From Pseudaquabacterium terrae (GTDB lineage Bacteria; Pseudomonadota; Gammaproteobacteria; Burkholderiales; Burkholderiaceae_C), in the NCBI RefSeq assembly GCF_013266755.1, contig NZ_JABRWJ010000003.1, forward strand, positions 62,001 to 126,000: a DNA stretch of 64,000 nt, in the 5' to 3' direction. Under the pieces are notes generated by a model. It had not been told where the DNA came from. It saw nothing but the letters and a program-made list of their open reading frames with translations, and did no database searches. Shown piece by piece: positions 1 to 64,000 of the stretch. A program made the translations under genes and the position numbers. Position 1 is the first letter of the stretch. Every line of letters starts with the position of its first letter.

Positions 1-792
1 CGGCGTGATGGCGGCGGTGGCCGCGGTCGGCGGCGGATCGGCGGCCAGCCGCTGCATCGAAACGAATACTTCATCGACCTGCGCCGCCAGCAGCAGGTGG
101 CTGCTGGTGTAGACGCCGAGCGTGGCCAGCGCGAGCAGCAGCAGCGCGCCCAGCGTCAGCCGGCGCCGCCACAACGGCACACCGGGCTTGACGGCAGGGT
201 GCCACGGCGGCGACAGCGCAGTCTCATCACGCGGCAGCGTCAGAAAGACGCGGGTGCGCAACTGTTCGAGCTGGCGGGTGCCCGACGGCCCGGCCGGCAC
301 GTGGCCGTGCAGGCCCAGGCTCAGGCAGGCGTGGAACAGCGCCAGCAGCGCGCGGTTCTCCTGCGGCCGCTCGGCCAGCCGCGACAGCAGGCGCAGCACC
401 CGATCGCTGCCGCTGCTTTCGCCATGGAAACGCTCGAGCAATCCGGCGCCGCCCGCTCCCCATGGCGTGTCGGCAACGACCTCGTCGACCCAGGCGCACA
501 ACAGGTAGCTGGCCGCGGACAGCCCGCGCTCGTCCCAGCCGGCGCCTGCGAGCTCGCGCTCGAATCGCTCGACCGCATCGGCCAGCGCCGGCTTCAGGCC
601 CTCGGGCGCATCGACCACCGCGCGGCGCAGCTGGCTCGCCAGCGCGATCAACGGCCGGGCACTGTCGTGCAGCGCACGCGCCAGCCGATCGGCATCGGCC
701 ACCTCGGGCGGCTCGAACCCGGGCGCGGGGACCGACGGCGGCGCCAACCCAGGCTCACGCCGGATCGTTGCGGCGGCGCCCATCTTGGCCAT
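1..792 (-). CDS. tssL: Type VI secretion protein TssL/DotU family (partial, C-terminus beyond window)
   Basis: The frame is open for 264 codons from an ATG at 792 down to base 1 with no stop, so the C-terminus lies outside the window. The protein has a proline-rich N-terminus (about residues 1-35), a helical DotU-like domain (about 40-190) with the characteristic LCAWVDEVV segment at 98-106 and FHGE at 122-125, then one hydrophobic segment (about 212-229). This is the usual IcmH/DotU/TssL layout: a cytoplasmic domain anchored by a C-terminal membrane helix, partner of TssM and TssJ in the T6SS membrane complex. It starts 43 bases after the caspase-TssJ gene on the same strand. The start could also be the ATG at 783; neither has a convincing ribosome site. 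A periplasmic OmpA-like extension cannot be excluded because of the truncation. Confidence 0.88.
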   Translation of the reverse strand, partial: MAKMGAAATIRREPGLAPPSVPAPGFEPPEVADADRLARALHDSARPLIALASQLRRAVVDAPEGLKPALADAVERFERELAGAGWDERGLSAASYLLCAWVDEVVADTPWGAGGAGLLERFHGESSGSDRVLRLLSRLAERPQENRALLALFHACLSLGLHGHVPAGPSGTRQLEQLRTRVFLTLPRDETALSPPWHPAVKPGVPLWRRRLTLGALLLLALATLGVYTSSHLLLAAQVDEVFVSMQRLAADPPPTAATAAITP

Positions 793-835
793 GCGGGGTG
801 GCGTGCTTCAGCGTTGCGACCGGGGGGCGGTCATC

Positions 836-2119
836 TCAACGCACCCAGGCCAGCTGGACTTGCCGCGCCTGCGCATCCAGGCGCGCCGGCGGCATCGCGT
901 CGTCGGCGGGCAGCGGCAGCACGCTGCGCCATTGGTTGCGCTCGAGCTCGCGGTAGGCAGCGAACACGGCGACCAGGCGCGCGTCGTCGCCCAGGCTCAG
1001 CACCAGCTCGCGCGATTCGCCGGGGCGCAGGTGCAGGCTTTCGCGCTTCAGCAGCGCGCTGCCGAGCGTGGCCTCGTCGTGCTCGTACAGCGCATCGAAG
1101 CTGGCGCGCTGGAAGGCCACCGCGTCGCGCAGCAGGTACACCCGCAGCGCGAGCGAGGCCGGCGTCTGCGCGCGATCGGTGTTCAGGCTGCGTTCGGCGC
1201 GGATCGCCAGGCGCAATGTCCGGCGGCCGGCACTGGCCTCGACGACCGGCCCGCCGGGGACGGAAGCCGGCGCGCGCGGGGCCGGGCTGCGCACCGCGGC
1301 CGCGGCCAGCGCACCGGCGCCGGGGTTGAACACGAAGTTCACGACCATCGAGGTGTTGACCCACGGGATCTGCCGCTCCTGCGTGTCGCGCAACACCTTC
1401 ACGCGCACGTTCTTCAGCATCTCCTCGACCTCGATGCCCTCGCCGCGCATCTCCTGCGCGAGGTGGCGGCTGTAGATGCTGTTGCTGCCGGGCGGGCCGT
1501 CCTCGGCGGTGCGGCCCGGCGCCGCCGAGAACGCGATCAACGCGCCCGGCGCCGCCATCTCGGCCAGTCCGCTGCCGACGCGGATGCTGCGCGTGCGGCC
1601 GCTGGTGAACGGGTTGTCGCGGCAGGCGTCGATGATGAAGATGCGCGCGCGCGGCCGCACGCGGTCGATGCGCGCCAGCAGCGCGTCCTCGATGTCGATC
1701 GATTCGTCCTTGATCTCGCCTTCGTCGCGCAGGTTGAGGTCGACCGGCAGCAGGTAGTTGCGGCGGTCGATCTGCATGCCGTGGCCGGCGTAGAAGAAGA
1801 CCAGCGCGCTGTCGTCGTCGTCCATGCGGCGGCCGAAGTCGCGCAGCACGCGCTTGAACTCGCGCGCCTTCAGGTTCAGGTGCTGGTCGACCTCGAAGCC
1901 GAGCGCCTTCAGCGTGCTGCCGATCAGCCGCGCATCGTTCTCGGGATTGGCGAGCGGCGCCTGCGCGTACTGCGCGTTGCCGATCACCAGCGCGACGCGG
2001 CGCGCGCCAGTGGCCGCCGTGACCTGCGCCTGCAGCGCACGCGGCAGCGCCGCGAGCCACGCGGCGGGCCACACGGCAGACACGGTGCCGAGCCAGGCAA
2101 GCAAGTGGCGGCGACTCAT
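836..2119 (-). CDS. Caspase-like (peptidase C14) domain fused to a TssJ-like T6SS domain
   Basis: A 427-residue protein with two modules. Residues about 37-265 form a caspase/metacaspase-like domain: VALVIGNAQY at the first strand, the His motif YAGHG (H113) and the Cys motif IIDACRDNPF (C166), so the catalytic dyad is present. After a proline/alanine linker (about 270-295), residues about 298-427 resemble TssJ: LALRVYLLRD, ALYEHDEATLG, LRPGESREL, then a QWRSVLPLPADD stretch. TssJ is normally an outer-membrane lipoprotein that contacts TssM. Here the N-terminus is a twin-arginine-like signal (SRRHLLAWLG plus a hydrophobic stretch) with no lipobox cysteine. The ATG at 2119 is chosen to begin at that signal; an ATG at 2164 is also open. 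It lies between another caspase gene and tssL, supporting a T6SS role. Domain calls are by eye. Confidence 0.82.
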   Translation of the reverse strand: MSRRHLLAWLGTVSAVWPAAWLAALPRALQAQVTAATGARRVALVIGNAQYAQAPLANPENDARLIGSTLKALGFEVDQHLNLKAREFKRVLRDFGRRMDDDDSALVFFYAGHGMQIDRRNYLLPVDLNLRDEGEIKDESIDIEDALLARIDRVRPRARIFIIDACRDNPFTSGRTRSIRVGSGLAEMAAPGALIAFSAAPGRTAEDGPPGSNSIYSRHLAQEMRGEGIEVEEMLKNVRVKVLRDTQERQIPWVNTSMVVNFVFNPGAGALAAAAVRSPAPRAPASVPGGPVVEASAGRRTLRLAIRAERSLNTDRAQTPASLALRVYLLRDAVAFQRASFDALYEHDEATLGSALLKRESLHLRPGESRELVLSLGDDARLVAVFAAYRELERNQWRSVLPLPADDAMPPARLDAQARQVQLAWVR

Positions 2120-2198
2120 GGAGGAGCCTCGCGGCGACGCAAGCGCATACGAGGCGGCGGCCATTCTCCGGCCATCGCCCGCGCCCGCGCAACGCTGG

Positions 2199-3035
2199 TC
2201 ATCCGCACTGTCCCTGCGGCCCGCTCTTGAAACAGAAGTCTGCTGTCAGGCTCGACGATTCCCAGGGCACCTGCACCCGCTGCGTCTCGTCGGCGACGCC
2301 GATGCGCACGCGCTTGAACAGCTGCTCGACCGGCAGCCCGGGCGTCGGCAGGTGCTGCAGCAGATGGCGCGCGTAGATGCTGTGCGCGCTGCCGGCGCCG
2401 TCGAGCGCGACGCCGTTCGGCGCCGTCGAGAACGCCACCAGCGTGCCGACCGGCGCATCCAGCGGCGCCAGGCCCGTTCGCGCGACGCCGCGGAACTTCA
2501 GCCGCCGGCCGTCGGGGCCGACGATCACGCCGCCGGCGAAGGGATTCACGCGGCAGGCGTCGAGCACGACGATGTTCAGCCCGTGCTTGAGCGCACCGAG
2601 CCGGTCGATGACCTGGCCGACGTCGGCCGCCTTGGCAGCGATCTCATCCTCGCTCTGCGGCTCGACATCCACCGGCAGCAGGTAGTTGCGCCCGCGCGCC
2701 TGGATGCCGTGGCCGGCATAGAACAGCACGCGCACCGGATGGGCTGCAGCACGCACCGAGAAGTCGCGCAGCGATTCGATCAGGTCGACGAAATTGGTAT
2801 CGCGGCGCAGCATGACCTCGTAGCCCAATGCTTTCAGGCTCGCGCTCACTGCCTCGGCGTCGCCGACCGGGTTCTTCAGCGGCGTCGAACGGTAGGCGCC
2901 GTTGCCGATGACCAGCGCGATGCGGCGCTCGGAGCGCTGCGCCAGGGCGGGCATGCCGAGGCCGGCCGCGCCGAGCCAGGCCAGGCCCTGCCGCAGCAGG
3001 CGCCGGCGCGTCGGATGGAAGCTGTTGGTGGACAC
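2199..3035 (-). CDS. Caspase family protein with Tat-type signal
   Basis: A 278-residue protein starting at a GTG preceded by GAGG five bases upstream, seven bases after the stop of the anti-sigma gene. The N-terminus reads TRRRLLRQGLAWLGAAG, a twin-arginine-type export signal ending near residue 32. The rest is a single C14 caspase-like domain: IALVIGNGAY at the first strand, FYAGHG (H109) and VVLDACRVNPF (C161). Both catalytic residues are in place, so it could be an active periplasmic cysteine peptidase. Metacaspase-type enzymes usually cut after Arg or Lys; the substrate here is unknown. It is paralogous to the caspase half of the next gene but lacks the TssJ-like tail. Confidence 0.85.
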   Translation of the reverse strand: MSTNSFHPTRRRLLRQGLAWLGAAGLGMPALAQRSERRIALVIGNGAYRSTPLKNPVGDAEAVSASLKALGYEVMLRRDTNFVDLIESLRDFSVRAAAHPVRVLFYAGHGIQARGRNYLLPVDVEPQSEDEIAAKAADVGQVIDRLGALKHGLNIVVLDACRVNPFAGGVIVGPDGRRLKFRGVARTGLAPLDAPVGTLVAFSTAPNGVALDGAGSAHSIYARHLLQHLPTPGLPVEQLFKRVRIGVADETQRVQVPWESSSLTADFCFKSGPQGQCG

Positions 3036-3042
3036 GGCATCC

Positions 3043-3669
3043 TCAATCGCGCGGCGGCAGCCCCGGCGCCAGCGACACCGCCTGCACGATCGGGCTCTTG
3101 CGCACCTGCTCGGCGAGTGCCGCCTCACGCCCGGCGGGCACGGCGATGTAGTAATCGCCGAGCTGCCCCGGGCCACCGGCCAGGCGGCCCTGCACCGAAA
3201 CCAGCAGGTGGCGGATCTCCGACTCCTTCGCATCGGGCGCGAAGTTGATCTTCAGCAGCGGGCCGTCGTGCACCGCGGTGGCTTTCGGCGCGCGCAGGCC
3301 GGTGATGTCGTCCTCGTTGCTCGCACCGCCGACCAGGCTGACGATCACGCCGGCCTGCACCGCGATGATCGCAAGCCCCGCGAACGCAGCCCCCGGCTTC
3401 AGGCCGCCGCTGAAGCCGAGCAATGCCGCCAGCCGCTCGAGCAGCCCCGGCTGGTCGCCGCGGATGCGCGTCATCACGCGGTCAAGGCCGATCGTCGCCG
3501 GCACCTCGGGCAGGCTGTGCGTGATGCGCGACTGCAGCGCGCGGCAGTCCTCCAGCTCGGCGCGCGCGTCGGCGTTGTCGGCCAGGTGACGCTCGATCCA
3601 CGCGCGGTCCTCGCCCTGCAAACTGTCGTTGACGTAGAACGGCAGCAGCTCTTCGAAGCGCGAGCTCAT
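3043..3669 (-). CDS. Membrane-anchored anti-sigma factor
   Basis: A 208-residue protein whose ATG overlaps the stop of the sigma-factor gene (ATGA), so the two are translationally coupled. Residues 1-50 match the N-terminal anti-sigma helix bundle (FEELLPFYVNDSL, IERHLADNADARAELEDC). It has one histidine there but not the HxxxCxxC zinc site of the ZAS type. One membrane helix spans about 93-114, followed by a periplasmic domain of roughly 90 residues ending near 208. The expected role is to hold the partner ECF sigma factor at the inner membrane until a periplasmic cue arrives. The gene sits directly before two exported caspase genes, so cell-envelope signalling is plausible but not shown. 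Confidence 0.8.
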   Translation of the reverse strand: MSSRFEELLPFYVNDSLQGEDRAWIERHLADNADARAELEDCRALQSRITHSLPEVPATIGLDRVMTRIRGDQPGLLERLAALLGFSGGLKPGAAFAGLAIIAVQAGVIVSLVGGASNEDDITGLRAPKATAVHDGPLLKINFAPDAKESEIRHLLVSVQGRLAGGPGQLGDYYIAVPAGREAALAEQVRKSPIVQAVSLAPGLPPRD

Positions 3670-4259
3670 GACTTGACCGCCCCCTCGGGAACCGCCCCAC
3701 CCTCGCGCTGCACCAGCCGCGCAAGGCAGGCCTTGATCTTCTGCCGCGCATGGAAGAGGCGCGTCTTCACCGTGTTCTCCGGGCAGTTCTGCACTGAAGC
3801 CACCTCGGCGAGCGAGTAGCCCTCGTAGAACACCAGGTGCATGCACTCGCGGTGCTCGTCGGAGAGCTTGTCCATGCAGGCTCGCACGCCCTGGGTGCGC
3901 TGCTTCGCGGCCAGCTGCGCGAAGGCGTCGGGGCTGTCGGACGGCGTCGTCTCGGCGATGTCGTCGAGGTCGTCGTGCAGTTCGTCGGGGCGGCGGCCGC
4001 GGTAGACCATCAGCGCCTTGTTGCGCGCGACGCCGATCAGCCAGGTGCTGAACTGCGATTCGCCGCGGAAGCGCGCCGGTGCGCGCCAGACTTCGTACAT
4101 CGTGTCCACCAGAACCTCCTCGGCACGGGCCGAGTCCTTGAGCATGTTCAGCACGTACGCGTGGACGCGGCGGCTGAACGCCTTGTACAGCTCACGGAAC
4201 GCGGCCTGATCCTGCTGCCCGATGCGTTCGAGCAAAGCCTTGACCCGGTCGTTGTCCAT
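3666..4259 (-). CDS. ECF-type RNA polymerase sigma factor
   Basis: A 197-residue ECF sigma factor. Region 2 covers about residues 18-95 (FRELYKAFSRRVHAYV, then VWRAPARFRGESQFSTWL and IGVARNKAL). Region 4 covers about 125-185 (LSDEHRECMHLVFYEGYSLAEVA and the recognition-helix part NTVKTRLFHARQKIKA). I chose the ATG at 4259; an upstream TTG at 4292 is open but less likely. The anti-sigma gene overlaps its stop, as usual for ECF pairs. Because the caspase and tssL genes follow with small gaps in the same direction, this sigma factor probably governs, or is co-expressed with, that set. A TATATT lies upstream at about 4292-4297 but with no good -35 partner. Confidence 0.9.
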   Translation of the reverse strand: MDNDRVKALLERIGQQDQAAFRELYKAFSRRVHAYVLNMLKDSARAEEVLVDTMYEVWRAPARFRGESQFSTWLIGVARNKALMVYRGRRPDELHDDLDDIAETTPSDSPDAFAQLAAKQRTQGVRACMDKLSDEHRECMHLVFYEGYSLAEVASVQNCPENTVKTRLFHARQKIKACLARLVQREGGAVPEGAVKS

Positions 4260-4310
4260 GGCGTGCGGGGGCTGACGGTGGCGTCGAACCAATATAGCCC
4301 AGCCGTCGCA

Positions 4311-4338
4311 CGCCCCCCTCAGTTGCAGTGGGGGGGCG
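4311..4338 (-). other. GC-rich hairpin between the small ORF and the sigma gene
   Basis: CGCCCCCC (4311-4318) pairs with GGGGGGCG (4331-4338) around a 12-base loop. It lies downstream of the small conserved gene and upstream of the sigma-factor gene, both on the minus strand. No T-run follows, so it could be a weak terminator or simply a structured leader of the sigma transcript. Beside it, 4346-4355 is a perfect 10-base palindrome (CAAACGTTTG). Confidence 0.4.
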
Positions 4339-4355
4339 CGCGGTTCAAACGTTTG

Positions 4356-4583
4356 TCACTGCAAGGTCGGGCGCACCGCCGGCGCGCTGAAATCGCGGCC
4401 GATCATCTTGCGCACGTACAGGTAGTTCAGCCGCACGCGGTCGCTCAAGCCGTCGAGATCGACGCGACCGTCGGCATCGCAGGGAAAGGCGTAGCCGCGG
4501 CCCTCGTCGAACAGCGAGATGAACAGCAGCTCGAAACGGGCGGCATCGTGGCCGGCGGCGTGGTGGTGTTGGCAGTGGCTCAT
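4356..4583 (-). CDS. Small hypothetical protein
   Basis: A 75-residue protein starting at an ATG with GGAG six bases upstream. The N-terminus is rich in histidine (SHCQHHHAAGHD). The body carries FISLFDEGRGYAFPCDADG, then LSDRVRLNYLYVRKMIGRDF. The third codon positions are strongly GC, as in real genes here. I associate proteins of this kind with Betaproteobacteria, but no function is known to me. It lies upstream of, and in the same direction as, the sigma/anti-sigma/caspase operon, separated by a hairpin, and divergent from the RTX gene. An alternative ATG at 4595 would add four residues. Confidence 0.65.
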   Translation of the reverse strand: MSHCQHHHAAGHDAARFELLFISLFDEGRGYAFPCDADGRVDLDGLSDRVRLNYLYVRKMIGRDFSAPAVRPTLQ

Positions 4584-4821
4584 GGTCGGCTCCATCGGAA
4601 AGGCTTTGCGCTCGACCCTGAGTTGCAGCCAACCGCCGAAACGGTCGTTGCGGAAGTCACGGTCGGGAGCGCCGCGATGCGGCCCGACCCGAGCTGGGAG
4701 CACACCCAACTGCCGATCGTCCCGTCTTGGCGCATCCGGGCGCAACCACTTCAATGGACCCCAGCGACGCGAACTCTTCGAAACGTGTCGCGGCACCCCA
4801 CCCCCACACCAGGAGTTCACC

Positions 4822-5418
4822 ATGTTCCCGATTCCTCCCGCCGGCCCGACCAACACCGTCTACGGCACCAACGGCAACGACAACGTGCACATCGCAAAGG
4901 CCGACGGCCTCGCCGGGCTGCTCGGCCTGTACGAGGTCACCGTCAACGGCCAGACCCAGTTCATGACCAAGCAGCAGCTGGAGAACACCGACTTCCAGCT
5001 CGGCGGCGGCAACGACACCCTCGTCGTCGACGCCAACGTCAACGCCGACATCACCGCGCACGGCGGCTGCGGCAACGACGTGCTGGTCGGCGGCAACGGC
5101 GACGACCACCTCGACGGCGGCTGCGGCAACGACGTCATCGCCGGGCGCGGCGGGCGCGACCACCTGGACGGCGGTTGCGGCAACGACTGGATGCACGGCG
5201 GCGCGGGCAACGACGTGATGCACGGCGGCCGCGGCCGCGACAGCATGCACGGCGGCGCCGGCAACGACCGCATGAATGGCGGCGCCGGCAACGACTTCGT
5301 CAGCGGCGGCACGGGCAACGACATCCTGCGCGGCGGGCGCGGCAACGACGTGCTGGTCGGCGGGCCGGGCTTCGATCTGAAGATCGGCGGGCCGGGGGCG
5401 GACTGGATCCTGCCCTGA
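4822..5418 (+). CDS. RTX-repeat calcium-binding protein
   Basis: A 198-residue protein starting at an ATG with AGGAG six bases upstream. After a short N-terminal part containing GTNGND (15-20), residues about 58-192 form nearly uninterrupted nonapeptide repeats of the GGxGNDxhh type (GGNGDDHLD, GGAGNDVMH, GGTGNDILR, GGRGNDVLV). These are the calcium-binding beta-roll repeats of RTX proteins. Two of the repeats read GGCGND, so cysteine occurs in the turn. There is no N-terminal signal peptide; RTX proteins commonly leave by type I secretion, and no T1SS genes are in view. It is divergent from the T6SS-side genes. It is too short to carry an obvious enzymatic domain. Confidence 0.85.
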   Translation: MFPIPPAGPTNTVYGTNGNDNVHIAKADGLAGLLGLYEVTVNGQTQFMTKQQLENTDFQLGGGNDTLVVDANVNADITAHGGCGNDVLVGGNGDDHLDGGCGNDVIAGRGGRDHLDGGCGNDWMHGGAGNDVMHGGRGRDSMHGGAGNDRMNGGAGNDFVSGGTGNDILRGGRGNDVLVGGPGFDLKIGGPGADWILP

Positions 5419-5435
5419 GCTGCGTTCCGCTCGAG

Positions 5436-5462
5436 AAACGGCCGCCCGCGGGCGGCCGTTTT
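5436..5462 (+). terminator. Rho-independent terminator after the RTX gene
   Basis: A perfect 13-base-arm palindrome (AAACGGCCGCCCG and its complement, 5436-5461) ends in TTTT, 17 bases after the RTX stop codon. This is a clear intrinsic terminator for that gene. Confidence 0.85.
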
Positions 5463-5582
5463 CGCTTGCGTTGCGCTCTAGCGTATCAAATACGTGGCCA
5501 TCGCCGCACCGGCCGCACAGGGGCGGGAACAGGAGCATTTGCCCGACCGCTCGGCGCGTGTACACCCCCGCTGGGGGCAGGG

Positions 5583-5636
5583 GTGGACATGCCCTCCCCC
5601 AAAACGTTGGCGCCCCTCGTGGGGGTTCATGTCCAC
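5583..5636. repeat. Long inverted repeat upstream of the small exported protein
   Basis: GTGGACATG (5583-5591) is repeated inverted as CATGTCCAC (5628-5636). Inside it, CCCCC (5596-5600) can pair with GGGGG (5621-5625), giving a long imperfect stem. A smaller hairpin (CCCCCGCTGGGGG) lies at about 5565-5577. The structure ends 26 bases before the next start codon, so it would lie in the leader. It has no T-run typical of a terminator. Confidence 0.5.
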
Positions 5637-5662
5637 TTTGTCCTTCGAAAGGGCTGTCGGCC

Positions 5663-6241
5663 ATGAAGCAGTTTCCTCACCTCCTGGCGTCCTCGATCCT
5701 CGCGCTCGCCGCGGCATGGCCCGGCACCGCCATCGCGGCGCAGACCATCGACCTGGTCTTCAACGGCATCCCGGCGGCCAACGTCAGCACGCCGCCCGCG
5801 ACCCCGGCCTTTGCGGATTGGTGCGCCAGCAGCTGCTTCCCGACGACGCAGTTCCCGGTCTATGCCGCCACGGGCAACCAGCGGGGTACCGCCTATGTCT
5901 GGGGCAAGTCCTTTGCCTTTGGATCGGGCGGGTCGCTGTGCTTCAGCGAGTTCATCGCGTTCGCGCTCAACGAAGGTGACCTGCACGTCGTCTCAGGCGT
6001 CAACGGTACCTGCGGCGCGCCGATCGATCCGGCGCTGAAGCCGCCGCTGCATGCCGACAAGGGTGCGCTGGTCGTCATCGCCGGCGGCGGTGATGGGATC
6101 ATCGCCGGCGGCACCGGCAAGTTCAAGCGCTGGACCGGCACCTTCACCGACCGCGTCTTCGTCGGCTTCGGTGCCCCGACCAGCGGTGTCGGCGGCATCA
6201 TCTACTACGACCAGCTGTGGTTCAGGGTGACCCCTGACTAG
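5663..6241 (+). CDS. Exported hypothetical protein
   Basis: A 192-residue protein with a clear Sec signal peptide (MKQFPHLLASSILALAAA, cleavage likely near AIA-AQ at about residue 25). The mature part is small and beta-rich, with glycine-rich turns (GGGDGIIAGGTGKFKRWTG) and four cysteines: two close together (CASSC) and two further on, so two disulfides are possible. I do not recognise the family with certainty. The GTGKFKRWTGTF segment is reminiscent of small exported beta-barrel proteins. AAGGG lies about ten bases before the ATG. Its TAG overlaps the stop of the convergent gene by four bases (CTAG). Confidence 0.72.
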   Translation: MKQFPHLLASSILALAAAWPGTAIAAQTIDLVFNGIPAANVSTPPATPAFADWCASSCFPTTQFPVYAATGNQRGTAYVWGKSFAFGSGGSLCFSEFIAFALNEGDLHVVSGVNGTCGAPIDPALKPPLHADKGALVVIAGGGDGIIAGGTGKFKRWTGTFTDRVFVGFGAPTSGVGGIIYYDQLWFRVTPD

Positions 6242-7056
6242 AGCTGCTTCATGCAATCCCGCAGCGCAGCCGGGCGCTTGATCGCGCCGCTGCGCTCGTC
6301 GAATTCCGCCACCCGCAGGTCGAGCGCGCCGCGCAGGTCGTGCTCTGACACCGGCAGCCACGGCGCGCCGAGCGCCGCCCACTGCGCATCGGTGAGCAGC
6401 AGCTCGCCGGTCAGGAAAAGCTGACGGCACTGCTCGCCGGCATCGAACGACGCCGCCACCGCCTGCCCGTCGTCGGCCGGCCGGCACAGGCCGTGCGCCA
6501 TCGTCTGGTCGAAGACGACCAGGTCGCCGGGCGCCAATCCGACGCGAACGCCGGCATGCGGCATCACGAACTCCACATCGCCGACATCGAGCGCAAGAAT
6601 CCAGAACAGGCAGCGCGACCAATGGCGAGCGACGTCGTTGTGAAAGCCGGCGCCGCAGGAGGCGAGGTAGTCGATGCGCGTCTCAACGCTGCTGCGGTAG
6701 GCGGTGGCGTCGTCGCCCAGCACGCCCGTCAACTGCAAGGCAGCGGCGATGCTGCCGACCAGGTCGGGCACGCGCGGCACGGCCGCGGCCAGCTCCTGCA
6801 GCGTCGTGGTCGCGTAGTCGATGTCCGAGAAGGTCTCGATGCGGACGCGCGCATAGCCTTGCGCCGCGAGGCGCGCCAGCGAGCCGGCATCGAGAAACGC
6901 CGTGCGCACGACGTGCACGCGGCCGTAGGGCGCCCGGGCGTCGGCGGCATGCCGGCGCTCGTCGCTGCGCACCGCGAAGGCACGGAAGAGCTTCGGCACC
7001 CGATGCTCGTCAGCGGCGATGATGCGGTGCGCGGGGATCGAGGCCATTCGCGCCAT
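6238..7056 (-). CDS. Putative 2-oxoglutarate/Fe(II)-dependent oxygenase-like protein
   Basis: A 272-residue protein. The segment GAGFHNDVARHW supplies an HxD pair (H139, D141), and APGDLVVFDQTMAHGLCRP supplies a distal histidine (H188) about 49 residues later, with an arginine shortly after. That spacing and the PGDLVVFD strand before the second histidine are typical of the double-stranded beta-helix fold of 2OG-Fe(II) oxygenases. No substrate can be named. The start is uncertain: ATG at 7056 is used, ATG at 7047 is also possible, and ribosome sites are weak. It is divergent from a Bcr/CflA-type efflux gene. The family call is by motif only. Confidence 0.6.
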   Translation of the reverse strand: MARMASIPAHRIIAADEHRVPKLFRAFAVRSDERRHAADARAPYGRVHVVRTAFLDAGSLARLAAQGYARVRIETFSDIDYATTTLQELAAAVPRVPDLVGSIAAALQLTGVLGDDATAYRSSVETRIDYLASCGAGFHNDVARHWSRCLFWILALDVGDVEFVMPHAGVRVGLAPGDLVVFDQTMAHGLCRPADDGQAVAASFDAGEQCRQLFLTGELLLTDAQWAALGAPWLPVSEHDLRGALDLRVAEFDERSGAIKRPAALRDCMKQL

Positions 7057-7130
7057 TGTCGTCACGGGCCGCGGCCCCCAACTCGAACGAACATGACCAG
7101 CAAGGCCACCCTCTCGATGCACCGCGCGCG

Positions 7131-8342
7131 ATGACCGGCGACCCGGCCGGACCGCAGCGACCGGGTCGGCTCATCGCCAACCTGATGGCGCAGTACGTCT
7201 TCGGCCTGCTGGCAATGACGATCTGCGTGCCTTCCATGCAGCAGTGGCCCGTCACCTTCGCAACGAGCCAGGCCCAGGTGCAACTCACGTTGAGCGGCTA
7301 CGTCGCCGCCTACGGCATCCTGCAACTCGTGCACGGCGCGTTGTCCGATCGCATCGGGCGCAAGCCCGTCCTGCTCGCGGGCTTGGGGCTGGCCTTCGTC
7401 GGCTCGGCGCTGGCAGCTGCTGCATCGGACCTCTGGATGCTGATCGCGGCCCGGGTGCTGCAAGGCGCTGGCAGTGCCGCCGGCGTCGTGGTGGGGCGCG
7501 CAATGGTGCAGGACCTGTTCGCCGGCCCCGAACGCACGCGCGTGATGGCGTTCATCGGCATGACGATCGGGCTGTCGCCGCCGCTGGCGATGCTGCTCGG
7601 CGGCCAGGTTCATTCGCGGCTCGGCTGGCAGGCCAATTTCGTCGCGATGGCGGTGCTGGCGGCGCTCCTGATGGTGGCCGCCTGGTGGGGATTGCCGACG
7701 CGCAAGCCACAAGATGCACAGCCCCCCGGCGGCTGGAGTGACCTGTTCCGCGGCTACGCCCATCTGGCGCGCCAGCCCGGATTCCTGCTGCACGTGCTGA
7801 TCCTGGCGATGACCTCGGCCTCGTTCTACGCCTTCCTCGGTGGTGCGCCGATCGTGCTGGCGGGCTACGGCGTGAAGCCGGAGCAGATCGGCTGGTACAT
7901 CATGAGCGTGCCCTGTGCCTATGTCCTCGGCAACCTGCTCTGCACGCGCCTGGTGCGCTGGCTGCCGGACAGCAGGATCATGTTGCTCGGACATCTGTGC
8001 ACCGTGACCAGCGTCGTGCTGGTGCTGGCGCTGGGCCTGGCCGGCCTGCACACGCCGCTCGGCCTTTCATTGCCGCTGATGCTGCTCGGCATCGGCCACG
8101 GTTTGCTGATGCCCGCAACACTCGGCGGCGCGCTGGGCCTGGTGCCGGCGCTGGCCGGCTCGGCCGCGGCGGTCGGTGGCTTGATGCAGCAATTGACCGG
8201 CGCGCTCGGTGGTTTCATCGTGGGCCTGATGCCGCACGTCGGGCCGGTCAACTTGGGGCTGCAGATGCTGGTGTCGGTGGTGGCCGGGCTGCTGGCGCAG
8301 CTGGCACTGCTGCGAACCCTGCGGAGCACGAAGAGCCACTGA
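7131..8342 (+). CDS. Bcr/CflA family MFS multidrug efflux transporter
   Basis: A 403-residue, 12-helix transporter of the size usual for Bcr/CflA. The N-terminal half carries the DHA1 signatures: QVQLTLSGYVAAYGILQLVHG, the loop motif LSDRIGRKPVLLAGL (motif A), and the ARVLQGAGSAAGVVVGRAMVQD region (motif C-like), followed by RTRVMAFIGMTIGLSPPLA. It is expected to export drugs or metabolites with proton antiport from the inner membrane. The ATG at 7131 fits the family N-terminus. Upstream codons remain open but encode a polar stretch unlike the family. It is divergent from the oxygenase-like gene and convergent with argC. Confidence 0.88.
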   Translation: MTGDPAGPQRPGRLIANLMAQYVFGLLAMTICVPSMQQWPVTFATSQAQVQLTLSGYVAAYGILQLVHGALSDRIGRKPVLLAGLGLAFVGSALAAAASDLWMLIAARVLQGAGSAAGVVVGRAMVQDLFAGPERTRVMAFIGMTIGLSPPLAMLLGGQVHSRLGWQANFVAMAVLAALLMVAAWWGLPTRKPQDAQPPGGWSDLFRGYAHLARQPGFLLHVLILAMTSASFYAFLGGAPIVLAGYGVKPEQIGWYIMSVPCAYVLGNLLCTRLVRWLPDSRIMLLGHLCTVTSVVLVLALGLAGLHTPLGLSLPLMLLGIGHGLLMPATLGGALGLVPALAGSAAAVGGLMQQLTGALGGFIVGLMPHVGPVNLGLQMLVSVVAGLLAQLALLRTLRSTKSH

Positions 8343-8364
8343 AGGCGCTTGAAGCTGACGCCTT
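8342..8364 (+). terminator. Possible hairpin terminator after the efflux gene
   Basis: AAGGCG (8342-8347) can pair with CGCCTT (8359-8364), immediately at the stop codon of the MFS gene and between convergent genes. The T-run is short, so this is a tentative call. Confidence 0.35.
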
Positions 8365-8425
8365 GTGTCGACTCGTGCGGCGCCGGCGCCTCCACGTTCT
8401 TCATGTGCCGAAGCCGGCACGTCGA

Positions 8426-9358
8426 TCACGCCCCCGCCAGGCCAAGCACCAGATCGAGGTTCTGCAGCGCCGCCCCGGACGCGCCCTTGCCGAGGTTGTC
8501 GAACACCGCGGCCAGCAGCACCTGCCCGTGGCGCTGGTTGGCGAAGACGGCCAGGCTCATCCGGTTGCTGCCGTTGTGCAGCCGCGGGTCGAGATGCTCG
8601 AGCGCCGCGGCCTCCGCCATGCCGAGCACGTGCACATGGCGTGCGCTGGCGTAGCGGGCGTGCAGGCACTCGTGCAGCCGCTCCGCGCCGGTGCCGGCCG
8701 GGAGCAGGCGCAGGTGCAGCGGGATCGTCAGCACGATGCCCTGCCGGTAGTTGCCGTAGGCGGGCACGAAGAACGGCCGCGTGTCGAGGCCGGCGTGCTG
8801 CTGGATCTCCGACACGTGCTTGTGCGCCAGGCCGAGCCCATACACCTGCAGCGGCGGCGCGGCGGCGGCATCGGCACCTTCGTGCGCCTCGACGCCGGCG
8901 CGGCCCCGTCCCGAGTAGCCCGACACCGCGTGGATCGTCATCGGATGGTCGCGCGGCAGCAGCCCGGCATCGACCAGCGGCCGCAGCAGCGCGACGGCGC
9001 CGGTCGGATAGCAGCCGGGGTTCGAGATCCGCCGCGCGGCCGCGATGCGCTCGGGCTGCCCGACGCACAGCTCGGGCAGCCCATAGACCCAGGCCGCATC
9101 GGTGCGGTGCGCCGAGCTGGCGTCGATGATGCGCACGGCGGGGTTCTCGACCATCGCCGCCGCATCGCGCGCCGCGTCGTCGGGCAGGCACAGCACGGCC
9201 ACGTCGCAGCGGTTCAGCGCATCGGCGCGCCACCGCGGATCCTTGGCGCGCTCGGGCGGCAGCGTCAGCAGCAACAGCTCGCTGCGCTGCTGGAGCTGCG
9301 CGGCGATCTGCAGGCCGGTGGTGCCCCGGTCGCCATCGACGAACACGACGGGCTTCAT
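8426..9358 (-). CDS. argC: N-acetyl-gamma-glutamyl-phosphate reductase (short, type 2)
   Basis: A 310-residue NADP-dependent reductase of arginine biosynthesis that converts N-acetyl-glutamyl-phosphate to the semialdehyde. The N-terminus is the nucleotide-binding strand and turn [16 protein letters not shown]. The catalytic cysteine lies in [10 protein letters not shown] (C116), and the later [12 protein letters not shown] segment is typical of the short ArgC form. AGGAG stands six bases before the ATG. The gene is isolated from other arg genes here and is divergent from a LysR regulator. Length is normal for type 2 enzymes. Confidence 0.93.
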
Positions 9359-9385
9359 GTGCGACTCCTGTTGAACGAGGCGTGT

Positions 9386-9425
9386 ATCGTCGGCGCGCGG
9401 CGTACGATCGCACAAGTTGAATCGT
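9386..9425. promoter_or_regulatory. Candidate LysR-regulator binding region between argC and the lysR gene
   Basis: The 102-base divergent spacer contains ATCGT at 9386-9390, ACGAT at 9404-9408 and ATCGT at 9421-9425. These give two overlapping inverted repeats of the same half-site, with 13-base and 12-base spacers. LysR-type regulators commonly bind interrupted dyads in such divergent spacers. The assignment to the adjacent regulator is inference. Confidence 0.45.
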
Positions 9426-9460
9426 GCAAAGGCTTCGTTCATGAATCCTGAATCCACCTC

Positions 9461-10339
9461 ATGCGCGAGCTGAGCCTCGACCGCCTGCGCACGCTGCTCG
9501 CGGTGCACGACCTCGGTTCGTTCGCTGCCGCGGCGCGCGCGCTGCACCTGGCGCCGCCAACGGTGACGCTGCACGTCGCCGAGCTCGAGTCGCGCCTGGG
9601 CACTCGGCTGCTGGTGCGCGGGCGCGCAGCGGTCGTGGCCACCGGCACCGGCATGCTGCTGATCGAGCGCGCGCGGCGCGTGCTGGCCGAAGCCGACGAG
9701 ATGATCGATGCGCTGAAGCGCCAGGTCGCCGGCACGGCAGGGCGCGTGCGCGTGGGAGCCTCCACCGGCGCCATCGCGCACCTGCTGCCGCAGGCGCTGC
9801 AGGCGCTGCGCGCCGAGCATCCGCAGATCGACGTGCAGGTTGCCGTGCTGACCTCCGAGGAGACGCTGGCGCGGCTGTCCGCCGGCACGCTGGACATCGG
9901 CCTCGTCGCGCTGCCGCAGCCGCCAGTCGCCGGCCTGCGCGTGCAGCGCTGGCGCCGCGACCGGGTGATGGCCTTCGTGCCGGCCAGCTGGGCCGCGCCG
10001 AAGCGCGTGACGCCGGCCTGGCTGGCCGTGCAGCCGCTGATCCTCAACGATGCCGGCACGCGCCTGTCGCGCCTGTGCGCCGAGTGGTTCGCCGCCGGTG
10101 GCCAGCACCCGCGCGCGCGCATCGAGCTGAACTACAACGACGCGATCAAGAGCCTGGTGGCCGCCGGCTACGGCGCCACGCTGCTGCCGCACGAGGCCAG
10201 CGCCCCTTCGCCCGAGCCGCGCATCCGCATGCTGCCGCTGCAACCGGCGCTGTGGCGGCCGCTCGGCCTCGCGCACCGCAGCGGCGAGCCCGACGGCGCG
10301 ACACAGCACGTGCTGCGTGTGCTGGCCGGCATCGGCTAG
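9461..10339 (+). CDS. LysR-type transcriptional regulator
   Basis: A 292-residue LysR-family protein. The N-terminal winged helix-turn-helix spans about residues 4-62 ([20 protein letters not shown], then [20 protein letters not shown]). The effector-binding domain follows from about 90 ([19 protein letters not shown]) to the end. It is transcribed away from argC across a spacer with repeated half-sites, the classical arrangement for a regulator controlling its divergent neighbour. Its ligand is unknown. Confidence 0.9.
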
Positions 10340-10519
10340 GCGCCTGCCGCCGACGCGGCGTGTCACGGTCCGATGCGGGCCCGGAACTGCTTCGCCGGGC
10401 ACTCCGCGATTCTGGCCAGCGCAGGTCTCGGCAATACCGCACACCGGGCGCCAGCGGCACAAGCTGCATTCACTCCCGTCGCAGCCCCAGGATGCCGAAA
10501 CACCGATCAGCCTGTACCG

Positions 10520-11581
10520 ATGAACACCACCCCGCCCTCCGCTGCCGCCGCCGCCGTCACCGGCATGTCGCGCGCGGCCTTCTGGTTGATGCTGCGTCGC
10601 ATCGCGGTGTTCGCCGGCTGCGTCGACCTGATCTACCTGGTCGTCTTCTTCGTGCTCGGCATGCCGGTGATGGCCATCGTCAACGTGGTGAGCCTGGGCA
10701 TGTACGCGGCCGCCTGGCACCTGCTGGGCCAGCGCCGCAACCTGCCGGCGGTGCTGCTGATGTGGACCGAGGTGCTGGTGCATGCGGGGCTGTGCACCGT
10801 GCTGCTGGGCTGGGCCAGCGGGGTGCACTACTTCCTGCTGGTGTTCATCTCGGCGGTGGCGGTCAGCCGCGCAGCGCGCCACGCCACCACGGCACTGGCC
10901 TTCCTGCTGCTGGTCTACCTCGGCCTGGACGCAGCGACGCAGCTGATCCCGATCCGCTATCCGCTGCCCAACGAGGTGACCACCGCGCTGCGCTGGCTCA
11001 ACATCACGGTGGTCTTCGTGATGTTCGGCTACACCGGCCGCTACTACGTGCAGCGCGTCGCCGAGGCCGAGGCGCGGCTGCGCGAGATGGCCACCACCGA
11101 TGCGATGTCCGGGCTGTGGAACCGCCGCCACTTCCTCACGCTGGCGCAGGGCCAGATCGAGCGCGCGCGGCGCGACGGCAGCGCCGTGGCCCTGGTGCTG
11201 GCCGACATCGACCACTTCAAACAGGTCAACGATCGGCATGGCCACGATGCCGGCGACCGGGTGATCCAGCATGTCTCGGGGCTGCTGCACGGGCAGCTGC
11301 GCGCCGGCGACCTGCTCGGTCGCTGGGGCGGCGAGGAATTCATCCTGCTGCTGCCCGGCTGCGACGCCCCCGGCGCCGCGCAGCTGTGCGAGCGCATGCG
11401 AGCGCACATCGCGCGCTCGCCGTGCGAGGCCGGCGCCGGCATGATCCCTGTCACGGTGTCCTTCGGCGTGATGCCGATGCCCGTCGATGTGCCCTTCGAG
11501 CAGGCCGTGCAGCAGGCCGACGCGGCGCTCTATCGCGCAAAAGGCGCGGGCCGCAACCGCGTGGTCGCTGCTGCGGCGTAG
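10520..11581 (+). CDS. Membrane diguanylate cyclase (GGDEF domain)
   Basis: A 353-residue protein with about six membrane helices in residues 20-180, then a short coiled segment ([14 protein letters not shown]) and a GGDEF domain from about 188. The active site reads RWGGEEF (GGEEF at 270-274), and [18 protein letters not shown] gives the metal- and GTP-binding motif. It should make cyclic di-GMP at the inner membrane in response to a signal sensed by the membrane domain. No RxxD inhibitory site is obvious at the usual place before GGEEF (the segment there is RAGD, which could serve). The gene stands alone; its stop is three bases from the convergent gluconokinase stop. Confidence 0.9.
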
Positions 11582-11584
11582 TGA

Positions 11585-12085
11585 TCAGGTCAGCGCGGCG
11601 TCGGTGATCCAGCGGACGACGCGTTGCGCAATCGCCTCCGGCGGCAGCAGCGCGTCGACGCGCAGCACGCCGGGCTCTTTGAGCGGGGGCTCGAGCGCCT
11701 CGAACTGCGTCGCCACCAGCCCGGCCGGGAAGAAATGCGCCGATCGCTGCGCCACACGCGCCTGGGCGGCCGCAGCGTCGAGGTCGAGCCACGCGAAGCG
11801 CAGCCCCGGCGCCGCCGCGCGCAGCCGGTCGCGGTACGAGGCCTTCAGCGCCGAGCAGGTGAGCACCGCGCCGCCCGGGCGCAGCGCGAGCTCCGCGCCC
11901 AAGGCGTCGAGCCAGTCCGCGCGGTGCGCGTCGGTGAGCGGCACGCCGTCGCGCATCAGCGTGCGATTCGCTTCGGAGTGGAACTCGTCGCCCTCGATCA
12001 GCGGCAGGCCGAGCCGTTCAGCCGCTAGCGCCCCGACCCGCGACTTGCCGCAGCCCGACACGCCCATCACGACCAGCGAAGCCAT
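11585..12085 (-). CDS. gntK: Gluconokinase
   Basis: A 166-residue GntK-type kinase that phosphorylates gluconate to 6-phosphogluconate. The P-loop is GVSGCGKS (residues 8-15). The family segments IEGDEFHSEANRTLMRDGVPLTD, VLTCSALKASYRDRLR and FFPAGLVATQFEALEPP follow. It lies 25 bases downstream of a Bug-type receptor gene on the same strand, and the pair is headed by two LacI-type operators. The ATG at 12085 fits the family; an upstream open extension is unlikely to be used. Confidence 0.92.
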   Translation of the reverse strand: MASLVVMGVSGCGKSRVGALAAERLGLPLIEGDEFHSEANRTLMRDGVPLTDAHRADWLDALGAELALRPGGAVLTCSALKASYRDRLRAAAPGLRFAWLDLDAAAAQARVAQRSAHFFPAGLVATQFEALEPPLKEPGVLRVDALLPPEAIAQRVVRWITDAALT

Positions 12086-12110
12086 GCGATCTCTTCGGGA
12101 AACGGGCACG

Positions 12111-13127
12111 TCAGTCTGCGCGGATGTTGTTGGCCTTGACCACGTCGCCCCAGGTCTTGTAGTGGCTGCGCGTCAGCGTGCCGAGCTGCTCGGCCGTGCC
12201 GCCGCCGGGTTCGTCGCCGCGGTCGAGGATGCCCTTCGTGACGGCCGGGTCCTTCAGCGCCGCGTTCAGCGCGGTGTTGGCCTTCTTCACGATGTCGGCG
12301 CTCAGTCCCGGCGGGCCGTACAGGCCGATGAACGAGATGACGGTGAAGTCCTTCAACCCCGCCTCGGCGGCGGTCGGCACGTCGGGGAACGCGGGCACGC
12401 GCTTGTCACTGGTGACGAGCAGCGGCCGCAGCTGGCCGGACTTGATGAACGGCGCGATCACCGAGGTCGCGTCGAACATCGCGTCGAGCCGGCCGGCGAT
12501 CAGGTCGGTCATCGCCGGGCTGCTGCCCTTGTACGGCACGTGGTTCATCTTGACGTTGCCCAGGCGCTCGCGCAGCAATTCCATCGTCACGTGCGTCAGC
12601 GCGCCGACGCCGCCGGTGCCGTAGTCGATGCCCTGGCCGTTGCGGCTCTTGGCCTTGGCATGCTCGGCGAACTCGGCGTAGGTCTTGTACGGTGACGTCG
12701 CCGGCACCGCGAGCACCAGCGCCGACTGCAGCATCACGCCGATCGGCGTCAGCTGGCGCGGGTCGACGATGCCGAGCGTCGTGTAGACATGCGCCGCGAT
12801 GGTCATCGAGCCGTTGCCGACGAGCAGCCGGTGGCCGTCGGCAGGCGCCTTCATCACGTCGGCCGCCGCGAGGTTGCCGTTGACGCCGGCCTTGTTGTCG
12901 ATGATCACCGGCTGGCCGAGCGCACTGCCCAGACTGGCCAGCAGCACGCGACCGGCGAAATCGGTCTGGCCGCCCGGCGGGTAACCGACCAGCAGCGTGA
13001 CGGGCTTGCTCGGCCACGCGGCCTGTGCCCAGGCCGCCGGCGCTGCCAACGCGGCAAGCCCGAGCGCGGCGGCGCCGAGCAATGCGGAGCGGCGCGAGGC
13101 CACGGGCGGGTGCTTGATCGTCTTCAT
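12111..13127 (-). CDS. Bug/TctC-family tripartite tricarboxylate transporter receptor
   Basis: A 338-residue periplasmic binding protein with a signal peptide (cleavage after the AWA-QA region, about residue 35). It shows the Bug signatures AAWPSKPVTLLVGYPPGGQTDFAGR, VIIDNKAGVNGNLAA and the VPYKGSSPAMTDLIAGR loop. AGGAG stands five bases before the ATG. No TctA/TctB membrane genes are nearby, so it must work with subunits encoded elsewhere or act as a sensor. Being first in an operon with gluconokinase, gluconate or a related sugar acid is a reasonable guess for the ligand. Confidence 0.88.
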   Translation of the reverse strand: MKTIKHPPVASRRSALLGAAALGLAALAAPAAWAQAAWPSKPVTLLVGYPPGGQTDFAGRVLLASLGSALGQPVIIDNKAGVNGNLAAADVMKAPADGHRLLVGNGSMTIAAHVYTTLGIVDPRQLTPIGVMLQSALVLAVPATSPYKTYAEFAEHAKAKSRNGQGIDYGTGGVGALTHVTMELLRERLGNVKMNHVPYKGSSPAMTDLIAGRLDAMFDATSVIAPFIKSGQLRPLLVTSDKRVPAFPDVPTAAEAGLKDFTVISFIGLYGPPGLSADIVKKANTALNAALKDPAVTKGILDRGDEPGGGTAEQLGTLTRSHYKTWGDVVKANNIRAD

Positions 13128-13168
13128 GGGGACTCCTGCAGGTGTTGCGAACCGACAGGTGCATCTTA

Positions 13169-13182
13169 GGATAGCGCTATCC
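13169..13182. promoter_or_regulatory. LacI-family operator, proximal to the Bug gene
   Basis: GGATAGCGCTATCC is a perfect 14-base palindrome with the central CG that LacI/GalR-family proteins prefer. It lies 42 bases upstream of the Bug receptor ATG, where a bound repressor would block transcription of the Bug-gluconokinase operon. A near-identical copy lies 68 bp away. Confidence 0.8.
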
Positions 13183-13236
13183 AATACGAGATAAGCAATT
13201 ACCCGTACAAGAAGCGCCACGTGGGAATCAGCGCTT

Positions 13237-13250
13237 GGATATCGCTATCC
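13237..13250. promoter_or_regulatory. LacI-family operator, proximal to the lacI-type gene
   Basis: GGATATCGCTATCC differs from the first operator at one position, in the left half. It lies 36 bases upstream of the regulator ATG, so it probably serves autoregulation. Centre-to-centre spacing to the other operator is 68 bp, which would allow cooperative binding or looping. Confidence 0.75.
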
Positions 13251-13285
13251 TTACAACTCCCCGATTCGACCGTCGCCGCCCCCTC

Positions 13286-14311
13286 ATGCCGCCCAGCCCT
13301 GTCCGCTCCCGCGCCACCGGCCGAATCACACTTGCCGACGTCGCCCGCGCCGCGGACGTCAGCCCGATCACCGTGTCGCGCGCACTGCGCGGCGAGCGCG
13401 CGGTCGATCCCGAGCTGGTCGCCCGTGTGAAGGCTGCTGCCCTTCGGCTCGGCTACGTGCCCGATCCGGCCGCCCGCGCCCTCGCCTCACGCCACAGCAC
13501 CCATGTCGCGCTGCTGATCCCGATGCTGTCGAACGCCCTGTTCGTCGACCTGCTCGAAGGCGTGCAGCGCACGCTGCGGCCGGCCGGCTACCAGACGCTG
13601 ATCGGCGTCACCCACTACGACGCGGGCGAAGAGGAACAGCTGTTGCGCGAGCAACTTCAGCACCGCCCGGCCGGCCTGCTGGTGACCGGGCTGCAGCGCA
13701 GCGAGACGACGCGCGCGCTGATCGAGGCCAGCGGCGTGCCCTGCGTGCACCTGATGGAGACCTCGACGTCGCCGGACGTGCACTGCGTCGGCTTCTCGCA
13801 GGCCGATGCGGCCGCTGCACTAACGCGTCATCTGATCGGCCATGGCCACCGGCGCATCGCCTTCGCCGCCGCCCAGCTGGATCCGCGCACGCTGCAGCGG
13901 CTGGACGGCTGGCGCCGCGAGATGCAGGCGGCCGGGCTGCACGCGCCGACCCTCGAGTGGGTGAACCCGGCGCCGTCGTCGCTCGCGCTCGGCGGCACGA
14001 TGTTCGAGCAGATCGTCGCCCAGACGCCGCCGGTGGAAGCGATCTTCTTCTGCAACGACGACCTCGCGCAGGGTGCGCTGCTGGCCGCGCTGCGGCTCGG
14101 CGTGCCCGTGCCGCAGCGCGTGGCCGTGGCCGGATTCAACGACCTGACCGGCAGCGACCAGATGGTGCCGCCGCTGACGACGGTGCGCACGCCGCGCGCG
14201 GCGATCGGCATCGCTGCCGCAGGCATGCTGCTGGCGCTGATGCGGGGCGAGGCCGTGCCGGCGAGCTGCGTCGACCTGGGCTATGAGGTCATTGCGCGGC
14301 AGAGTGCTTGA
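13286..14311 (+). CDS. LacI-family transcriptional regulator
   Basis: A 341-residue regulator. The helix-turn-helix and hinge cover about residues 12-65 (ITLADVARAADVSPITVSRALRGERAVDP, RLGYVPDPAARAL). The periplasmic-binding-protein-like core follows (ALLIPMLSNALFVDLLEGV to the end, with AIFFCNDDLAQGAL and RVAVAGFNDL). It is divergent from the Bug/gluconokinase operon with two matching palindromic operators between them. It is therefore likely a GntR-like repressor relieved by gluconate or its phosphate. The ATG at 13286 gives the normal family N-terminus. Confidence 0.9.
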   Translation: MPPSPVRSRATGRITLADVARAADVSPITVSRALRGERAVDPELVARVKAAALRLGYVPDPAARALASRHSTHVALLIPMLSNALFVDLLEGVQRTLRPAGYQTLIGVTHYDAGEEEQLLREQLQHRPAGLLVTGLQRSETTRALIEASGVPCVHLMETSTSPDVHCVGFSQADAAAALTRHLIGHGHRRIAFAAAQLDPRTLQRLDGWRREMQAAGLHAPTLEWVNPAPSSLALGGTMFEQIVAQTPPVEAIFFCNDDLAQGALLAALRLGVPVPQRVAVAGFNDLTGSDQMVPPLTTVRTPRAAIGIAAAGMLLALMRGEAVPASCVDLGYEVIARQSA

Positions 14312-14341
14312 GGGACGCCTTCTTGAAGGAAGGCTCCCTCA
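14309..14341. terminator. Bidirectional hairpin terminator
   Basis: TGAGGGA-C-GCCTTC (14309-14322) pairs with GAAGGC-TCCCTCA (14329-14341) around a six-base loop, with a single bulge. It begins at the stop codon of the LacI gene and sits ten bases from the end of the convergent TPR gene, so it can serve both. Confidence 0.6.
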
Positions 14342-14350
14342 CGCTGGTTG

Positions 14351-16159
14351 CTACAGCCGCGCCAGGTCCGGCCCCGGCTTCGCCCCGAACCACGCGCGCG
14401 CCGTTGCTGCCCGAGCGGCTCGTTCACCGGCCGCGTCGCCGCGCCTGCGCTCGACCTCGGCCAGCGCCGCGAGCGCCCAGCCGTTGTTGCGCACGCGCAC
14501 CAGCGATTCGCGCAACGCGTCGCGCGCTTCGTCCAACCGGCCTTGGCGCAGGCGCACCGAACCGAGGCTCTGGCGCACCGGGTAGTACCAGTACGGCGGC
14601 TCGGTGTAGCTCAGCGTGTCTTCGGTCGCGATGGCGCTCTCGTAGGCCTTGGCCGCAGCGTCGAGGTCGCCGCGGGCATCGGCCAGCCGCCCCTGCGCGA
14701 CGCGGTGGGCCGTCTGCACGATCGCCTGCGCCGGCACGCCCCAGGGCTCGAAGGGTTTGAAGTCGGCGCTGCTCTCGAGCGTCGCCAGGGCGGCGATGTC
14801 GCGCTCGGCCCCGGCGAAGTCGCGCGCGGCCGCCTGCGCCGCGGCGCGGGCGTAGTGGTACATCGCGCGCACGAGCACCAGGTCCTGCGGCGGCGCGGGC
14901 AGCGCGAGCACGGTCTTGGCGTCGCTGAACTGCGCATGCGCCGCGAAGGGTGCGCCCTTGATCGGCTGCATGATCGCGAAGGCCCGCACGACGTCCACCG
15001 GCATCGCCGCATCCAGCTTCGCCGCGGCGGCGAGCGCCGTGGGCGCCTGGCCCCCCATCAGCGCCGAGACCATCACGAAGTGCAGGTTGTGCGGGTAGTA
15101 CGCCGCCTTGTAGATCGGGTCCGACGGCGAGGTCTTGAAATAGTCCTCGTCGACGCGCACCGCGCGCTGGTTCGCCACCAGCGCCTCGCGGTACATGCCG
15201 AGGCGATAGTAGATGTGCGCCGGCATGTGCACCAGGTGGCCGGCGCCGGGCGTCAGCGCGGCCAGCCGGCGCGCCGCGGGCAGTGCCTTTTCGGGCTCGG
15301 TCGAGGCTTCCATCGCGTGGATGTAGAGGTGGATCGCGCCCGGGTGATCGGGGCTGCGCGCGAGAACGGTCTCCAGCGTCTCGACGATGGTCGCACCGCG
15401 CCCTTTCGGCCTGGCGCCGGCGGCCTCCCAGTAGTCCCAGGGCTGCGTGTCCATCGCCGCCTCGGCCGCCAGCGCGAGCACGTTGTCATCGGCGGGGAAA
15501 CGCGCGGCCACCGCCTTCATCGCATCGGCATAGCGGGCATCGAGGGCCGGCCGGTCGGCCTGCGGGTCGCTGGAATAGCGCGTCTCCAGCGCCTCGATCA
15601 GCGCGCGGTTGCGGTCGCTGACCGGCGCCTTCAGCGCGGCGGCCTTCTGCAGCGCGGCCCACGACGGCGCATGGGCCTCGGGCATCATCGGCACGTTGAT
15701 GTTCGGACCGAGCACCAAGGCCTCGCCCCAGAAGCACATCGCGCACTGCGGGTCCAGCCGCTGTGCCGCCTGGAAGGCCCGCCGGGCCTCGGCATGGTTG
15801 AAGCCGAAGGCCAGCCGCAAGCCCTGGTTGAAGTAGGCCTGGGCCTGGGGCGACCGCGTTTCGATGCGCATCGACAGGCGCCCCAGCGCGGGGTACAGCG
15901 CCGGCGGCGCGTCGGCGGCGCTCTTCGCTGCGGACGCGGTGTCGCTCTTCACCCGTACCAGCGCCTGCAGCAGCCGCGGCGGGCCATTGAACACCGGCCC
16001 GCACGCGCGCCCGCCGGCATCCAGCAGCGAGTCGAAATCGGGGCGCGCGGCGTCGCCGGCCCCGGCGCCGCCGGGTACCAGGCCTGCCACGCTCAGGAAC
16101 CCTGCGGCCGCCAGGCCGCGCGCCAGCCGGCGCACCGAACCACGAGGAACGCACTGCAT
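14351..16159 (-). CDS. Exported TPR-repeat protein
   Basis: A 602-residue protein starting at an ATG with GGAGG four bases upstream. The N-terminus resembles a signal peptide (RRLARGLAAAGFLSVAGLV). The body is made of tetratricopeptide-like helical pairs, visible in QAQAYFNQGLRLAFGFNHAEA, ARRAFQAAQRLDPQ, and again near the C-terminus (YESAIATEDT, LGSVRLRQGRLDEARDAL). A CAMCFWGEA segment has a CxxC pair but no following His, so it is not a heme site. I associate similar proteins with Burkholderiales, but no function is established to my knowledge. It follows the DUF4242 gene by 47 bases, probably in one transcript. Confidence 0.8.
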   Translation of the reverse strand: MQCVPRGSVRRLARGLAAAGFLSVAGLVPGGAGAGDAARPDFDSLLDAGGRACGPVFNGPPRLLQALVRVKSDTASAAKSAADAPPALYPALGRLSMRIETRSPQAQAYFNQGLRLAFGFNHAEARRAFQAAQRLDPQCAMCFWGEALVLGPNINVPMMPEAHAPSWAALQKAAALKAPVSDRNRALIEALETRYSSDPQADRPALDARYADAMKAVAARFPADDNVLALAAEAAMDTQPWDYWEAAGARPKGRGATIVETLETVLARSPDHPGAIHLYIHAMEASTEPEKALPAARRLAALTPGAGHLVHMPAHIYYRLGMYREALVANQRAVRVDEDYFKTSPSDPIYKAAYYPHNLHFVMVSALMGGQAPTALAAAAKLDAAMPVDVVRAFAIMQPIKGAPFAAHAQFSDAKTVLALPAPPQDLVLVRAMYHYARAAAQAAARDFAGAERDIAALATLESSADFKPFEPWGVPAQAIVQTAHRVAQGRLADARGDLDAAAKAYESAIATEDTLSYTEPPYWYYPVRQSLGSVRLRQGRLDEARDALRESLVRVRNNGWALAALAEVERRRGDAAGERAARAATARAWFGAKPGPDLARL

Positions 16160-16207
16160 ATCGCCTCCTTGGCGAAAGGGTTGGAGGGAGCGCTGGCGGC
16201 CAGGTCT

Positions 16208-16480
16208 TTACTCGGCCGTCGTCGGATCGATCACCGACCTCACGCGGGCGATGCTGTCCGCCGGAAAGCCGGAAAGCTCGGCGTGGCGACGCACCAGGCT
16301 TTCATCGGAGGCGATGTACACGCAATAGAGCTTGTCGTCGGTCACGTAGCTCTGAACCCATTGCACCGAAGGGCCCAGTTCCCGCAGGGCCGCGCTCGAC
16401 TTCGCCGACCCGGCCTTCAGATCGCCCTCGGTGAGCTGGCCGGCGCCGGGCATGTTGCGCTCGATGATGAACTTGGGCAT
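16208..16480 (-). CDS. DUF4242-like small protein
   Basis: A 90-residue protein with a strong ribosome site (AGGAGGT five bases before the ATG). The sequence MPKFIIERNMPGAGQLTEGDL, followed by VQWVQSYVTDDKLYCVYIA and a GFPADSIARVRSVIDP ending, matches the ferredoxin-like DUF4242 type that I recall as nickel-binding or uncharacterised. It probably forms an operon with the downstream TPR protein. Confidence 0.78.
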   Translation of the reverse strand: MPKFIIERNMPGAGQLTEGDLKAGSAKSSAALRELGPSVQWVQSYVTDDKLYCVYIASDESLVRRHAELSGFPADSIARVRSVIDPTTAE

Positions 16481-16698
16481 AAGACCTCCTGAACAACTCG
16501 GCAACGGATGAAGTCGGATGCCATGGCCGAGCACGGCGTCCGCTCCGTTCGTCGCTGGCGCGGGGTGATCCTTACAGGCGCCCTCCCCCGCCAAGAGGGG
16601 GGCTCGTCCCCAGTCCCAAACCTAGAGTCGCCGCCATCGAAGGCCGGCTCCTCAGCGCGATCCGCCGGCCTGCATGCAGACCAACGAGCGGAGACACG

Positions 16699-18378
16699 AT
16701 GCGCCGAATCACACTTCATTCCTTTCTTCGACCGCGGCACATCGCGCTGGCCGCTGCGCTGACGAGCCTGGCCGCCGCGCCGGCCCTGGGCGTCGAGATC
16801 GACCTCGGCAACCCCGACCTGGTGCTGCGCTGGGACAACTCGGTGCGCCTGAACTACGCCGTGCGCACCGAGCAGCGCGATCCGAAGATCGGCAACTCGG
16901 CGCTCGCCGACGAAGGCACCTACAGCTTCGACAAGGGCGATGCCGTGGCGCAGCGCTTCGACCTGCTGAGCGAGATGGACCTCGTCTGGCGCAAGCAGCA
17001 TGGCCTGCGCGTCAGCGCGACCGGCTGGTATGACGGCGCCTATTCCGGCGCCAGCCGCAGCAACCCGAATGCGCCGCTCACCAACATCCCCAGCTACGTC
17101 GGCAAGCAGTACTCGTCGACGACCCAGCGGCTGTACCGCGGCGGCTCGGGCGAGATCATGGACGCCTTCGTGTTCGGCGGCGTCGAGCTCGGCGAGATGC
17201 CGCTGCGCGCCAAGCTCGGCCGCCACACCGTCTACTGGGGCGAGTCGCTGCTGCTCGGCGGCAACCTGCACAGCGTGGCCTATGCGCAGAACCCGCTCGA
17301 CCTGCAGAAGGGCTTCGCCACGCCCGGCACCGAGGCCAAGGAACTGTTCCGGCCGCTGAACCAGCTGTCGGCGCAGGCGCAGGTCAGCGAGACGCTGTCG
17401 CTCGCGGCGCAGGCGCTGCTCGAATGGGAGCCCTTCCGCTACCCCGAAGGCGGCACCTACCTCGGCCCGGTCGACTTCGCCTTCAACGGCCCCGACCGCC
17501 AGTTCCTCAACGCACAGCTCGGCTTCGCTTCGCGCACCAACGCGTCGGAGCCGAAGCAGCGCGGCGAATGGGGCGCCTCGGCGCGCTGGAGCCCGGCCTG
17601 GCTCGACGGCACCGTGGGCCTGTACTACCGCAGGTTCGCCGACAAGCTGCCGCAGACCTTCATCACGCAGGCCGCGCCGAACAACAACAGCCGCTACACG
17701 CTGATCTACGCGGACAAGATCGACCTGCTGGGCCTGAGCCTGGCGAAGAACATCGCCGGCATCAGCGTCGGCGCCGAGCTGTCGATGCGCCGCAACACGC
17801 CGCTATCGTCTCAAGTGCTCGGCATCGCGCCGGGCCTGCCGGCGCGGGGCGAGACCAAGGGCCCGCGCGGCGACACCTGGCACGCGCTGGTGAACGGCCT
17901 GGGCGTGATCGGCAAGACGCCGCTGTTCGACGCCGCGAGCTGGAACGCCGAGCTGGTGGCCTCGGGCTGGCGCAAGGTGCGCAGCGGCGCGAACCTGTTC
18001 TACGCCGAAGGCTTCGCACCCTGCAAGGGCCGCGACAAGTGGGACGGCTGCATCACCAAGGACTACCTCGGCGCCGGCGTCGGCTTCACGCCGAGCTGGT
18101 TCCAGGTGCTGCCGGGCGTCGACGTGTCGGCCCCGATGACCTACGCCATCGGCCTGAAGGGCAACGCGCCCACCGTCTTCGGCGGCAACGAGCGCAGCGG
18201 CAACTACAGCATCGGCCTCGCCGCCGACGTGCATCAGAAGTACCGCTTCGACCTGAAATACATCGACTACGTCGGCCGCTATCGCGACAACGGCACGGCC
18301 GTGACGACGCAGAACGGCTTCACGACGCTGCTGCGCGACCGCGGCTTCGTGAGCCTGACGTTCAAGACCACCTTCTGA
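16699..18378 (+). CDS. DUF1302 family outer-membrane protein
   Basis: A 559-residue protein with a signal peptide (cleavage near residue 32, APALG-VEI). The mature part is a long beta-barrel-like sequence starting IDLGNPDLVLRWDNSVRLNYAVR and ending FVSLTFKTTF with a terminal phenylalanine, as outer-membrane barrels do. GLPARGETKGPRGDTWHALVNG and GVGFTPSWFQVLPGVD are typical DUF1302 segments. It is first of four same-strand genes (DUF1302, DUF1329, YCF48-like, MMPL) with gaps of 11-24 bases. Such cassettes occur near hydrophobic-compound metabolism genes, so transport of a lipid-like substrate across the envelope is a fair guess. Confidence 0.88.
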   Translation: MRRITLHSFLRPRHIALAAALTSLAAAPALGVEIDLGNPDLVLRWDNSVRLNYAVRTEQRDPKIGNSALADEGTYSFDKGDAVAQRFDLLSEMDLVWRKQHGLRVSATGWYDGAYSGASRSNPNAPLTNIPSYVGKQYSSTTQRLYRGGSGEIMDAFVFGGVELGEMPLRAKLGRHTVYWGESLLLGGNLHSVAYAQNPLDLQKGFATPGTEAKELFRPLNQLSAQAQVSETLSLAAQALLEWEPFRYPEGGTYLGPVDFAFNGPDRQFLNAQLGFASRTNASEPKQRGEWGASARWSPAWLDGTVGLYYRRFADKLPQTFITQAAPNNNSRYTLIYADKIDLLGLSLAKNIAGISVGAELSMRRNTPLSSQVLGIAPGLPARGETKGPRGDTWHALVNGLGVIGKTPLFDAASWNAELVASGWRKVRSGANLFYAEGFAPCKGRDKWDGCITKDYLGAGVGFTPSWFQVLPGVDVSAPMTYAIGLKGNAPTVFGGNERSGNYSIGLAADVHQKYRFDLKYIDYVGRYRDNGTAVTTQNGFTTLLRDRGFVSLTFKTTF

Positions 18379-18389
18379 AGGAAACGACG

Positions 18390-19751
18390 ATGAACAGCCC
18401 GCACTTCAAGTTTCACCGCCTGCTGGTTGCGCTCGTCGCCGCGGGCCTCGCCGCCGGCGCGCACGCCGCCGTGACACCCGACGAGGCCAAGGCGCTCGGC
18501 AGCACGCTGACCGCCATCGGCGCCGAGAAGGCCGGCAACAAGGACGGCACCATTCCCGCCTACGCCGGCGGCCTGACCAGCGCGCCGGCCGGCTTCAAGC
18601 CCGGCGATGGCCTGCGCCCGAACCCCTACGCCGCCGAGAAGCCGCGGCTGGTCGTCGACGCCAAGACCATGGCCGCGCACGCCGACCGGCTGACCGAGGG
18701 CACCAAGGCGCTGCTGCAGAAGTACCCCAGCTTCCGCGTCGATGTCTACCCGACGCACCGCAGCGTCGCGTTCCCGAAGTTCGTCGCCGACAACACCGCG
18801 AAGAACGCCGTGCGCGCGAAGACGCTGAACGACGGCCGTTCGATGGAAGGCGCACACGCCGGCTTCCCGTTCCCGCTGCCCAAGGACGGCTACGAGGCGA
18901 TGTGGAACCACCTGGTGCGCTTCAACGGCCCCGCCTACGAAGCCAAGTACCGCAACCTGAGCGTCGACGCGAGCGGCCGGGCCACGCTGGCCACCGAAGG
19001 CATCAGCGTGCAGGAGTTCCCGTTCTGGGACACCACCAAGACCGGCGCCGACACCTTCTGGCGCATCAAGCTCAGCTACACCGGCCCGGCCCGCCGCGCC
19101 GGCGAGGCGCTGATGCTGGTCGACCCGCTGGACATCGGCACCAAGGACCGCCGTGCCTGGAGCTACCTGCCCGGCCAGCGCCGCGTGAAGGTGGCGCCCG
19201 ACCTGGCGCACGACACGCCCAACCCCGGCACCGCCGGCGCGACGACGTTCGACGACACCTTCATCTTCAACGGCTCGATGGACCGCTTCGACTTCAAGCT
19301 GATCGGCAAGAAGGAGATGCTGGTGCCCTACAACACCTACGCCGCGGTGTACCAGGCCAAGCAGGACGAGCTGCTCAAGGCCAACCACCTGAACCCCGAC
19401 CTGGTGCGCTGGGAGCTGCACCGGGTGTGGGTCGTCGAGGCCAAGCTGAAGGACGGCAAGCGCCACGTCTACGGCAAGCGCACCTTCTACCTCGACGAGG
19501 ACTCGTGGGCGGCGCTGGCCAGCGACGAGTACGACGCGCGCGGCCAGCTCTACCGCGCCGGCTTCGCCTACATGGCGCCGAGCTACGACCTGCCCGCCCC
19601 CTACACCGACATGTTCGGCCACTACGACCTGGTGTCGCGCGTCTACTCGCTCACCGGCTTCATCGCCGAGACCGGCGGCCTGCGCCACACCAAGCCGCTG
19701 CCCGAGCGCGAATGGTCGGCCGATGCGCTGGCCGGCGCCGGCATCCGCTGA
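18390..19751 (+). CDS. DUF1329 family outer-membrane lipoprotein-sorting-like protein
   Basis: A 453-residue exported protein (signal peptide to about residue 26, AHA-AVT). The sequence matches DUF1329: TPDEAKALGSTLTAIGAEKAGN, GTIPAYAGGL, LVDPLDIGTKDRRAWSYLPGQRRV, and VPYNTYAAVYQAK. The fold is LolA/LolB-like, which suggests carrying a lipidic ligand through the periplasm. Its gene follows DUF1302 by 11 bases with AGGA before the ATG. In my recollection these two families are nearly always paired. Confidence 0.9.
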   Translation: MNSPHFKFHRLLVALVAAGLAAGAHAAVTPDEAKALGSTLTAIGAEKAGNKDGTIPAYAGGLTSAPAGFKPGDGLRPNPYAAEKPRLVVDAKTMAAHADRLTEGTKALLQKYPSFRVDVYPTHRSVAFPKFVADNTAKNAVRAKTLNDGRSMEGAHAGFPFPLPKDGYEAMWNHLVRFNGPAYEAKYRNLSVDASGRATLATEGISVQEFPFWDTTKTGADTFWRIKLSYTGPARRAGEALMLVDPLDIGTKDRRAWSYLPGQRRVKVAPDLAHDTPNPGTAGATTFDDTFIFNGSMDRFDFKLIGKKEMLVPYNTYAAVYQAKQDELLKANHLNPDLVRWELHRVWVVEAKLKDGKRHVYGKRTFYLDEDSWAALASDEYDARGQLYRAGFAYMAPSYDLPAPYTDMFGHYDLVSRVYSLTGFIAETGGLRHTKPLPEREWSADALAGAGIR

Positions 19752-19775
19752 CGTCCGAAAGACGCGTCCGACCCC

Positions 19776-20816
19776 ATGAAGCGCCGTCACTTCCTCGGCC
19801 TCCCGGCCGCCTTCGCCGGCGCCGCGGCCTTCGGCAATCCGGGCCGCGACGTGCTGGATACCCCGGCCCAGCGCAGCCCGCTCGCCGAGCGCGGCCTCAT
19901 CAACGGCCTGGCGCGTGCCGGCGAGCGTCTCGTCGCCGTCGGCCAGCGCGGCCACGTGCTCTTCAGTGACGACGGCGGCCGGCACTGGCAGCAGGCCGAG
20001 GTGCCGGCGAGCTCGGATCTGATCGCCGTGCACTTCCCGACGCCGAGGCAGGGTTACGCCTGCGGCCACGACGGCCTGGTGCTCGGCAGCAGCGACAGCG
20101 GCCGCACCTGGCGGCGGCTGCTCGACGGGCGCCAGGCCGGCGCGCTGATGCTGGCCCACTACCAGCGCCTGGCCGATCCCAGGCTGGACGCCGCCGCCAA
20201 GGAAGCCGCGCGCTTCGCCGCACAGGGCGCCGAGAACCCCTGGCTGGACTGCTGGTTCGCCGACGATGAGACCGGCTTCGTCGTCGGTGCCTTCGGCCAG
20301 ATCCTGCGCACCGCCGACGGCGGCGCGAGCTGGCAGCCCTGGCTGCATGCGGCCGACAACCCCAAGGGCCTGCACCTGTATGCGGTGCGCGGCATCGGAG
20401 CCGACGTGTGGATCGCCGGCGAGCAAGGCCTGCTGCTGAAGCTCGACCGCGACGCCGGCCGCTTCAAGGCGATCGAGCTGCCGTACAAGGGCACGCTGTT
20501 CGGCGTGATCGGCAACCCGCGCGGCGTGCTGGTGCACGGCCTGCGCGGCACCGTGCTGCGTTCGACCGACGGCGGCCGCTCGTGGGCCGCCGTGCCCACC
20601 GGGCTGCAGATCGGCCTGCCCGCGGCAACGCTCGACGCGCAGAACCGCTTCGTGCTGGTCAGCCAGGCCGGCCACGTGCTCGCCAGCCGCGACGACGGCG
20701 CGAGCTTCGTGCCGATCGCCGTCGAGCGCCCGCTGCCCGCGGCCGCGGTCGCCGCCGCGCCCGGCGCGCTGGTGCTCGCCGGGCCGCGCGGCGTGCGCGC
20801 CATCACGCTTCCCTGA
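19776..20816 (+). CDS. YCF48/BNR-repeat beta-propeller protein (Tat-exported)
   Basis: A 346-residue protein with a twin-arginine-like signal (KRRHFLGLPAAFAGAAA). It carries five Asp-box (BNR) motifs: SDDGGRHW, SSDSGRTW, TADGGASW, STDGGRSW and SRDDGASF. These are spread through residues about 65-320, as in the HCF136/YCF48 seven-bladed propeller family. In plants HCF136 is a photosystem II assembly factor; in this bacterial cassette it is more likely an assembly or ligand-handling partner of the adjacent RND-type transporter. It is the third gene of the four-gene cassette. Confidence 0.88.
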   Translation: MKRRHFLGLPAAFAGAAAFGNPGRDVLDTPAQRSPLAERGLINGLARAGERLVAVGQRGHVLFSDDGGRHWQQAEVPASSDLIAVHFPTPRQGYACGHDGLVLGSSDSGRTWRRLLDGRQAGALMLAHYQRLADPRLDAAAKEAARFAAQGAENPWLDCWFADDETGFVVGAFGQILRTADGGASWQPWLHAADNPKGLHLYAVRGIGADVWIAGEQGLLLKLDRDAGRFKAIELPYKGTLFGVIGNPRGVLVHGLRGTVLRSTDGGRSWAAVPTGLQIGLPAATLDAQNRFVLVSQAGHVLASRDDGASFVPIAVERPLPAAAVAAAPGALVLAGPRGVRAITLP

Positions 20817-20828
20817 GGACTTTCGCCC

Positions 20829-23258
20829 ATGCACGCTGCCGACACCGGCGACACCCCGGCCGCCCCGCCCGCGCTGGAGCACTTCGACCCGCAATCGGGC
20901 TCGCGACTGGAGCGGCTGGTCTTCAACCACCGCGGCGCGGTGCTGCTGCTGTGCGCGCTGCTGACCATCGTCTTCGCCGCCCTCGCGGCGACGAAGCTGA
21001 GGCTCAACGCCAGCTTCGAGAAGATGATCCCGCGCAGCCACCCGTACATCCAGAACTACCTCGAACACCGCAGCGAGCTGCGCGGCCTGGGCAATTCGCT
21101 GCGCATCGTCGTCGCGGCACGCGACGGCGACATCTACCAGCCGAAGTACGTGGAGACGCTCAGGCGCATCCACGACGAGGTGTTCCTGACGCCGGGCGTC
21201 GACCGCGCCTGGATCAAGTCGCTGTGGGCGCCCGGCGTGCGCTGGACCGAGGTCACCGAGGAAGGCTTTCGCGGCGGCCCGGTGATGCCGGACAACTACG
21301 ACGGCTCGCGGCGCGCCACCGAGCAGCTGCGCGGCAACCTGGCACGCGCCAACCTGGTGGGCAGCCTGGTCGGCAAGGACTTCAAGTCCAGCATGCTGGT
21401 CGTGCCGCTGCTCGACCAGGACCCGACGACCGGCCAGCGCATCGACTACCGCGCCCTGTCGCGCGCCGTCGAGCAGATCCGCGGCCGGCACGAGGCCGAC
21501 GGCGCGGTCAGCGTGCATGTCGTCGGCTTCGCCAAGCTGGTCGGCGACCTGATCGACGGGCTGATGCAGGTGGCGCTGTACTTCGGCCTGGCGGCCCTGG
21601 TGGCCGCGGCGATCATCTACGCCTACACCCGCTGCGTGCGCAGCACGCTGCTGGTGCTGGCCTGCTCGCTGGTGGCGGTGGTGTGGCAGCTCGGCCTGGT
21701 GGCCGCCTGCGGCCTCGAGCTCGACCCGTATTCGATCCTCGTGCCCTTCCTCGTCTTCGCCATCGGCGTCAGCCACGGCGCGCAGAAGATGAACGGCATC
21801 ATGCAGGACATCGGCCGCGGCGCGCACCGCCTGGTGGCCGCGCGCTTCACGTTCCGGCGCCTGTTCCTCGCCGGGCTGACGGCCCTGCTGGCCGATGCGG
21901 TCGGCTTCGGCGTGCTGATGCTGATCGACATCGCGGTGATCCGCGAGCTGGCGCTGGCCGCAAGCCTCGGCGTCGCGGTGCTGATCGTCACCAACCTGAT
22001 CCTGCTGCCGGTGCTGCTGTCCCATGTGGGCGTCAGTCCGGCGGCGGCCGAGCGTGCCCTGCGCGCCGAGCAGTCCCCGAGCGGGGCGATGCAACACCTG
22101 TGGCGCGGGCTCGAACGCTTCGTCGAGCGGCGCTACGCCTATGGTGCGATCGCCGTCGCCGTGCTGCTGACCGGTTTCGGCTGGTGGATGAGCCAGCGCC
22201 TGGCGATCGGCGACCTGGACCCCGGTGCGCCGGAGCTGCGTGCCGACTCGCGCTACAACCGCGACAACGCGTACATCAACGACCGCTACGCGCTGTCGTC
22301 CGACACCTTCGCAGTGATCGTGAAGACCGCGAAGGAAGGCTGCCTGAAGTACACCACGCTGGTCGAGGCCGACCGCCTGGCCTGGGCGCTGCAGCAGGTC
22401 GACGGCGTGCAGACCACCGCCGCGCTGACCAATGCGGTGCGCCAGATCACCGCAGGCAGCAACGAGGGCAGCCCGAAGTGGCTGACGATCGCCCGCAACC
22501 AGGACGTGCTGAACTACGGCGCGCAGCAGGCCAGCGTCAACAACCCGGACCTGTTCAACACCGAATGCTCGGTGATGCCGGTGATCGCCTACCTGTCGGA
22601 CCACCGCGCCGAGACGCTGGACCGCGTGGTGGCCTCCGCCTCCACCTTCGCTGCGGCGCATTCGACGCCCGAACGCCGCTTCCTACTGGCCGCCGGCTCG
22701 GCCGGCATCGAGGCCGCCACCAACATCGTCGTGCGCCAGGCCTGGACGCAGATGCTGCTGTGGGTTTATGCCGCGGTGATCGTGCTGGCCTTCATCACCT
22801 TCCGCAGCTGGCGCGCGGTGGTCGTCGCAGTGGTGCCGCTGATCGTGACCTCGGTGCTGTGCGAGGCGCTGATGGTGGTCTTGGGCATCGGCGTCAAGGT
22901 GGCCACGCTGCCGGTGGTGGCGCTCGGCGTGGGCATCGGCGTGGACTACGCGCTGTACCTGCTGAGCGTGCAGCTGGCGCAGCAGCGCCAGGGCGTGCCG
23001 CTGGCCGAGGCCTATGCGCGGGCGCTCAAATTCACCGGCAAGGTCGTCGCGCTGGTGGGCGTCACGCTGGCCGCCGGCGTGCTGACCTGGGCGCTCTCGC
23101 CCATCAAGTTCCAGGCCGACATGGGGATCCTGCTGGCCTTCATGTTCTTGTGGAACATGGTGGGGGCGGTGGTGTTGATTCCGGCGTTGTCGCAGGTGCT
23201 GCTGCCGGATGGGTTGCAGCTGCGGCGCGCAAACCCGTGGACGGCGACGGACGCCTGA
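20829..23258 (+). CDS. MMPL/RND superfamily exporter
   Basis: An 809-residue membrane protein with the RND layout: one helix (about 40-58), a large periplasmic domain, a five-helix bundle from about 245 with a sterol-sensing-like region, a second large domain, and a final bundle from about 640. Key segments are ILVPFLVFAIGVSHGAQKMN and VALGVGIGVDYALYLLSVQ. The latter carries the GxxxDY transmembrane-4-type motif of the proton pathway. At this size it resembles the MMPL/HpnN type more than AcrB. With DUF1302, DUF1329 and YCF48 partners it likely moves a hydrophobic molecule between the inner membrane and the envelope. Confidence 0.9.
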   Translation: MHAADTGDTPAAPPALEHFDPQSGSRLERLVFNHRGAVLLLCALLTIVFAALAATKLRLNASFEKMIPRSHPYIQNYLEHRSELRGLGNSLRIVVAARDGDIYQPKYVETLRRIHDEVFLTPGVDRAWIKSLWAPGVRWTEVTEEGFRGGPVMPDNYDGSRRATEQLRGNLARANLVGSLVGKDFKSSMLVVPLLDQDPTTGQRIDYRALSRAVEQIRGRHEADGAVSVHVVGFAKLVGDLIDGLMQVALYFGLAALVAAAIIYAYTRCVRSTLLVLACSLVAVVWQLGLVAACGLELDPYSILVPFLVFAIGVSHGAQKMNGIMQDIGRGAHRLVAARFTFRRLFLAGLTALLADAVGFGVLMLIDIAVIRELALAASLGVAVLIVTNLILLPVLLSHVGVSPAAAERALRAEQSPSGAMQHLWRGLERFVERRYAYGAIAVAVLLTGFGWWMSQRLAIGDLDPGAPELRADSRYNRDNAYINDRYALSSDTFAVIVKTAKEGCLKYTTLVEADRLAWALQQVDGVQTTAALTNAVRQITAGSNEGSPKWLTIARNQDVLNYGAQQASVNNPDLFNTECSVMPVIAYLSDHRAETLDRVVASASTFAAAHSTPERRFLLAAGSAGIEAATNIVVRQAWTQMLLWVYAAVIVLAFITFRSWRAVVVAVVPLIVTSVLCEALMVVLGIGVKVATLPVVALGVGIGVDYALYLLSVQLAQQRQGVPLAEAYARALKFTGKVVALVGVTLAAGVLTWALSPIKFQADMGILLAFMFLWNMVGAVVLIPALSQVLLPDGLQLRRANPWTATDA

Positions 23259-23292
23259 TCACTTCGAAGGTACTTCGCCGAGAGGTGCAACG

Positions 23293-24534
23293 CTAGCACG
23301 CGGCCGGCGCGACGGCCGGTGCCGACAGCGGCCGCAACGCGCCCGGCAGCGCAGCCCGGCACAGTGCTTCGGCGAAGAAGAAGTCGCCGAACATCGTTGC
23401 GCTGTTGACACCTTCGTTGTGCGGCTTGGAGTAACACGCGTTGCGCAGCAGGCCGCGGTGCCTGGGGTCGGCCGCGAATTCGTCGCGGCACAGGCCTTCC
23501 AGCATCGCCAGGCCGCGCCGCGACCACTTCGCACCCATGTCGGCGTCGGGATGAATGTGGCCCAGCTCGAGCAGCGCCGACGAGACAGCGGCTGCGGCGG
23601 CGGTGTCCGGAATGAGCGCGTCGGCGCCGGTGGCATCGAAGTCCCACGGCGGCACGACGCGGCCTTCCAGCCGCTTGATGTAGTACGTGGCCAGCCGCTC
23701 GGCCAGTTGCAGATAGTCGCGCCGGCCGGTCTCGCGCGCGGAAGTCACGTAGCCGTAGATCGCCCAGCCCTGGCCGCGCGACCAGGCCGATTCGTCGAAG
23801 GCGCCCTGGAAGGTGTAGCCGCGGATCCGTTCGCCGCTCGAGACGTCGTACTCCACTGCGTGGTAGGTCGATCCATCAGGGCGCACGAAGGCCTGCGCCG
23901 TCAGTGCCGCGTGCGCGTCGGCGGCCAGGCGGAAGCTGGCGTCGCCGCTGTGGTTCGAAGCCCAGTACAGCAGCGAAAGGTTGGCCATCGTGTCGATGGC
24001 CGAACTGCGGCGGCCGCGCGGGTCGTCCATCGGGCCCCACGACGCCAGGTAGGCGCCGCGCTGCGTGGTGACGATGCGTGCGCGCAGCTTGTCGGCCGCC
24101 TGCAGGGCGATGTCGGCATACCAGCGGTCGCCGGTGATGTGGAAGCCGGGGATCGCGCTGCTGTCGAAGATGAACCCGATGTCGTGGGTGTTCGGGTCCT
24201 CGGCGCGCTGCGCCACCAGGCGCATGCGCTCACGCGCCCAGACCAGGTACTTGTCATTCTTCGTCTTCAGGTACGAGGCGAACAAGAGGCCGACCCAGAA
24301 GCCGCACAGCCAGTTGCCGTGACTCCAGGCCTCGCCGGTGTAGCCGGCCGACAGCGAGGCCGGAAGCTTGATCCACGAGCCGTCGGCGGCGGTGACGTGC
24401 GGAAACTCGACGCCGAGCGTCGGCTCGTCTTCGGCCACTTTGCGCGCCATCTGGTCGAGCGTCTGCGAGAACAGGGCCAGCTGGGCCGGCGTGGCGTGCT
24501 GGCTTGGCACCTGGCCGCTCACTTCGTGTGTCAT
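23293..24534 (-). CDS. Glycoside hydrolase family 88 (unsaturated uronyl hydrolase)
   Basis: A 413-residue (alpha/alpha)6-type hydrolase. The two conserved acidic sites are visible: HDIGFIF (D118) and SSAIDTMANLSLLYWA (D181), spaced as in GH88 enzymes. SRGQGWAIYGYV matches the family ARGQAW motif. GH88 removes unsaturated glucuronyl or galacturonyl residues from oligosaccharides by hydrating the double bond. There is no signal peptide, so it acts in the cytoplasm. GGAGAG stands about nine bases before the ATG. It is the last gene of the AraC-linked locus and has its own copy of the regulon promoter at 24596-24660. Confidence 0.87.
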   Translation of the reverse strand: MTHEVSGQVPSQHATPAQLALFSQTLDQMARKVAEDEPTLGVEFPHVTAADGSWIKLPASLSAGYTGEAWSHGNWLCGFWVGLLFASYLKTKNDKYLVWARERMRLVAQRAEDPNTHDIGFIFDSSAIPGFHITGDRWYADIALQAADKLRARIVTTQRGAYLASWGPMDDPRGRRSSAIDTMANLSLLYWASNHSGDASFRLAADAHAALTAQAFVRPDGSTYHAVEYDVSSGERIRGYTFQGAFDESAWSRGQGWAIYGYVTSARETGRRDYLQLAERLATYYIKRLEGRVVPPWDFDATGADALIPDTAAAAAVSSALLELGHIHPDADMGAKWSRRGLAMLEGLCRDEFAADPRHRGLLRNACYSKPHNEGVNSATMFGDFFFAEALCRAALPGALRPLSAPAVAPAAC

Positions 24535-24595
24535 GTACAAGCTCTCCGGGAACTGTTTCGATCGCCGGCGGGCGGGGCCCGCAGCACTGGAAAAA

Positions 24596-24660
24596 ATTCT
24601 AGGAGGCAGATGCCAAGCCACGTTAGGACGAAGCGCGGCTTGTCTTGGACTTTTCAGCAG
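24596..24660 (-). promoter_or_regulatory. AraC-type promoter module 1 (upstream of GH88)
   Basis: On the plus strand TTAGGACG (24623-24630) and CTTGGACT (24644-24651) are direct-repeat half-sites starting 21 bp apart. On the minus strand, 21 bases past the proximal half-site, lies TAGAAT (24601-24596) as a -10 hexamer with no good -35 box. The same arrangement occurs at two other places with identical spacing. This fits an activator site abutting RNA polymerase, driving the GH88 gene (ATG 62 bases from the -10). Confidence 0.8.
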
Positions 24661-24688
24661 GACCCCTCGGGCCGACCTCGGGCCCGGC

Positions 24689-25597
24689 TCAGCTGGTGAG
24701 CTTGGCGAGGCTTTGCCGGAACTCCAGCGGCGAACGCCCGGTGTGCTTCTTGAACGCACGGCTGAAATAGGCCGGGTCGTCGAAGGCCAGGCGGTCGGCC
24801 ACCTCGGCGATGCTGACCTCGGAGTGCAGCAGCAGGCGTTTGGCCTCCAGCATCACGCGTTCGCGGATCTGCTTGGCCGCGGTGGTGCCGGTGGCCCGGC
24901 GCACCGCTTCGTTCAGCGAGCGCTCGTTCACGCGCAGCATCTGCGCGTACTCGCCGACCTCCTGCACGGTGCTGAAGTCCTTCTCGAGCAGGCTCTTGAA
25001 GCGGCGCGCCAGGAACAGGCTGCGCGATGCCGGGTCGGTGCCAACGCCGGGCTCGGCCATGCGCGAGGCTTTCACCAGCAGGATGTACAAGTACGAGCGC
25101 ACGACGTCGGCCCAGCCCGACTGGTCGGCGACGTACTCCTCGCCGATCGAATTCAAGGTCTCGACGATGCTGCGCGCCTGCGCGTCGTCGAGGTAAAGCG
25201 CCTGCACGCTGTTGTCGAGGTCGTAGACCGGCAGCTCGCTCAGCATGTTCTTGTTCTGCAGCTGCAGCACGAAGAACTCGGCGCTGAAGTTGATGGTGAA
25301 GCCCACCGTGTCGTCCGACAGCACGAAGTCGTGGACCTGGCCCGGCGCCATGAAGAAAAGCGTTCTCGGCTTCACCTCGTAGTTCACCGAATCGATGATG
25401 TGGTGGCCGGTGCCATGTTCGACCCAGTCGATCTGGTAGAAATCGTGCCGGTGCGGATACGGCAGCGTCGACATCAGGTTCTGCAGCGGCGCGAAGTGGA
25501 AGTCGAGCGACTTGATCTGCGAGCCGTAATCGAAGTTGTCGATCCTGAAGATCGGCAGTCGGCAGCAGGACATGCCGTGCATCGGGACACTCTCCAT
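24689..25597 (-). CDS. AraC-family transcriptional regulator
   Basis: A 302-residue regulator. The N-terminal cupin-like sensor covers about residues 20-170 (YPHRHDFYQIDWVEHGTGHHIID, RTLFFMAPGQVHDFVLSDD). The C-terminal double helix-turn-helix covers about 200-300 (FSTVQEVGEYAQMLRVNERSL, VSIAEVADRLAFDDPAYFSRAF, KKHTGRSPLEFR). It is encoded 29 bases after the ketoglutarate-semialdehyde-type dehydrogenase gene and probably shares that transcript. Three conserved promoter modules in this locus fit AraC-type binding, with direct repeats 21 bp apart. It is the natural candidate for their activator. The ligand is unknown. Confidence 0.9.
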   Translation of the reverse strand: MESVPMHGMSCCRLPIFRIDNFDYGSQIKSLDFHFAPLQNLMSTLPYPHRHDFYQIDWVEHGTGHHIIDSVNYEVKPRTLFFMAPGQVHDFVLSDDTVGFTINFSAEFFVLQLQNKNMLSELPVYDLDNSVQALYLDDAQARSIVETLNSIGEEYVADQSGWADVVRSYLYILLVKASRMAEPGVGTDPASRSLFLARRFKSLLEKDFSTVQEVGEYAQMLRVNERSLNEAVRRATGTTAAKQIRERVMLEAKRLLLHSEVSIAEVADRLAFDDPAYFSRAFKKHTGRSPLEFRQSLAKLTS

Positions 25598-25626
25598 CGA
25601 TTGATCCGGACACTATAGGCCCGGCC

Positions 25627-27213
25627 TCATCCCCCCTCGCGCTTCCCGTCGATCAGCCGCGGCACGCGCAGCGGGTTGCCCTCGCGCAGTGCACCGGGCA
25701 GCAGGGCGTCGGGCAGGTCCTGGTAGCACACCGGACGCAGGAAACGCTGAATCGCCAGCGCGCCGACCGATGTGCTGCGGCCGTCCGACGTGGCCGGGAA
25801 CGGTCCGCCGTGCACCATGGCATGCGCGACCTCGACCCCCGTCGGGAAACCGTTGACGAGGATGCGGCCGGCCTTGCGTTCCAGTACCGGAAGCAGTTGG
25901 CGTGCTTCGGCATGGTCCGCATCCGTCAGGTGCAGCGTCGCGGTCAGCTGGCCTTCCAGGTGTTCGGCGATGGTTCGCATTTGTGCGATGTCCTCGCAGT
26001 CGACCAGCACGCCGGCGGGGCCGAAGACCTCCTGCTCCAGCTCGGGCCGCGTGAGCACGGTGTGCGCCGTTGTCGAGAACAGCGCCGGCTGCGCCGCACC
26101 AGGCCGATCGTCGGCAGCGGAGGTACCACGCGCCAGTTCACGCACGCCGGCGACGCCCTGCAGGCGTTGCACGCCCGACTGGTAGGCCGAGTGAATGCCC
26201 GGCGTCAGCATCACCGCCGCGTCCTTGGCACCCAGGGCCGTGGTGGCCGCCGCCTTGAAGCGGTCGAACGCAGGGCCCGCGCTGCCGAGGACCAGGCCCG
26301 GGTTCGTGCAGAACTGCCCGACGCCCAGCACCAGCGAGTCGACCCAGGCCTGCGCCAGCGCTTCGGGCGCCGTGGCCAGCGCGCCCGGCAGCAGGAACAC
26401 CGGGTTGATGCTGCTCATTTCCGCAAAGACGGGAATCGGCTGCGGGCGCGCGGCGGCGATGCGGCACAGCGCCAGCCCGCCCGCGCGCGAGCCGGTGAAG
26501 CCGACGGCCTGGATCGCGGGGTGCGAGACCAGGGCCTGGCCGATGGCATTGCCTTCGCCGATCAGCAGCGAGAACACGCCCTCGGGCAGGCCGCAGGCCT
26601 GCACTGCTGCCTGGATCACGCGGCCGACCAGCTCGGAGGTGCCCAGGTGCCCCGGATGCGCCTTCACGACCACCGGGCAGCCCGCGGCCAGCGCCGACGC
26701 GGTATCGCCACCGGCCACCGAGAACGCCAGCGGGAAGTTGCTGGCGCCGAATACCGCGACCGGGCCGAGCGCGACGTTGCGCAACCGCAGGTCGGGGCGG
26801 CGCCCTGGCACGCGGTCGGGCAGCGCCCTGTCGATCGTCACGTCGAGCCAGCGGCCGTCGCGCACCACCGAGGCGAACAGCCGCAGCTGACCGACCGTGC
26901 GGCCGCGCTCACCTTCGAGCCGCGCCTTGGGCAGGCCGCTCTCGGCCTGCGCGCGTTCGATCAGCGCCGGCCCCAGGTCGACCAGGCCCTCGGCGATGCG
27001 CTCCAGGAAGTGCGCGCGCTGTTCGAGCGTGGTCTCGCGATAGCGGTCGAAGGCCGCGGCAGCCAGCGCGCAGGCGCGTTCGACCTCCGCCGCGCCGCCG
27101 CCCCCGAAACAGGGGCCGAGGCTTGAACCCGAAGCCGGGTCGATGGCCTGCAACTCGGCCAGCTGGCCCCGCACCGCGGCGCCGCCGATCAACATTTCGC
27201 CGGTGATCTTCAT
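25627..27213 (-). CDS. Alpha-ketoglutaric semialdehyde (2,5-dioxovalerate)-type aldehyde dehydrogenase
   Basis: A 528-residue NAD(P)-dependent aldehyde dehydrogenase of the KGSADH subgroup. The catalytic cysteine is in [10 protein letters not shown] (C302) and the general base in [13 protein letters not shown] (E265). The cofactor region has [15 protein letters not shown] and [16 protein letters not shown] enzymes oxidise 2,5-dioxopentanoate to 2-oxoglutarate at the end of sugar-acid pathways. The subgroup also includes other omega-semialdehyde oxidisers. It lies 13 bases downstream of the FAH-family gene, a pairing seen in oxidative pentose or uronate routes. Confidence 0.85.
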
Positions 27214-27226
27214 GTCTTGTCCCGAT

Positions 27227-28408
27227 TCAGAGCCTGCCGTCGGCGAGCAATCCGCGCGCGGCCAGGTTGGCGATCAGCGCCCGCAGGCCGAAGCGCCAAG
27301 GGGCCACCTGGTCGGAGGTGTTGACGAGGTTGCGCAAGGTGCCCAGCTTCGCGCTGCGGATCGTGACCTCGTCGCCCACGTGGTGGGTGAAGCCGTGTCC
27401 GGGTTCGCCGCGGTCCTCGGTCGGCGCGAACAGCGTGCCCAGGAACAGCATGAAGCCGTCCGGGTACTGGTGCGTCGCGTTGAGCGTCTGCGCGGCCAGG
27501 TCCTGCGGGTCGCGGCTGATGCGCTTCATCGAACTGCTGCCGCGCATCACGAAGCCGTCCTCGCCCTGGACCAGCAGCTCCACCTCCTGCGCACGCACGT
27601 CGTCGAGCGAGAAGGTGGCGTCGAACAGCCGGATGAACGGACCGATCGCGCACGAGGCGTTGTTGTCCTTGGCCTTGCTGAGCAGCAGCGCGCTGCGGCC
27701 TTCGAAGTCGCGCAGGTTCACGTCGTTGCCGAGCGCCGCACCGACGATGCGGCCGCGGCTGTCGACCGCGAGCACGACCTCGGGCTCGGGGTTATTCCAC
27801 GCCGACTGGGGGTGGATGCCGATCTCGACGCCGGTGCCGACGGCGGCCAGCGCCGGGGCCTTGGTGAAGATCTCGGCGTCGGGGCCGATGCCCACCTCGA
27901 GGTATTGCGACCACAGGCCCTGCTCGATCAGCAGCGCCTTCAGCTTCATCGCCTGCGGCGAGCCGGGCACCACGGCGGCCAGGTCGTCGCCGATTAGCGA
28001 GCGCACGCGGCCGCGTACCTCGGCCGCGCGGCCCGCGTCGCCGCGGGTCTGCTCCTCGATCACGCGCTCCAGCATGCTGGCCGCGAAGGTGACCCCGGCG
28101 GCCTTGATGACCTGCAGGTCGCAGGGAGCCAGCAGGTAGGGCTGGCTCGGGTCGGGCGAGGGCACCGAGTTCCTCAGCACGTCGTCGACGCTGCCGATGC
28201 GCCGCCCCGGCGTGCGCTGCACCAGCGCGGCCGGGTCCTCCCGGTCGAGCAGCGTGCTGACCGTGGCGGCGACCGTGCTCAGGTCGTAGACGCCGTCCTC
28301 GCGCAACGTGATGACCGCCGGCCCACCCAGCGGGCCCGGCAGCCACGCGCGGCCGATCAGCGTGCCGGCAAGGTGGTCGGCGGGAAGCATGTCCGAGCTC
28401 GAGTACAT
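27227..28408 (-). CDS. Fumarylacetoacetate hydrolase-family protein
   Basis: A 393-residue protein. AAGGAG stands six bases before the ATG at 28408, which decides the start over an open frame extending to 28438. The C-terminal FAH-type domain shows [34 protein letters not shown] with the family acidic metal ligands, and [21 protein letters not shown]. Proteins of this size next to KGSADH genes have been proposed as 2-keto-3-deoxy-sugar-acid dehydratases (AraD1-like) that yield the semialdehyde used by KGSADH. The exact reaction here is inference. Confidence 0.85.
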
Positions 28409-28447
28409 CGTGCACTCCTTGAATTGATTGATGGTCATCCCGCGGCC

Positions 28448-28882
28448 TCAGTCAAGGCGCAGTTCCTTTAGCGCCGACAGCCCGCCCAGCACCGCCTCGC
28501 CCGACTGCTTGCGCACCATGGTGTCCATGACCAGGATACGCTTGGCCAGCTTCTTGTCGACCACGGTCACCTCGACCGTGATCGTGTCGCCGACGAACAC
28601 CGGCCCGAGGAACTTCAGTTCCTGGCCGACATAGGCGAAGCCGGGGCCGGTGAGCTCGGTGTGGGCCGTCGAGACGATGGCGCCGGTGAGCAGGCCGTGC
28701 GCCACGCGCTTGCCGAACGGCGTGCCGGCCGCGAACGCGGCATCCATGTGCAGCGGATTGAGGTCGCCCGACAGATGGCCGAAGGCATCGACATCGGCGC
28801 CGGTGATGGTGCGCGACAGGGTCTGCTTGCGGCCGACCGGGATGTCGTCGAAGCGAAGCCGACGGGTGGTATGTGCGCTCAT
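28448..28882 (-). CDS. MaoC-family (R)-specific enoyl-CoA hydratase
   Basis: A 144-residue single hot-dog-fold protein. The hydratase motif SGDLNPLHMD contains the catalytic D-x4-H pair, followed by AFAAGTPFGKRVAHGLLTGAIVST. Such proteins hydrate 2-enoyl-CoA to (R)-3-hydroxyacyl-CoA. It is the second MaoC of the operon; the other lies at 34097-34522. The gene lies 36 bases downstream of the SDR gene, and a short-chain dehydrogenase next door could oxidise its product. Confidence 0.87.
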   Translation of the reverse strand: MSAHTTRRLRFDDIPVGRKQTLSRTITGADVDAFGHLSGDLNPLHMDAAFAAGTPFGKRVAHGLLTGAIVSTAHTELTGPGFAYVGQELKFLGPVFVGDTITVEVTVVDKKLAKRILVMDTMVRKQSGEAVLGGLSALKELRLD

Positions 28883-28918
28883 GGCGGGTTCCTTGGGGCT
28901 GTGGGGTGGGCGCTTCGG

Positions 28919-29698
28919 TCAGCGCGCGAGCGAGCCGCCGTCCACCGACAGGACGGCGCCGGTGACGTAGCCGTTTCCGGGCAGCGCGAAATACACGGCG
29001 GCCTCGGCGATGTCTTCGGGCGAACCGAGGTGGGGCGTCAGGCGGCGCTGCAGGAACGCCTTCTTCATCGCGAGCGGGTCGGCATCGCTGTCGATCAGGC
29101 GCCTGACCATCGGCGTTTCGACCGTGCCCGGGCAGATGCAGTTGATGCGGATGCGGTGGGGCGAGTGGTCGACCGCCATCGCCTTGGTCAGGCCGACCAG
29201 CGCGGCCTTGGCGGCGCAGTACGCGGCACGGTCCTTCAGCCCCTTCAGACCGGCTTCGGACGAGATGTTGATCACCGAGCCGGCGCCGCAGGCCAGCAGG
29301 TGCGGCAGCGTGTGATGGCTCACGAGGTACGCGGAGCGGACGTTGATGCGGAACAACGCGTCCCACTGCGCCGGCGCGGTGTCGACGACGTTGCCGGGCA
29401 CCGACAGCCCGGCGTTGTTGACGACGATGTCCAGCCCGCCGAAGCGATCCAGAACCGCGCGCACCAGCGAGCCCACGGCGTCGTCCGACGTCACGTCGGC
29501 GGCGAAGAACTGCGCCGTGCCGCCGACCTCGGCGATCGACCGCGCGACGGCTTCGCCGCGCTCGTGGTCGCGGCCGACGACGGCCACGCGTGCGCCCTCG
29601 GCCCCGAAGCGGCGGGCGATGGCTTCGCCGATGCCCGACGTGGCGCCGGTGACCAGCGCCACCTGGTCCATCAAGCGGCCTTCGGTGATCAGGGCCAT
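28919..29698 (-). CDS. Short-chain dehydrogenase/reductase
   Basis: A 259-residue SDR. The cofactor motif is TGATSGIG (about 17-24), NNAG lies near 95, and the active site has the Ser of INISSEAG followed by YCAAK (YxxxK). The end SVDGGSLAR is typical. Its ATG overlaps the stop of the iron-type dehydrogenase gene (TGATG), so the two are coupled. In this operon it may oxidise a hydroxyacyl-CoA or hydroxy acid; the substrate is not determined. Confidence 0.9.
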   Translation of the reverse strand: MALITEGRLMDQVALVTGATSGIGEAIARRFGAEGARVAVVGRDHERGEAVARSIAEVGGTAQFFAADVTSDDAVGSLVRAVLDRFGGLDIVVNNAGLSVPGNVVDTAPAQWDALFRINVRSAYLVSHHTLPHLLACGAGSVINISSEAGLKGLKDRAAYCAAKAALVGLTKAMAVDHSPHRIRINCICPGTVETPMVRRLIDSDADPLAMKKAFLQRRLTPHLGSPEDIAEAAVYFALPGNGYVTGAVLSVDGGSLAR

Positions 29699-30894
29699 CA
29701 CAGCGCCTCGTTCAGCAGGCGGACGAGGTCGTCCCGCACCGGCGCGCGCGGGTTCAGCCGGTTCAGCCGTTCGATGGTCAGCGAGCTCTCGACGATGCCG
29801 TCGATCTGGTCGCGCGTGATGCCGATCTGCGACAGCTTCGACGGCAGCCGCAGCACCTCCAGCAGGCGGAAGATGCGGGCAATGCCGCCCTCGACCTTCG
29901 CCTCGCGCGAGGCGCGGGGCGACTCGCCCAGCAGCTCGCCGATGCGGGCGAACCTGTCCGGAGCCACGGCGGCGTTGTAGCGCATGCCGTAGGGCAGCAG
30001 CAGGCCGACGATCTCGCCATGCGGGCGCGGCGCACGCTCGGCCACCGGGTAGGCCACGGCATGCACCCACGACACGCCCGAATTGGAGAAGGCGAGCGCC
30101 GAGAGGATGTTGCCCAGCATCATGTTGGAGCGCGCCTCCAGGTTGCTGCCCTGGTGCACGGCGATGGGAAGGTTCTCTGCGAGCAGCGCGATGGCGCGCT
30201 CGGCCAGCAGATCGCTCATCGGGTTGGCGCCCTGGTAGATCGGGTCGCCATCGCTCTCGACATAGCGGTGGTCCTTGCCGTAGTAGGCCTCGATGGCCTG
30301 CGTCAGCGCGTCCATGCCGGTGCAGGCGGTGATGGCGGGCGGCAATTTCAGGGTCAGCTCGGCGTCGAGCAGCGCCACGGCGGGCCGCAGACGGTTGTCC
30401 GACAGGCCGACCTTCATCTTCGACCGGTCGTCGGTGACGATGGCCACCGGCGACACCTCGGAGCCGGTGCCGGCCGTGGTCGGGATGGCGATGATCGGCA
30501 TCATGTCGCCAGGCACCTTGTTCTCGCCGTAGTAGTCCGACGGGTGCCCGCCGTGCGTCAGCAGCAGCGCAACGATCTTCGCCAGGTCGATGCAGGAGCC
30601 ACCGCCCAGCGCGACCAGCAGGTCAGGCTTCGTGGCACGCAAGGCAGCGCAGCAGGCCAGCACGGAAGCCATGTCCGGCTCCGGCATCGCCTGCGCATAC
30701 ACCTGCGGCTCGATGTCGGCCGCGCGCAGCACGTCCTCGATCCGGCGCAGCAGGCCCGCCTTCACGATGCCGGGATCGGTGACCACCGCCACGCGCCGGG
30801 CGCCCAGGCGGCGGATCAGCGCCGGCAGCCGCTGCACGGCACCGTTGCCGAACACGATCTGTCCGGCGCTGTTGAATTTCCACGCGTCGTTCAT
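29698..30894 (-). CDS. Iron-containing alcohol dehydrogenase
   Basis: A 398-residue group III dehydrogenase. It has the nucleotide-binding GGGSCIDLAK, the TTAGTGSEVSPVA signature, TGMDALTQAIEAYY with a metal-ligand Asp and nearby His, and GVSWVHAVAYPVAERAPRPHGE with the other metal-binding His residues. These enzymes interconvert alcohols, or 4-hydroxybutyrate-like hydroxy acids, with aldehydes. The adjacent semialdehyde dehydrogenase would complete oxidation to an acid. The start ATG overlaps the CoA-transferase stop (ATGA). Confidence 0.9.
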   Translation of the reverse strand: MNDAWKFNSAGQIVFGNGAVQRLPALIRRLGARRVAVVTDPGIVKAGLLRRIEDVLRAADIEPQVYAQAMPEPDMASVLACCAALRATKPDLLVALGGGSCIDLAKIVALLLTHGGHPSDYYGENKVPGDMMPIIAIPTTAGTGSEVSPVAIVTDDRSKMKVGLSDNRLRPAVALLDAELTLKLPPAITACTGMDALTQAIEAYYGKDHRYVESDGDPIYQGANPMSDLLAERAIALLAENLPIAVHQGSNLEARSNMMLGNILSALAFSNSGVSWVHAVAYPVAERAPRPHGEIVGLLLPYGMRYNAAVAPDRFARIGELLGESPRASREAKVEGGIARIFRLLEVLRLPSKLSQIGITRDQIDGIVESSLTIERLNRLNPRAPVRDDLVRLLNEAL

Positions 30895-32090
30895 GCCGGC
30901 GTTCTCTTCACCGCCATCGGCTTGACGACCTTGCTCTCGACCAGCGCCTCGATCTGCGCGCTGTCGTAGCCCAGCTCGGCCAGCACCTCGCGGGTGTGCT
31001 CGCCGATGCGCGGCGGCGGGCGCGTCACCGGCGGCGCTTCGCCGTCGTAGCGCACCGGGTGCGCCAGCAGCCTGACGGCGCCGGCATCCGGATGCTCGAC
31101 GTCCATGATCATCTTGTTGAAGGCCACCTGCGGGTCGGCGGCGACCTGCTCGTAGTCGTTGACCGGCGCGTTCCAGACGTCGCAGCGCGCGAAGACGGCT
31201 TCCCATTCGGCGGTGGTCTTATGCTTCAGCGCGGCGCACACGGCCTGGTGGATCTCGCTGCGCTTGTCGGTCTGGTCGCGGTCCGAATAACGCCCGAACG
31301 GCTCGGCACCGAAGGCGCTGACGAGCTTGTCGGCCGAGGTCAGCGAGATCGCGATCCAGCCGTCGCTGGTCTGGTACACGCCGTACGGCGCCGGGTGGAA
31401 GCGGCTGCCCATGCCGGGCGAGCTGCGCTGCCACAGCGGACCCTTGTTCAGGAAGTAGGTCAGCGGCTCGATCTGCAGGTCGAGCGCGGCGTTGAGCAGG
31501 TTGCTCTCGATGAGCTTGCCCTTGCCGGTCTTCTCGCGCTCGTACATCGCAGCGACGACGCCGAAGGCGCCGAGCATCGCGGCATGCTGATCGACGATCG
31601 CCGATCCCACGGGGGTCGGCGGCGATCCCGCCTCGCCGGACAACATCGCGATGCCGCTCATGCATTGCAGCAGCAGGTCCTGGCCCGGGCGTTCCAGGTA
31701 CGGGCCGTCCGATCCATAGCCGGTGCACGAGCAGTAGATCAGGCGCGGGTTGATGGACTTCAGCGTCTCGTAGTCGAAGCCGAGGCGCTTCATCACGCCG
31801 GGACGGTAGTTCTCGACCAGCACGTCCGCCTCGCGCACCATGCGCAGGATGATCTCCTTCGCCTCGGGCGTGCGCAGGTCGATCGACAGGCTGCGCTGGT
31901 TGCGGTTGCCGAGCATGAAGAAGACGCTGACGCCCTCGATGAACGCGTCGAAGCCGGCCCAGTGGCGCTCGAAGGCGCCCTTCGGCGGCTCGATCTTGAT
32001 CACGTCGGCGCCGAGGTCGGCGAGCATCTGCACGGCCGACGGGCCCTGCAGGAAGTGGGTGAAGCTGAGGACCTTGATGTCTTTGAACAC
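30891..32090 (-). CDS. CaiB/BaiF family CoA-transferase
   Basis: A 399-residue family III CoA-transferase. I use the GTG at 32090 because GGAG lies six bases upstream and the family begins MFKDIKVLSFTHFLQGPSAV; a TTG at 32102 is also open. The segments LGADVIKIEPP, NRNQRSLSIDLRTPEAKEI, ADVLVENYRPGVM and GYGSDGPYLERPGQDLLLQ are typical, with the likely catalytic aspartate at D138. It should activate an organic acid by moving CoA from succinyl-CoA or another donor. That makes it the probable entry step for the acyl-CoA enzymes encoded upstream. Confidence 0.92.
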   Translation of the reverse strand: MFKDIKVLSFTHFLQGPSAVQMLADLGADVIKIEPPKGAFERHWAGFDAFIEGVSVFFMLGNRNQRSLSIDLRTPEAKEIILRMVREADVLVENYRPGVMKRLGFDYETLKSINPRLIYCSCTGYGSDGPYLERPGQDLLLQCMSGIAMLSGEAGSPPTPVGSAIVDQHAAMLGAFGVVAAMYEREKTGKGKLIESNLLNAALDLQIEPLTYFLNKGPLWQRSSPGMGSRFHPAPYGVYQTSDGWIAISLTSADKLVSAFGAEPFGRYSDRDQTDKRSEIHQAVCAALKHKTTAEWEAVFARCDVWNAPVNDYEQVAADPQVAFNKMIMDVEHPDAGAVRLLAHPVRYDGEAPPVTRPPPRIGEHTREVLAELGYDSAQIEALVESKVVKPMAVKRTPA

Positions 32091-32126
32091 GACGGACTCC
32101 AATTCAGTATTCGGTGGTGCGGGGGG

Positions 32127-33272
32127 TCACTTCAGCAGGTCCCGCGAAATGATCATTCGCTGGATCTCGGACGTGCCTTCGACGATCTCCAGCACCTTCG
32201 CGTCGCCGAAGGCGCGCGACACCGGGTACTCGCTCATGATTCCGTAGCCGCCGTGGATCTGAATCGCCTGGTGCGCGGCTTCCATCGCGCGTTCGGTGGC
32301 GAACAGCTTGGCCATCGACGCTTCCCGGTCGAAGGGCAGGCCTTCGTCCTTCAGCGCCGCAGCCTGGTACAGCATCAGGCGCGCGGCATGCGTGTGCGTC
32401 GCCATGTCGGCCAGCTTGAACTGCAGCGCCTGGAAACTCGCGATCGGCTTGCCGAACTGCGAGCGGTCCTTCATGTAGGCGGTCGAGCGGTCGAGCGAGC
32501 CCTGCAGGATGCCCAGCGCCATGGCGCCGATCAGGATGCGGCCGGTGTTGATGGTCGACAAGGTCTGCCGCAGGCCGGCGCCGCGTTCGCCCAGCAGGTT
32601 CTCGGCCGGCACGCGGCAGTTGTCGAAGAACAGCTCGTACGTGCTCGACGCGCGCCAGCCGATCTTCTTCAGCTTCTTGCCGGTGCTGAAGCCCGGCGTG
32701 CCGGCGGGCACGATGATGTTGGAGATCTCGCTGCGGCCGTCCGGCTTCTTGCCGGTGACGGCGGCCAGCACCAGCGGGCCGCTCACTTCGGTACCCGAGT
32801 TGCTGATGAAGATCTTCGCGCCGTGGATGCTCCAGTGGCCGTCGACCAGCGTGGCCCGGGTCTGGATCGAGGCGGCGTCGGAGCCGGCATTGGGCTCGGT
32901 CAGTGCGATCGAGCCGATGCGCGAACCGTCGAGAATCGGGCGCAGGAACTGATGCTTCTGCGCGTCGCTGCCGAAGTTGTTCAACAGGCTGGCGACCGAC
33001 GAATTGGCCATCAATGAATTGGCGACCGCGCAATCGACGCGCGCCAGCTCTTCCAGCACGATCACGAACGACAGCCACGAGCCGCCGCCGCCGCCGTGCG
33101 CTTCCGGGTAGGGCAGGCCGGTGAAGCCCAGCTCGCCGGCCTGGCGCCAGACGTCGTACGGAAAGCCTTGCCCTTCCCACAGTTCTTCGGAAATCGGGGC
33201 GATCGCGCCTTCGGCGAAACGGCGCGCCGCGTCGCGGATCATCGTGCGCTCGTCGTTCATCCAGGGGTGCAT
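32127..33272 (-). CDS. Acyl-CoA dehydrogenase
   Basis: A 381-residue FAD-dependent dehydrogenase of normal length. Family segments are TEPNAGSDAASIQTRA, the FAD-contact region KIFISNSG, QFGKPIASFQALQFKLADM and IQIHGGYGIMSEYPVSR. The catalytic glutamate lies in LEIVEGTSEIQ (about E365). It introduces the alpha,beta double bond into an acyl-CoA, feeding the enoyl-CoA hydratases encoded next to it. The enoyl-CoA hydratase gene lies seven bases upstream in the same direction. Confidence 0.92.
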   Translation of the reverse strand: MHPWMNDERTMIRDAARRFAEGAIAPISEELWEGQGFPYDVWRQAGELGFTGLPYPEAHGGGGGSWLSFVIVLEELARVDCAVANSLMANSSVASLLNNFGSDAQKHQFLRPILDGSRIGSIALTEPNAGSDAASIQTRATLVDGHWSIHGAKIFISNSGTEVSGPLVLAAVTGKKPDGRSEISNIIVPAGTPGFSTGKKLKKIGWRASSTYELFFDNCRVPAENLLGERGAGLRQTLSTINTGRILIGAMALGILQGSLDRSTAYMKDRSQFGKPIASFQALQFKLADMATHTHAARLMLYQAAALKDEGLPFDREASMAKLFATERAMEAAHQAIQIHGGYGIMSEYPVSRAFGDAKVLEIVEGTSEIQRMIISRDLLK

Positions 33273-33279
33273 GGGGAAC

Positions 33280-34092
33280 TCACTTCAATTCGTTGGGGGT
33301 GGTGCGAGCGCGTGCGGCCTTGGCGTCGCGACGCGAAAGAAAGTCGCGCAGTCCGGCGCGGGCATGGGGCGCACTGAAGTTCAGCGCATAGCTGGCTGCT
33401 TCCAATTCCAGGCCCGCCTGCAGCGGCAGCTCGGCGGCGCGGTTCAGCGCACGCTTGGCCATCTCCAGGGCGAACGGATGGTGGGCCGCAAACGACGCGG
33501 CGAACTCGAAGGTGGCTTCGCGCAGCGCTTGCGGCGACGCGACACGATTGACGAAGCCGAAATCGCGGCATTCGTCCACCGTGTAATGGCGCCCGGACAG
33601 CACCATTTCCCTGGCCCGCGTCAGGCCCATCCTGTGCACGGCGAGCTGCGTGCCGCCCCAGCCGGGCATGGTGTCGAGCGTGATCTCGGGGAAGCCGAAA
33701 ACCGCACGGGTGGAGGCGACGATGAAGTCGCACGCCAGCGCCAGCTCGAAGCCGCCACCGAGCGCGTAGCCGTTGACCATCGCGATGGTCGGCTTTGCAA
33801 AGTCGTGAATGCGCTGAAAGACCCGGTGGCCGGCGACCATGTCGCGGTAGGCGGCCACCGGTTCCATCCCGGCCAGGGCCTCGACATCGTTGCCGGCGAC
33901 GAACGCCTTGCTGCCCGCGCCGGTGATCACCACCACGCGCGTGGCTTCGTCGGCGGCTGCCTCGTCCAGTGCGCCGTCCAACAGCTGCAGCAGTCCGGGC
34001 GCAAAGGCGTTGAGCTTGTCGGCGCGGTTCACGGTCAGCAAGCGGACGGCGCCGACCTGCTCGCACAACAACATCGAAGCGGCGGCGTTCAT
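33280..34092 (-). CDS. Enoyl-CoA hydratase/isomerase (crotonase family)
   Basis: A 270-residue crotonase. The oxyanion-hole segments are AGNDVEALAGM and VNGYALGGGFELALACDF. FPEITLDTMPGWGGTQ supplies the first active-site acidic residue, and the second position is in the following helix. Four bases separate it from the MaoC gene upstream. It likely hydrates the enoyl-CoA produced by the acyl-CoA dehydrogenase. Isomerase or hydrolase activity cannot be excluded from sequence alone. Confidence 0.9.
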   Translation of the reverse strand: MNAAASMLLCEQVGAVRLLTVNRADKLNAFAPGLLQLLDGALDEAAADEATRVVVITGAGSKAFVAGNDVEALAGMEPVAAYRDMVAGHRVFQRIHDFAKPTIAMVNGYALGGGFELALACDFIVASTRAVFGFPEITLDTMPGWGGTQLAVHRMGLTRAREMVLSGRHYTVDECRDFGFVNRVASPQALREATFEFAASFAAHHPFALEMAKRALNRAAELPLQAGLELEAASYALNFSAPHARAGLRDFLSRRDAKAARARTTPNELK

Positions 34093-34096
34093 GGCG

Positions 34097-34522
34097 TCAC
34101 AGCACCTTCAGGTAGGTCTTGCCGCTGGCGACGACAACACCCTTCTGATTGGTCACCGTGGCGGTGAAGATGCAGGTGTTGCGCGGCTCGTCCTTGTCCG
34201 CCAGGTCGAGCCGGGCGGTGACGGTGTCGCCGATGTAGACCGGCGCCGTGAAGGTGATGTCGTAGCGGTGCGAGACGGCGCCGGGGTTCGGCGCCTTCGC
34301 GGCCATGGTGCCCATCACGGTTGCCAGGAAGCCGACCGACAGGGCGCCCTGCGCGATGCGCTTCTCGAAGCGTGTCGTCTTGGCGTATTCCTCGTTGACG
34401 TGAACGCCGTAGAAGTCGCCGACGATGCCGGCGAAGCCGTACACGTCGTACTCGGAGACCGTCTTGGCGAATTCGGCGTGGTCGCCGACCGCGTAGCAGT
34501 CCATGTGGGGTCGCTTGGCCAT
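34097..34522 (-). CDS. MaoC-family dehydratase
   Basis: A 141-residue hot-dog protein with the hydratase motif VGDFYGVHVNEEYAKTTRF (D-x4-H) and KRIAQGALSVGFLATVMG. It lies 14 bases after the TRAP receptor gene in the same direction. It is only distantly similar to the second MaoC at 28448-28882, so the two probably act on different enoyl-CoA intermediates. Confidence 0.87.
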   Translation of the reverse strand: MAKRPHMDCYAVGDHAEFAKTVSEYDVYGFAGIVGDFYGVHVNEEYAKTTRFEKRIAQGALSVGFLATVMGTMAAKAPNPGAVSHRYDITFTAPVYIGDTVTARLDLADKDEPRNTCIFTATVTNQKGVVVASGKTYLKVL

Positions 34523-34536
34523 GATGTGCTTGCCTC

Positions 34537-35517
34537 TTACAGCTTGGCCTTCTGGACCTTGTCGAACAGCGCCTTGCCGTCGGGAATGGCGGCCACCAGC
34601 GCCTCGGTGGTCTTCGTCGTCTGCGCCTTCATCGCGGCGACATCCGGCTCGACGACCTGCACGCCGGCCTTCTTCATCTTGTCCATCGATTCGGCGTAGG
34701 ACTTCTTGTAGAAGTCGCGGCCGGCCTGAAGCGCCTCGGTGGCCGACTCCTGGACGATCTGCTGGTGCTTGGGCGACAGCTTCTCGAACTTCGACTTCGA
34801 GGCGATCAGCAGCGCCGGCAGGTAGTGCACGCGGGTGCGGTTGTAGAACTTGGAGACCTCGACGAACTTGTCCTGCAGGAACTGGTCGGGCGAGGTGTCC
34901 GCTCCGTCGACCACGCCCTGCTGCAGAGCCAGGTAGACGTCGCCGTAGGCCATCGGCGTGGGTTGCGCGCCGAACGACTCGTAGGCCTTCACGTAGCCGG
35001 GCGACTGCATCACGCGCACCTTCATGCCGGACATGTCGGCGCCCTTGTTGATGGGCCTGGCCGAGAAGATGTTGCGTTCCATCACCGACAGGAAGCCCAG
35101 GCCGATCAGGTTGTGCTGCGGCAGCATGGCCAGGAATTCCTTGCCGACCGGGCCCGACAGCACCTTGTTGGCCTGGTCGACGCTGTCGAACAGGTAGGGC
35201 ACGTCGAACAGGCTGTAGGCCTTGACCGTGTTGGTCAGCGGCGCCTGCGCGGTGACGAACAGGTCGAGCGCGCCGGTGCGGCCGGCCTGGATCATCTTGA
35301 CCTCGCCGCCGAGTTGCGACTGCGGGAACAGGTTGATCTTGATCTCGCCATTCGACTTCCTGGCCGCGATCTCGGCCATGCGCTGGGCCATGAACTGGTA
35401 GTGGCTGTCGGGCGACAGGGTATGGCCGAGGTTGAGCTGCACCTGCTCGGCGTGTGCCGAGAAGCCGGCGGCGGCGGTGGCACAAGCCAGGGCCATGCGA
35501 ATGACGAACGATTTCAT
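34537..35517 (-). CDS. dctP: TRAP transporter substrate-binding protein (DctP)
   Basis: A 326-residue periplasmic receptor with signal peptide (AHA-EQ near residue 24). Family segments are LNLGHTLSPDSHYQFMAQRMAEI, VRVMQSPGYVKAYESFGAQPTPMAYGDVYLALQQGVVDG and the arginine of the carboxylate-binding site in that stretch. GGAG precedes the ATG. Its promoter carries module 2 of the shared AraC-type element. It is the first gene of an eleven-gene run down to the AraC gene. The ligand is expected to be an organic acid. Confidence 0.92.
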   Translation of the reverse strand: MKSFVIRMALACATAAAGFSAHAEQVQLNLGHTLSPDSHYQFMAQRMAEIAARKSNGEIKINLFPQSQLGGEVKMIQAGRTGALDLFVTAQAPLTNTVKAYSLFDVPYLFDSVDQANKVLSGPVGKEFLAMLPQHNLIGLGFLSVMERNIFSARPINKGADMSGMKVRVMQSPGYVKAYESFGAQPTPMAYGDVYLALQQGVVDGADTSPDQFLQDKFVEVSKFYNRTRVHYLPALLIASKSKFEKLSPKHQQIVQESATEALQAGRDFYKKSYAESMDKMKKAGVQVVEPDVAAMKAQTTKTTEALVAAIPDGKALFDKVQKAKL

Positions 35518-35586
35518 GAAGTCTCCGATTGAGAACGGGGTTTCAAATGGAGCGCCTCGATGGCGCCTTCTTCTGGGAATGCAGTC

Positions 35587-35651
35587 ATGTTATTCAGAGG
35601 CACACGAATGGCGTTAGGACGTCAGGCCCGAATGCTTGGACTATTCGACAG
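35587..35651 (-). promoter_or_regulatory. AraC-type promoter module 2 (upstream of dctP operon)
   Basis: TTAGGACG (35614-35621) and CTTGGACT (35635-35642), starting 21 bp apart, are followed on the plus strand by ATTCGACAG. On the minus strand the -10 is TAACAT (35592-35587), exactly 21 bases from the proximal half-site, and the dctP ATG is 70 bases further. The layout is the same as at modules 1 and 3. Confidence 0.85.
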
Positions 35652-35693
35652 CCCTGCAAACGGGCTGTTCGGCATGCCGCAGGCACGCAAATG

Positions 35694-35720
35694 AAAGAGG
35701 GGCCGCGCGGCCCCTTTCTC
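35694..35720 (-). terminator. Hairpin terminator after the dctQM genes
   Basis: GGGGCC (35699-35704) and GGCCCC (35709-35714) form a stem with four bases between them, extended by AAAGA/TTTCTC flanks. It lies 25 bases past the dctM stop on the minus strand. It separates the dctQM transcript from the dctP promoter module. Confidence 0.65.
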
Positions 35721-35744
35721 AAGCGTGCTGCGCTGCGGTCCCGG

Positions 35745-37028
35745 CTATTTCATGATCGACGGCAGCCACGTCGAGATGATCGGGACATAGGTGATGATCA
35801 GCACGTCGACCGTCAGCACCGCGAGGTACAGGCAGACCGGCCTCGTCAGCTGGCTCATGCGAAGGTTGGCCACCTTGCAGGCCACCACCAGGTTCACCGC
35901 GACCGGCGGCGTCAGCATGCCGATGGCGACGTTGACGATCATGATGATGCCGAAGTGGATCGGGTCGATGCCGAAGGCCGCCGCCACCGGCGCCAGGATC
36001 GGCGCGATCAGGATGATCGTGACCAGCGCTTCGAGCAGCGTGCCGACGAGGAACAGCAGGATGTTCACGAGCAGCATGAAGACCAGCGGGTTCGACGACA
36101 GCTCCGAGATCGCGCGGCCCAGGTTCTGCGGCACCTGCTCCAGCGCCAGCACGAAGCCGAAGATGGCCGCATAGCCGACGATCAGCATGATCAGTGACGT
36201 CGCCACCATCGACTTCGAGAAGATCGGCAGCAGGTCCTTCCACTTCAGTTCGCGGTACACGAACATGCCGATCACCAGGCCGTAGACCACCGCCACCACC
36301 GATGCCTCGGTCGGCGTGAACACGCCGGCGTAGATGCCGCCGAGGATGATGAACGGCATCAGCAGCGCCCAGAACGCGTCCTTGGTCGCTTTCCACAAGT
36401 GGGCTCGCCACTCGGCGAAGGACACCGTGTCGGTCTGGTCGAAACCCTTGATGCGCGCCATGACGATGATCGTGATGACCAGCGACAGGCCCACCAGCAG
36501 CCCGGGCAGGAAGCCCGCGAGGAACAGTCCACCGATCGACACGTTGGCGACCAGGCCATAGATCACCATGGGGATCGACGGCGGAATGATCACTCCCAGT
36601 TCACCCGCGGCCGCGCAGGTCGCCGCCGCGAAGGGCTTCGGATAGCCCTTCTTCTCCATCGCCGGGATCAGCGTGGAACCGACCGCGGCCGTGGTGGCCG
36701 ACGAGGAGCCCGAGATGGTCGCGAAGAACATCGACGCCAGCACCGAGGCCGATCCCAGCCCGCCCCGGAACCAGCCCACCAGCGCATTGGCCAGACCGAT
36801 CAGGCGCCTGGAGATGCCCCCCGTCTGCATCAGGCCGCCGGCCAGGATGAAGAAGGGCACGGCCATCAGCGAGAACGAATCCAGCGCCTCGTAGACCGAC
36901 TGCGCCAGGTTGACGAGCGGGATGCCCTTGACGTACAGCGCGATGAGCGCCGAGAAACCGAGACAGACCGCAACCGGGACGCTGAAGAACAGCAGGACGA
37001 TGACGGCGATGAACAGCGCGGTGATCAT
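35745..37028 (-). CDS. dctM: TRAP transporter large membrane subunit (DctM)
   Basis: A 427-residue protein with about 12 membrane helices and no soluble domain. Family segments are VPFFILAGGLMQTGGISRRLI, FFATISGSSSATTAAVGSTLIPAM and GVIIPPSIPMVIYG. It is the sodium-coupled translocation subunit of the TRAP transporter. Its ATG overlaps the dctQ stop (ATGA). Together with DctQ and the DctP encoded just downstream, it forms a complete transporter. Confidence 0.93.
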   Translation of the reverse strand: MITALFIAVIVLLFFSVPVAVCLGFSALIALYVKGIPLVNLAQSVYEALDSFSLMAVPFFILAGGLMQTGGISRRLIGLANALVGWFRGGLGSASVLASMFFATISGSSSATTAAVGSTLIPAMEKKGYPKPFAAATCAAAGELGVIIPPSIPMVIYGLVANVSIGGLFLAGFLPGLLVGLSLVITIIVMARIKGFDQTDTVSFAEWRAHLWKATKDAFWALLMPFIILGGIYAGVFTPTEASVVAVVYGLVIGMFVYRELKWKDLLPIFSKSMVATSLIMLIVGYAAIFGFVLALEQVPQNLGRAISELSSNPLVFMLLVNILLFLVGTLLEALVTIILIAPILAPVAAAFGIDPIHFGIIMIVNVAIGMLTPPVAVNLVVACKVANLRMSQLTRPVCLYLAVLTVDVLIITYVPIISTWLPSIMK

Positions 37029-37651
37029 TGGGTCCAGCCTTCCTTGTGACCGGCCAGCGACAGCTTCAGGGTCGCGGGCACATGCTGCCTCTCGTTGGCT
37101 TTGACGTGTTCGACCTCGGCGAGGGCTTCCTCCATCTCGTAGTCGATGACTTCCAGGATGTCCTTCTCGTCGATGATGGTCTCGATCAGCAGCGTGATCG
37201 AGTTGATGATCGTCAATGCCGCGCCGACCGACATCGACGAGTAGACCCAGATCATCGGCACGCCCAGCACCGGCGCCACTTCGGAATTGCCGAACTCCGC
37301 CCATGCCAGGCCGAGCCAGAAGACCCAGCCGTAGAAGGCCAGCGACAGCGCGTGCGCGCAGTACTTGATGGCTCGGCCGACAGCGGCCGGCACAGCCTGC
37401 ACCAGCGCTTCCACGGCCAGGGCGTCGGCGCGTCTGGCGACGAGCGCGGCGCCGATGAAGATGGCCCAGATCATCAGGTAGCGCGACAGCTCTTCGGTCC
37501 ACGGCGCGCTGATCGGAAGGTTGAACTTCCCGAACACGAAGCGCACGAGCACCTGGAAGAAGATGATGGCGGTCATGGCCGCCAGGGCGAGCCCGACAAG
37601 GACTTCCAGTCCCTTGTTGGCTCGGTCCACGATCTTGATAAGCGTCCGCAT
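37025..37651 (-). CDS. dctQ: TRAP transporter small membrane subunit (DctQ)
   Basis: A 208-residue protein with four membrane helices and the DctQ segments FFQVLVRFVFGKFNLPISAPWTEELSRYLMIWAIFIGAA and, later, INSITLLIE. It has a hydrophilic C-terminal tail of about 45 residues, longer than usual. GGAG precedes the ATG. The promoter region carries AraC-type module 3, so dctQM and dctP are on separate but co-regulated transcripts. Confidence 0.9.
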   Translation of the reverse strand: MRTLIKIVDRANKGLEVLVGLALAAMTAIIFFQVLVRFVFGKFNLPISAPWTEELSRYLMIWAIFIGAALVARRADALAVEALVQAVPAAVGRAIKYCAHALSLAFYGWVFWLGLAWAEFGNSEVAPVLGVPMIWVYSSMSVGAALTIINSITLLIETIIDEKDILEVIDYEMEEALAEVEHVKANERQHVPATLKLSLAGHKEGWTQ

Positions 37652-37689
37652 CGGGTCTCCTGCACGGCTTGCTGGGCTTGAGTCGGCGG

Positions 37690-37754
37690 ATGTTAGGGAG
37701 TGGCCCCTGGACGGGGTTAGGACGCTTGCAGCGAATGCTTGGACTTTTTGACAG
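37690..37754 (-). promoter_or_regulatory. AraC-type promoter module 3 (upstream of dctQM)
   Basis: TTAGGACG (37717-37724) and CTTGGACT (37738-37745) start 21 bp apart. The minus-strand -10 TAACAT (37695-37690) lies exactly 21 bases from the proximal half-site, 39 bases before the dctQ ATG. The motif continues TTTTGACAG on the plus strand, almost the same as module 2. Confidence 0.85.
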
Positions 37755-37965
37755 GACTTGGTGTGCTCACCACGAAGCCGGCCGCCTTCACGCCGCCGAG
37801 CACCGCCTTGCGATGCGACTTGCTCAGCTTCTTCTGGCGATGGGAGCCTTCGCCGAGCTGTTGGCCGAAAACCGAGATTGCCGACCGACCGTCGACGTAC
37901 CTCTCAACTGACAGAAGCGTCCCCAGATTCGCTGCCCGGCGCCAGTCAAACCGCGCCGGGCGGAC
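37717..37965 (-). pseudogene. Unassigned coding-like fragment upstream of dctQ
   Basis: The 337-base gap between dctQ and the Bug gene has an 83-codon minus-strand frame without an ATG. It encodes a basic segment (RQKKLSKSHRKAVLGGVKAAG) with the strong third-position GC of real genes, and it ends inside AraC-type module 3. It could be the 3' end of a decayed gene, a tiny gene with a non-standard start, or chance. I do not recognise a family. Confidence 0.25.
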
Positions 37966-37988
37966 CTAGAGCGGCGAACGGCGGGACC

Positions 37989-38984
37989 CTATTCGGGCTT
38001 GAAATCGATCGCCTTCAACAGCGTCCCCATGCGCTCGTAATCGACCCGCAGCGACTTGCTCAGCTCGTCGACCGCCCGCGGCTGGCCGGGTTCGAAGCCA
38101 ACCTCGGCCAGGCGCTCGCGCACGCCGGCCTGGCCCAGCGCCTTCAGTGCCGCGTCGCGCACGCGCTGCTGCAGTGCGGCCGGCACCTCGGGCTTGCACC
38201 ACAGCCCCATCCAGGCAATGGCCTCGAGTTGCGGGTAACCCAGCTCGGCGAAAGTAGGCACCTCGGGCAGCAGCGCCGAGCGCTTGGGCGTGCTGACGGC
38301 GAAGGCCTTGATCCGGCCGGCCTTCAGCAGCGGCAGCGAGGTCGGAATACCGTCGAACATGAGCGGCACATGGCCACCCATCACATCCTGCAGCGCCGGC
38401 GTCGAGCCCTTGTAGCCGACGTGCACCAGGTCGATGCCGGCCGCCTTGTTCAGCTGCAGCCCCAGCACGTGCGAGAGCGTGCCGGCGGTGTACGACGCGA
38501 CATTCACCTTGCCTGGGTTGCCCTTCACGTAGGCCACCAGCTCGGGCAGCGTCTTCGCCGGCACCGCCGGGTTGCCCACCAGCACCAGCCCGCCGCGCGC
38601 CAGCTCGGCCAGCGGCACGATCTCGCGGGACATGTCGACCTTGGTCTTCACGATGTGCGGGATCTCGCTGACCAGCGAGTTCACCGCCACCAGCAGCGTG
38701 TGGCCGTCGCGCGGCGCCTGGCTCAGCTCGTTGACGGCAAGGATGCCGCCGGCGCCGGGCTTGGGCTCGACGATCACCGGCTGGCCGATGTCCTTCGCGA
38801 GGTGGTCGCCGAGCAGCCGCGCCAGGATGTCGGCCGAGCCGCCGGCCGGGCCGGCGACGAGCATGCGCACCGGCTTCTCGGGCCACTTGGCCTGGGCGAA
38901 CGCCGCGAGCGGCAGTGCAGCCGTGGCCACGGCGGCGGCGGCGAGCAGCCGGCGCGTGGGGGAGGCGGGTCGGGTCGGGTTCAT
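37989..38984 (-). CDS. Bug/TctC-family tripartite tricarboxylate transporter receptor
   Basis: A 331-residue periplasmic binding protein with signal peptide (TRRLLAAAAVATAALPLAAFAQ). Bug signatures are AKWPEKPVRMLVAGPAGGSADILAR, VIVEPKPGAGGILAVNELSQ and VGYKGSTPALQDVMGGHVPLMFDG. It is the last gene of an eight-gene operon starting with the TauD-like gene, and no TctAB partners are in view. The start at 38984 has GGAA upstream. An ATG at 39011 overlapping the preceding stop would add nine residues. Confidence 0.87.
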   Translation of the reverse strand: MNPTRPASPTRRLLAAAAVATAALPLAAFAQAKWPEKPVRMLVAGPAGGSADILARLLGDHLAKDIGQPVIVEPKPGAGGILAVNELSQAPRDGHTLLVAVNSLVSEIPHIVKTKVDMSREIVPLAELARGGLVLVGNPAVPAKTLPELVAYVKGNPGKVNVASYTAGTLSHVLGLQLNKAAGIDLVHVGYKGSTPALQDVMGGHVPLMFDGIPTSLPLLKAGRIKAFAVSTPKRSALLPEVPTFAELGYPQLEAIAWMGLWCKPEVPAALQQRVRDAALKALGQAGVRERLAEVGFEPGQPRAVDELSKSLRVDYERMGTLLKAIDFKPE

Positions 38985-39010
38985 CGAAAGCTTTCCGTGC
39001 GTTGGATTCA

Positions 39011-40102
39011 TCAGGGCAGCCAGCGCACGAGCGCCAGCACCAGTATGGCGAGAAACACGGTCTCGCCGAGCATCAGTGCCACCGGCTTGAAGCCGACGGT
39101 GGCCAGCTCCTTCAGCTGCGTCTTCATGCCGATCGCCGCGATCGCCGCCACCAGGCACCAGCGCGAGACGTCGTTGCCGAGCGCGAGCACCGGCTGCGGC
39201 AGCCAGCCGGTGCTGGCCAGCCCGACCAGCGCCGCGAAGCCGACCACGAAGCCCGGCAGCAGCGGCGGCCGCGGGCCCGCGGCGGCGCCTTTCGAGCCGC
39301 GCCGCGCCAGCAGCACCGCGAACACGATCACCGGCAGCAGCATCGCCACGCGCAGCAGCTTGACGAAGGTGGCGACGTCGCCGGTCTCCTGCGACAGGCT
39401 GTAGCCCGCACCGACGACCTGCGCCACGTCGTGGATCGTGCCGCCGAGGAAGACGCCGGCGCCGCGCGCATCGAGCCCGAAGGCCCGCACGGCCATCGGG
39501 TAGACGATCATCGCCAGCGTCGACAGCGCGGAGACACCCACCACCGTGAACAGCGTCGCGCGCTCCTTCTGCGGATGCGCCGGCAGCGCCGCGGCCAGCG
39601 CCATCGCCGCCGAAGCGCCGCAGATCGCGGTGGCCCCGCCGCTCAGCAGGCCGAACAGCGTGTTGAAGCCGAGCGCGCGCGCCGCCAGCATCGACAGCCC
39701 GATCGTCAGCACGACCGAGATGATCACGATGCCCACCGGCGCGATGCCGAGCGCCGCGATCTGCGCCAGCGTGATGCGCAGGCCCAGCAGCGCGACGCCG
39801 ATGCGCAGCACCTGGCGCGCGGTGAACTCGATGCCGGGTGCGCAGGGGGCCGCGGCCGCCGCCGGGCCGCCCCAAGGCGGCCGCTCCCCCTCGGGGGGAC
39901 CGGCCCGCAGGGCCGTAGGGGGCGACGACCCCGACAGGAAGTTCATCGCCAGCCCGAGCAGCAGCGCGAACAGCATCACCGGCGCGCCGTAGTGCTGCGA
40001 CAGGAAGGTCGCCGCCGCGGCGACGACGACGCTGGCGAGCACGCCGGGGAACAGCGTGCGGCCGCGCGCGGGCCAGGCGCTCAGGGCGAGAGCGGTGCTC
40101 AT
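39011..40102 (-). CDS. YeiH/UPF0324 family putative anion exporter
   Basis: A 363-residue membrane protein with about ten helices. It has the family segments VLRIGVALLGLRITLAQI, GLLSGGATAICGASAAMALA, GGTIHDVAQVVGAGYSLS and AIGMKTQLKELATVG. YeiH-type proteins are annotated as putative sulfate exporters, with little direct evidence. Between residues about 58 and 88 an extra proline/glycine-rich stretch (ALRAGPPEGERPPWGGPAA) interrupts the usual sequence; at DNA level this is a GC-rich palindromic repeat inserted in frame. An exporter of a sulfonate-derived anion next to a TauD-like enzyme would make sense but is unproven. Confidence 0.87.
   Translation of the reverse strand: MSTALALSAWPARGRTLFPGVLASVVVAAAATFLSQHYGAPVMLFALLLGLAMNFLSGSSPPTALRAGPPEGERPPWGGPAAAAAPCAPGIEFTARQVLRIGVALLGLRITLAQIAALGIAPVGIVIISVVLTIGLSMLAARALGFNTLFGLLSGGATAICGASAAMALAAALPAHPQKERATLFTVVGVSALSTLAMIVYPMAVRAFGLDARGAGVFLGGTIHDVAQVVGAGYSLSQETGDVATFVKLLRVAMLLPVIVFAVLLARRGSKGAAAGPRPPLLPGFVVGFAALVGLASTGWLPQPVLALGNDVSRWCLVAAIAAIGMKTQLKELATVGFKPVALMLGETVFLAILVLALVRWLP
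39843..39925. repeat. GC-rich dispersed repeat inserted in frame in the YeiH-like gene
   Basis: The stretch contains the hairpin CCCCC-T-CGGGGG (about 39886-39897) and GGCCCGCAGGGCC (39902-39914), near the paired tracts CCGCCCC and GGCGG. Repeats with this look (CCCCCTCGGGGGG next to CCGGCCCGCAGGGCC) are scattered in Comamonadaceae-type genomes in my recollection. Here it preserves the reading frame and encodes a loop between membrane helices. Confidence 0.6.
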
Positions 40103-40112
40103 GCGCGCTTAC

Positions 40113-41744
<1,632 letters not shown>

Positions 41745-41764
41745 GGGCTCCGTGAGGTCGAGGG

Positions 41765-43135
41765 TCAGGCGGCGGCGCGCTGCGGCAGCGCGGGCGGCAC
41801 GGCGGGCGCAGCGGCAGCACCTTCGGCCGCCGCATCGGCGCTGCGCCGCAGATCGGGTTCATAACTCGCGGCCGCGCGCCGGAAGGCCAGCGCCGCCAGC
41901 ACGCTGAAGGCCGGCATCACGGCCAGCGCCGTGGGCAGGTCCCAGCGGTCGGACAGCAGGCCGGCGATGAACGGCCCCGCCGCCAGCCCGAACAGGTTCT
42001 GGAACAGCGCCAGCACCGAGGCGCCGGTGGCGCGCACGCCGGGATGCACGACGTCGATCACCACCGCCGAGACCGGGCCGACGCTGCAGGTCATCAGGCA
42101 GCCGCCGGCGGCGATCAGCGCGAACTGCGTGCCGCGCGACCATTCGACGCCCCAGGCCGGTGCCGCGAACGCGGCCAGCAGCACCCCCATCGAGGCCAGG
42201 CACAGCAGCGCCAGCACCTCCAGCTTGGCGCGTGGGCGGCGCAAGCCCGCCCGGTCGGCCAGTGCGCCCCACAGCACGCTGCCCAGCGCGCCGCACAGCA
42301 CGACACCGGCGGCCATCACCGCCGCGCGGGCCGGCTCGAAGCCTTGCACGCGGTTCAGCCAGCTCGGCAGCCACGACCAGACGGCCGAGACGACGACCAG
42401 CTGCGCCGCGCCGCCGATGCACACCCACAACATCGTGCGCGACTCCAGCAGTCGTGCGCCGATGCTGCGCAGCGTGCCGGTGGGCGTGCGGGTCGCGGCC
42501 TCGAGCTGCGGCGTCAGCACGACGGTGCGGTAGTCGCGCACCTTGAGGTACAGCAGCGCCAGCACCAGGCCCGGCACGCCGACCACGCCGAACGCCGCCT
42601 GCCAGCCCCAGCGCGCCGCGATCAGCCCGCCCAGCATCACGCCCAGCACCGAGCCGACCGAGGCCGACGCGAAGAAGGCGGCCATCAGCGCGCCGCGGCG
42701 CCGGGCCGGAAAGTGGCTGGCGATCAGCGCGGCGCCGACCGAGCCGTAGCCCGCCTCGCCCAGGCCCACCAGCGCGCGGGCGCCGAGCAGCGATCCGTAG
42801 CTGCGCGTGAACATGCACGAGATGGTCGCCAGGCTCCACACCGAGGCCATCGCCACGATGCTCTTGACGCGGCTGGCGCGGTCGGCGAACAGCGCCACCG
42901 GCAGCGCGCCGAGCGCGACCGTGACCGAAACCACCGAGACCAGCGCGCCGAGCTGCTTGTCCGACAGGCCCCAGTCCTGCTTCATGTACGGGAACAGCGA
43001 GACGATGACCTGGCGGTCGATGTAGTCGACGATCATCAGGCCGAGCGTCATCGCGAACGCGAACCAGGCGGCGCCCCGGCCGGCGAGGTAGCCCTCGTCA
43101 CCGGCCGGGCGTGCTTGCTTGTCGTGCAGGTTCAT
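41765..43135 (-). CDS. MFS transporter (spinster/ACS-like)
   Basis: A 456-residue, 12-helix MFS protein. The first helix has FAMTLGLMIVDYIDRQVIVSLFPYMKQDWGLSDKQLG, the loop carries FADRASRVKSIVAMASVWSLAT, and GARALVGLGEAGYGSVGAALIASHFPARRRGALM is the motif around helices 4-5. These features match the ACS/spinster-type organic-anion carriers common beside aromatic-acid or similar catabolic genes. The C-terminus is an alanine/proline-rich tail of about 30 residues. Confidence 0.88.
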   Translation of the reverse strand: MNLHDKQARPAGDEGYLAGRGAAWFAFAMTLGLMIVDYIDRQVIVSLFPYMKQDWGLSDKQLGALVSVVSVTVALGALPVALFADRASRVKSIVAMASVWSLATISCMFTRSYGSLLGARALVGLGEAGYGSVGAALIASHFPARRRGALMAAFFASASVGSVLGVMLGGLIAARWGWQAAFGVVGVPGLVLALLYLKVRDYRTVVLTPQLEAATRTPTGTLRSIGARLLESRTMLWVCIGGAAQLVVVSAVWSWLPSWLNRVQGFEPARAAVMAAGVVLCGALGSVLWGALADRAGLRRPRAKLEVLALLCLASMGVLLAAFAAPAWGVEWSRGTQFALIAAGGCLMTCSVGPVSAVVIDVVHPGVRATGASVLALFQNLFGLAAGPFIAGLLSDRWDLPTALAVMPAFSVLAALAFRRAAASYEPDLRRSADAAAEGAAAAPAVPPALPQRAAA

Positions 43136-43161
43136 CAGGGTGTCCTCGGGGAGAGGCCGCT

Positions 43162-44133
43162 TCAGGGCACCAGCACGGTGGCGCCGGTGGTGGCGCGCGA
43201 TTCGAGCGATCGGTGCGCCTCGGCCGCGTCTTTCAGGGGATAGACACGGCTCGGCTCGCTGCGGATGTGGCCAGCCTTCACCAGGCCGAACAGCTCGTCG
43301 GCCATCGCCAGCATGTTCGCGCGCGGCGTGGCGTAGTGCAGCATCGCCGGCCGCGTGACCCACAGCGAGCCCTTCATTGCGAGCTGCATGGTGTCGATCA
43401 CCACCGGGCCCGAGCTGGTGCCGTTGCTCACCAGCACGCCGCGCGGCTGCAGGCAGTCGAGCGAGGCGGCGAGCGTGTCCTTGCCGACCGAGTCGTACAC
43501 CACCGGCACGCCCTTGCCGCCGGTGATCTCGCGCACCCGCTCGGCGATGTTCTCGCGGCTGGTGACGATGGTGTGGCTGCAGCCGTGCGCCTTGGCGATT
43601 GCGGCTTTCTCGTCGGTGCTGACGGTGCCGATCATCGTGACGCCGAGCGCGCGCGCCCACTGGCAGGCGATCAGGCCGACGCCGCCGGCCGCGGCGTGGT
43701 ACAGGATCGTCTCGCCGCCCTGGAGCGGGAAGACCTGGCGGAACAGGTACTGCGCCGTCATGCCCTTCATCATCAGCGTGGCGGCCGTGCTGTCGCTCAC
43801 TTCAGGCGGCAGCGGAATCAACACCTCGGCCGGCATCAGGCGCACGTCGGCATAGGCGCCCTGCGGGCCCAGCAGATAGCCCACGCGGTCGCCCGGGCGC
43901 ACGCAGCTGACGCCCTCGCCCACCGCCTCGACGATGCCCACCGCATCGGAGCCCAGCCCGTTGGGCAGCGGCATCGGGTAGCGGCCGGTGCGGAAGTAGA
44001 TGTCGATGAAGTTCACTGCCACGTAGCTGTGGCGCACGCGGGCCTGGCCCGGGCCCGGCGTACCGACTTCGGTGGTCTCGAGCTTCAGCACCTCCGCGCC
44101 GCCGGTCTCGTGCAATCGGATGGTCTGGGCCAT
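43162..44133 (-). CDS. NADPH:quinone oxidoreductase (zeta-crystallin type)
   Basis: A 323-residue zinc-free MDR oxidoreductase. It begins RLHETGGAEVLKLE, has VNFIDIYFRTGRYP, GSDAVGIVEAVGEGV, the cofactor motif AAAGGVGLIACQWARALGV, and ends with RSLESRATTGATVLVP. This is the quinone oxidoreductase 1 type, which usually reduces quinones or enones with NADPH. In this operon it may reduce an unsaturated intermediate. Confidence 0.92.
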   Translation of the reverse strand: MAQTIRLHETGGAEVLKLETTEVGTPGPGQARVRHSYVAVNFIDIYFRTGRYPMPLPNGLGSDAVGIVEAVGEGVSCVRPGDRVGYLLGPQGAYADVRLMPAEVLIPLPPEVSDSTAATLMMKGMTAQYLFRQVFPLQGGETILYHAAAGGVGLIACQWARALGVTMIGTVSTDEKAAIAKAHGCSHTIVTSRENIAERVREITGGKGVPVVYDSVGKDTLAASLDCLQPRGVLVSNGTSSGPVVIDTMQLAMKGSLWVTRPAMLHYATPRANMLAMADELFGLVKAGHIRSEPSRVYPLKDAAEAHRSLESRATTGATVLVP

Positions 44134-44158
44134 GGTCTGTCTCCTTGAGGGGGTGTTG

Positions 44159-44755
44159 TCAGGCCGCGCCCTGCGGGGCGGCGCTGAAGTGCTCGATGAA
44201 CAGCTGGGCCAGCGGCCAGCGGCCGTAGCCCGACGCCGGGTTCAGGTGGCCGACGTCGCCCATGTCGACGAGGCGGCTGTTCCAGCACCTCGCGAGCTCG
44301 GTGGTGCGCTCGAAGCTCGCGAGCGGATCGTTGCGGCTGGCGATCACCAGGCTGTCGAAGGGCAGCGGCAGACGCGGCAGCGGCAGCCAGCCGCCCTCGC
44401 GCAGCGCGGCGAGCGTCGGGTAGCCGTCGGGCATCGGCCGCTCGAAATCCGGCGGCGTGGCGAGCACCGCACCCTGAACCTCCCGCCGGGTCCGCTGCGC
44501 CCAGTGCGCCACCATCACGCAGCCGCCGCTGTGCGCGACGACAACGATCGGACCGTCGATGGCCTGCGCCACCACTTCGATGGCGTCGATGCGCGCCGCG
44601 CAGTCCAGGTTCTCGCGGCCCATCGGCGGCACGTTGGCCACCGGCCAACCCGCGAGGTCCAGGTCCTCGGCCAGCAGCGTCTGCCAGTGGCCGGGCACCG
44701 CGTCGCGCAGACCGGGCACGATCAGCACGGTGGGCCGTGCAGGCAGGCGGTCCAT
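44159..44755 (-). CDS. RBBP9/YdeN-family alpha/beta hydrolase
   Basis: A 198-residue small serine hydrolase. It begins TVLIVPGLRDAVPGHWQTLL; the nucleophile elbow is VVAHSGGCVM (the S of HSGG). A late aspartate (ASRNDPLAS) and histidine (DVGHLNPASGYG) complete a likely triad. Its start is two bases after the BKACE stop, so they are translationally linked. It may hydrolyse an ester, lactone or thioester formed in the pathway. Confidence 0.88.
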   Translation of the reverse strand: MDRLPARPTVLIVPGLRDAVPGHWQTLLAEDLDLAGWPVANVPPMGRENLDCAARIDAIEVVAQAIDGPIVVVAHSGGCVMVAHWAQRTRREVQGAVLATPPDFERPMPDGYPTLAALREGGWLPLPRLPLPFDSLVIASRNDPLASFERTTELARCWNSRLVDMGDVGHLNPASGYGRWPLAQLFIEHFSAAPQGAA

Positions 44756-44757
44756 GC

Positions 44758-45816
44758 TCAGGCCACCTGCCGCAGGAAGCCCTGCTGGCGCCCCTTCGGG
44801 TTCGGCGCGAAACCGTTGGCGGCCAGCGTCTCTTCGACGCTGTCGTAGAACACGCCGATCTTGCAGATCTCGCGGGCTTCCTGGCCGGTGGCCACCTCGC
44901 GGCCGAACTCGCGCGCGAGGCGCACCAGTTGCCCGATCTGCCGCACGGTGCTCATCTTCTCCGTGCGCGACTGGTTCCAGAGGTTGTCCTCGATGCCGCA
45001 GCGCACGTGCAGGCCGAGCGCCATGCCGATCATGTTGATCGGCAGCACGTTGCGCATGCTGCTTTCGACCGTCAGCATCGCGCCGTCCGGAATGGCGCGC
45101 AGGAAGTTCGACAGGTTGTAGATGTTCGGCGCGTCCATGCCGCCGCTGATCGCCACCCAGTTCATCACCAGCGGGCCCTTGTAGACGCCGCGGCGGATCA
45201 ACCGCTCCACCGTCTCGTAGCTGTTGATGTTGTAGAACTGGAACGCGCTCTGGATCCCGTTGGCGGAGAGGCGCCGCACGTGCTCCTCGATGAAGCCGGG
45301 ACCGGAGGGCACGACCATCTCGCGGTAGGCGCGGTTGGTCTGCGGCTCGGCCAGCGAGGTGCCGGCAATGTCCGCTGCCTCCATGTGCTCCAGCACGTTC
45401 ATCTGCGTCGTGTTGACGGTGACCGTGACCTGGTCCGGCTTCGGGTCGAGCTCGGCGAGCATGTGGCGCGTATCGTCCTGCAGCCACTGCGCGGCCGCGC
45501 CGTCGCCTTCCGGCGCGAACGAGATCGAGCCGCCGACCTGGATGATCATCTCGGGCACGGCCTGGCGCACGCCGGCGATCAGCTCGTTGAACTTGGACAG
45601 CCGCTTTGACCCACAGCCATCGAGCTCGCGCACATGCAGGTGCAGCACCGTGGCGCCGGCGTTCCAGCAATCGACGGCCTTCTGCACCTGGGCTGCCATC
45701 GTGACCGGGATGTCTTCCGGAAAGTCCGACGGCACCCACTCGGGGCCGTAGGGCGCGGCGGTGATCACCAGCTTGTCCTGGTTCTCGGGGAACAGCGAGC
45801 CGTCGAGGAAGTTCAT
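44758..45816 (-). CDS. Beta-keto acid cleavage enzyme (BKACE, former DUF849)
   Basis: A 352-residue TIM-barrel enzyme of the BKACE family. The zinc site is in GATVLHLHVRE (H59 and H61). VQVGGSISF and the QFYNINSYETVERLIRRGV segment are further family hallmarks. BKACE enzymes condense a beta-keto acid with acetyl-CoA and split it to acetoacetate plus a new acyl-CoA. Known members work on 3-keto-5-aminohexanoate, dehydrocarnitine and other beta-keto acids. Here the substrate is not evident. Confidence 0.92.
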   Translation of the reverse strand: MNFLDGSLFPENQDKLVITAAPYGPEWVPSDFPEDIPVTMAAQVQKAVDCWNAGATVLHLHVRELDGCGSKRLSKFNELIAGVRQAVPEMIIQVGGSISFAPEGDGAAAQWLQDDTRHMLAELDPKPDQVTVTVNTTQMNVLEHMEAADIAGTSLAEPQTNRAYREMVVPSGPGFIEEHVRRLSANGIQSAFQFYNINSYETVERLIRRGVYKGPLVMNWVAISGGMDAPNIYNLSNFLRAIPDGAMLTVESSMRNVLPINMIGMALGLHVRCGIEDNLWNQSRTEKMSTVRQIGQLVRLAREFGREVATGQEAREICKIGVFYDSVEETLAANGFAPNPKGRQQGFLRQVA

Positions 45817-45838
45817 GTCGCGTCTTTCGTGGGTTAGG

Positions 45839-46759
45839 TCAGAAGGGGGTGTCGCCCTGGATGCCGGCGCGTTCCATCTTGCGGTGGCACGGCGGGTAGT
45901 CCATCACCGCGTAGTGCTGGGTCGAGCGGTTGTCCCACATCGCCATGCTGTTGGGCTGCCAGCGCCAGCGCACCTGGTACTCGGGGATGAAGGCTTGGCT
46001 GACCAGGTACTGCAGCAGCTGCGCGCCGCCGTGCGAGTGGTCCTGGCCGACGCGCACGTTGCGCGCGGTGTGGAAGTTCGTGAAGTGCGTCGTGAAGGCA
46101 TTGACGAACAGGACCTTCTCGTCCGTCTCCGGGTGCGTGCGCACCACCGGATGCTCGGCATCGGGGAACTGCGCGTGCAGCGCCAGGCGTTTCTCGATCG
46201 GCATCGCGGCGCCGAAGCTGGCCTCGATGCTGTGGCGCGCACGCAAGCCCTCGATCTGCGCCTTCACGGTCTCCGGCAGGCGCTCGTAGGCCAGCACCAT
46301 GTTGGCCCACATCGTGTCGCCGCCGACCGGCGGGCACTCGACGCAGCGCAGCACGCAGCCGAAGGGCGGCTGCTCGCGCCAGGTGGCGTCGGTGTGCCAG
46401 GCGTTCTCGTAGCGGTCGTTCGGCGTCTCGGGCGACTTGTAGATGCGCACCAGCCCGGGATGCTCGGGGTCGCTGCCGGCCACCGGATGGTCCTCCAGCT
46501 CGCCGAACCAGCGCGCGAACGCGACGTGCTCGGCGCGGCTGATGTCCTGGTCGCGGAAGAAGAGCACGCGGTGCTTCAGCAGCAGCGCGCGGATCTCGGC
46601 GATGGTGTCGGCATCGCGCGAGGCGGCACCCAGCTGCACGTTGGACAGCTCGGCGCCGATCGCGCAGGTCAGCGGCTCGACGCGGATCGAGCGCTGCAGC
46701 GCTGCCGCGCGCACCACCGCCGGGGCGGCGGGGGTCGTGTCGGTGAGGGTCTGCGTCAC
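45839..46759 (-). CDS. TauD/TfdA-family 2-oxoglutarate-dependent dioxygenase
   Basis: A 306-residue Fe(II)/2OG dioxygenase starting at a GTG with AGGAG eight bases upstream. The metal ligands are visible as WHTDATW (H122, D124) and STQHYAVMDY (H282), followed by CHRKM with the 2-oxoglutarate-binding arginine (R293). TauD relatives cleave taurine, sulfonates, aryloxyalkanoates or related ethers by hydroxylation. It is the first gene of the operon and probably starts substrate breakdown. Confidence 0.92.
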   Translation of the reverse strand: MTQTLTDTTPAAPAVVRAAALQRSIRVEPLTCAIGAELSNVQLGAASRDADTIAEIRALLLKHRVLFFRDQDISRAEHVAFARWFGELEDHPVAGSDPEHPGLVRIYKSPETPNDRYENAWHTDATWREQPPFGCVLRCVECPPVGGDTMWANMVLAYERLPETVKAQIEGLRARHSIEASFGAAMPIEKRLALHAQFPDAEHPVVRTHPETDEKVLFVNAFTTHFTNFHTARNVRVGQDHSHGGAQLLQYLVSQAFIPEYQVRWRWQPNSMAMWDNRSTQHYAVMDYPPCHRKMERAGIQGDTPF

Positions 46760-46812
46760 GGCGATGTCTCCTTCTGGTGTGGAGGCATCGTAGGAAGCGG
46801 GGGGCCCCTGTT

Positions 46813-46833
46813 CCCCCCCATCGCCGAGGGGGG
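46813..46833. other. GC-rich hairpin in the regulator-operon gap
   Basis: CCCCCC (46814-46819) can pair with GGGGGG (46828-46833) in the 122-base gap between the LuxR-type regulator and the tauD-like gene. GGGGCCCC also occurs at 46801-46808 and 46830-46837. It may be a terminator for the regulator transcript or part of a dispersed GC-rich repeat. Confidence 0.4.
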
Positions 46834-46881
46834 CCCCGGCCCGAAGCGGCGTCCGGCCGACGCGCTAGCCAGGCCGGTCGG

Positions 46882-49575
46882 TCAGGCGGTCGCTTCGAGC
46901 AGCCCGAGGATGCGCGCGCGCTGCACCAGCTGCTTGCGCGTGCCGGCGTCGAGCTTGGCGAACAGGTTCTTCATGTGCCACTTGATCGTCTCCTCGCCGA
47001 CCTGCATCGCGAGCCCGATCTCCTTGTTCGACAGGTTGCGCGCCAGCAGCGCCAGCACCTCGCGCTCCTTCGGCGTCAGCGCCAGGCTGGGCGTGGCGCG
47101 CAGCGCCGGCGCGGGCCGCTCGGGCGGAGCCTGCGGCGGCGCCGCGAGCGGCGTGGCCGCGCCGGGCGCGGCGGTGCGCGCCGCGTGCGCGCTCTGCACG
47201 ACCCAGTCGCCGAGCGCCGGGTGCGCATCGGCGAACACCCGCATCAGCCCGTAGGCCTCGGCCAGAGCGGTCGCCTCGCGCAGCAGGTTGGCGGAACGCT
47301 CGCCGCAGCGGTCGAGCGCAAACGCGCGCAGGCCCAGCAGCTCGATGTGCAGGCGGCCGAGCTTCAGCACCTGCGCCATCGCATCGGCGCGCTGCAGCGG
47401 CTCGAGCGCCTGCCGCCACGCCTGCGCGGCGATGGCGGCATGCGCGGCCGCACCCTCGCGCAGCAGCTCGACGCTGCGCCGCCACAGCCGGCCGCCCGGC
47501 TGCGCGGGCTCGGCCAGCAGCGCGTCGATCTGCTCGACGAGCGCGCGGCAGGTCTCGGACCGGTAGCGCCGCGCATGCAGGCGAGCCTGCTCGGCGAGGC
47601 TGGCGATGCGCAGGCGCGGCAGCCCGCGCGCGACGCCCACGGCATCCAGCGCCCCCAGCAGCTCGAGCGCACGGTGCTCGGCGCCTGCGGCCGCGGCGAT
47701 GCGCGCCAGCGTGCGGAATGCCAGCAGCACGGTCTCCGGCAGGCCGCTGCGCTCGAGCACGTCGAGCCGGTTCGCCAGCAACGCCACGGCCTCATCCGGG
47801 CGGTCGCGCTCCCACAGCGCTGCGGCGCGCAGCGCTGCCAGCATGCAGGCGAAGACGCTGCGCCTGCCGAGGTCGGCTTCGGCGCGGGCCAGCGTGGGCT
47901 GCAGCAGCTGATCGGCCAGCAGGGCCTGCCCTTCCCACAGGTAGCTCAGGGCGACGATGAAATCGCGCCAGCGGTCGACATAGGCCAGCGCCGGACCGAA
48001 CCCGATCGCCGGTGCCTGCTGCTGGCGCAGCCGCGCGAGCGCCGGCTCGCCTTCGATCAGCGTGCGGAACGCGGTGCGGTTGGCGTGGATCTGCAGCAGC
48101 ACCGCGTCGCGCAGCGGCGGCTGCGGACTCCACGGGTCGTGCAGCGCGGCGAAGCGGTCCGGGTCGTCGGCGTAGACCGCGGCGCCGCTCTCGATCAGCG
48201 CGCATTCGCAGCGCAGCGCATCGTCGGCCTCGGGCTGCGCCAGGATGCGGGCGACGAGGCGGCCGGCTTCGGCGTGGCGGTCGCTGAGGGCCAGCGTCCA
48301 TGCGGCGGCCAGAAGCAGGCGCGGGCGGCGGTCGAGCTCTTGCTGCGGCAGCCGCTGCAGCCAGTCGAGCACGGCGCCCTGGCGGCCGCGCGAGAGGATC
48401 GAGTCGTACAGGCTGCGCTCGGCCAGCGCGTAGGCCTGATCGGGCCGCCCGGCCGCGAGCGCGTGGCGCGCGGCGTCCTCGATCAGCCCTTCGCGCGCCA
48501 GCCAGTCGGCCGCAGCGCCGTGCAGCGCCGCCTGTTCGGCTTCGGCCAGGGCGGCGAAGCGGCGCCGCAGCAGGTCACGCGCCAGCGGGTGCAGGCGCAG
48601 CCAGTCGCCCTGCTCGGCCGCCGCGAAGACCGGCGTGTCGCCCGCCAGTCGCGCCAGGCGCTGCGGCGCCTCGTCGCCGGCGAGGGCGCGGCACAGCTCC
48701 GGATGCAGCAGGTCGAGCGCGGCGATGCGGGTGAGGAACTGCACGTCGTCGGGCGCGAGGTTGGCCAGCAGCAGGCCGACCAGCTGCTCGTGCAATGCGC
48801 CGCCGCGCGCGGCGATCGCTGCCAGCTCGGCGCGCGGGTCGGCGGCGCTGGCCAGTGCCGCCAGCACCAGCTGCAGCCCGAGCGGCCAGCCCTCCGTCAG
48901 CTCGTGCAGCCGCGCGGCCGCATCGGCGTCGAAGCGCGTGCCGCCGCGCTCGCGCACCAGCGCCAGCGTCTCGTCGAGCTCGAACGCGAGCTGCGCGGGG
49001 CCGAGCGTCACGCACTGGCCGTAAGCCGCCATGTCGTCCAGCTCGAGCCGGCAATCGGTGCGCGCACCGACGACGACACGCAGGTTCGGCGGCGCGTTGC
49101 GCAGCAGGTAGGCCAGCGCATCGCGTGCCGACGCCGGCAGGCGGTCGGCTTCGTCGACCACCAGCACGGTGTTGAGGGCGGTGTGCGCCAGCTCGGCCAG
49201 CCAGCTGGTGATGCCTTCGAGGCCGGCGGCCTCGGCGGCGAGCAGCGTGTGGCCGAAGTGCGGCCGGCCGGCGCCGCTGCGCAGTGCCAGCGTCAGCGCG
49301 CGCAACAGGCGGGGCGGGTCGTCGCGCTCGGTGGCGGTGAACCAGGCCACGACGGTGCCTTGCGCCAGATGCTCGCGGCGCCATTGCGCCAGCAGCGAGG
49401 TCTTGCCGAAGCCCGCCGGTGCCTGCACCAGCAGCACCGGCGCTTCGCGCCAGCGCGCATCGGCGGCGGCGAGCCGCGGCCGCACCAGCAACTGGCGCGA
49501 CACGCGCGGCGGTGCGACGCGCAGCAGAAGATCGTCGGTGGTGCCCTGGGCACCCGGGTTCAACAGCGTCGCCAC
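46882..49575 (-). CDS. MalT/AlkS-type LuxR family ATP-dependent transcriptional activator
   Basis: An 897-residue STAND regulator. The P-loop is APAGFGKTSLLAQW (about 52-65). A winged-helix/TPR-like sensor region fills the middle (alanine- and leucine-rich helical repeats, about 330-780). The C-terminus is a LuxR helix-turn-helix (LTPKEREVLALLARNLSNKEIGLAMQVGEETIKWHMKNLF). Proteins like MalT and AlkS activate catabolic operons when bound to an inducer and ATP. It lies directly upstream of the tauD-BKACE operon, same strand, and is the likely activator. The GTG start at 49575 is uncertain. Confidence 0.88.
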   Translation of the reverse strand: MATLLNPGAQGTTDDLLLRVAPPRVSRQLLVRPRLAAADARWREAPVLLVQAPAGFGKTSLLAQWRREHLAQGTVVAWFTATERDDPPRLLRALTLALRSGAGRPHFGHTLLAAEAAGLEGITSWLAELAHTALNTVLVVDEADRLPASARDALAYLLRNAPPNLRVVVGARTDCRLELDDMAAYGQCVTLGPAQLAFELDETLALVRERGGTRFDADAAARLHELTEGWPLGLQLVLAALASAADPRAELAAIAARGGALHEQLVGLLLANLAPDDVQFLTRIAALDLLHPELCRALAGDEAPQRLARLAGDTPVFAAAEQGDWLRLHPLARDLLRRRFAALAEAEQAALHGAAADWLAREGLIEDAARHALAAGRPDQAYALAERSLYDSILSRGRQGAVLDWLQRLPQQELDRRPRLLLAAAWTLALSDRHAEAGRLVARILAQPEADDALRCECALIESGAAVYADDPDRFAALHDPWSPQPPLRDAVLLQIHANRTAFRTLIEGEPALARLRQQQAPAIGFGPALAYVDRWRDFIVALSYLWEGQALLADQLLQPTLARAEADLGRRSVFACMLAALRAAALWERDRPDEAVALLANRLDVLERSGLPETVLLAFRTLARIAAAAGAEHRALELLGALDAVGVARGLPRLRIASLAEQARLHARRYRSETCRALVEQIDALLAEPAQPGGRLWRRSVELLREGAAAHAAIAAQAWRQALEPLQRADAMAQVLKLGRLHIELLGLRAFALDRCGERSANLLREATALAEAYGLMRVFADAHPALGDWVVQSAHAARTAAPGAATPLAAPPQAPPERPAPALRATPSLALTPKEREVLALLARNLSNKEIGLAMQVGEETIKWHMKNLFAKLDAGTRKQLVQRARILGLLEATA

Positions 49576-49633
49576 GGCAAAACCATGGTAACTCTGCAGT
49601 CCGCTGCAGTCCCGAGCACTGGCGGCGAATCGC

Positions 49634-50860
49634 TCAGAGGTCCCGCGCCGCGCCCGCTGCCCGGCTCAGAAGAAACGAAAAATAGGGCACCACGCAGTCG
49701 AGGTGACCAGCGGGCTGAACCGGGCAATCGGTCAGGCTGGCGCTGGTCGAGCCGTTGGCGCGCATCGTCGCGATCGTGCGCGTGGCGACGCTGTAGGCGA
49801 CCGTGCGATCGTCGCGCCCATGGTGCAGCAGCACCGGCCAGGTCGGGCGCCAGTCGTGCACGTTGCTCAGGGCGTCCAGCGCGGCGGTGTCGTCGGCCAG
49901 GTACAGGTCGATGAACGACGTGGTCAGCGTGACGTCCGCGTCGTCGGGCAGGATCTCGTGCACCAAGGCGTCGCGCAGCAGCGTGCGGGTCGTCGTGCTC
50001 AGGTTCTTCAGCACGCCGGGCCAGGCCACCCAGCGCAGCAGCTCGCTGCGCTGCCGCACGATCGCCAGGGCGGCGTCCATCGTCGCCGTGACGCTGTAGG
50101 GGCCCGCTCCCGGGGCCACGCCGACGAGATTCGCCAGGTGCGGGCTGCCGGTGGTCTCCATCGACCGCAGCGCCGCCACGGTGGCGTAGCCGCCCTCGCT
50201 GTAGCCGGCCATGAACAACTGGCCGTTGTCCACCACGCCGCTCGTCGCTCGCCAGGTCTTTGCCGCGGTCAGCAGGTCCACCACCGCCGCCGCCGTCGGT
50301 GCCGACAGCAGGTAGGGATGCGGTCGGCCCTTGGACGCGCCATAACCCACGTAGTCAGCGGCCACGACGATGTAGCCCTGCGATGCAAGCAGCACCGCTG
50401 CCTCCGACTCGTTGGCCGTGTTGCTGGGCGCCTGCGCATCCAGGAACAGCGTGCCGTGCTGCCACGACATCACCGGGCTGGGTCGGCCGGCCGGCTTCAC
50501 CGGCACCGCTGCCAGCGCCGAGGCGACGACGTCCTGGCCGTCGCCATCCTTCGTCACGTAGGTCAGGCGGTAGGTGGTCACGGCGTACTTCGCTTGCACG
50601 CCGAGCTCGGGCACCGTGGCGAACACGGACGCCATCGCGGCGAGCTCGACGGTGCGAATGGGCGTCGCCGACTTCAGCTCGCCCGGACCCACCACCGGCG
50701 CTGAACGCACCGCAGCGGCGGCCAGCGCCTGGCGGTTCCCGCCCTCTTCGGTGCGGCCGCCATCGCCGCCACCGCAGCCGAGCAGCACGCCCAGGCACGC
50801 GGCGGCTGCAAGCAGGCGCGGCCTTCGGAACAGGTCGGGGGGACAAGCGATCGACGGCAC
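49634..50860 (-). CDS. Exported lipase/esterase-like lipoprotein
   Basis: A secretory-lipase-like alpha/beta hydrolase of 408 residues if the GTG at 50860 is used. That start gives a proper lipoprotein signal (FRRPRLLAAAACLGVLLGC, lipobox LLGC). An ATG at 50932 would add 24 residues but put 52 residues before the cysteine. The nucleophile elbow is FMAGYSEGGYATVAALR (GYSEGG). WQHGTLFLDAQAP, AADYVGYGASKGRPHPYL and the late aspartate and histidine (LHHGRDDRTVAYS, PAGHLDCV) support the fold. It is divergent from the DUF2817 gene. Substrate unknown. Confidence 0.82.
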   Translation of the reverse strand: MPSIACPPDLFRRPRLLAAAACLGVLLGCGGGDGGRTEEGGNRQALAAAAVRSAPVVGPGELKSATPIRTVELAAMASVFATVPELGVQAKYAVTTYRLTYVTKDGDGQDVVASALAAVPVKPAGRPSPVMSWQHGTLFLDAQAPSNTANESEAAVLLASQGYIVVAADYVGYGASKGRPHPYLLSAPTAAAVVDLLTAAKTWRATSGVVDNGQLFMAGYSEGGYATVAALRSMETTGSPHLANLVGVAPGAGPYSVTATMDAALAIVRQRSELLRWVAWPGVLKNLSTTTRTLLRDALVHEILPDDADVTLTTSFIDLYLADDTAALDALSNVHDWRPTWPVLLHHGRDDRTVAYSVATRTIATMRANGSTSASLTDCPVQPAGHLDCVVPYFSFLLSRAAGAARDL

Positions 50861-50971
50861 GGGCGGGTTGATGGGAAAGCCGGGAGAGGCGGATTGTCCG
50901 CATCGCGGCGCAACCTGCACGCGCGGGGTCATCGGCAGCCGATACCGGGGGTGTGGTCGCACAATCAGCCG

Positions 50972-52075
50972 ATGGACCTCGACCTTTCCGCCTACTCCAT
51001 CAACCACCTGGAAGCTCGCGACGAATTCCTGGCCGCCGCAGCGAAGCGACGCGCGCTCATCACTCACTGGCCTCATCCGCTGACCGGGCCGCACGGCGAG
51101 GCGCTCTTCGCCGACAGCGCCTGGCTCGGCCCCGAGAACGCAGCCCGGGCGCTCGTGATCATCTCGGGCACGCATGGCGTCGAGGCCTACGCCGGCTCCG
51201 GGCCGCAGATCGCCTTCCTGCGCGGCCCGCTGTCGCAGTCCTTGCCGCCCGACACGGGCGTGCTGCTGATCCACGGCATCAACGCCCATGGCTTCGCCTG
51301 GCAGCGCCGGGTGACGGAGGAGAACGTCGACCTCAACCGCAACTGGATCGACTTCACGCAGCCGCTGCCGGCCAACCCCGGCTATGTCGAGCTGCATCGG
51401 CACTACACGCCGTCGTCCCTCGACGAGGCCACGCTCGCGAGCTGCGACGAAGCGATTGCCGCCTACCGGACCCAGCACGGCGAGCATGCCGAGCGCGTGG
51501 CCCGCTCGACCGGACAGTACACGCACCCGGACGGGCTCTTCTTCGGTGGTTCCGGCCCGACCTGGGCCCGCAGAACCAGCGAGGCGATCCTCGCGAAGCA
51601 CCTGGCGCCGCGCGCGGGCGGCCGCAAGCTGACGGTCGCGATCGTCGACATGCACACCGGCCTCGGCCCCTACGGCTACGGCGAGCCGATCTGCAATCAC
51701 GCGCCGGGCAGCGAGCGCGTGAAGCGCGCCCGCGCGTGGTGGGGCGACAGCGTCACCGAACCCTTGCTCGGCACGTCGAGCTCACAGGAGAAGACCGGTC
51801 TCACCGAGTTCGGCTACGAACGCGCGCTGGCGCATGCCGACATCGCTTTCGTGGCGCTCGAGTTCGGCACCTATCAGCCGCCGCGCGGCGCGCGCGTGCT
51901 GCGCGACGACGCGTGGCTGTGGCGACACGGCGATCCACGCGGCCCGAAGGCCGCGGCCATCCGCCAGGCGACGCGCGACCACTTCTTTCCGCCGCATGAC
52001 GACTGGAAGGAGATGGTGCTGTTCCGGTCGGACCAGGTTTACCGGCAGGCGCTGGCGGGCCTTGTGCGGGCCTGA
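50972..52075 (+). CDS. DUF2817 family (M14-like carboxypeptidase fold) protein
   Basis: A 367-residue protein of the DUF2817 family, related to zinc carboxypeptidases. Candidate metal ligands are in SGTHGVEAYAGS (first His and Glu) and VDMHTGLGPYG (later His). VNGHG-like HGINAHGFAWQRRVTEENVDLNRNW is the family central block with the DLNRN arginine. It is cytoplasmic by lack of a signal peptide. The function of this family is poorly known. It is divergent from the lipase-like gene with about 110 bases between starts. Confidence 0.88.
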   Translation: MDLDLSAYSINHLEARDEFLAAAAKRRALITHWPHPLTGPHGEALFADSAWLGPENAARALVIISGTHGVEAYAGSGPQIAFLRGPLSQSLPPDTGVLLIHGINAHGFAWQRRVTEENVDLNRNWIDFTQPLPANPGYVELHRHYTPSSLDEATLASCDEAIAAYRTQHGEHAERVARSTGQYTHPDGLFFGGSGPTWARRTSEAILAKHLAPRAGGRKLTVAIVDMHTGLGPYGYGEPICNHAPGSERVKRARAWWGDSVTEPLLGTSSSQEKTGLTEFGYERALAHADIAFVALEFGTYQPPRGARVLRDDAWLWRHGDPRGPKAAAIRQATRDHFFPPHDDWKEMVLFRSDQVYRQALAGLVRA

Positions 52076-52195
52076 GGGCTGACGTGGGGCCCATCAGCGA
52101 CCGTCGGGCGTCTACCGATGGGCCGTCGGCTCACTTGCGCTCTCCTCAAGAGATCCGGAAGCGCATGCCTGCGTCATGCCGGACTGCTCTCCGTC

Positions 52196-53410
52196 TCATG
52201 ATGGCGCACGAAACCAGCCGATCGCCTTGCTCAGACCAGCATCTTGGTCAGTCCCTGCATCTTCCAACCGCTGAAGATCAGGGGCCTGCAAGTCCGGCTC
52301 TAGTCCATTCCCTTGCAAATGACGTCCACTTGGAGTCTTGTAGAACGCGGTGGTCAGCTTGATCGCTGAATCTTTGCTCAATGGCCGCACGGTCTGAATC
52401 GTTCCTCGACCAAACGTCTTGCTGCCAATCAATTTGGCCCGACCGTTGTCTTTCAATGCCGCTGCGATGATCTCTACGCCAGACGCAGTACCTGCGTTGA
52501 CAAGAACGACCAGCGGCACGGACTTCATGGCGTCGGGCCAATCGTCGCGCTTTGCATACTTGCTCTTCAGAATCTCGTCTCTGTTCGCCGTCCAAGCTTT
52601 ATTCGATTCGGACGAGCGGCCCTCTGTGCTCACGACTGGCGCATCCGGGGGCAAGAACATCGCTGCCAGTTCGATGGATGACAGCAGCAGGCCGCCGGGT
52701 GAGTTTCTCAAGTCGAGCACGAGACCACGCAGTGGGCCTGCGGCCTGAAGCTTGCGAAACTCCGCGCGCACATCAGATGCCGTGTTCTCGTTGACGCTGG
52801 GGATGCGCAAATACCCGATGTCAAACGGTGTCCGTCGTGAAGACACCCGTTTGAGATAGGTTGGCTCTCTAACCAGCGTGAGCGAGCGGCTCTCCATCTC
52901 GCCTGGGCGTCTGATAACAAGGCTGACCGTTGTACCAGGCTTGCCTCGCAACCTCTTGACCGCGTCTTGGACCTCGCTCTCTTCCATTGAATGACCGTCG
53001 ATCTCCAATATGTAGTCCTTGGGGCGTAGCCCGACTCGGTCCGCAGGGGAGCCTTCAATGGCCGAGACCACAGTTGGCAAGCCGGCACGAACGACCATCT
53101 CGACACCAATTCCGACAACATCTCTTGAGGGTCCCCGGATAAGATCCTCGAACTCCTCCTTGTCCAAATAGGCCGATTGTGCGTCCAGCCTATTCAGCAT
53201 GCCTTTCATGCAGCCGGACAGGACTACTGTACCCTCTACGGGCGTCACGTATTCCGTTTGGATGATGCCGTAGATGGCGGCGACTTTCTTCAACTCATCC
53301 AACATATCGGGACTGAGCTTCTGAGCTTGAGCCCCCGCGGAACTTATTGAGAGCCCCCAAAGGCCAACGACTAGAAGCAATGACGCTCGAGCGAGACGAG
53401 AGAGGGACAT
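52196..53410 (-). CDS. S41-family C-terminal-processing-peptidase-like protein with altered catalytic lysine
   Basis: A 404-residue exported protein (signal peptide to about residue 28). A PDZ domain spans about 95-170 (GIGVEMVVRAGLPTVVSAIEG), and the S41 core carries RGLVLDLRNSPGG and VNAGTASGVEI. The serine (S310) is at the normal place. The dyad lysine expected 25 residues later is arginine (R335 in TFGRGTIQ); the nearest lysine is K331. The gene is visibly less GC-rich than its surroundings. It may be an inactive homologue or use a shifted lysine. An ATG at 53452 is an alternative start. Confidence 0.85.
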   Translation of the reverse strand: MSLSRLARASLLLVVGLWGLSISSAGAQAQKLSPDMLDELKKVAAIYGIIQTEYVTPVEGTVVLSGCMKGMLNRLDAQSAYLDKEEFEDLIRGPSRDVVGIGVEMVVRAGLPTVVSAIEGSPADRVGLRPKDYILEIDGHSMEESEVQDAVKRLRGKPGTTVSLVIRRPGEMESRSLTLVREPTYLKRVSSRRTPFDIGYLRIPSVNENTASDVRAEFRKLQAAGPLRGLVLDLRNSPGGLLLSSIELAAMFLPPDAPVVSTEGRSSESNKAWTANRDEILKSKYAKRDDWPDAMKSVPLVVLVNAGTASGVEIIAAALKDNGRAKLIGSKTFGRGTIQTVRPLSKDSAIKLTTAFYKTPSGRHLQGNGLEPDLQAPDLQRLEDAGTDQDAGLSKAIGWFRAPS

Positions 53411-53493
53411 GTTGTTTAAGACTCCGATAGAGGGTGCAGTGAAATTGTTCATCATTGCTGACCGGGCGATGATACGGAGTGAATTCCGTTCGT

Positions 53494-53829
53494 TCAAATC
53501 TGAAAGGCATCGCTTTCCCGGATCATCAACTGCAACTGGTCTCGGTAGCTGTCGCCACGCGACAGTTGCCAATTCGCACGATGGTCCACGAACACCGCCG
53601 CCAGCGCCTCTGCAAGATGTTCGGCATAGGCTTGGTCTTCGCGAGCGTACGAGATGAACGCCACGGGCCGATCGCTTTCGCCGCCCGGGCGGAGGGCGGG
53701 GTCGGCGTCGTGCTCGGAGCACTCGCGTGGCCATGGGCAAGGCAGTCTCGCACGAACAAGCGCGCCGAAGCCGTCCGGGGGAACGCGGGTTCGCGCGCGG
53801 AGGCCTACAAGCCGCCCGTTCGCAGCCAC
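53494..53829 (-). pseudogene. Truncated TIR-domain fragment
   Basis: The last 60 residues of this frame read PVAFISYAREDQAYAEHLAE..., then RGDSYRDQLQLMIRESDAF, the first half of a bacterial TIR domain (FISY-x-RED box, then GDS-x-RDQ). The frame ends two residues later, without the second half that normally follows SDAF. The stretch upstream of PVAFISY is arginine-rich and not recognisable. It is best read as the remnant of a TIR gene, next to the low-GC S41 gene. Intact TIR proteins act as NAD hydrolases in immunity. Confidence 0.6.
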
Positions 53830-53914
53830 GAACGACTGCTATCGCCTTCCTCGAAAGAACGACGCGGCAATCATCGGAGCCAACCTCTTTCGCGACCTGT
53901 TCTGCTGACACCGG

Positions 53915-56391
<2,477 letters not shown>

Positions 56392-56395
<4 letters not shown>

Positions 56396-57591
56396 CGCGC
56401 GGCCTCCTCGTCGATGGCCTTCCGCACGGCCCGGTAGAAGTCGTCCCGTGCGCCCCTGGCGGTTCGGTCGGTCGCGCCGCCGGCCCAGTTGGCGTTGGAG
56501 ACGATCACCAGCTTGCGTTTCGGGTCGATGAAGATGCCCTGGCCGAAGATGCCGCGCGCGGCGAAGCTGCCGTCGGCGTAGGTCCACCACTGGTAGCCGT
56601 AGCCGCGGCCGGGTTGGCCGATGCCGGTGCGCTCGGTCGTCGCTTCGGCCAGCCAGCCGTCGGGCAGGATGCTCTGGCCGCCGGCCCGTGCACCGTCGAG
56701 GATGAACAGGCCATAACGCGCAAAATCCCTGGGCGTGGCCTGGATGCAGCAGCCGCTGATTTCCTGGCCGGTCTTGTTGAGCATCCACGTCGCCTGCTGT
56801 TCCATGCCGGCCGGAAGCCAGACCTTTTCCGACAGGTAGGTCGCCAGCGGCTTCTTCGTCGCCTGGCTGACCAGGATGCCGACGAGGTTGGTCTCGCCGG
56901 TGCTGTAGTGCCAGCGCGTGCCGGCCGGCGCCTCGCGCGGCAGGCGGCGCAGGTAACTCACGAGTGCGTCGACACCCGGCTCCGGCTGGTGGTTGTTGAA
57001 CTGCGCCACGTCGGAGCGCGGGTCGGCGTAGTCCTCGTTCCAGCGCACGCCCGAGGTCATCGTCAGCAGCTGCCGGATGCTGACGTCGTCGTAGGCCGAG
57101 CCTTTCATCTGCGGGATGTAGTCGCTGACCTTGTCGTCCATGCTGCGGATGTGGCCGTCGCGCAGCGCAGCGCCCACCAGCGTCGAGGTCATCGACTTGG
57201 CCACCGAGAAGCTGGTCCAGCGCCCGCTGCCGTCGAAGCCCAGGCCGTAGCGCTCGAGGCGCAGCTTGCCGTCGTGAACGATCAGCAGCGCCGCGCTGCG
57301 CTGCCCGGCCATGTACGCGTCGACGTCCAGGCCCAGCTTCAGCGGCGGACCCGACGGCAGCGGCACGGGTTGGCCGCCGGCCGCGACGATGCGCGACTTG
57401 GCCAGCACCGGCAGCCGATCGAGGGCGCGGAACGCCGCGTCGCGCTGAGGCTGGCTCCAGAACAGCAGGTCGCGGTTGGTCGGCAAGGTCACCAGCACCG
57501 CACGCGCCTCCTTGTCGAGGCTGAACCAGCCGCCGACGCCGGTGAGCGCCACGACCGCCAGCAAGCCGAGCGCCATCTTCTTGAATCTCAT
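56392..57591 (-). CDS. Serine hydrolase, beta-lactamase class C-like
   Basis: A 399-residue exported or membrane-anchored protein (hydrophobic N-terminus MALGLLAVVALTGVGGW). The catalytic SxxK is FSVAKSMTS (S129, K132). The second motif is HYSTGETN and a late GIFGQG can serve as the KTG-like position. The family includes esterases and penicillin-recognising enzymes, so beta-lactam hydrolysis is not implied. GGAG precedes the ATG. It is coupled by a four-base stop/start overlap to the UvrA2-like gene, which is an unusual pair. Confidence 0.87.
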
Positions 57592-57690
57592 CCTGTCTCC
57601 TCGCGAATGCAGCCGCGAACGATAACGCGTCGAAGCGGTCGCGTTGATCGTGCGATGGCTGGGCCTATCCTCTGTCCTTGAAGGAGCACC

Positions 57691-58455
57691 ATGAACAAGA
57701 ACCTCGATCTGCTGTCCTCGGGCCTGGCCTCGTCCTTGCGGCTGTGGCGCGGCACCTGGGGCGACCGGCCGGCCAAGGCGGCGCAGGAGCTGCTGATCCT
57801 GTACGACCGGGAAGACGGCGCCGAGTGCCGGCTGGTGCGTGAGGCGCTGACCGAGTTGAACCTCGATGCGATGGTCTATCCGTGCCCATCGGGCGGCAAG
57901 CGTTTCGCGGCGCAGCGTAAGAAGGCGGCGCCGGACGGAAGCGCTGTGCCGGTGCTGGTCGATCCGAACAGCGGGCAGAAGCTGGCGGGTGCGGACGACA
58001 TCGTGTCCTACCTGTTCGAGCGTTATCTCGATGCGGCGCCTCCCGCAGGCCTGAAGGCCTCGGCGTTCAATCTGCTGGCATCACGCCTGGCGGGCATCGT
58101 GCGCGGTCCGCGCGGCCTGTCGGCGCGGCCGTCGACCCGGCCCAAGAAGGCGCTGGTGCTGTACAGCTTTGAGTCGAGCCCGTTCTCGCGCCCGGTCCGG
58201 GAACGGCTGTGTGAGCTGGAGTTGCCCTATCGGCTGGTCAACCTGGGCAAGTTGCAATGGTCGGACATGGGGCCGTCGCGGCCGCGCGTGCTGGCGCCCG
58301 GCAGCTACAAGCCGGTGGCGGGCAGCAAGCGCGATGTCTTCTTCAAGGAGCACGGCCGGGTCCAGGTGCCCTACCTGGTCGATCCGAATCGCGATGTCGG
58401 GATGTTCGAGTCGCGCGACATCCTGGAGTACCTGGAGCGCACTTACGCGAAGTGA
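57691..58455 (+). CDS. Tandem glutathione-S-transferase N-terminal (thioredoxin-fold) protein
   Basis: A 254-residue protein with two consecutive thioredoxin-like domains: about 33-115 (LLILYDREDGAECRLVREAL, then VPVLVDPNSGQKLAGADDIVSYLFE) and about 150-254 (LVLYSFESSPFSRPVRERL, then VPYLVDPNRDVGMFESRDILEYLE). Both end with the GST-N type VPxLVDPN...(S/D)I-x-YL pattern. No helical GST C-terminal domain follows. Neither domain has a CxxC; the second has S-S-P-F-S at that place, so serine may bind glutathione. AAGGAG precedes the ATG. It is likely cytosolic; function unknown. Confidence 0.85.
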   Translation: MNKNLDLLSSGLASSLRLWRGTWGDRPAKAAQELLILYDREDGAECRLVREALTELNLDAMVYPCPSGGKRFAAQRKKAAPDGSAVPVLVDPNSGQKLAGADDIVSYLFERYLDAAPPAGLKASAFNLLASRLAGIVRGPRGLSARPSTRPKKALVLYSFESSPFSRPVRERLCELELPYRLVNLGKLQWSDMGPSRPRVLAPGSYKPVAGSKRDVFFKEHGRVQVPYLVDPNRDVGMFESRDILEYLERTYAK

Positions 58456-58583
58456 GTCGGCAGTCGGGACAGCGCCGGTGGCAGCGGCCGCGTGAGTGCG
58501 CCAGGCAGCGGGGCGTCGGCATCGGCCAGCAGCTTCCCAGGCGGTGGACGCCGCCGCGCAACGCGCATACGCTTCCGGACGGC

Positions 58584-61556
58584 ATGGTCGCTCCCTCGCT
58601 CAAGCTGTTCGGCGCCGCGGCGTTCGCCGTGTCGGGTGGATCGGAGCAGCCGATGCCGCCCGAGCGCCCGTGGCAGCTGCTGGTGCACCTGGCGCTGTGC
58701 CGCGACTGGGTGGCACGCGAAGCGGCCGCCGCGCTGCTGTGGCCCGAGCGCCCAACCGGGGCGGCGCGCACCAACCTGCGTTACGTTCTCCTGCAGGCGC
58801 GCCGGCTGATCGGTGCCGAAACGCTGCAGGCCAGCCCCGATGCGCTGCGCTGGCAGCCGGACACCGACGTCGCCGCGTTCGAGCGGGCGCTGGCGCGCGA
58901 AGACTGGGCCGCCGCGGTCGATTGCCGCCGCGGCCCGCTGCTCGAAGGCTTCGAGGCCGGCGCGCCGGCGCCCTTCGCCGACTGGCTGCGCTTCGAGCGC
59001 GCACGCCTCGACACGCGCTGGCGCGATGCGCTCGAACGCCGCGTGGACGAGCTGGCCGACCACCCCGCTGCGGCCGCGGCGCTGGCGGCGCAGGCGCTGG
59101 CCGTCGATCCGCTCGACGAAGCGGCGCTGTGCCACCGCTTGCGGGCGCTGGCGCGCAGCGACCGCATCACACTGGCGCAGCGCGACTACCAGGCCTACGT
59201 GCGCCGGCTGGCCGACGAACTCGGCGTCGAGCCGTCGGCGGCGCTGCGCGCGGCGGCGCGCGCGCTGCAGCGCCCGGCGCCGGGGCGGGCGGCGCACGTC
59301 CGGGCAGCGAGCGCGCCGGCAGCCGCCAGTGCGCTGGCTGCCGCAGCGCCGCTGGTCGGCCGCCGCGTCGAGCTGCAGCGCATCCGCAGCGCCCTGGCCG
59401 GCGGCGATTGCCGGCTGCTGACGCTCAGCGGCCCCGGTGGCGTGGGCAAGAGCGCGCTGGCTCGCGCCGTGCTGCGCGAGCCGGCGCCGCTGCGGGCCGA
59501 GGCGCTGTACTGGATCGACCTCGACGACCTGGCAGACATTCAGCGCGTCACGCTCCGCTGCCTGGAAGCCATCGGCGTGGCCGCCGACGGCGCGCTGCCG
59601 CTGCCGCAGCAGCTGGCCGCGCAGGTCGGCGACCGTGCGCTGCTGTTCGTGCTCGACAACGCCGAGCACCTGGATGGTCTGGCCGACTGGGTGCAGCAGC
59701 TGCTGGACGCCTGCCCGCGCTGCCGGCTGCTGGTCACCTCGCGCAGCCGGCTCGAGTTGCGCGGCGAATGGCTGCTGCCGCTGCAGGGCCTGCCGGCGCC
59801 CGACGACGAGGAGACCGAGACCGATGCGCTGCTGGCCTCCGATGCGCTGCAGCTCTTCGTGCAGCGCGCGCAGCGCGTGCAGCCCGATTTCGAGCCCGCC
59901 GGCTGCGCCGCCGACATCGCCGCGCTGGTGCGCCGGCTCGGCGGGCTGCCGCTGGCGATCGAGCTCGCCGCGCCGTGGGTGCGGGTGATGCCGGTGGCCG
60001 AGATCACGCGCGAGATCGGCGCGTCGATCGGCTGGCTCGACGGCGCGCGCCGCGGGCGCGAGCAGAACCTGCACGACAGCTTCGAGCACTCCTGGCGGCT
60101 GCTGGCCGAGCGCGAGCAGCAGGCGCTGGCGGCGCTGGCGCTGTGCCCGGGCGGCTTCACGCGCGAGACGGCGCGGGCGGTGGCCGATGCACCGCTGGCG
60201 CTGCTGGCGGCGCTGGTCGACAAGAGCCTGTTGCGCGCCGACGAGCACGGCCGCTTCGGCTTCCATCCGCTGCTGCGCGAGCTGGCGCTCGAGAAGCTCG
60301 GCGCCGGCCCGCCGCGCGCGGCCGCCGAGCAGCGCTTCGCCGAACACCACCTGCGCGTGCTGGCGCGCTACCAGAGCTTCCATGCCATCGACCAGCGCGA
60401 GGCGCTGCGCGTGATCGGCGTGGAGTTCAGCAATCTGCTCGCGGCCTGGCAATGGGCCGTCGAACGCCGCCGCGCCGACTGGTTGCAACGCTGCGCCAGT
60501 GCCCTCGAGAGTTATCTCGACGCGCGCGGCGAGCAGCAGCGCGGTGCCGAGCTGTTCGCGCAGGCTGCGGATGCGCTCGATCCCCAGCGCCCCGACCACC
60601 AGGGCGCCTGCGCCTACGTGCAGCTGGCGCGCGCGGCCTTCGCCTTCCGGCGCGGCGAGTTCGGCGTGGCCGATGGCGCATCGCGTGCGGCGCTGGCCGC
60701 GGCGCGCCAGGCCGGTGACGGGTTTGCGATCCAGACTGCCCGCAATACGCTCGGCCTGGTGCTGCTGCGCAGCGGCCACGCCGACGAAGCGGCGGCCTGC
60801 CTGCGCGAGGTGCTGCGGCGCGCGCGGGCGCGGGGCGACGACGCGGCCGGCGCGCTGTACGCGATCAACCTGGCGCGCGCCGAGCTCGACCTCGGCCGGC
60901 AGGCGGCGGGCCGGCGGCTGCTCGAAGAAGCGCTGGTGGCGTCACGCAAGCTCGACATCGTGGTCGGCCAGCAGGCGGCGCTGAACGAGCTGTGCCGCGA
61001 GCACATCGCCGATGGCGACGGCGCCGCGGCGCTGCCGCTGGCGCAGGAAGGGCTCGCACTGTGCCAGCGCACCGGCGTGCTGCGCAACGTGGCGTACTTC
61101 CAGCAGGGCCTCGCCGAGGCGCGGCTGCTGCTGGGCGAGCCCGAGCAGGCCGAGCACCACGCGCACGCGGCGCTGCAGGCGATCGGTCCGGGCGGCGACC
61201 GTATCCTCGAGCCGACATGCCGGCTGACGCTGGCCACGATCGCGCGCGGCCGCGGCGATTCCGCCGCGGCGCTGGCGGCACTCCAGCGGGCCGCCGAAAC
61301 CGCCGTGCACAGCCCGCGCGCGCAGGCCCATGCCGTGGCCGAGTACGCACGCTGGTGCGAGGGCCGCGGCCGGCAGGGCGATGCGCTGCGGCTGCGCTTG
61401 GCGGTGCTGGCGGCGGCTGCCACGCCGCGCCCCTTGCGGCGCTCGGTGCAGCGCGAGATCGATGCCGCGGCGCGCGCAGGCGCAGCGCCGGCGGCCACAC
61501 CGGCTCCCGGCCTCGACCAGGCGCTGGCGCAGCTGCTGCTGGAGCCGGCCGTCTAA
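58584..61556 (+). CDS. BTAD/AAA-domain LuxR- or AfsR-like large transcriptional regulator
   Basis: A 990-residue regulator. The N-terminus (SLKLFGAAAFAVSGG) has the winged-helix start of SARP-type proteins, followed by a bacterial transcriptional activator domain (BTAD, about 95-230, with DYQAYVRRLADELGVEPSAALRA). The STAND ATPase P-loop is SGPGGVGKSALARAV (283-290), with GLPLAIELAAPW (GLPL) later. The last 400 residues are TPR-like helical repeats. It probably activates nearby genes in response to a ligand. No downstream operon beyond the surface protein gene is visible. Confidence 0.87.
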   Translation: MVAPSLKLFGAAAFAVSGGSEQPMPPERPWQLLVHLALCRDWVAREAAAALLWPERPTGAARTNLRYVLLQARRLIGAETLQASPDALRWQPDTDVAAFERALAREDWAAAVDCRRGPLLEGFEAGAPAPFADWLRFERARLDTRWRDALERRVDELADHPAAAAALAAQALAVDPLDEAALCHRLRALARSDRITLAQRDYQAYVRRLADELGVEPSAALRAAARALQRPAPGRAAHVRAASAPAAASALAAAAPLVGRRVELQRIRSALAGGDCRLLTLSGPGGVGKSALARAVLREPAPLRAEALYWIDLDDLADIQRVTLRCLEAIGVAADGALPLPQQLAAQVGDRALLFVLDNAEHLDGLADWVQQLLDACPRCRLLVTSRSRLELRGEWLLPLQGLPAPDDEETETDALLASDALQLFVQRAQRVQPDFEPAGCAADIAALVRRLGGLPLAIELAAPWVRVMPVAEITREIGASIGWLDGARRGREQNLHDSFEHSWRLLAEREQQALAALALCPGGFTRETARAVADAPLALLAALVDKSLLRADEHGRFGFHPLLRELALEKLGAGPPRAAAEQRFAEHHLRVLARYQSFHAIDQREALRVIGVEFSNLLAAWQWAVERRRADWLQRCASALESYLDARGEQQRGAELFAQAADALDPQRPDHQGACAYVQLARAAFAFRRGEFGVADGASRAALAAARQAGDGFAIQTARNTLGLVLLRSGHADEAAACLREVLRRARARGDDAAGALYAINLARAELDLGRQAAGRRLLEEALVASRKLDIVVGQQAALNELCREHIADGDGAAALPLAQEGLALCQRTGVLRNVAYFQQGLAEARLLLGEPEQAEHHAHAALQAIGPGGDRILEPTCRLTLATIARGRGDSAAALAALQRAAETAVHSPRAQAHAVAEYARWCEGRGRQGDALRLRLAVLAAAATPRPLRRSVQREIDAAARAGAAPAATPAPGLDQALAQLLLEPAV

Positions 61557-61613
61557 CGCTGCTCCAACGCCTGCCTGCCAGAGTGCAGCGCAGGACCCTC
61601 ACCGGGAGACAGC

Positions 61614-64000
61614 ATGCGACAGCCTCTGATCCGCGCCGCCCTCTGGCTGGCGGCGCTGTGCACACCCGCCGCGTTCGCCGTGCCGGTGAACATCGCCTAC
61701 ACGACCATGGTGACCTCGAACAGCGGCGAAGCCACCGACGGCGTCGTGCCGCCGGGCACCGCGCTGAGCGTGACGGTGCGCGTGGACTCCGAAAGCCTGC
61801 TGAGCGGTGACTTCCTCGCGGCGAGCGGCTCGGCCGAGACAGCCGGCGCCGCCACGCTGTCGCTGCCGATCGACCGGGCCGGCAGCGGCGTGCTGATCGC
61901 CGTGCCCGGCGCATCGGCGCGGGTCTACTCCTTCATCGGCACCGGCCCGGAGTTCCCGGCCGACGGCGACCCGCCCTCGGCCGACATCTGGCAGTGGACC
62001 TCTGCCAACTTGTACCTCCCGCCGACCGACGACCTGAACGTCCTGCTCGCGCTGACGCTGCAGGACATCAACGAGCTGATCGCCGCGTTCGGCAGCATGC
62101 AGGCGATGACCTTCACCCACAGCCCGCACCAGAACATGTTCGAGTTCGAGCGGGCACGCGCCCAGTCGCTGTACAGCTTCTCGATCGAGCTGGCCGAGGT
62201 GCCCGAGCCGCCGTTGCCGGCGCTGCTGGCACTGGCGCTGGCAGCCGCCGCGTTCGCGACGCGACGCGCCGCGTCGGCACCGCTGATGCTGAGCCTGGCG
62301 CTCGCCGCGGGCGCGGCACAGGCGGCCTACGAAGGCCCGACGGTCGCGCCGCGCCTGTTCTTCACCGACCTGCCCTCCGGCCCCGGTCGCGGCGGCCAGG
62401 ACGACCTGGGCGCCTTCGTGACGATCTACGGCGAAGGCTTCGGCAGCACACGCGGCGGCTCGCGCGTGACGATCGGCGGCGCCGAAGTCGCGCGCTACGT
62501 GCTCTGGGGCGAGGACAACGCCGTCGCGCGCGGGCTGGACATGATCGTCGTCCAGCCCGGCCCGGCCGCGCAGTCCGGCGACATCGTCGTCACCGTCAAC
62601 GGCCTGCGCAGCAACCCGCTGCCGTTCACTTTGCGTGATGGGAGCATCTACTTCGTCAACCCGGCTGCAGCCAACGCGAACGACGCCAACCCCGGCAGCT
62701 TCGCGCAGCCGTGGCGCTCGATCTACCGGCCGCGCGCGCTGATGCAGCCGGGCGACATCGTCTACCTGCAGGGCGGCACGCAAACGACGCTCGATCCGGG
62801 CAATCCGTCGTGGGATGCGATCCTGATCCTCGACGCCGACAGCGCGGCCAGCGGCACCGCCGAGCGCCCGATCGCCTACATCGGCTACCCCGGGCAGCGG
62901 CCGCTCTTCAACAACCCGGCGGCGCGCCGCGGCATCCTGCTGATGACCGCCGAGCCTGCGCGCGACCACTACGTGCTCGCCAATCTGGCGTTCACGCAGG
63001 TGCAGAGCGCGCTGCCCATCACGGGCACCGGGCACCGCATCGTCGGCAACCACTTCCACGACGGCGGCTTCAGCGACAGCGGCACGATCGGCGTCAACGG
63101 CCCCAGCAGCGCGATCCGCATCCTGGGCAACCTGCTCGATCGCAACGGCCAGGCGGGCGAGAAGCTGCATCACGGCATCTACCTCGGCGGCTTCGGGCAC
63201 AACCGCGACATCGAGCTGGGCTGGAACCAGATCCGCGACCAGCGCGGCGGGCGCGCGGTGCAGCTCTTCGGCCACCTCGACGGCGACCGCATCGACGACA
63301 TCCGCATCCACGACAACCGCATCACCGGCGCCGAGCTGAACAACGTGCTGCTCGGCGGCAGCGATGCGTCGACCGAGGTGCTCGGCACGGTGCAGCTGGT
63401 GAACAACGTGATCGCCGGCGCCGGTGAAGCGGGGCTGCGCATCGACGACCCCGACGGCCGGGTCACGATCGAGCACAACACCTTCGCGGGCAACGGCATC
63501 CGCGGCATCGACGGCGCGGTGCAGCTCCACCTGCGGCGCGCCGGCGCCGGACGCATCACGCTGCGCAACAACATCCTGGCCGCCGCCGCGGGCCAGGGCG
63601 GCGTGCTGCTCGAGGCCGGCACCGGTGCCGGCGCCTTTGCCGCCGCGCGCCCCAACCTGCACGCCGGCGTGGCCGGATGTCCGGCCTGGGAGCCGGGCTG
63701 TGCGCTCGCCGATCCGCAGTTCGTCGATGCCACTGCGGGCGACTACCGGCTGCGTGCCGCGAGCCCCGCGCGCGATGCCGGCGCGGCGGGCGGTTCGGTA
63801 CGCGACCATGCCGGCCTCGTGCGCGGCGCGGCGCCGGACCTCGGCGCCCACGAGCACACGGTGTTCGATGCGGCGGCGTTCGCGCTGCTCGCCGATTGCC
63901 TGTTCGGATGGGCCGAGCGGCAGTACCCGGGCCTGCTGGCGCCGGCGGGCGCGCCATCGCTCACCCACGACCCCTACCGCTACCGCCACTATCCGGCGCA
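61614..64000 (+). CDS. Secreted surface protein: internal PEP-CTERM segment followed by a beta-helix domain (partial)
   Basis: The frame is open from the ATG at 61614 to the window end, so the C-terminus is missing. Residues 1-22 are a signal peptide (ALWLAALCTPAAFA). An extracellular beta-rich domain follows. At residues about 195-220 comes a PEP-CTERM-like sorting signal (VPEPPLPALLALALAAAAF then a basic patch). Instead of ending there, the frame reads on into a second hydrophobic stretch (LMLSLALAAGAAQA), a TIG/IPT-like domain (VTIYGEGFGSTRGG) and right-handed beta-helix repeats (GNHFHDGGFSDSG, IRILGNLLDRNGQ, IRIHDNRITGAELNN) as in polysaccharide lyase-like proteins. It could be two proteins fused, with the internal ATG at 62286 an alternative start. 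Confidence 0.78.
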   Translation, partial: MRQPLIRAALWLAALCTPAAFAVPVNIAYTTMVTSNSGEATDGVVPPGTALSVTVRVDSESLLSGDFLAASGSAETAGAATLSLPIDRAGSGVLIAVPGASARVYSFIGTGPEFPADGDPPSADIWQWTSANLYLPPTDDLNVLLALTLQDINELIAAFGSMQAMTFTHSPHQNMFEFERARAQSLYSFSIELAEVPEPPLPALLALALAAAAFATRRAASAPLMLSLALAAGAAQAAYEGPTVAPRLFFTDLPSGPGRGGQDDLGAFVTIYGEGFGSTRGGSRVTIGGAEVARYVLWGEDNAVARGLDMIVVQPGPAAQSGDIVVTVNGLRSNPLPFTLRDGSIYFVNPAAANANDANPGSFAQPWRSIYRPRALMQPGDIVYLQGGTQTTLDPGNPSWDAILILDADSAASGTAERPIAYIGYPGQRPLFNNPAARRGILLMTAEPARDHYVLANLAFTQVQSALPITGTGHRIVGNHFHDGGFSDSGTIGVNGPSSAIRILGNLLDRNGQAGEKLHHGIYLGGFGHNRDIELGWNQIRDQRGGRAVQLFGHLDGDRIDDIRIHDNRITGAELNNVLLGGSDASTEVLGTVQLVNNVIAGAGEAGLRIDDPDGRVTIEHNTFAGNGIRGIDGAVQLHLRRAGAGRITLRNNILAAAAGQGGVLLEAGTGAGAFAAARPNLHAGVAGCPAWEPGCALADPQFVDATAGDYRLRAASPARDAGAAGGSVRDHAGLVRGAAPDLGAHEHTVFDAAAFALLADCLFGWAERQYPGLLAPAGAPSLTHDPYRYRHYPA

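Follow-up and report, generated by a model that had tools for sequence, protein, structure and literature searches.

The 64,000-nt stretch of Pseudaquabacterium terrae DNA analysed here (the window) contains three copies of a direct-repeat site that we take, with a probability of about 0.88, to be the operators of an AraC-type protein encoded in the same locus (24689-25597, minus strand), which is predicted from the sequence to activate three transcription units from class II-like promoters. Very probably the locus works as a single self-contained switch of a classical kind, and its promoter architecture is classical.

All of the genes concerned lie on the minus strand. In the direction of transcription the locus opens with the TRAP permease genes dctQ (small permease, 37025-37651, PF04290) and dctM (large permease, 35745-37028, PF06808), and a terminator-like hairpin (35698-35715, minus strand) stands 30 nt after the dctM stop, although six such hairpins in the scanned region compare with 7.5 expected by chance. 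A TctC-like gene is present upstream of dctQ. There follow eleven genes with intergenic gaps of at most 36 nt, namely dctP for the TRAP solute-binding protein (34537-35517, PF03480), a MaoC-like hydratase 1 (34097-34522, PF01575), an enoyl-CoA hydratase (33280-34092, PF00378), an acyl-CoA dehydrogenase (32127-33272, PF00441 and PF02771), a family III CoA-transferase (30891-32102, PF02515), an iron-containing alcohol dehydrogenase (29698-30894, PF00465), a short-chain dehydrogenase (28919-29698), a MaoC-like hydratase 2 (28448-28882, PF01575), a FAH-family protein (27227-28438, PF01557), an aldehyde dehydrogenase (25627-27213, PF00171) and araC itself, which the initial annotation had rightly placed inside the locus. 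The last gene (23293-24534) encodes a homologue of GH88-type unsaturated glucuronyl hydrolases and appears to have a promoter of its own.

The exact pattern TTAGGACG-N13-CTTGGACT occurs at 24623-24651, 35614-35642 and 37717-37745, in front of GH88, dctP and dctQ, as had been described, and nowhere else in the window at up to three mismatches; 0.12 matches were expected, and none of 100 shuffles gave three. On the minus strand the operator reads AGTCCAAG-N13-CGTCCTAA, with exact copies of a distal half-site (24644-24651, 35635-35642 and 37738-37745) and a proximal half-site (24623-24630, 35614-35621 and 37717-37724) that follow a 21-bp period at all three sites. Each proximal half-site is followed on the minus strand, at a distance of exactly 21 nt, by a hexamer: TAGAAT (24601-24596), TAACAT (35592-35587) and TAACAT (37695-37690), the putative -10 elements of GH88, dctP and dctQ, and the hexamers 16-18 nt upstream of these are unlike TTGACA (AACGTG, AACGCC and AACCCC at 17 nt); the -10 register and the want of a good -35 that had been reported earlier were both borne out. 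The description of the three 65-bp modules as identical was not, as their pairwise identities are only 34, 34 and 47 of 65 positions, with 28 columns common to all.

In the mechanism that we propose, two AraC units would bind the tandem repeats, whose spacing of 21 bp (two helix turns) places both on the same face of the DNA, and the proximal unit would occupy the -35 position and recruit RNA polymerase to the -10 element starting 21 nt further on. The class II AraC-type reading is suggested by direct repeats with a 21-bp period extending to the -35 position, as expected of such an activator; a regulator with two HTH motifs, the spacing of about two helix turns, the fixed distance to the -10 and the poor -35 are all found here as in promoters of the AraC/XylS type. 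The three predicted units, dctQM, dctP through araC, and GH88, would have one such promoter each, so that AraC would switch on the whole locus together. Since araC closes the dctP unit, the protein would also activate its own synthesis, and the inducer would presumably be the compound that is imported or something derived from it.

A genome-wide search for the two half-sites at their fixed spacing, along the lines that the initial annotation had proposed, returned 15 matches at up to three mismatches, and the only exact ones were the three window sites. The remaining 12, with two or three mismatches, are regarded as background because the reversed control gives 87 matches. None of these is therefore counted as a further member of the regulon; one of the two best (C1:928990, two mismatches) lies at the start of what looks by eye like a coding frame.

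Within the family, the exact operator was found in 3 of 299 genomes and its reversed control in none, and an AraC orthologue (E up to 1e-40) is encoded in the same three genomes and no others of the 299; for this reason the operator is not attributed to chance. All three genomes have sites in front of GH88 and dctP, and two of them also have one in front of dctQM, even where this pair is inverted. Thus in one orthologous locus (G003, AraC 61-62% identical) each of the three units has its site despite the reversed orientation of dctQM, and in another (G175, AraC 59-60%) they stand at dctP and GH88, with DctP only 47% and DctM only 40% identical. A scan of genome contigs returned three loci, one of them an orthologue, in Aquabacterium humicola (61%), the other two being 24-25% identical. 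At the level of the order, exact AAGTCCAA-N15-GTCCTAAC occurs in 3 of 399 genomes (control 0), all of them among the five that encode an AraC homologue; the other two (G449 and G630) have the pattern with one and two mismatches. In three genomes the pattern at up to two mismatches is no commoner than its reversed control (G812, 3 against 4; G937, 4 against 3; G469, 1 against 10), so that only near-exact matches and their position are informative; all of these matches but one with two mismatches (G937 C1:617640) lie in known loci. The scan of G003 gave 13 matches, and its control 70.

The repeats could instead be the target of another DNA-binding protein and owe their place near araC to inheritance of the locus as a block. 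The binding of the sites by AraC is a prediction, and a first look at the genome yields 45 AraC-type candidates; however, site and regulator co-occur genome by genome, and homologues of 33-41% identity still have the site behind araC whether the next gene is GH88, TctC or a ThDP-enzyme gene preceding TctC, and we therefore consider this explanation very improbable. The first recognition helix of the regulator reads LNE, LND or LSE in all 18 aligned proteins that have the site and LRR in three Burkholderiales homologues (31-33%) that do not. In four aligned homologues from Actinomycetota and Bacteroidota, likewise without the site, it reads LNH, LNA, LNL and LSE, so that the helix alone cannot separate proteins with the site from those without.

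Fifty-one loci, the window's own included, were selected for similarity of the AraC protein, an operator being scored at up to 3 mismatches in 16 positions. It lies at the araC 3' end, on the strand of araC, in 47 of these 51 loci (14 exact, 15 with one mismatch, 16 with two and 2 with three), although the loci are related by descent and their counts are not counts of independent events. Those without it are an orthologue of 55% identity (G878), which lacks the site at GH88 and keeps the two other sites of its locus, and three distant homologues; in the Actinomycetota and Bacteroidota, no site at up to three mismatches was seen in six of six loci. The same position would also suit an RNA element or a terminator at the araC 3' end rather than a DNA operator. 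Yet in six loci a site also stands upstream of the dctP, dctQ or MaoC1 unit, away from araC, the repeat is direct and not inverted, a -10 follows in fixed register and no Rfam family matches window positions 23000-40500, which leaves such an element scarcely credible.

The promoter geometry is conserved along with the operator. TAnnnT stands at +21 in 45 of the 47 loci and at +20 in the other two, and the match to TATAAT at +21 averages 4.11 of 6, the next best among offsets 10-25 being 2.47. The class II activator architecture proposed for the window is in this way supported, as far as sequence can speak for it, by the larger set. At the dctP promoter, +21 carries AATACT and not TAnnnT in four of the six GH88-type loci that were fetched (G175, G812, G937 and G878). 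In 45 of the 47 loci no -35 candidate matches at more than 2 of 6 positions, as against 59% of shuffles, which makes the -35 poorer than that of shuffled sites. It is conceivable that AraC binds these sites as a repressor, blocking polymerase at the -35 region until the inducer releases it, since the proximal repeat coincides with the expected position of polymerase. Promoters without a -35 better than chance would nevertheless leave little to repress in the absence of an activator, and repression does not need a register of 21 nt that is nearly invariant; we regard repression as improbable and activation as the preferred reading.

The regulator has an AraC_binding sensor domain (PF02311) and two HTH motifs of the AraC family (PF12833, 1.5e-22; PF00165, 8.2e-13), and its residues 214-295 align with the AraC DNA-binding domain 2k9s. 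The second HTH (FDDpaYFSRaFKKhTGrSPlEFR) is very similar to that of 2k9s (FDDqlYFSRvFKKcTGaSPsEFR). At araBAD (I1-I2), E. coli AraC occupies two tandem half-sites with a 21-bp spacing, of which the proximal one is at -35 and is followed by the -10 about 20 nt beyond, a geometry like that of the window promoters. The core TCC(A/T)A of the window half-sites is also similar to the B-box of AraC (TCCATA / TCCTAC). The protein nevertheless reaches only 51 bits with the AraC equivalog model, whose cut-off is 208, and 75 of 288 with RhaS and 84 of 363 with RhaR (NF010026), and the locus has no recognisable arabinose gene. Its best NCBIfam match is the 4-hydroxyphenylacetate regulator HpaA (TIGR02297), which extends across nearly the whole protein, but at 139 bits it falls short of the curated cut-off of 274.65, and genes for 4-hydroxyphenylacetate were not recognised among its neighbours in the locus either. 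XylS, which responds to an aromatic acid and whose site is said to overlap that of the polymerase, provides another comparison. Two XylS monomers are described on two tandem direct repeats (TGCA-N6-GGTA) at Pm of the TOL plasmid, the proximal one being bound first (PMC5481539). The window sites are likewise tandem direct repeats, although of a different sequence. A limited literature search found nothing on this regulator subfamily, operator motif or locus.

The GH88 protein is similar to unsaturated glucuronyl hydrolase structures (1vd5, 2ahf, 2zzr, 3anj and 3wiw) over residues 73-394 of 413, that is, most of the chain (E 5.6e-47 for 1vd5), and its HDIGF and ID..NL motifs, whose aspartates we take to be catalytic, align with 1vd5. 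It differs from these enzymes in matching no Pfam model (E up to 0.001) and no NCBIfam model (E up to 0.01), and in its neighbours, which act on CoA thioesters; to our knowledge, CoA-thioester enzymes are not part of the familiar uronide pathway.

The first gene after the operator encodes a GH88 protein, TctC or a ThDP enzyme, and this label changes five times on a tree of 47 rows that excludes the long-branched L044; a first tree was used for clustering only, as it carried a long-branch warning and failed to hold the outgroup together. Repeated swapping of the operator's target was considered as an explanation and rejected, since TctC follows the ThDP gene in all five of the nine ThDP-type loci that were fetched at length (G449, G951, G1009, G410 and Variovorax). 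Within that branch a single gene has therefore been gained or lost, and the one real change of cargo is that between GH88 and TctC. A tentative view, to which we give rather less than even odds, is that araC and an outward promoter fused to its 3' end, which only AraC fires, form a portable switch kept almost letter for letter across the Burkholderiales while its cargo was exchanged (GH88, TRAP and CoA-thioester enzymes on the one hand, a TctC-type transporter protein, in some loci preceded by a ThDP-dependent enzyme, on the other), and that the GH88 branch is an undescribed pathway joining an enol-ether-hydrating GH88 enzyme to CoA-thioester chemistry.

An AraC subfamily of the Burkholderiales, so far without a name, thus gains a near-invariant operator and promoter geometry, from which targets can be predicted by sequence, so that regulator, promoter and inducer become testable together. 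The compact activator and its clean 65-bp promoter are a candidate for the building of sensors, and a catabolic pathway is suggested by the GH88 locus.

The pattern TTAGGACG-N13-CTTGGACT claimed in the initial annotation is borne out exactly at 24623-24651, 35614-35642 and 37717-37745, as are the -10 hexamers TAGAAT, TAACAT and TAACAT, and with up to three mismatches the pattern has no further copy in the window. Read on the minus strand, in the sense of the genes, the module is AGTCCAAG-N13-CGTCCTAA-N21-(-10), and its two half-sites repeat GTCC(A/T)A in the same orientation at a 21-bp period. The description of three identical 65-bp modules is wrong, as these agree pairwise at 34, 34 and 47 of 65 positions, and 28 columns are common to all three. 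No other exact copy exists in the 8.0-Mb genome, where up to three mismatches give 15 matches versus 87 with the reversed pattern.

The locus likely comprises three minus-strand transcription units with exactly one site ahead of each: dctQM; the longest unit, which runs from dctP through the genes for MaoC1, enoyl-CoA hydratase, acyl-CoA dehydrogenase, CoA-transferase, Fe-alcohol dehydrogenase, SDR, MaoC2, a FAH-family protein and aldehyde dehydrogenase and ends in araC (24689-25597), eleven genes in all with intergenic gaps of at most 36 nt; and, beyond araC, GH88 (23293-24534). A terminator-like hairpin lies 30 nt 3' of dctM, in a region where such hairpins are no more frequent than in shuffles. 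Comparison with solved structures makes the GH88 protein a clear homologue of unsaturated glucuronyl hydrolases; it had no Pfam match at E 0.001 and no NCBIfam match at E 0.01. Upstream of dctQ, and without an operator, lie a gene for a second, TctC-type solute-binding protein (37989-38984) and one for a membrane protein (39011-40102), neither with a counterpart in the stretches fetched from two other genomes, Aquabacterium humicola RJY3 (G003; order Burkholderiales) and G175.

At E <=1e-50 the AraC protein was matched in 2 of 149 sampled relatives, the window's own genome and G003. The G003 sites are exact before GH88 and dctP and carry one mismatch before dctQM, which is inverted yet still preceded by its site; the -10 offsets, read by eye, are +21, +21 and +20, respectively. 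At about 6680-8446 of the G003 locus (L026), DapA-family aldolase-like and DMT-type transporter genes, named by eye, take the place of the window's Fe-alcohol dehydrogenase and SDR. Across the family, the exact pattern occurs in 3 of 299 genomes (the window's own, G003 and G175) and its reversed control in none, and the AraC protein was found at E <=1e-40 in the same three, among 299 family genomes drawn likewise (seven candidates scored per genome; 23 genomes listed by name). G175 alone of the three had no part in defining the pattern. It has sites ahead of dctP and GH88, despite identities to the window's proteins of only 47% for DctP and 40% for DctM and the lack of any DctQ match; a sample of its genus yielded the homologue in G175 alone (1/59).

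At the level of the order, an AraC homologue was present at E <=1e-40 in 5 of 399 genomes (five candidates scored per genome), which include all three that carry an exact AAGTCCAA-N15-GTCCTAAC (control 0/399). Two further families gave a homologue at E <=1e-30 in 17/200 and 26/190 genomes, and a plasmid search 11 records. The scan covered 51 loci (45 of other genomes, five of Burkholderiales plasmids and that of the window itself), chosen by protein similarity and not by motif, except that the G175 genome first surfaced through the motif. The operator was found on the araC strand with at most three mismatches in 47 of the 51, a count to be read in view of the mutual relatedness of the loci, which are not independent. 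It was exact in 14 and had one mismatch in 15, two in 16 and three in two, starting from 39 nt before to 167 nt after the araC end; mononucleotide shuffles of 15 loci (four order-level, 11 plasmid) gave an equally good match anywhere in 10 of 450. The four loci without an araC-end operator are that of G878 (55% identical), which retains two other sites, and those of three homologues of 31-33% identity. Six Actinomycetota and Bacteroidota plasmid loci, scanned apart, had no site at up to three mismatches.

The consensus is AAAAGTcCAA-N15-GTCCTAACG (58 sites; 36 once near copies were removed), with at least 1.4 bits at 15 of 16 half-site positions and 0.5 at the first C of GTCCAA. TAnnnT starts 21 nt past GTCCTAA in 45 of the 47 loci and 20 nt past it in the other two, other offsets giving two or fewer; the mean match to TATAAT is 4.11/6 at +21 and at most 2.47 elsewhere within 10-25. 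AATACT stands at +21 in the dctP promoters of G175 and of three other genomes, G812, G937 and G878. The best -35 hexamer (spacers 16-18) matches TTGACA at no more than two of six positions in 45 of 47, as against 59% of shuffled sites. In a recognition-helix alignment covering 25 of 57 proteins, the first recognition helix contains LNE, LND or LSE in all 18 site-bearing proteins, LRR in the three siteless homologues of 31-33% identity, and LNH, LNA, LNL and LSE in four further siteless ones.

Judged by sequence, these promoters have the layout of class II AraC-type activation: the half-sites stand in tandem at a distance of two turns, the proximal one extends to the -35 position, the -10 is fixed and a -35 is lacking. 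E. coli AraC, which acts from tandem half-sites with the proximal one at the -35 position, works in the same class II manner, and the second HTH of the locus AraC closely resembles its own. The same mode of action is described for XylS at Pm (PMC5481539), and flexibly linked domains are reported to let AraC-family dimers read direct repeats (PMC9723621). Because araC belongs to the dctP unit, the regulator would activate its own gene. The ligand might be a carboxylic acid, a conjecture from TRAP uptake, CoA transfer, dehydrogenation and hydration; GH88 prompts another conjecture, an enol-ether uronide. The kind of system is classical. None of the 25 NCBIfam matches shown of 27 for the locus AraC reaches its cut-off, and literature searches for this operator and locus found no paper.

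Six loci form the GH88 branch, with 16 sites (three each in the window, G003, G812 and G937, two each in G175 and G878), every one ahead of locus genes. In G812, G937 and G878 the stretch between dctP and a MaoC1 unit ending in araC holds a back-to-back pair of sites, and a third precedes GH88 in G812 and G937 and is absent in G878. In two fetched loci (L095, 5545-5646; L096, 15154-15255) the back-to-back operators lie 40 bp apart and face opposite ways, one towards dctP and one towards the MaoC1 unit. MaoC1, acyl-CoA dehydrogenase, CoA-transferase, MaoC2 and araC are present in all six loci and enoyl-CoA hydratase in five, G812 having a 38% match elsewhere only. As all sites of this branch precede locus genes, and G812 and G937 have no place elsewhere with fewer than two mismatches to the operator, the regulon looks local, comprising the transporter, the CoA-thioester enzymes, GH88 and the regulator itself.

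Homologues of 33-41% identity make up 36 of the 47 loci, and here too the operator follows araC. In 27 of these loci the gene after it encodes TctC and in nine a ThDP-dependent enzyme; TctC comes next after the ThDP gene in all five ThDP loci fetched at length. The ThDP-dependent gene, acetolactate synthase-like by eye, lies between operator and TctC in L105, L108, L109, L110 and L113, and is present in some loci of family f4 and Variovorax and missing in others. The same operator is thus followed by different genes in the GH88 and the TctC/ThDP branches, and has been retained although its target changed.
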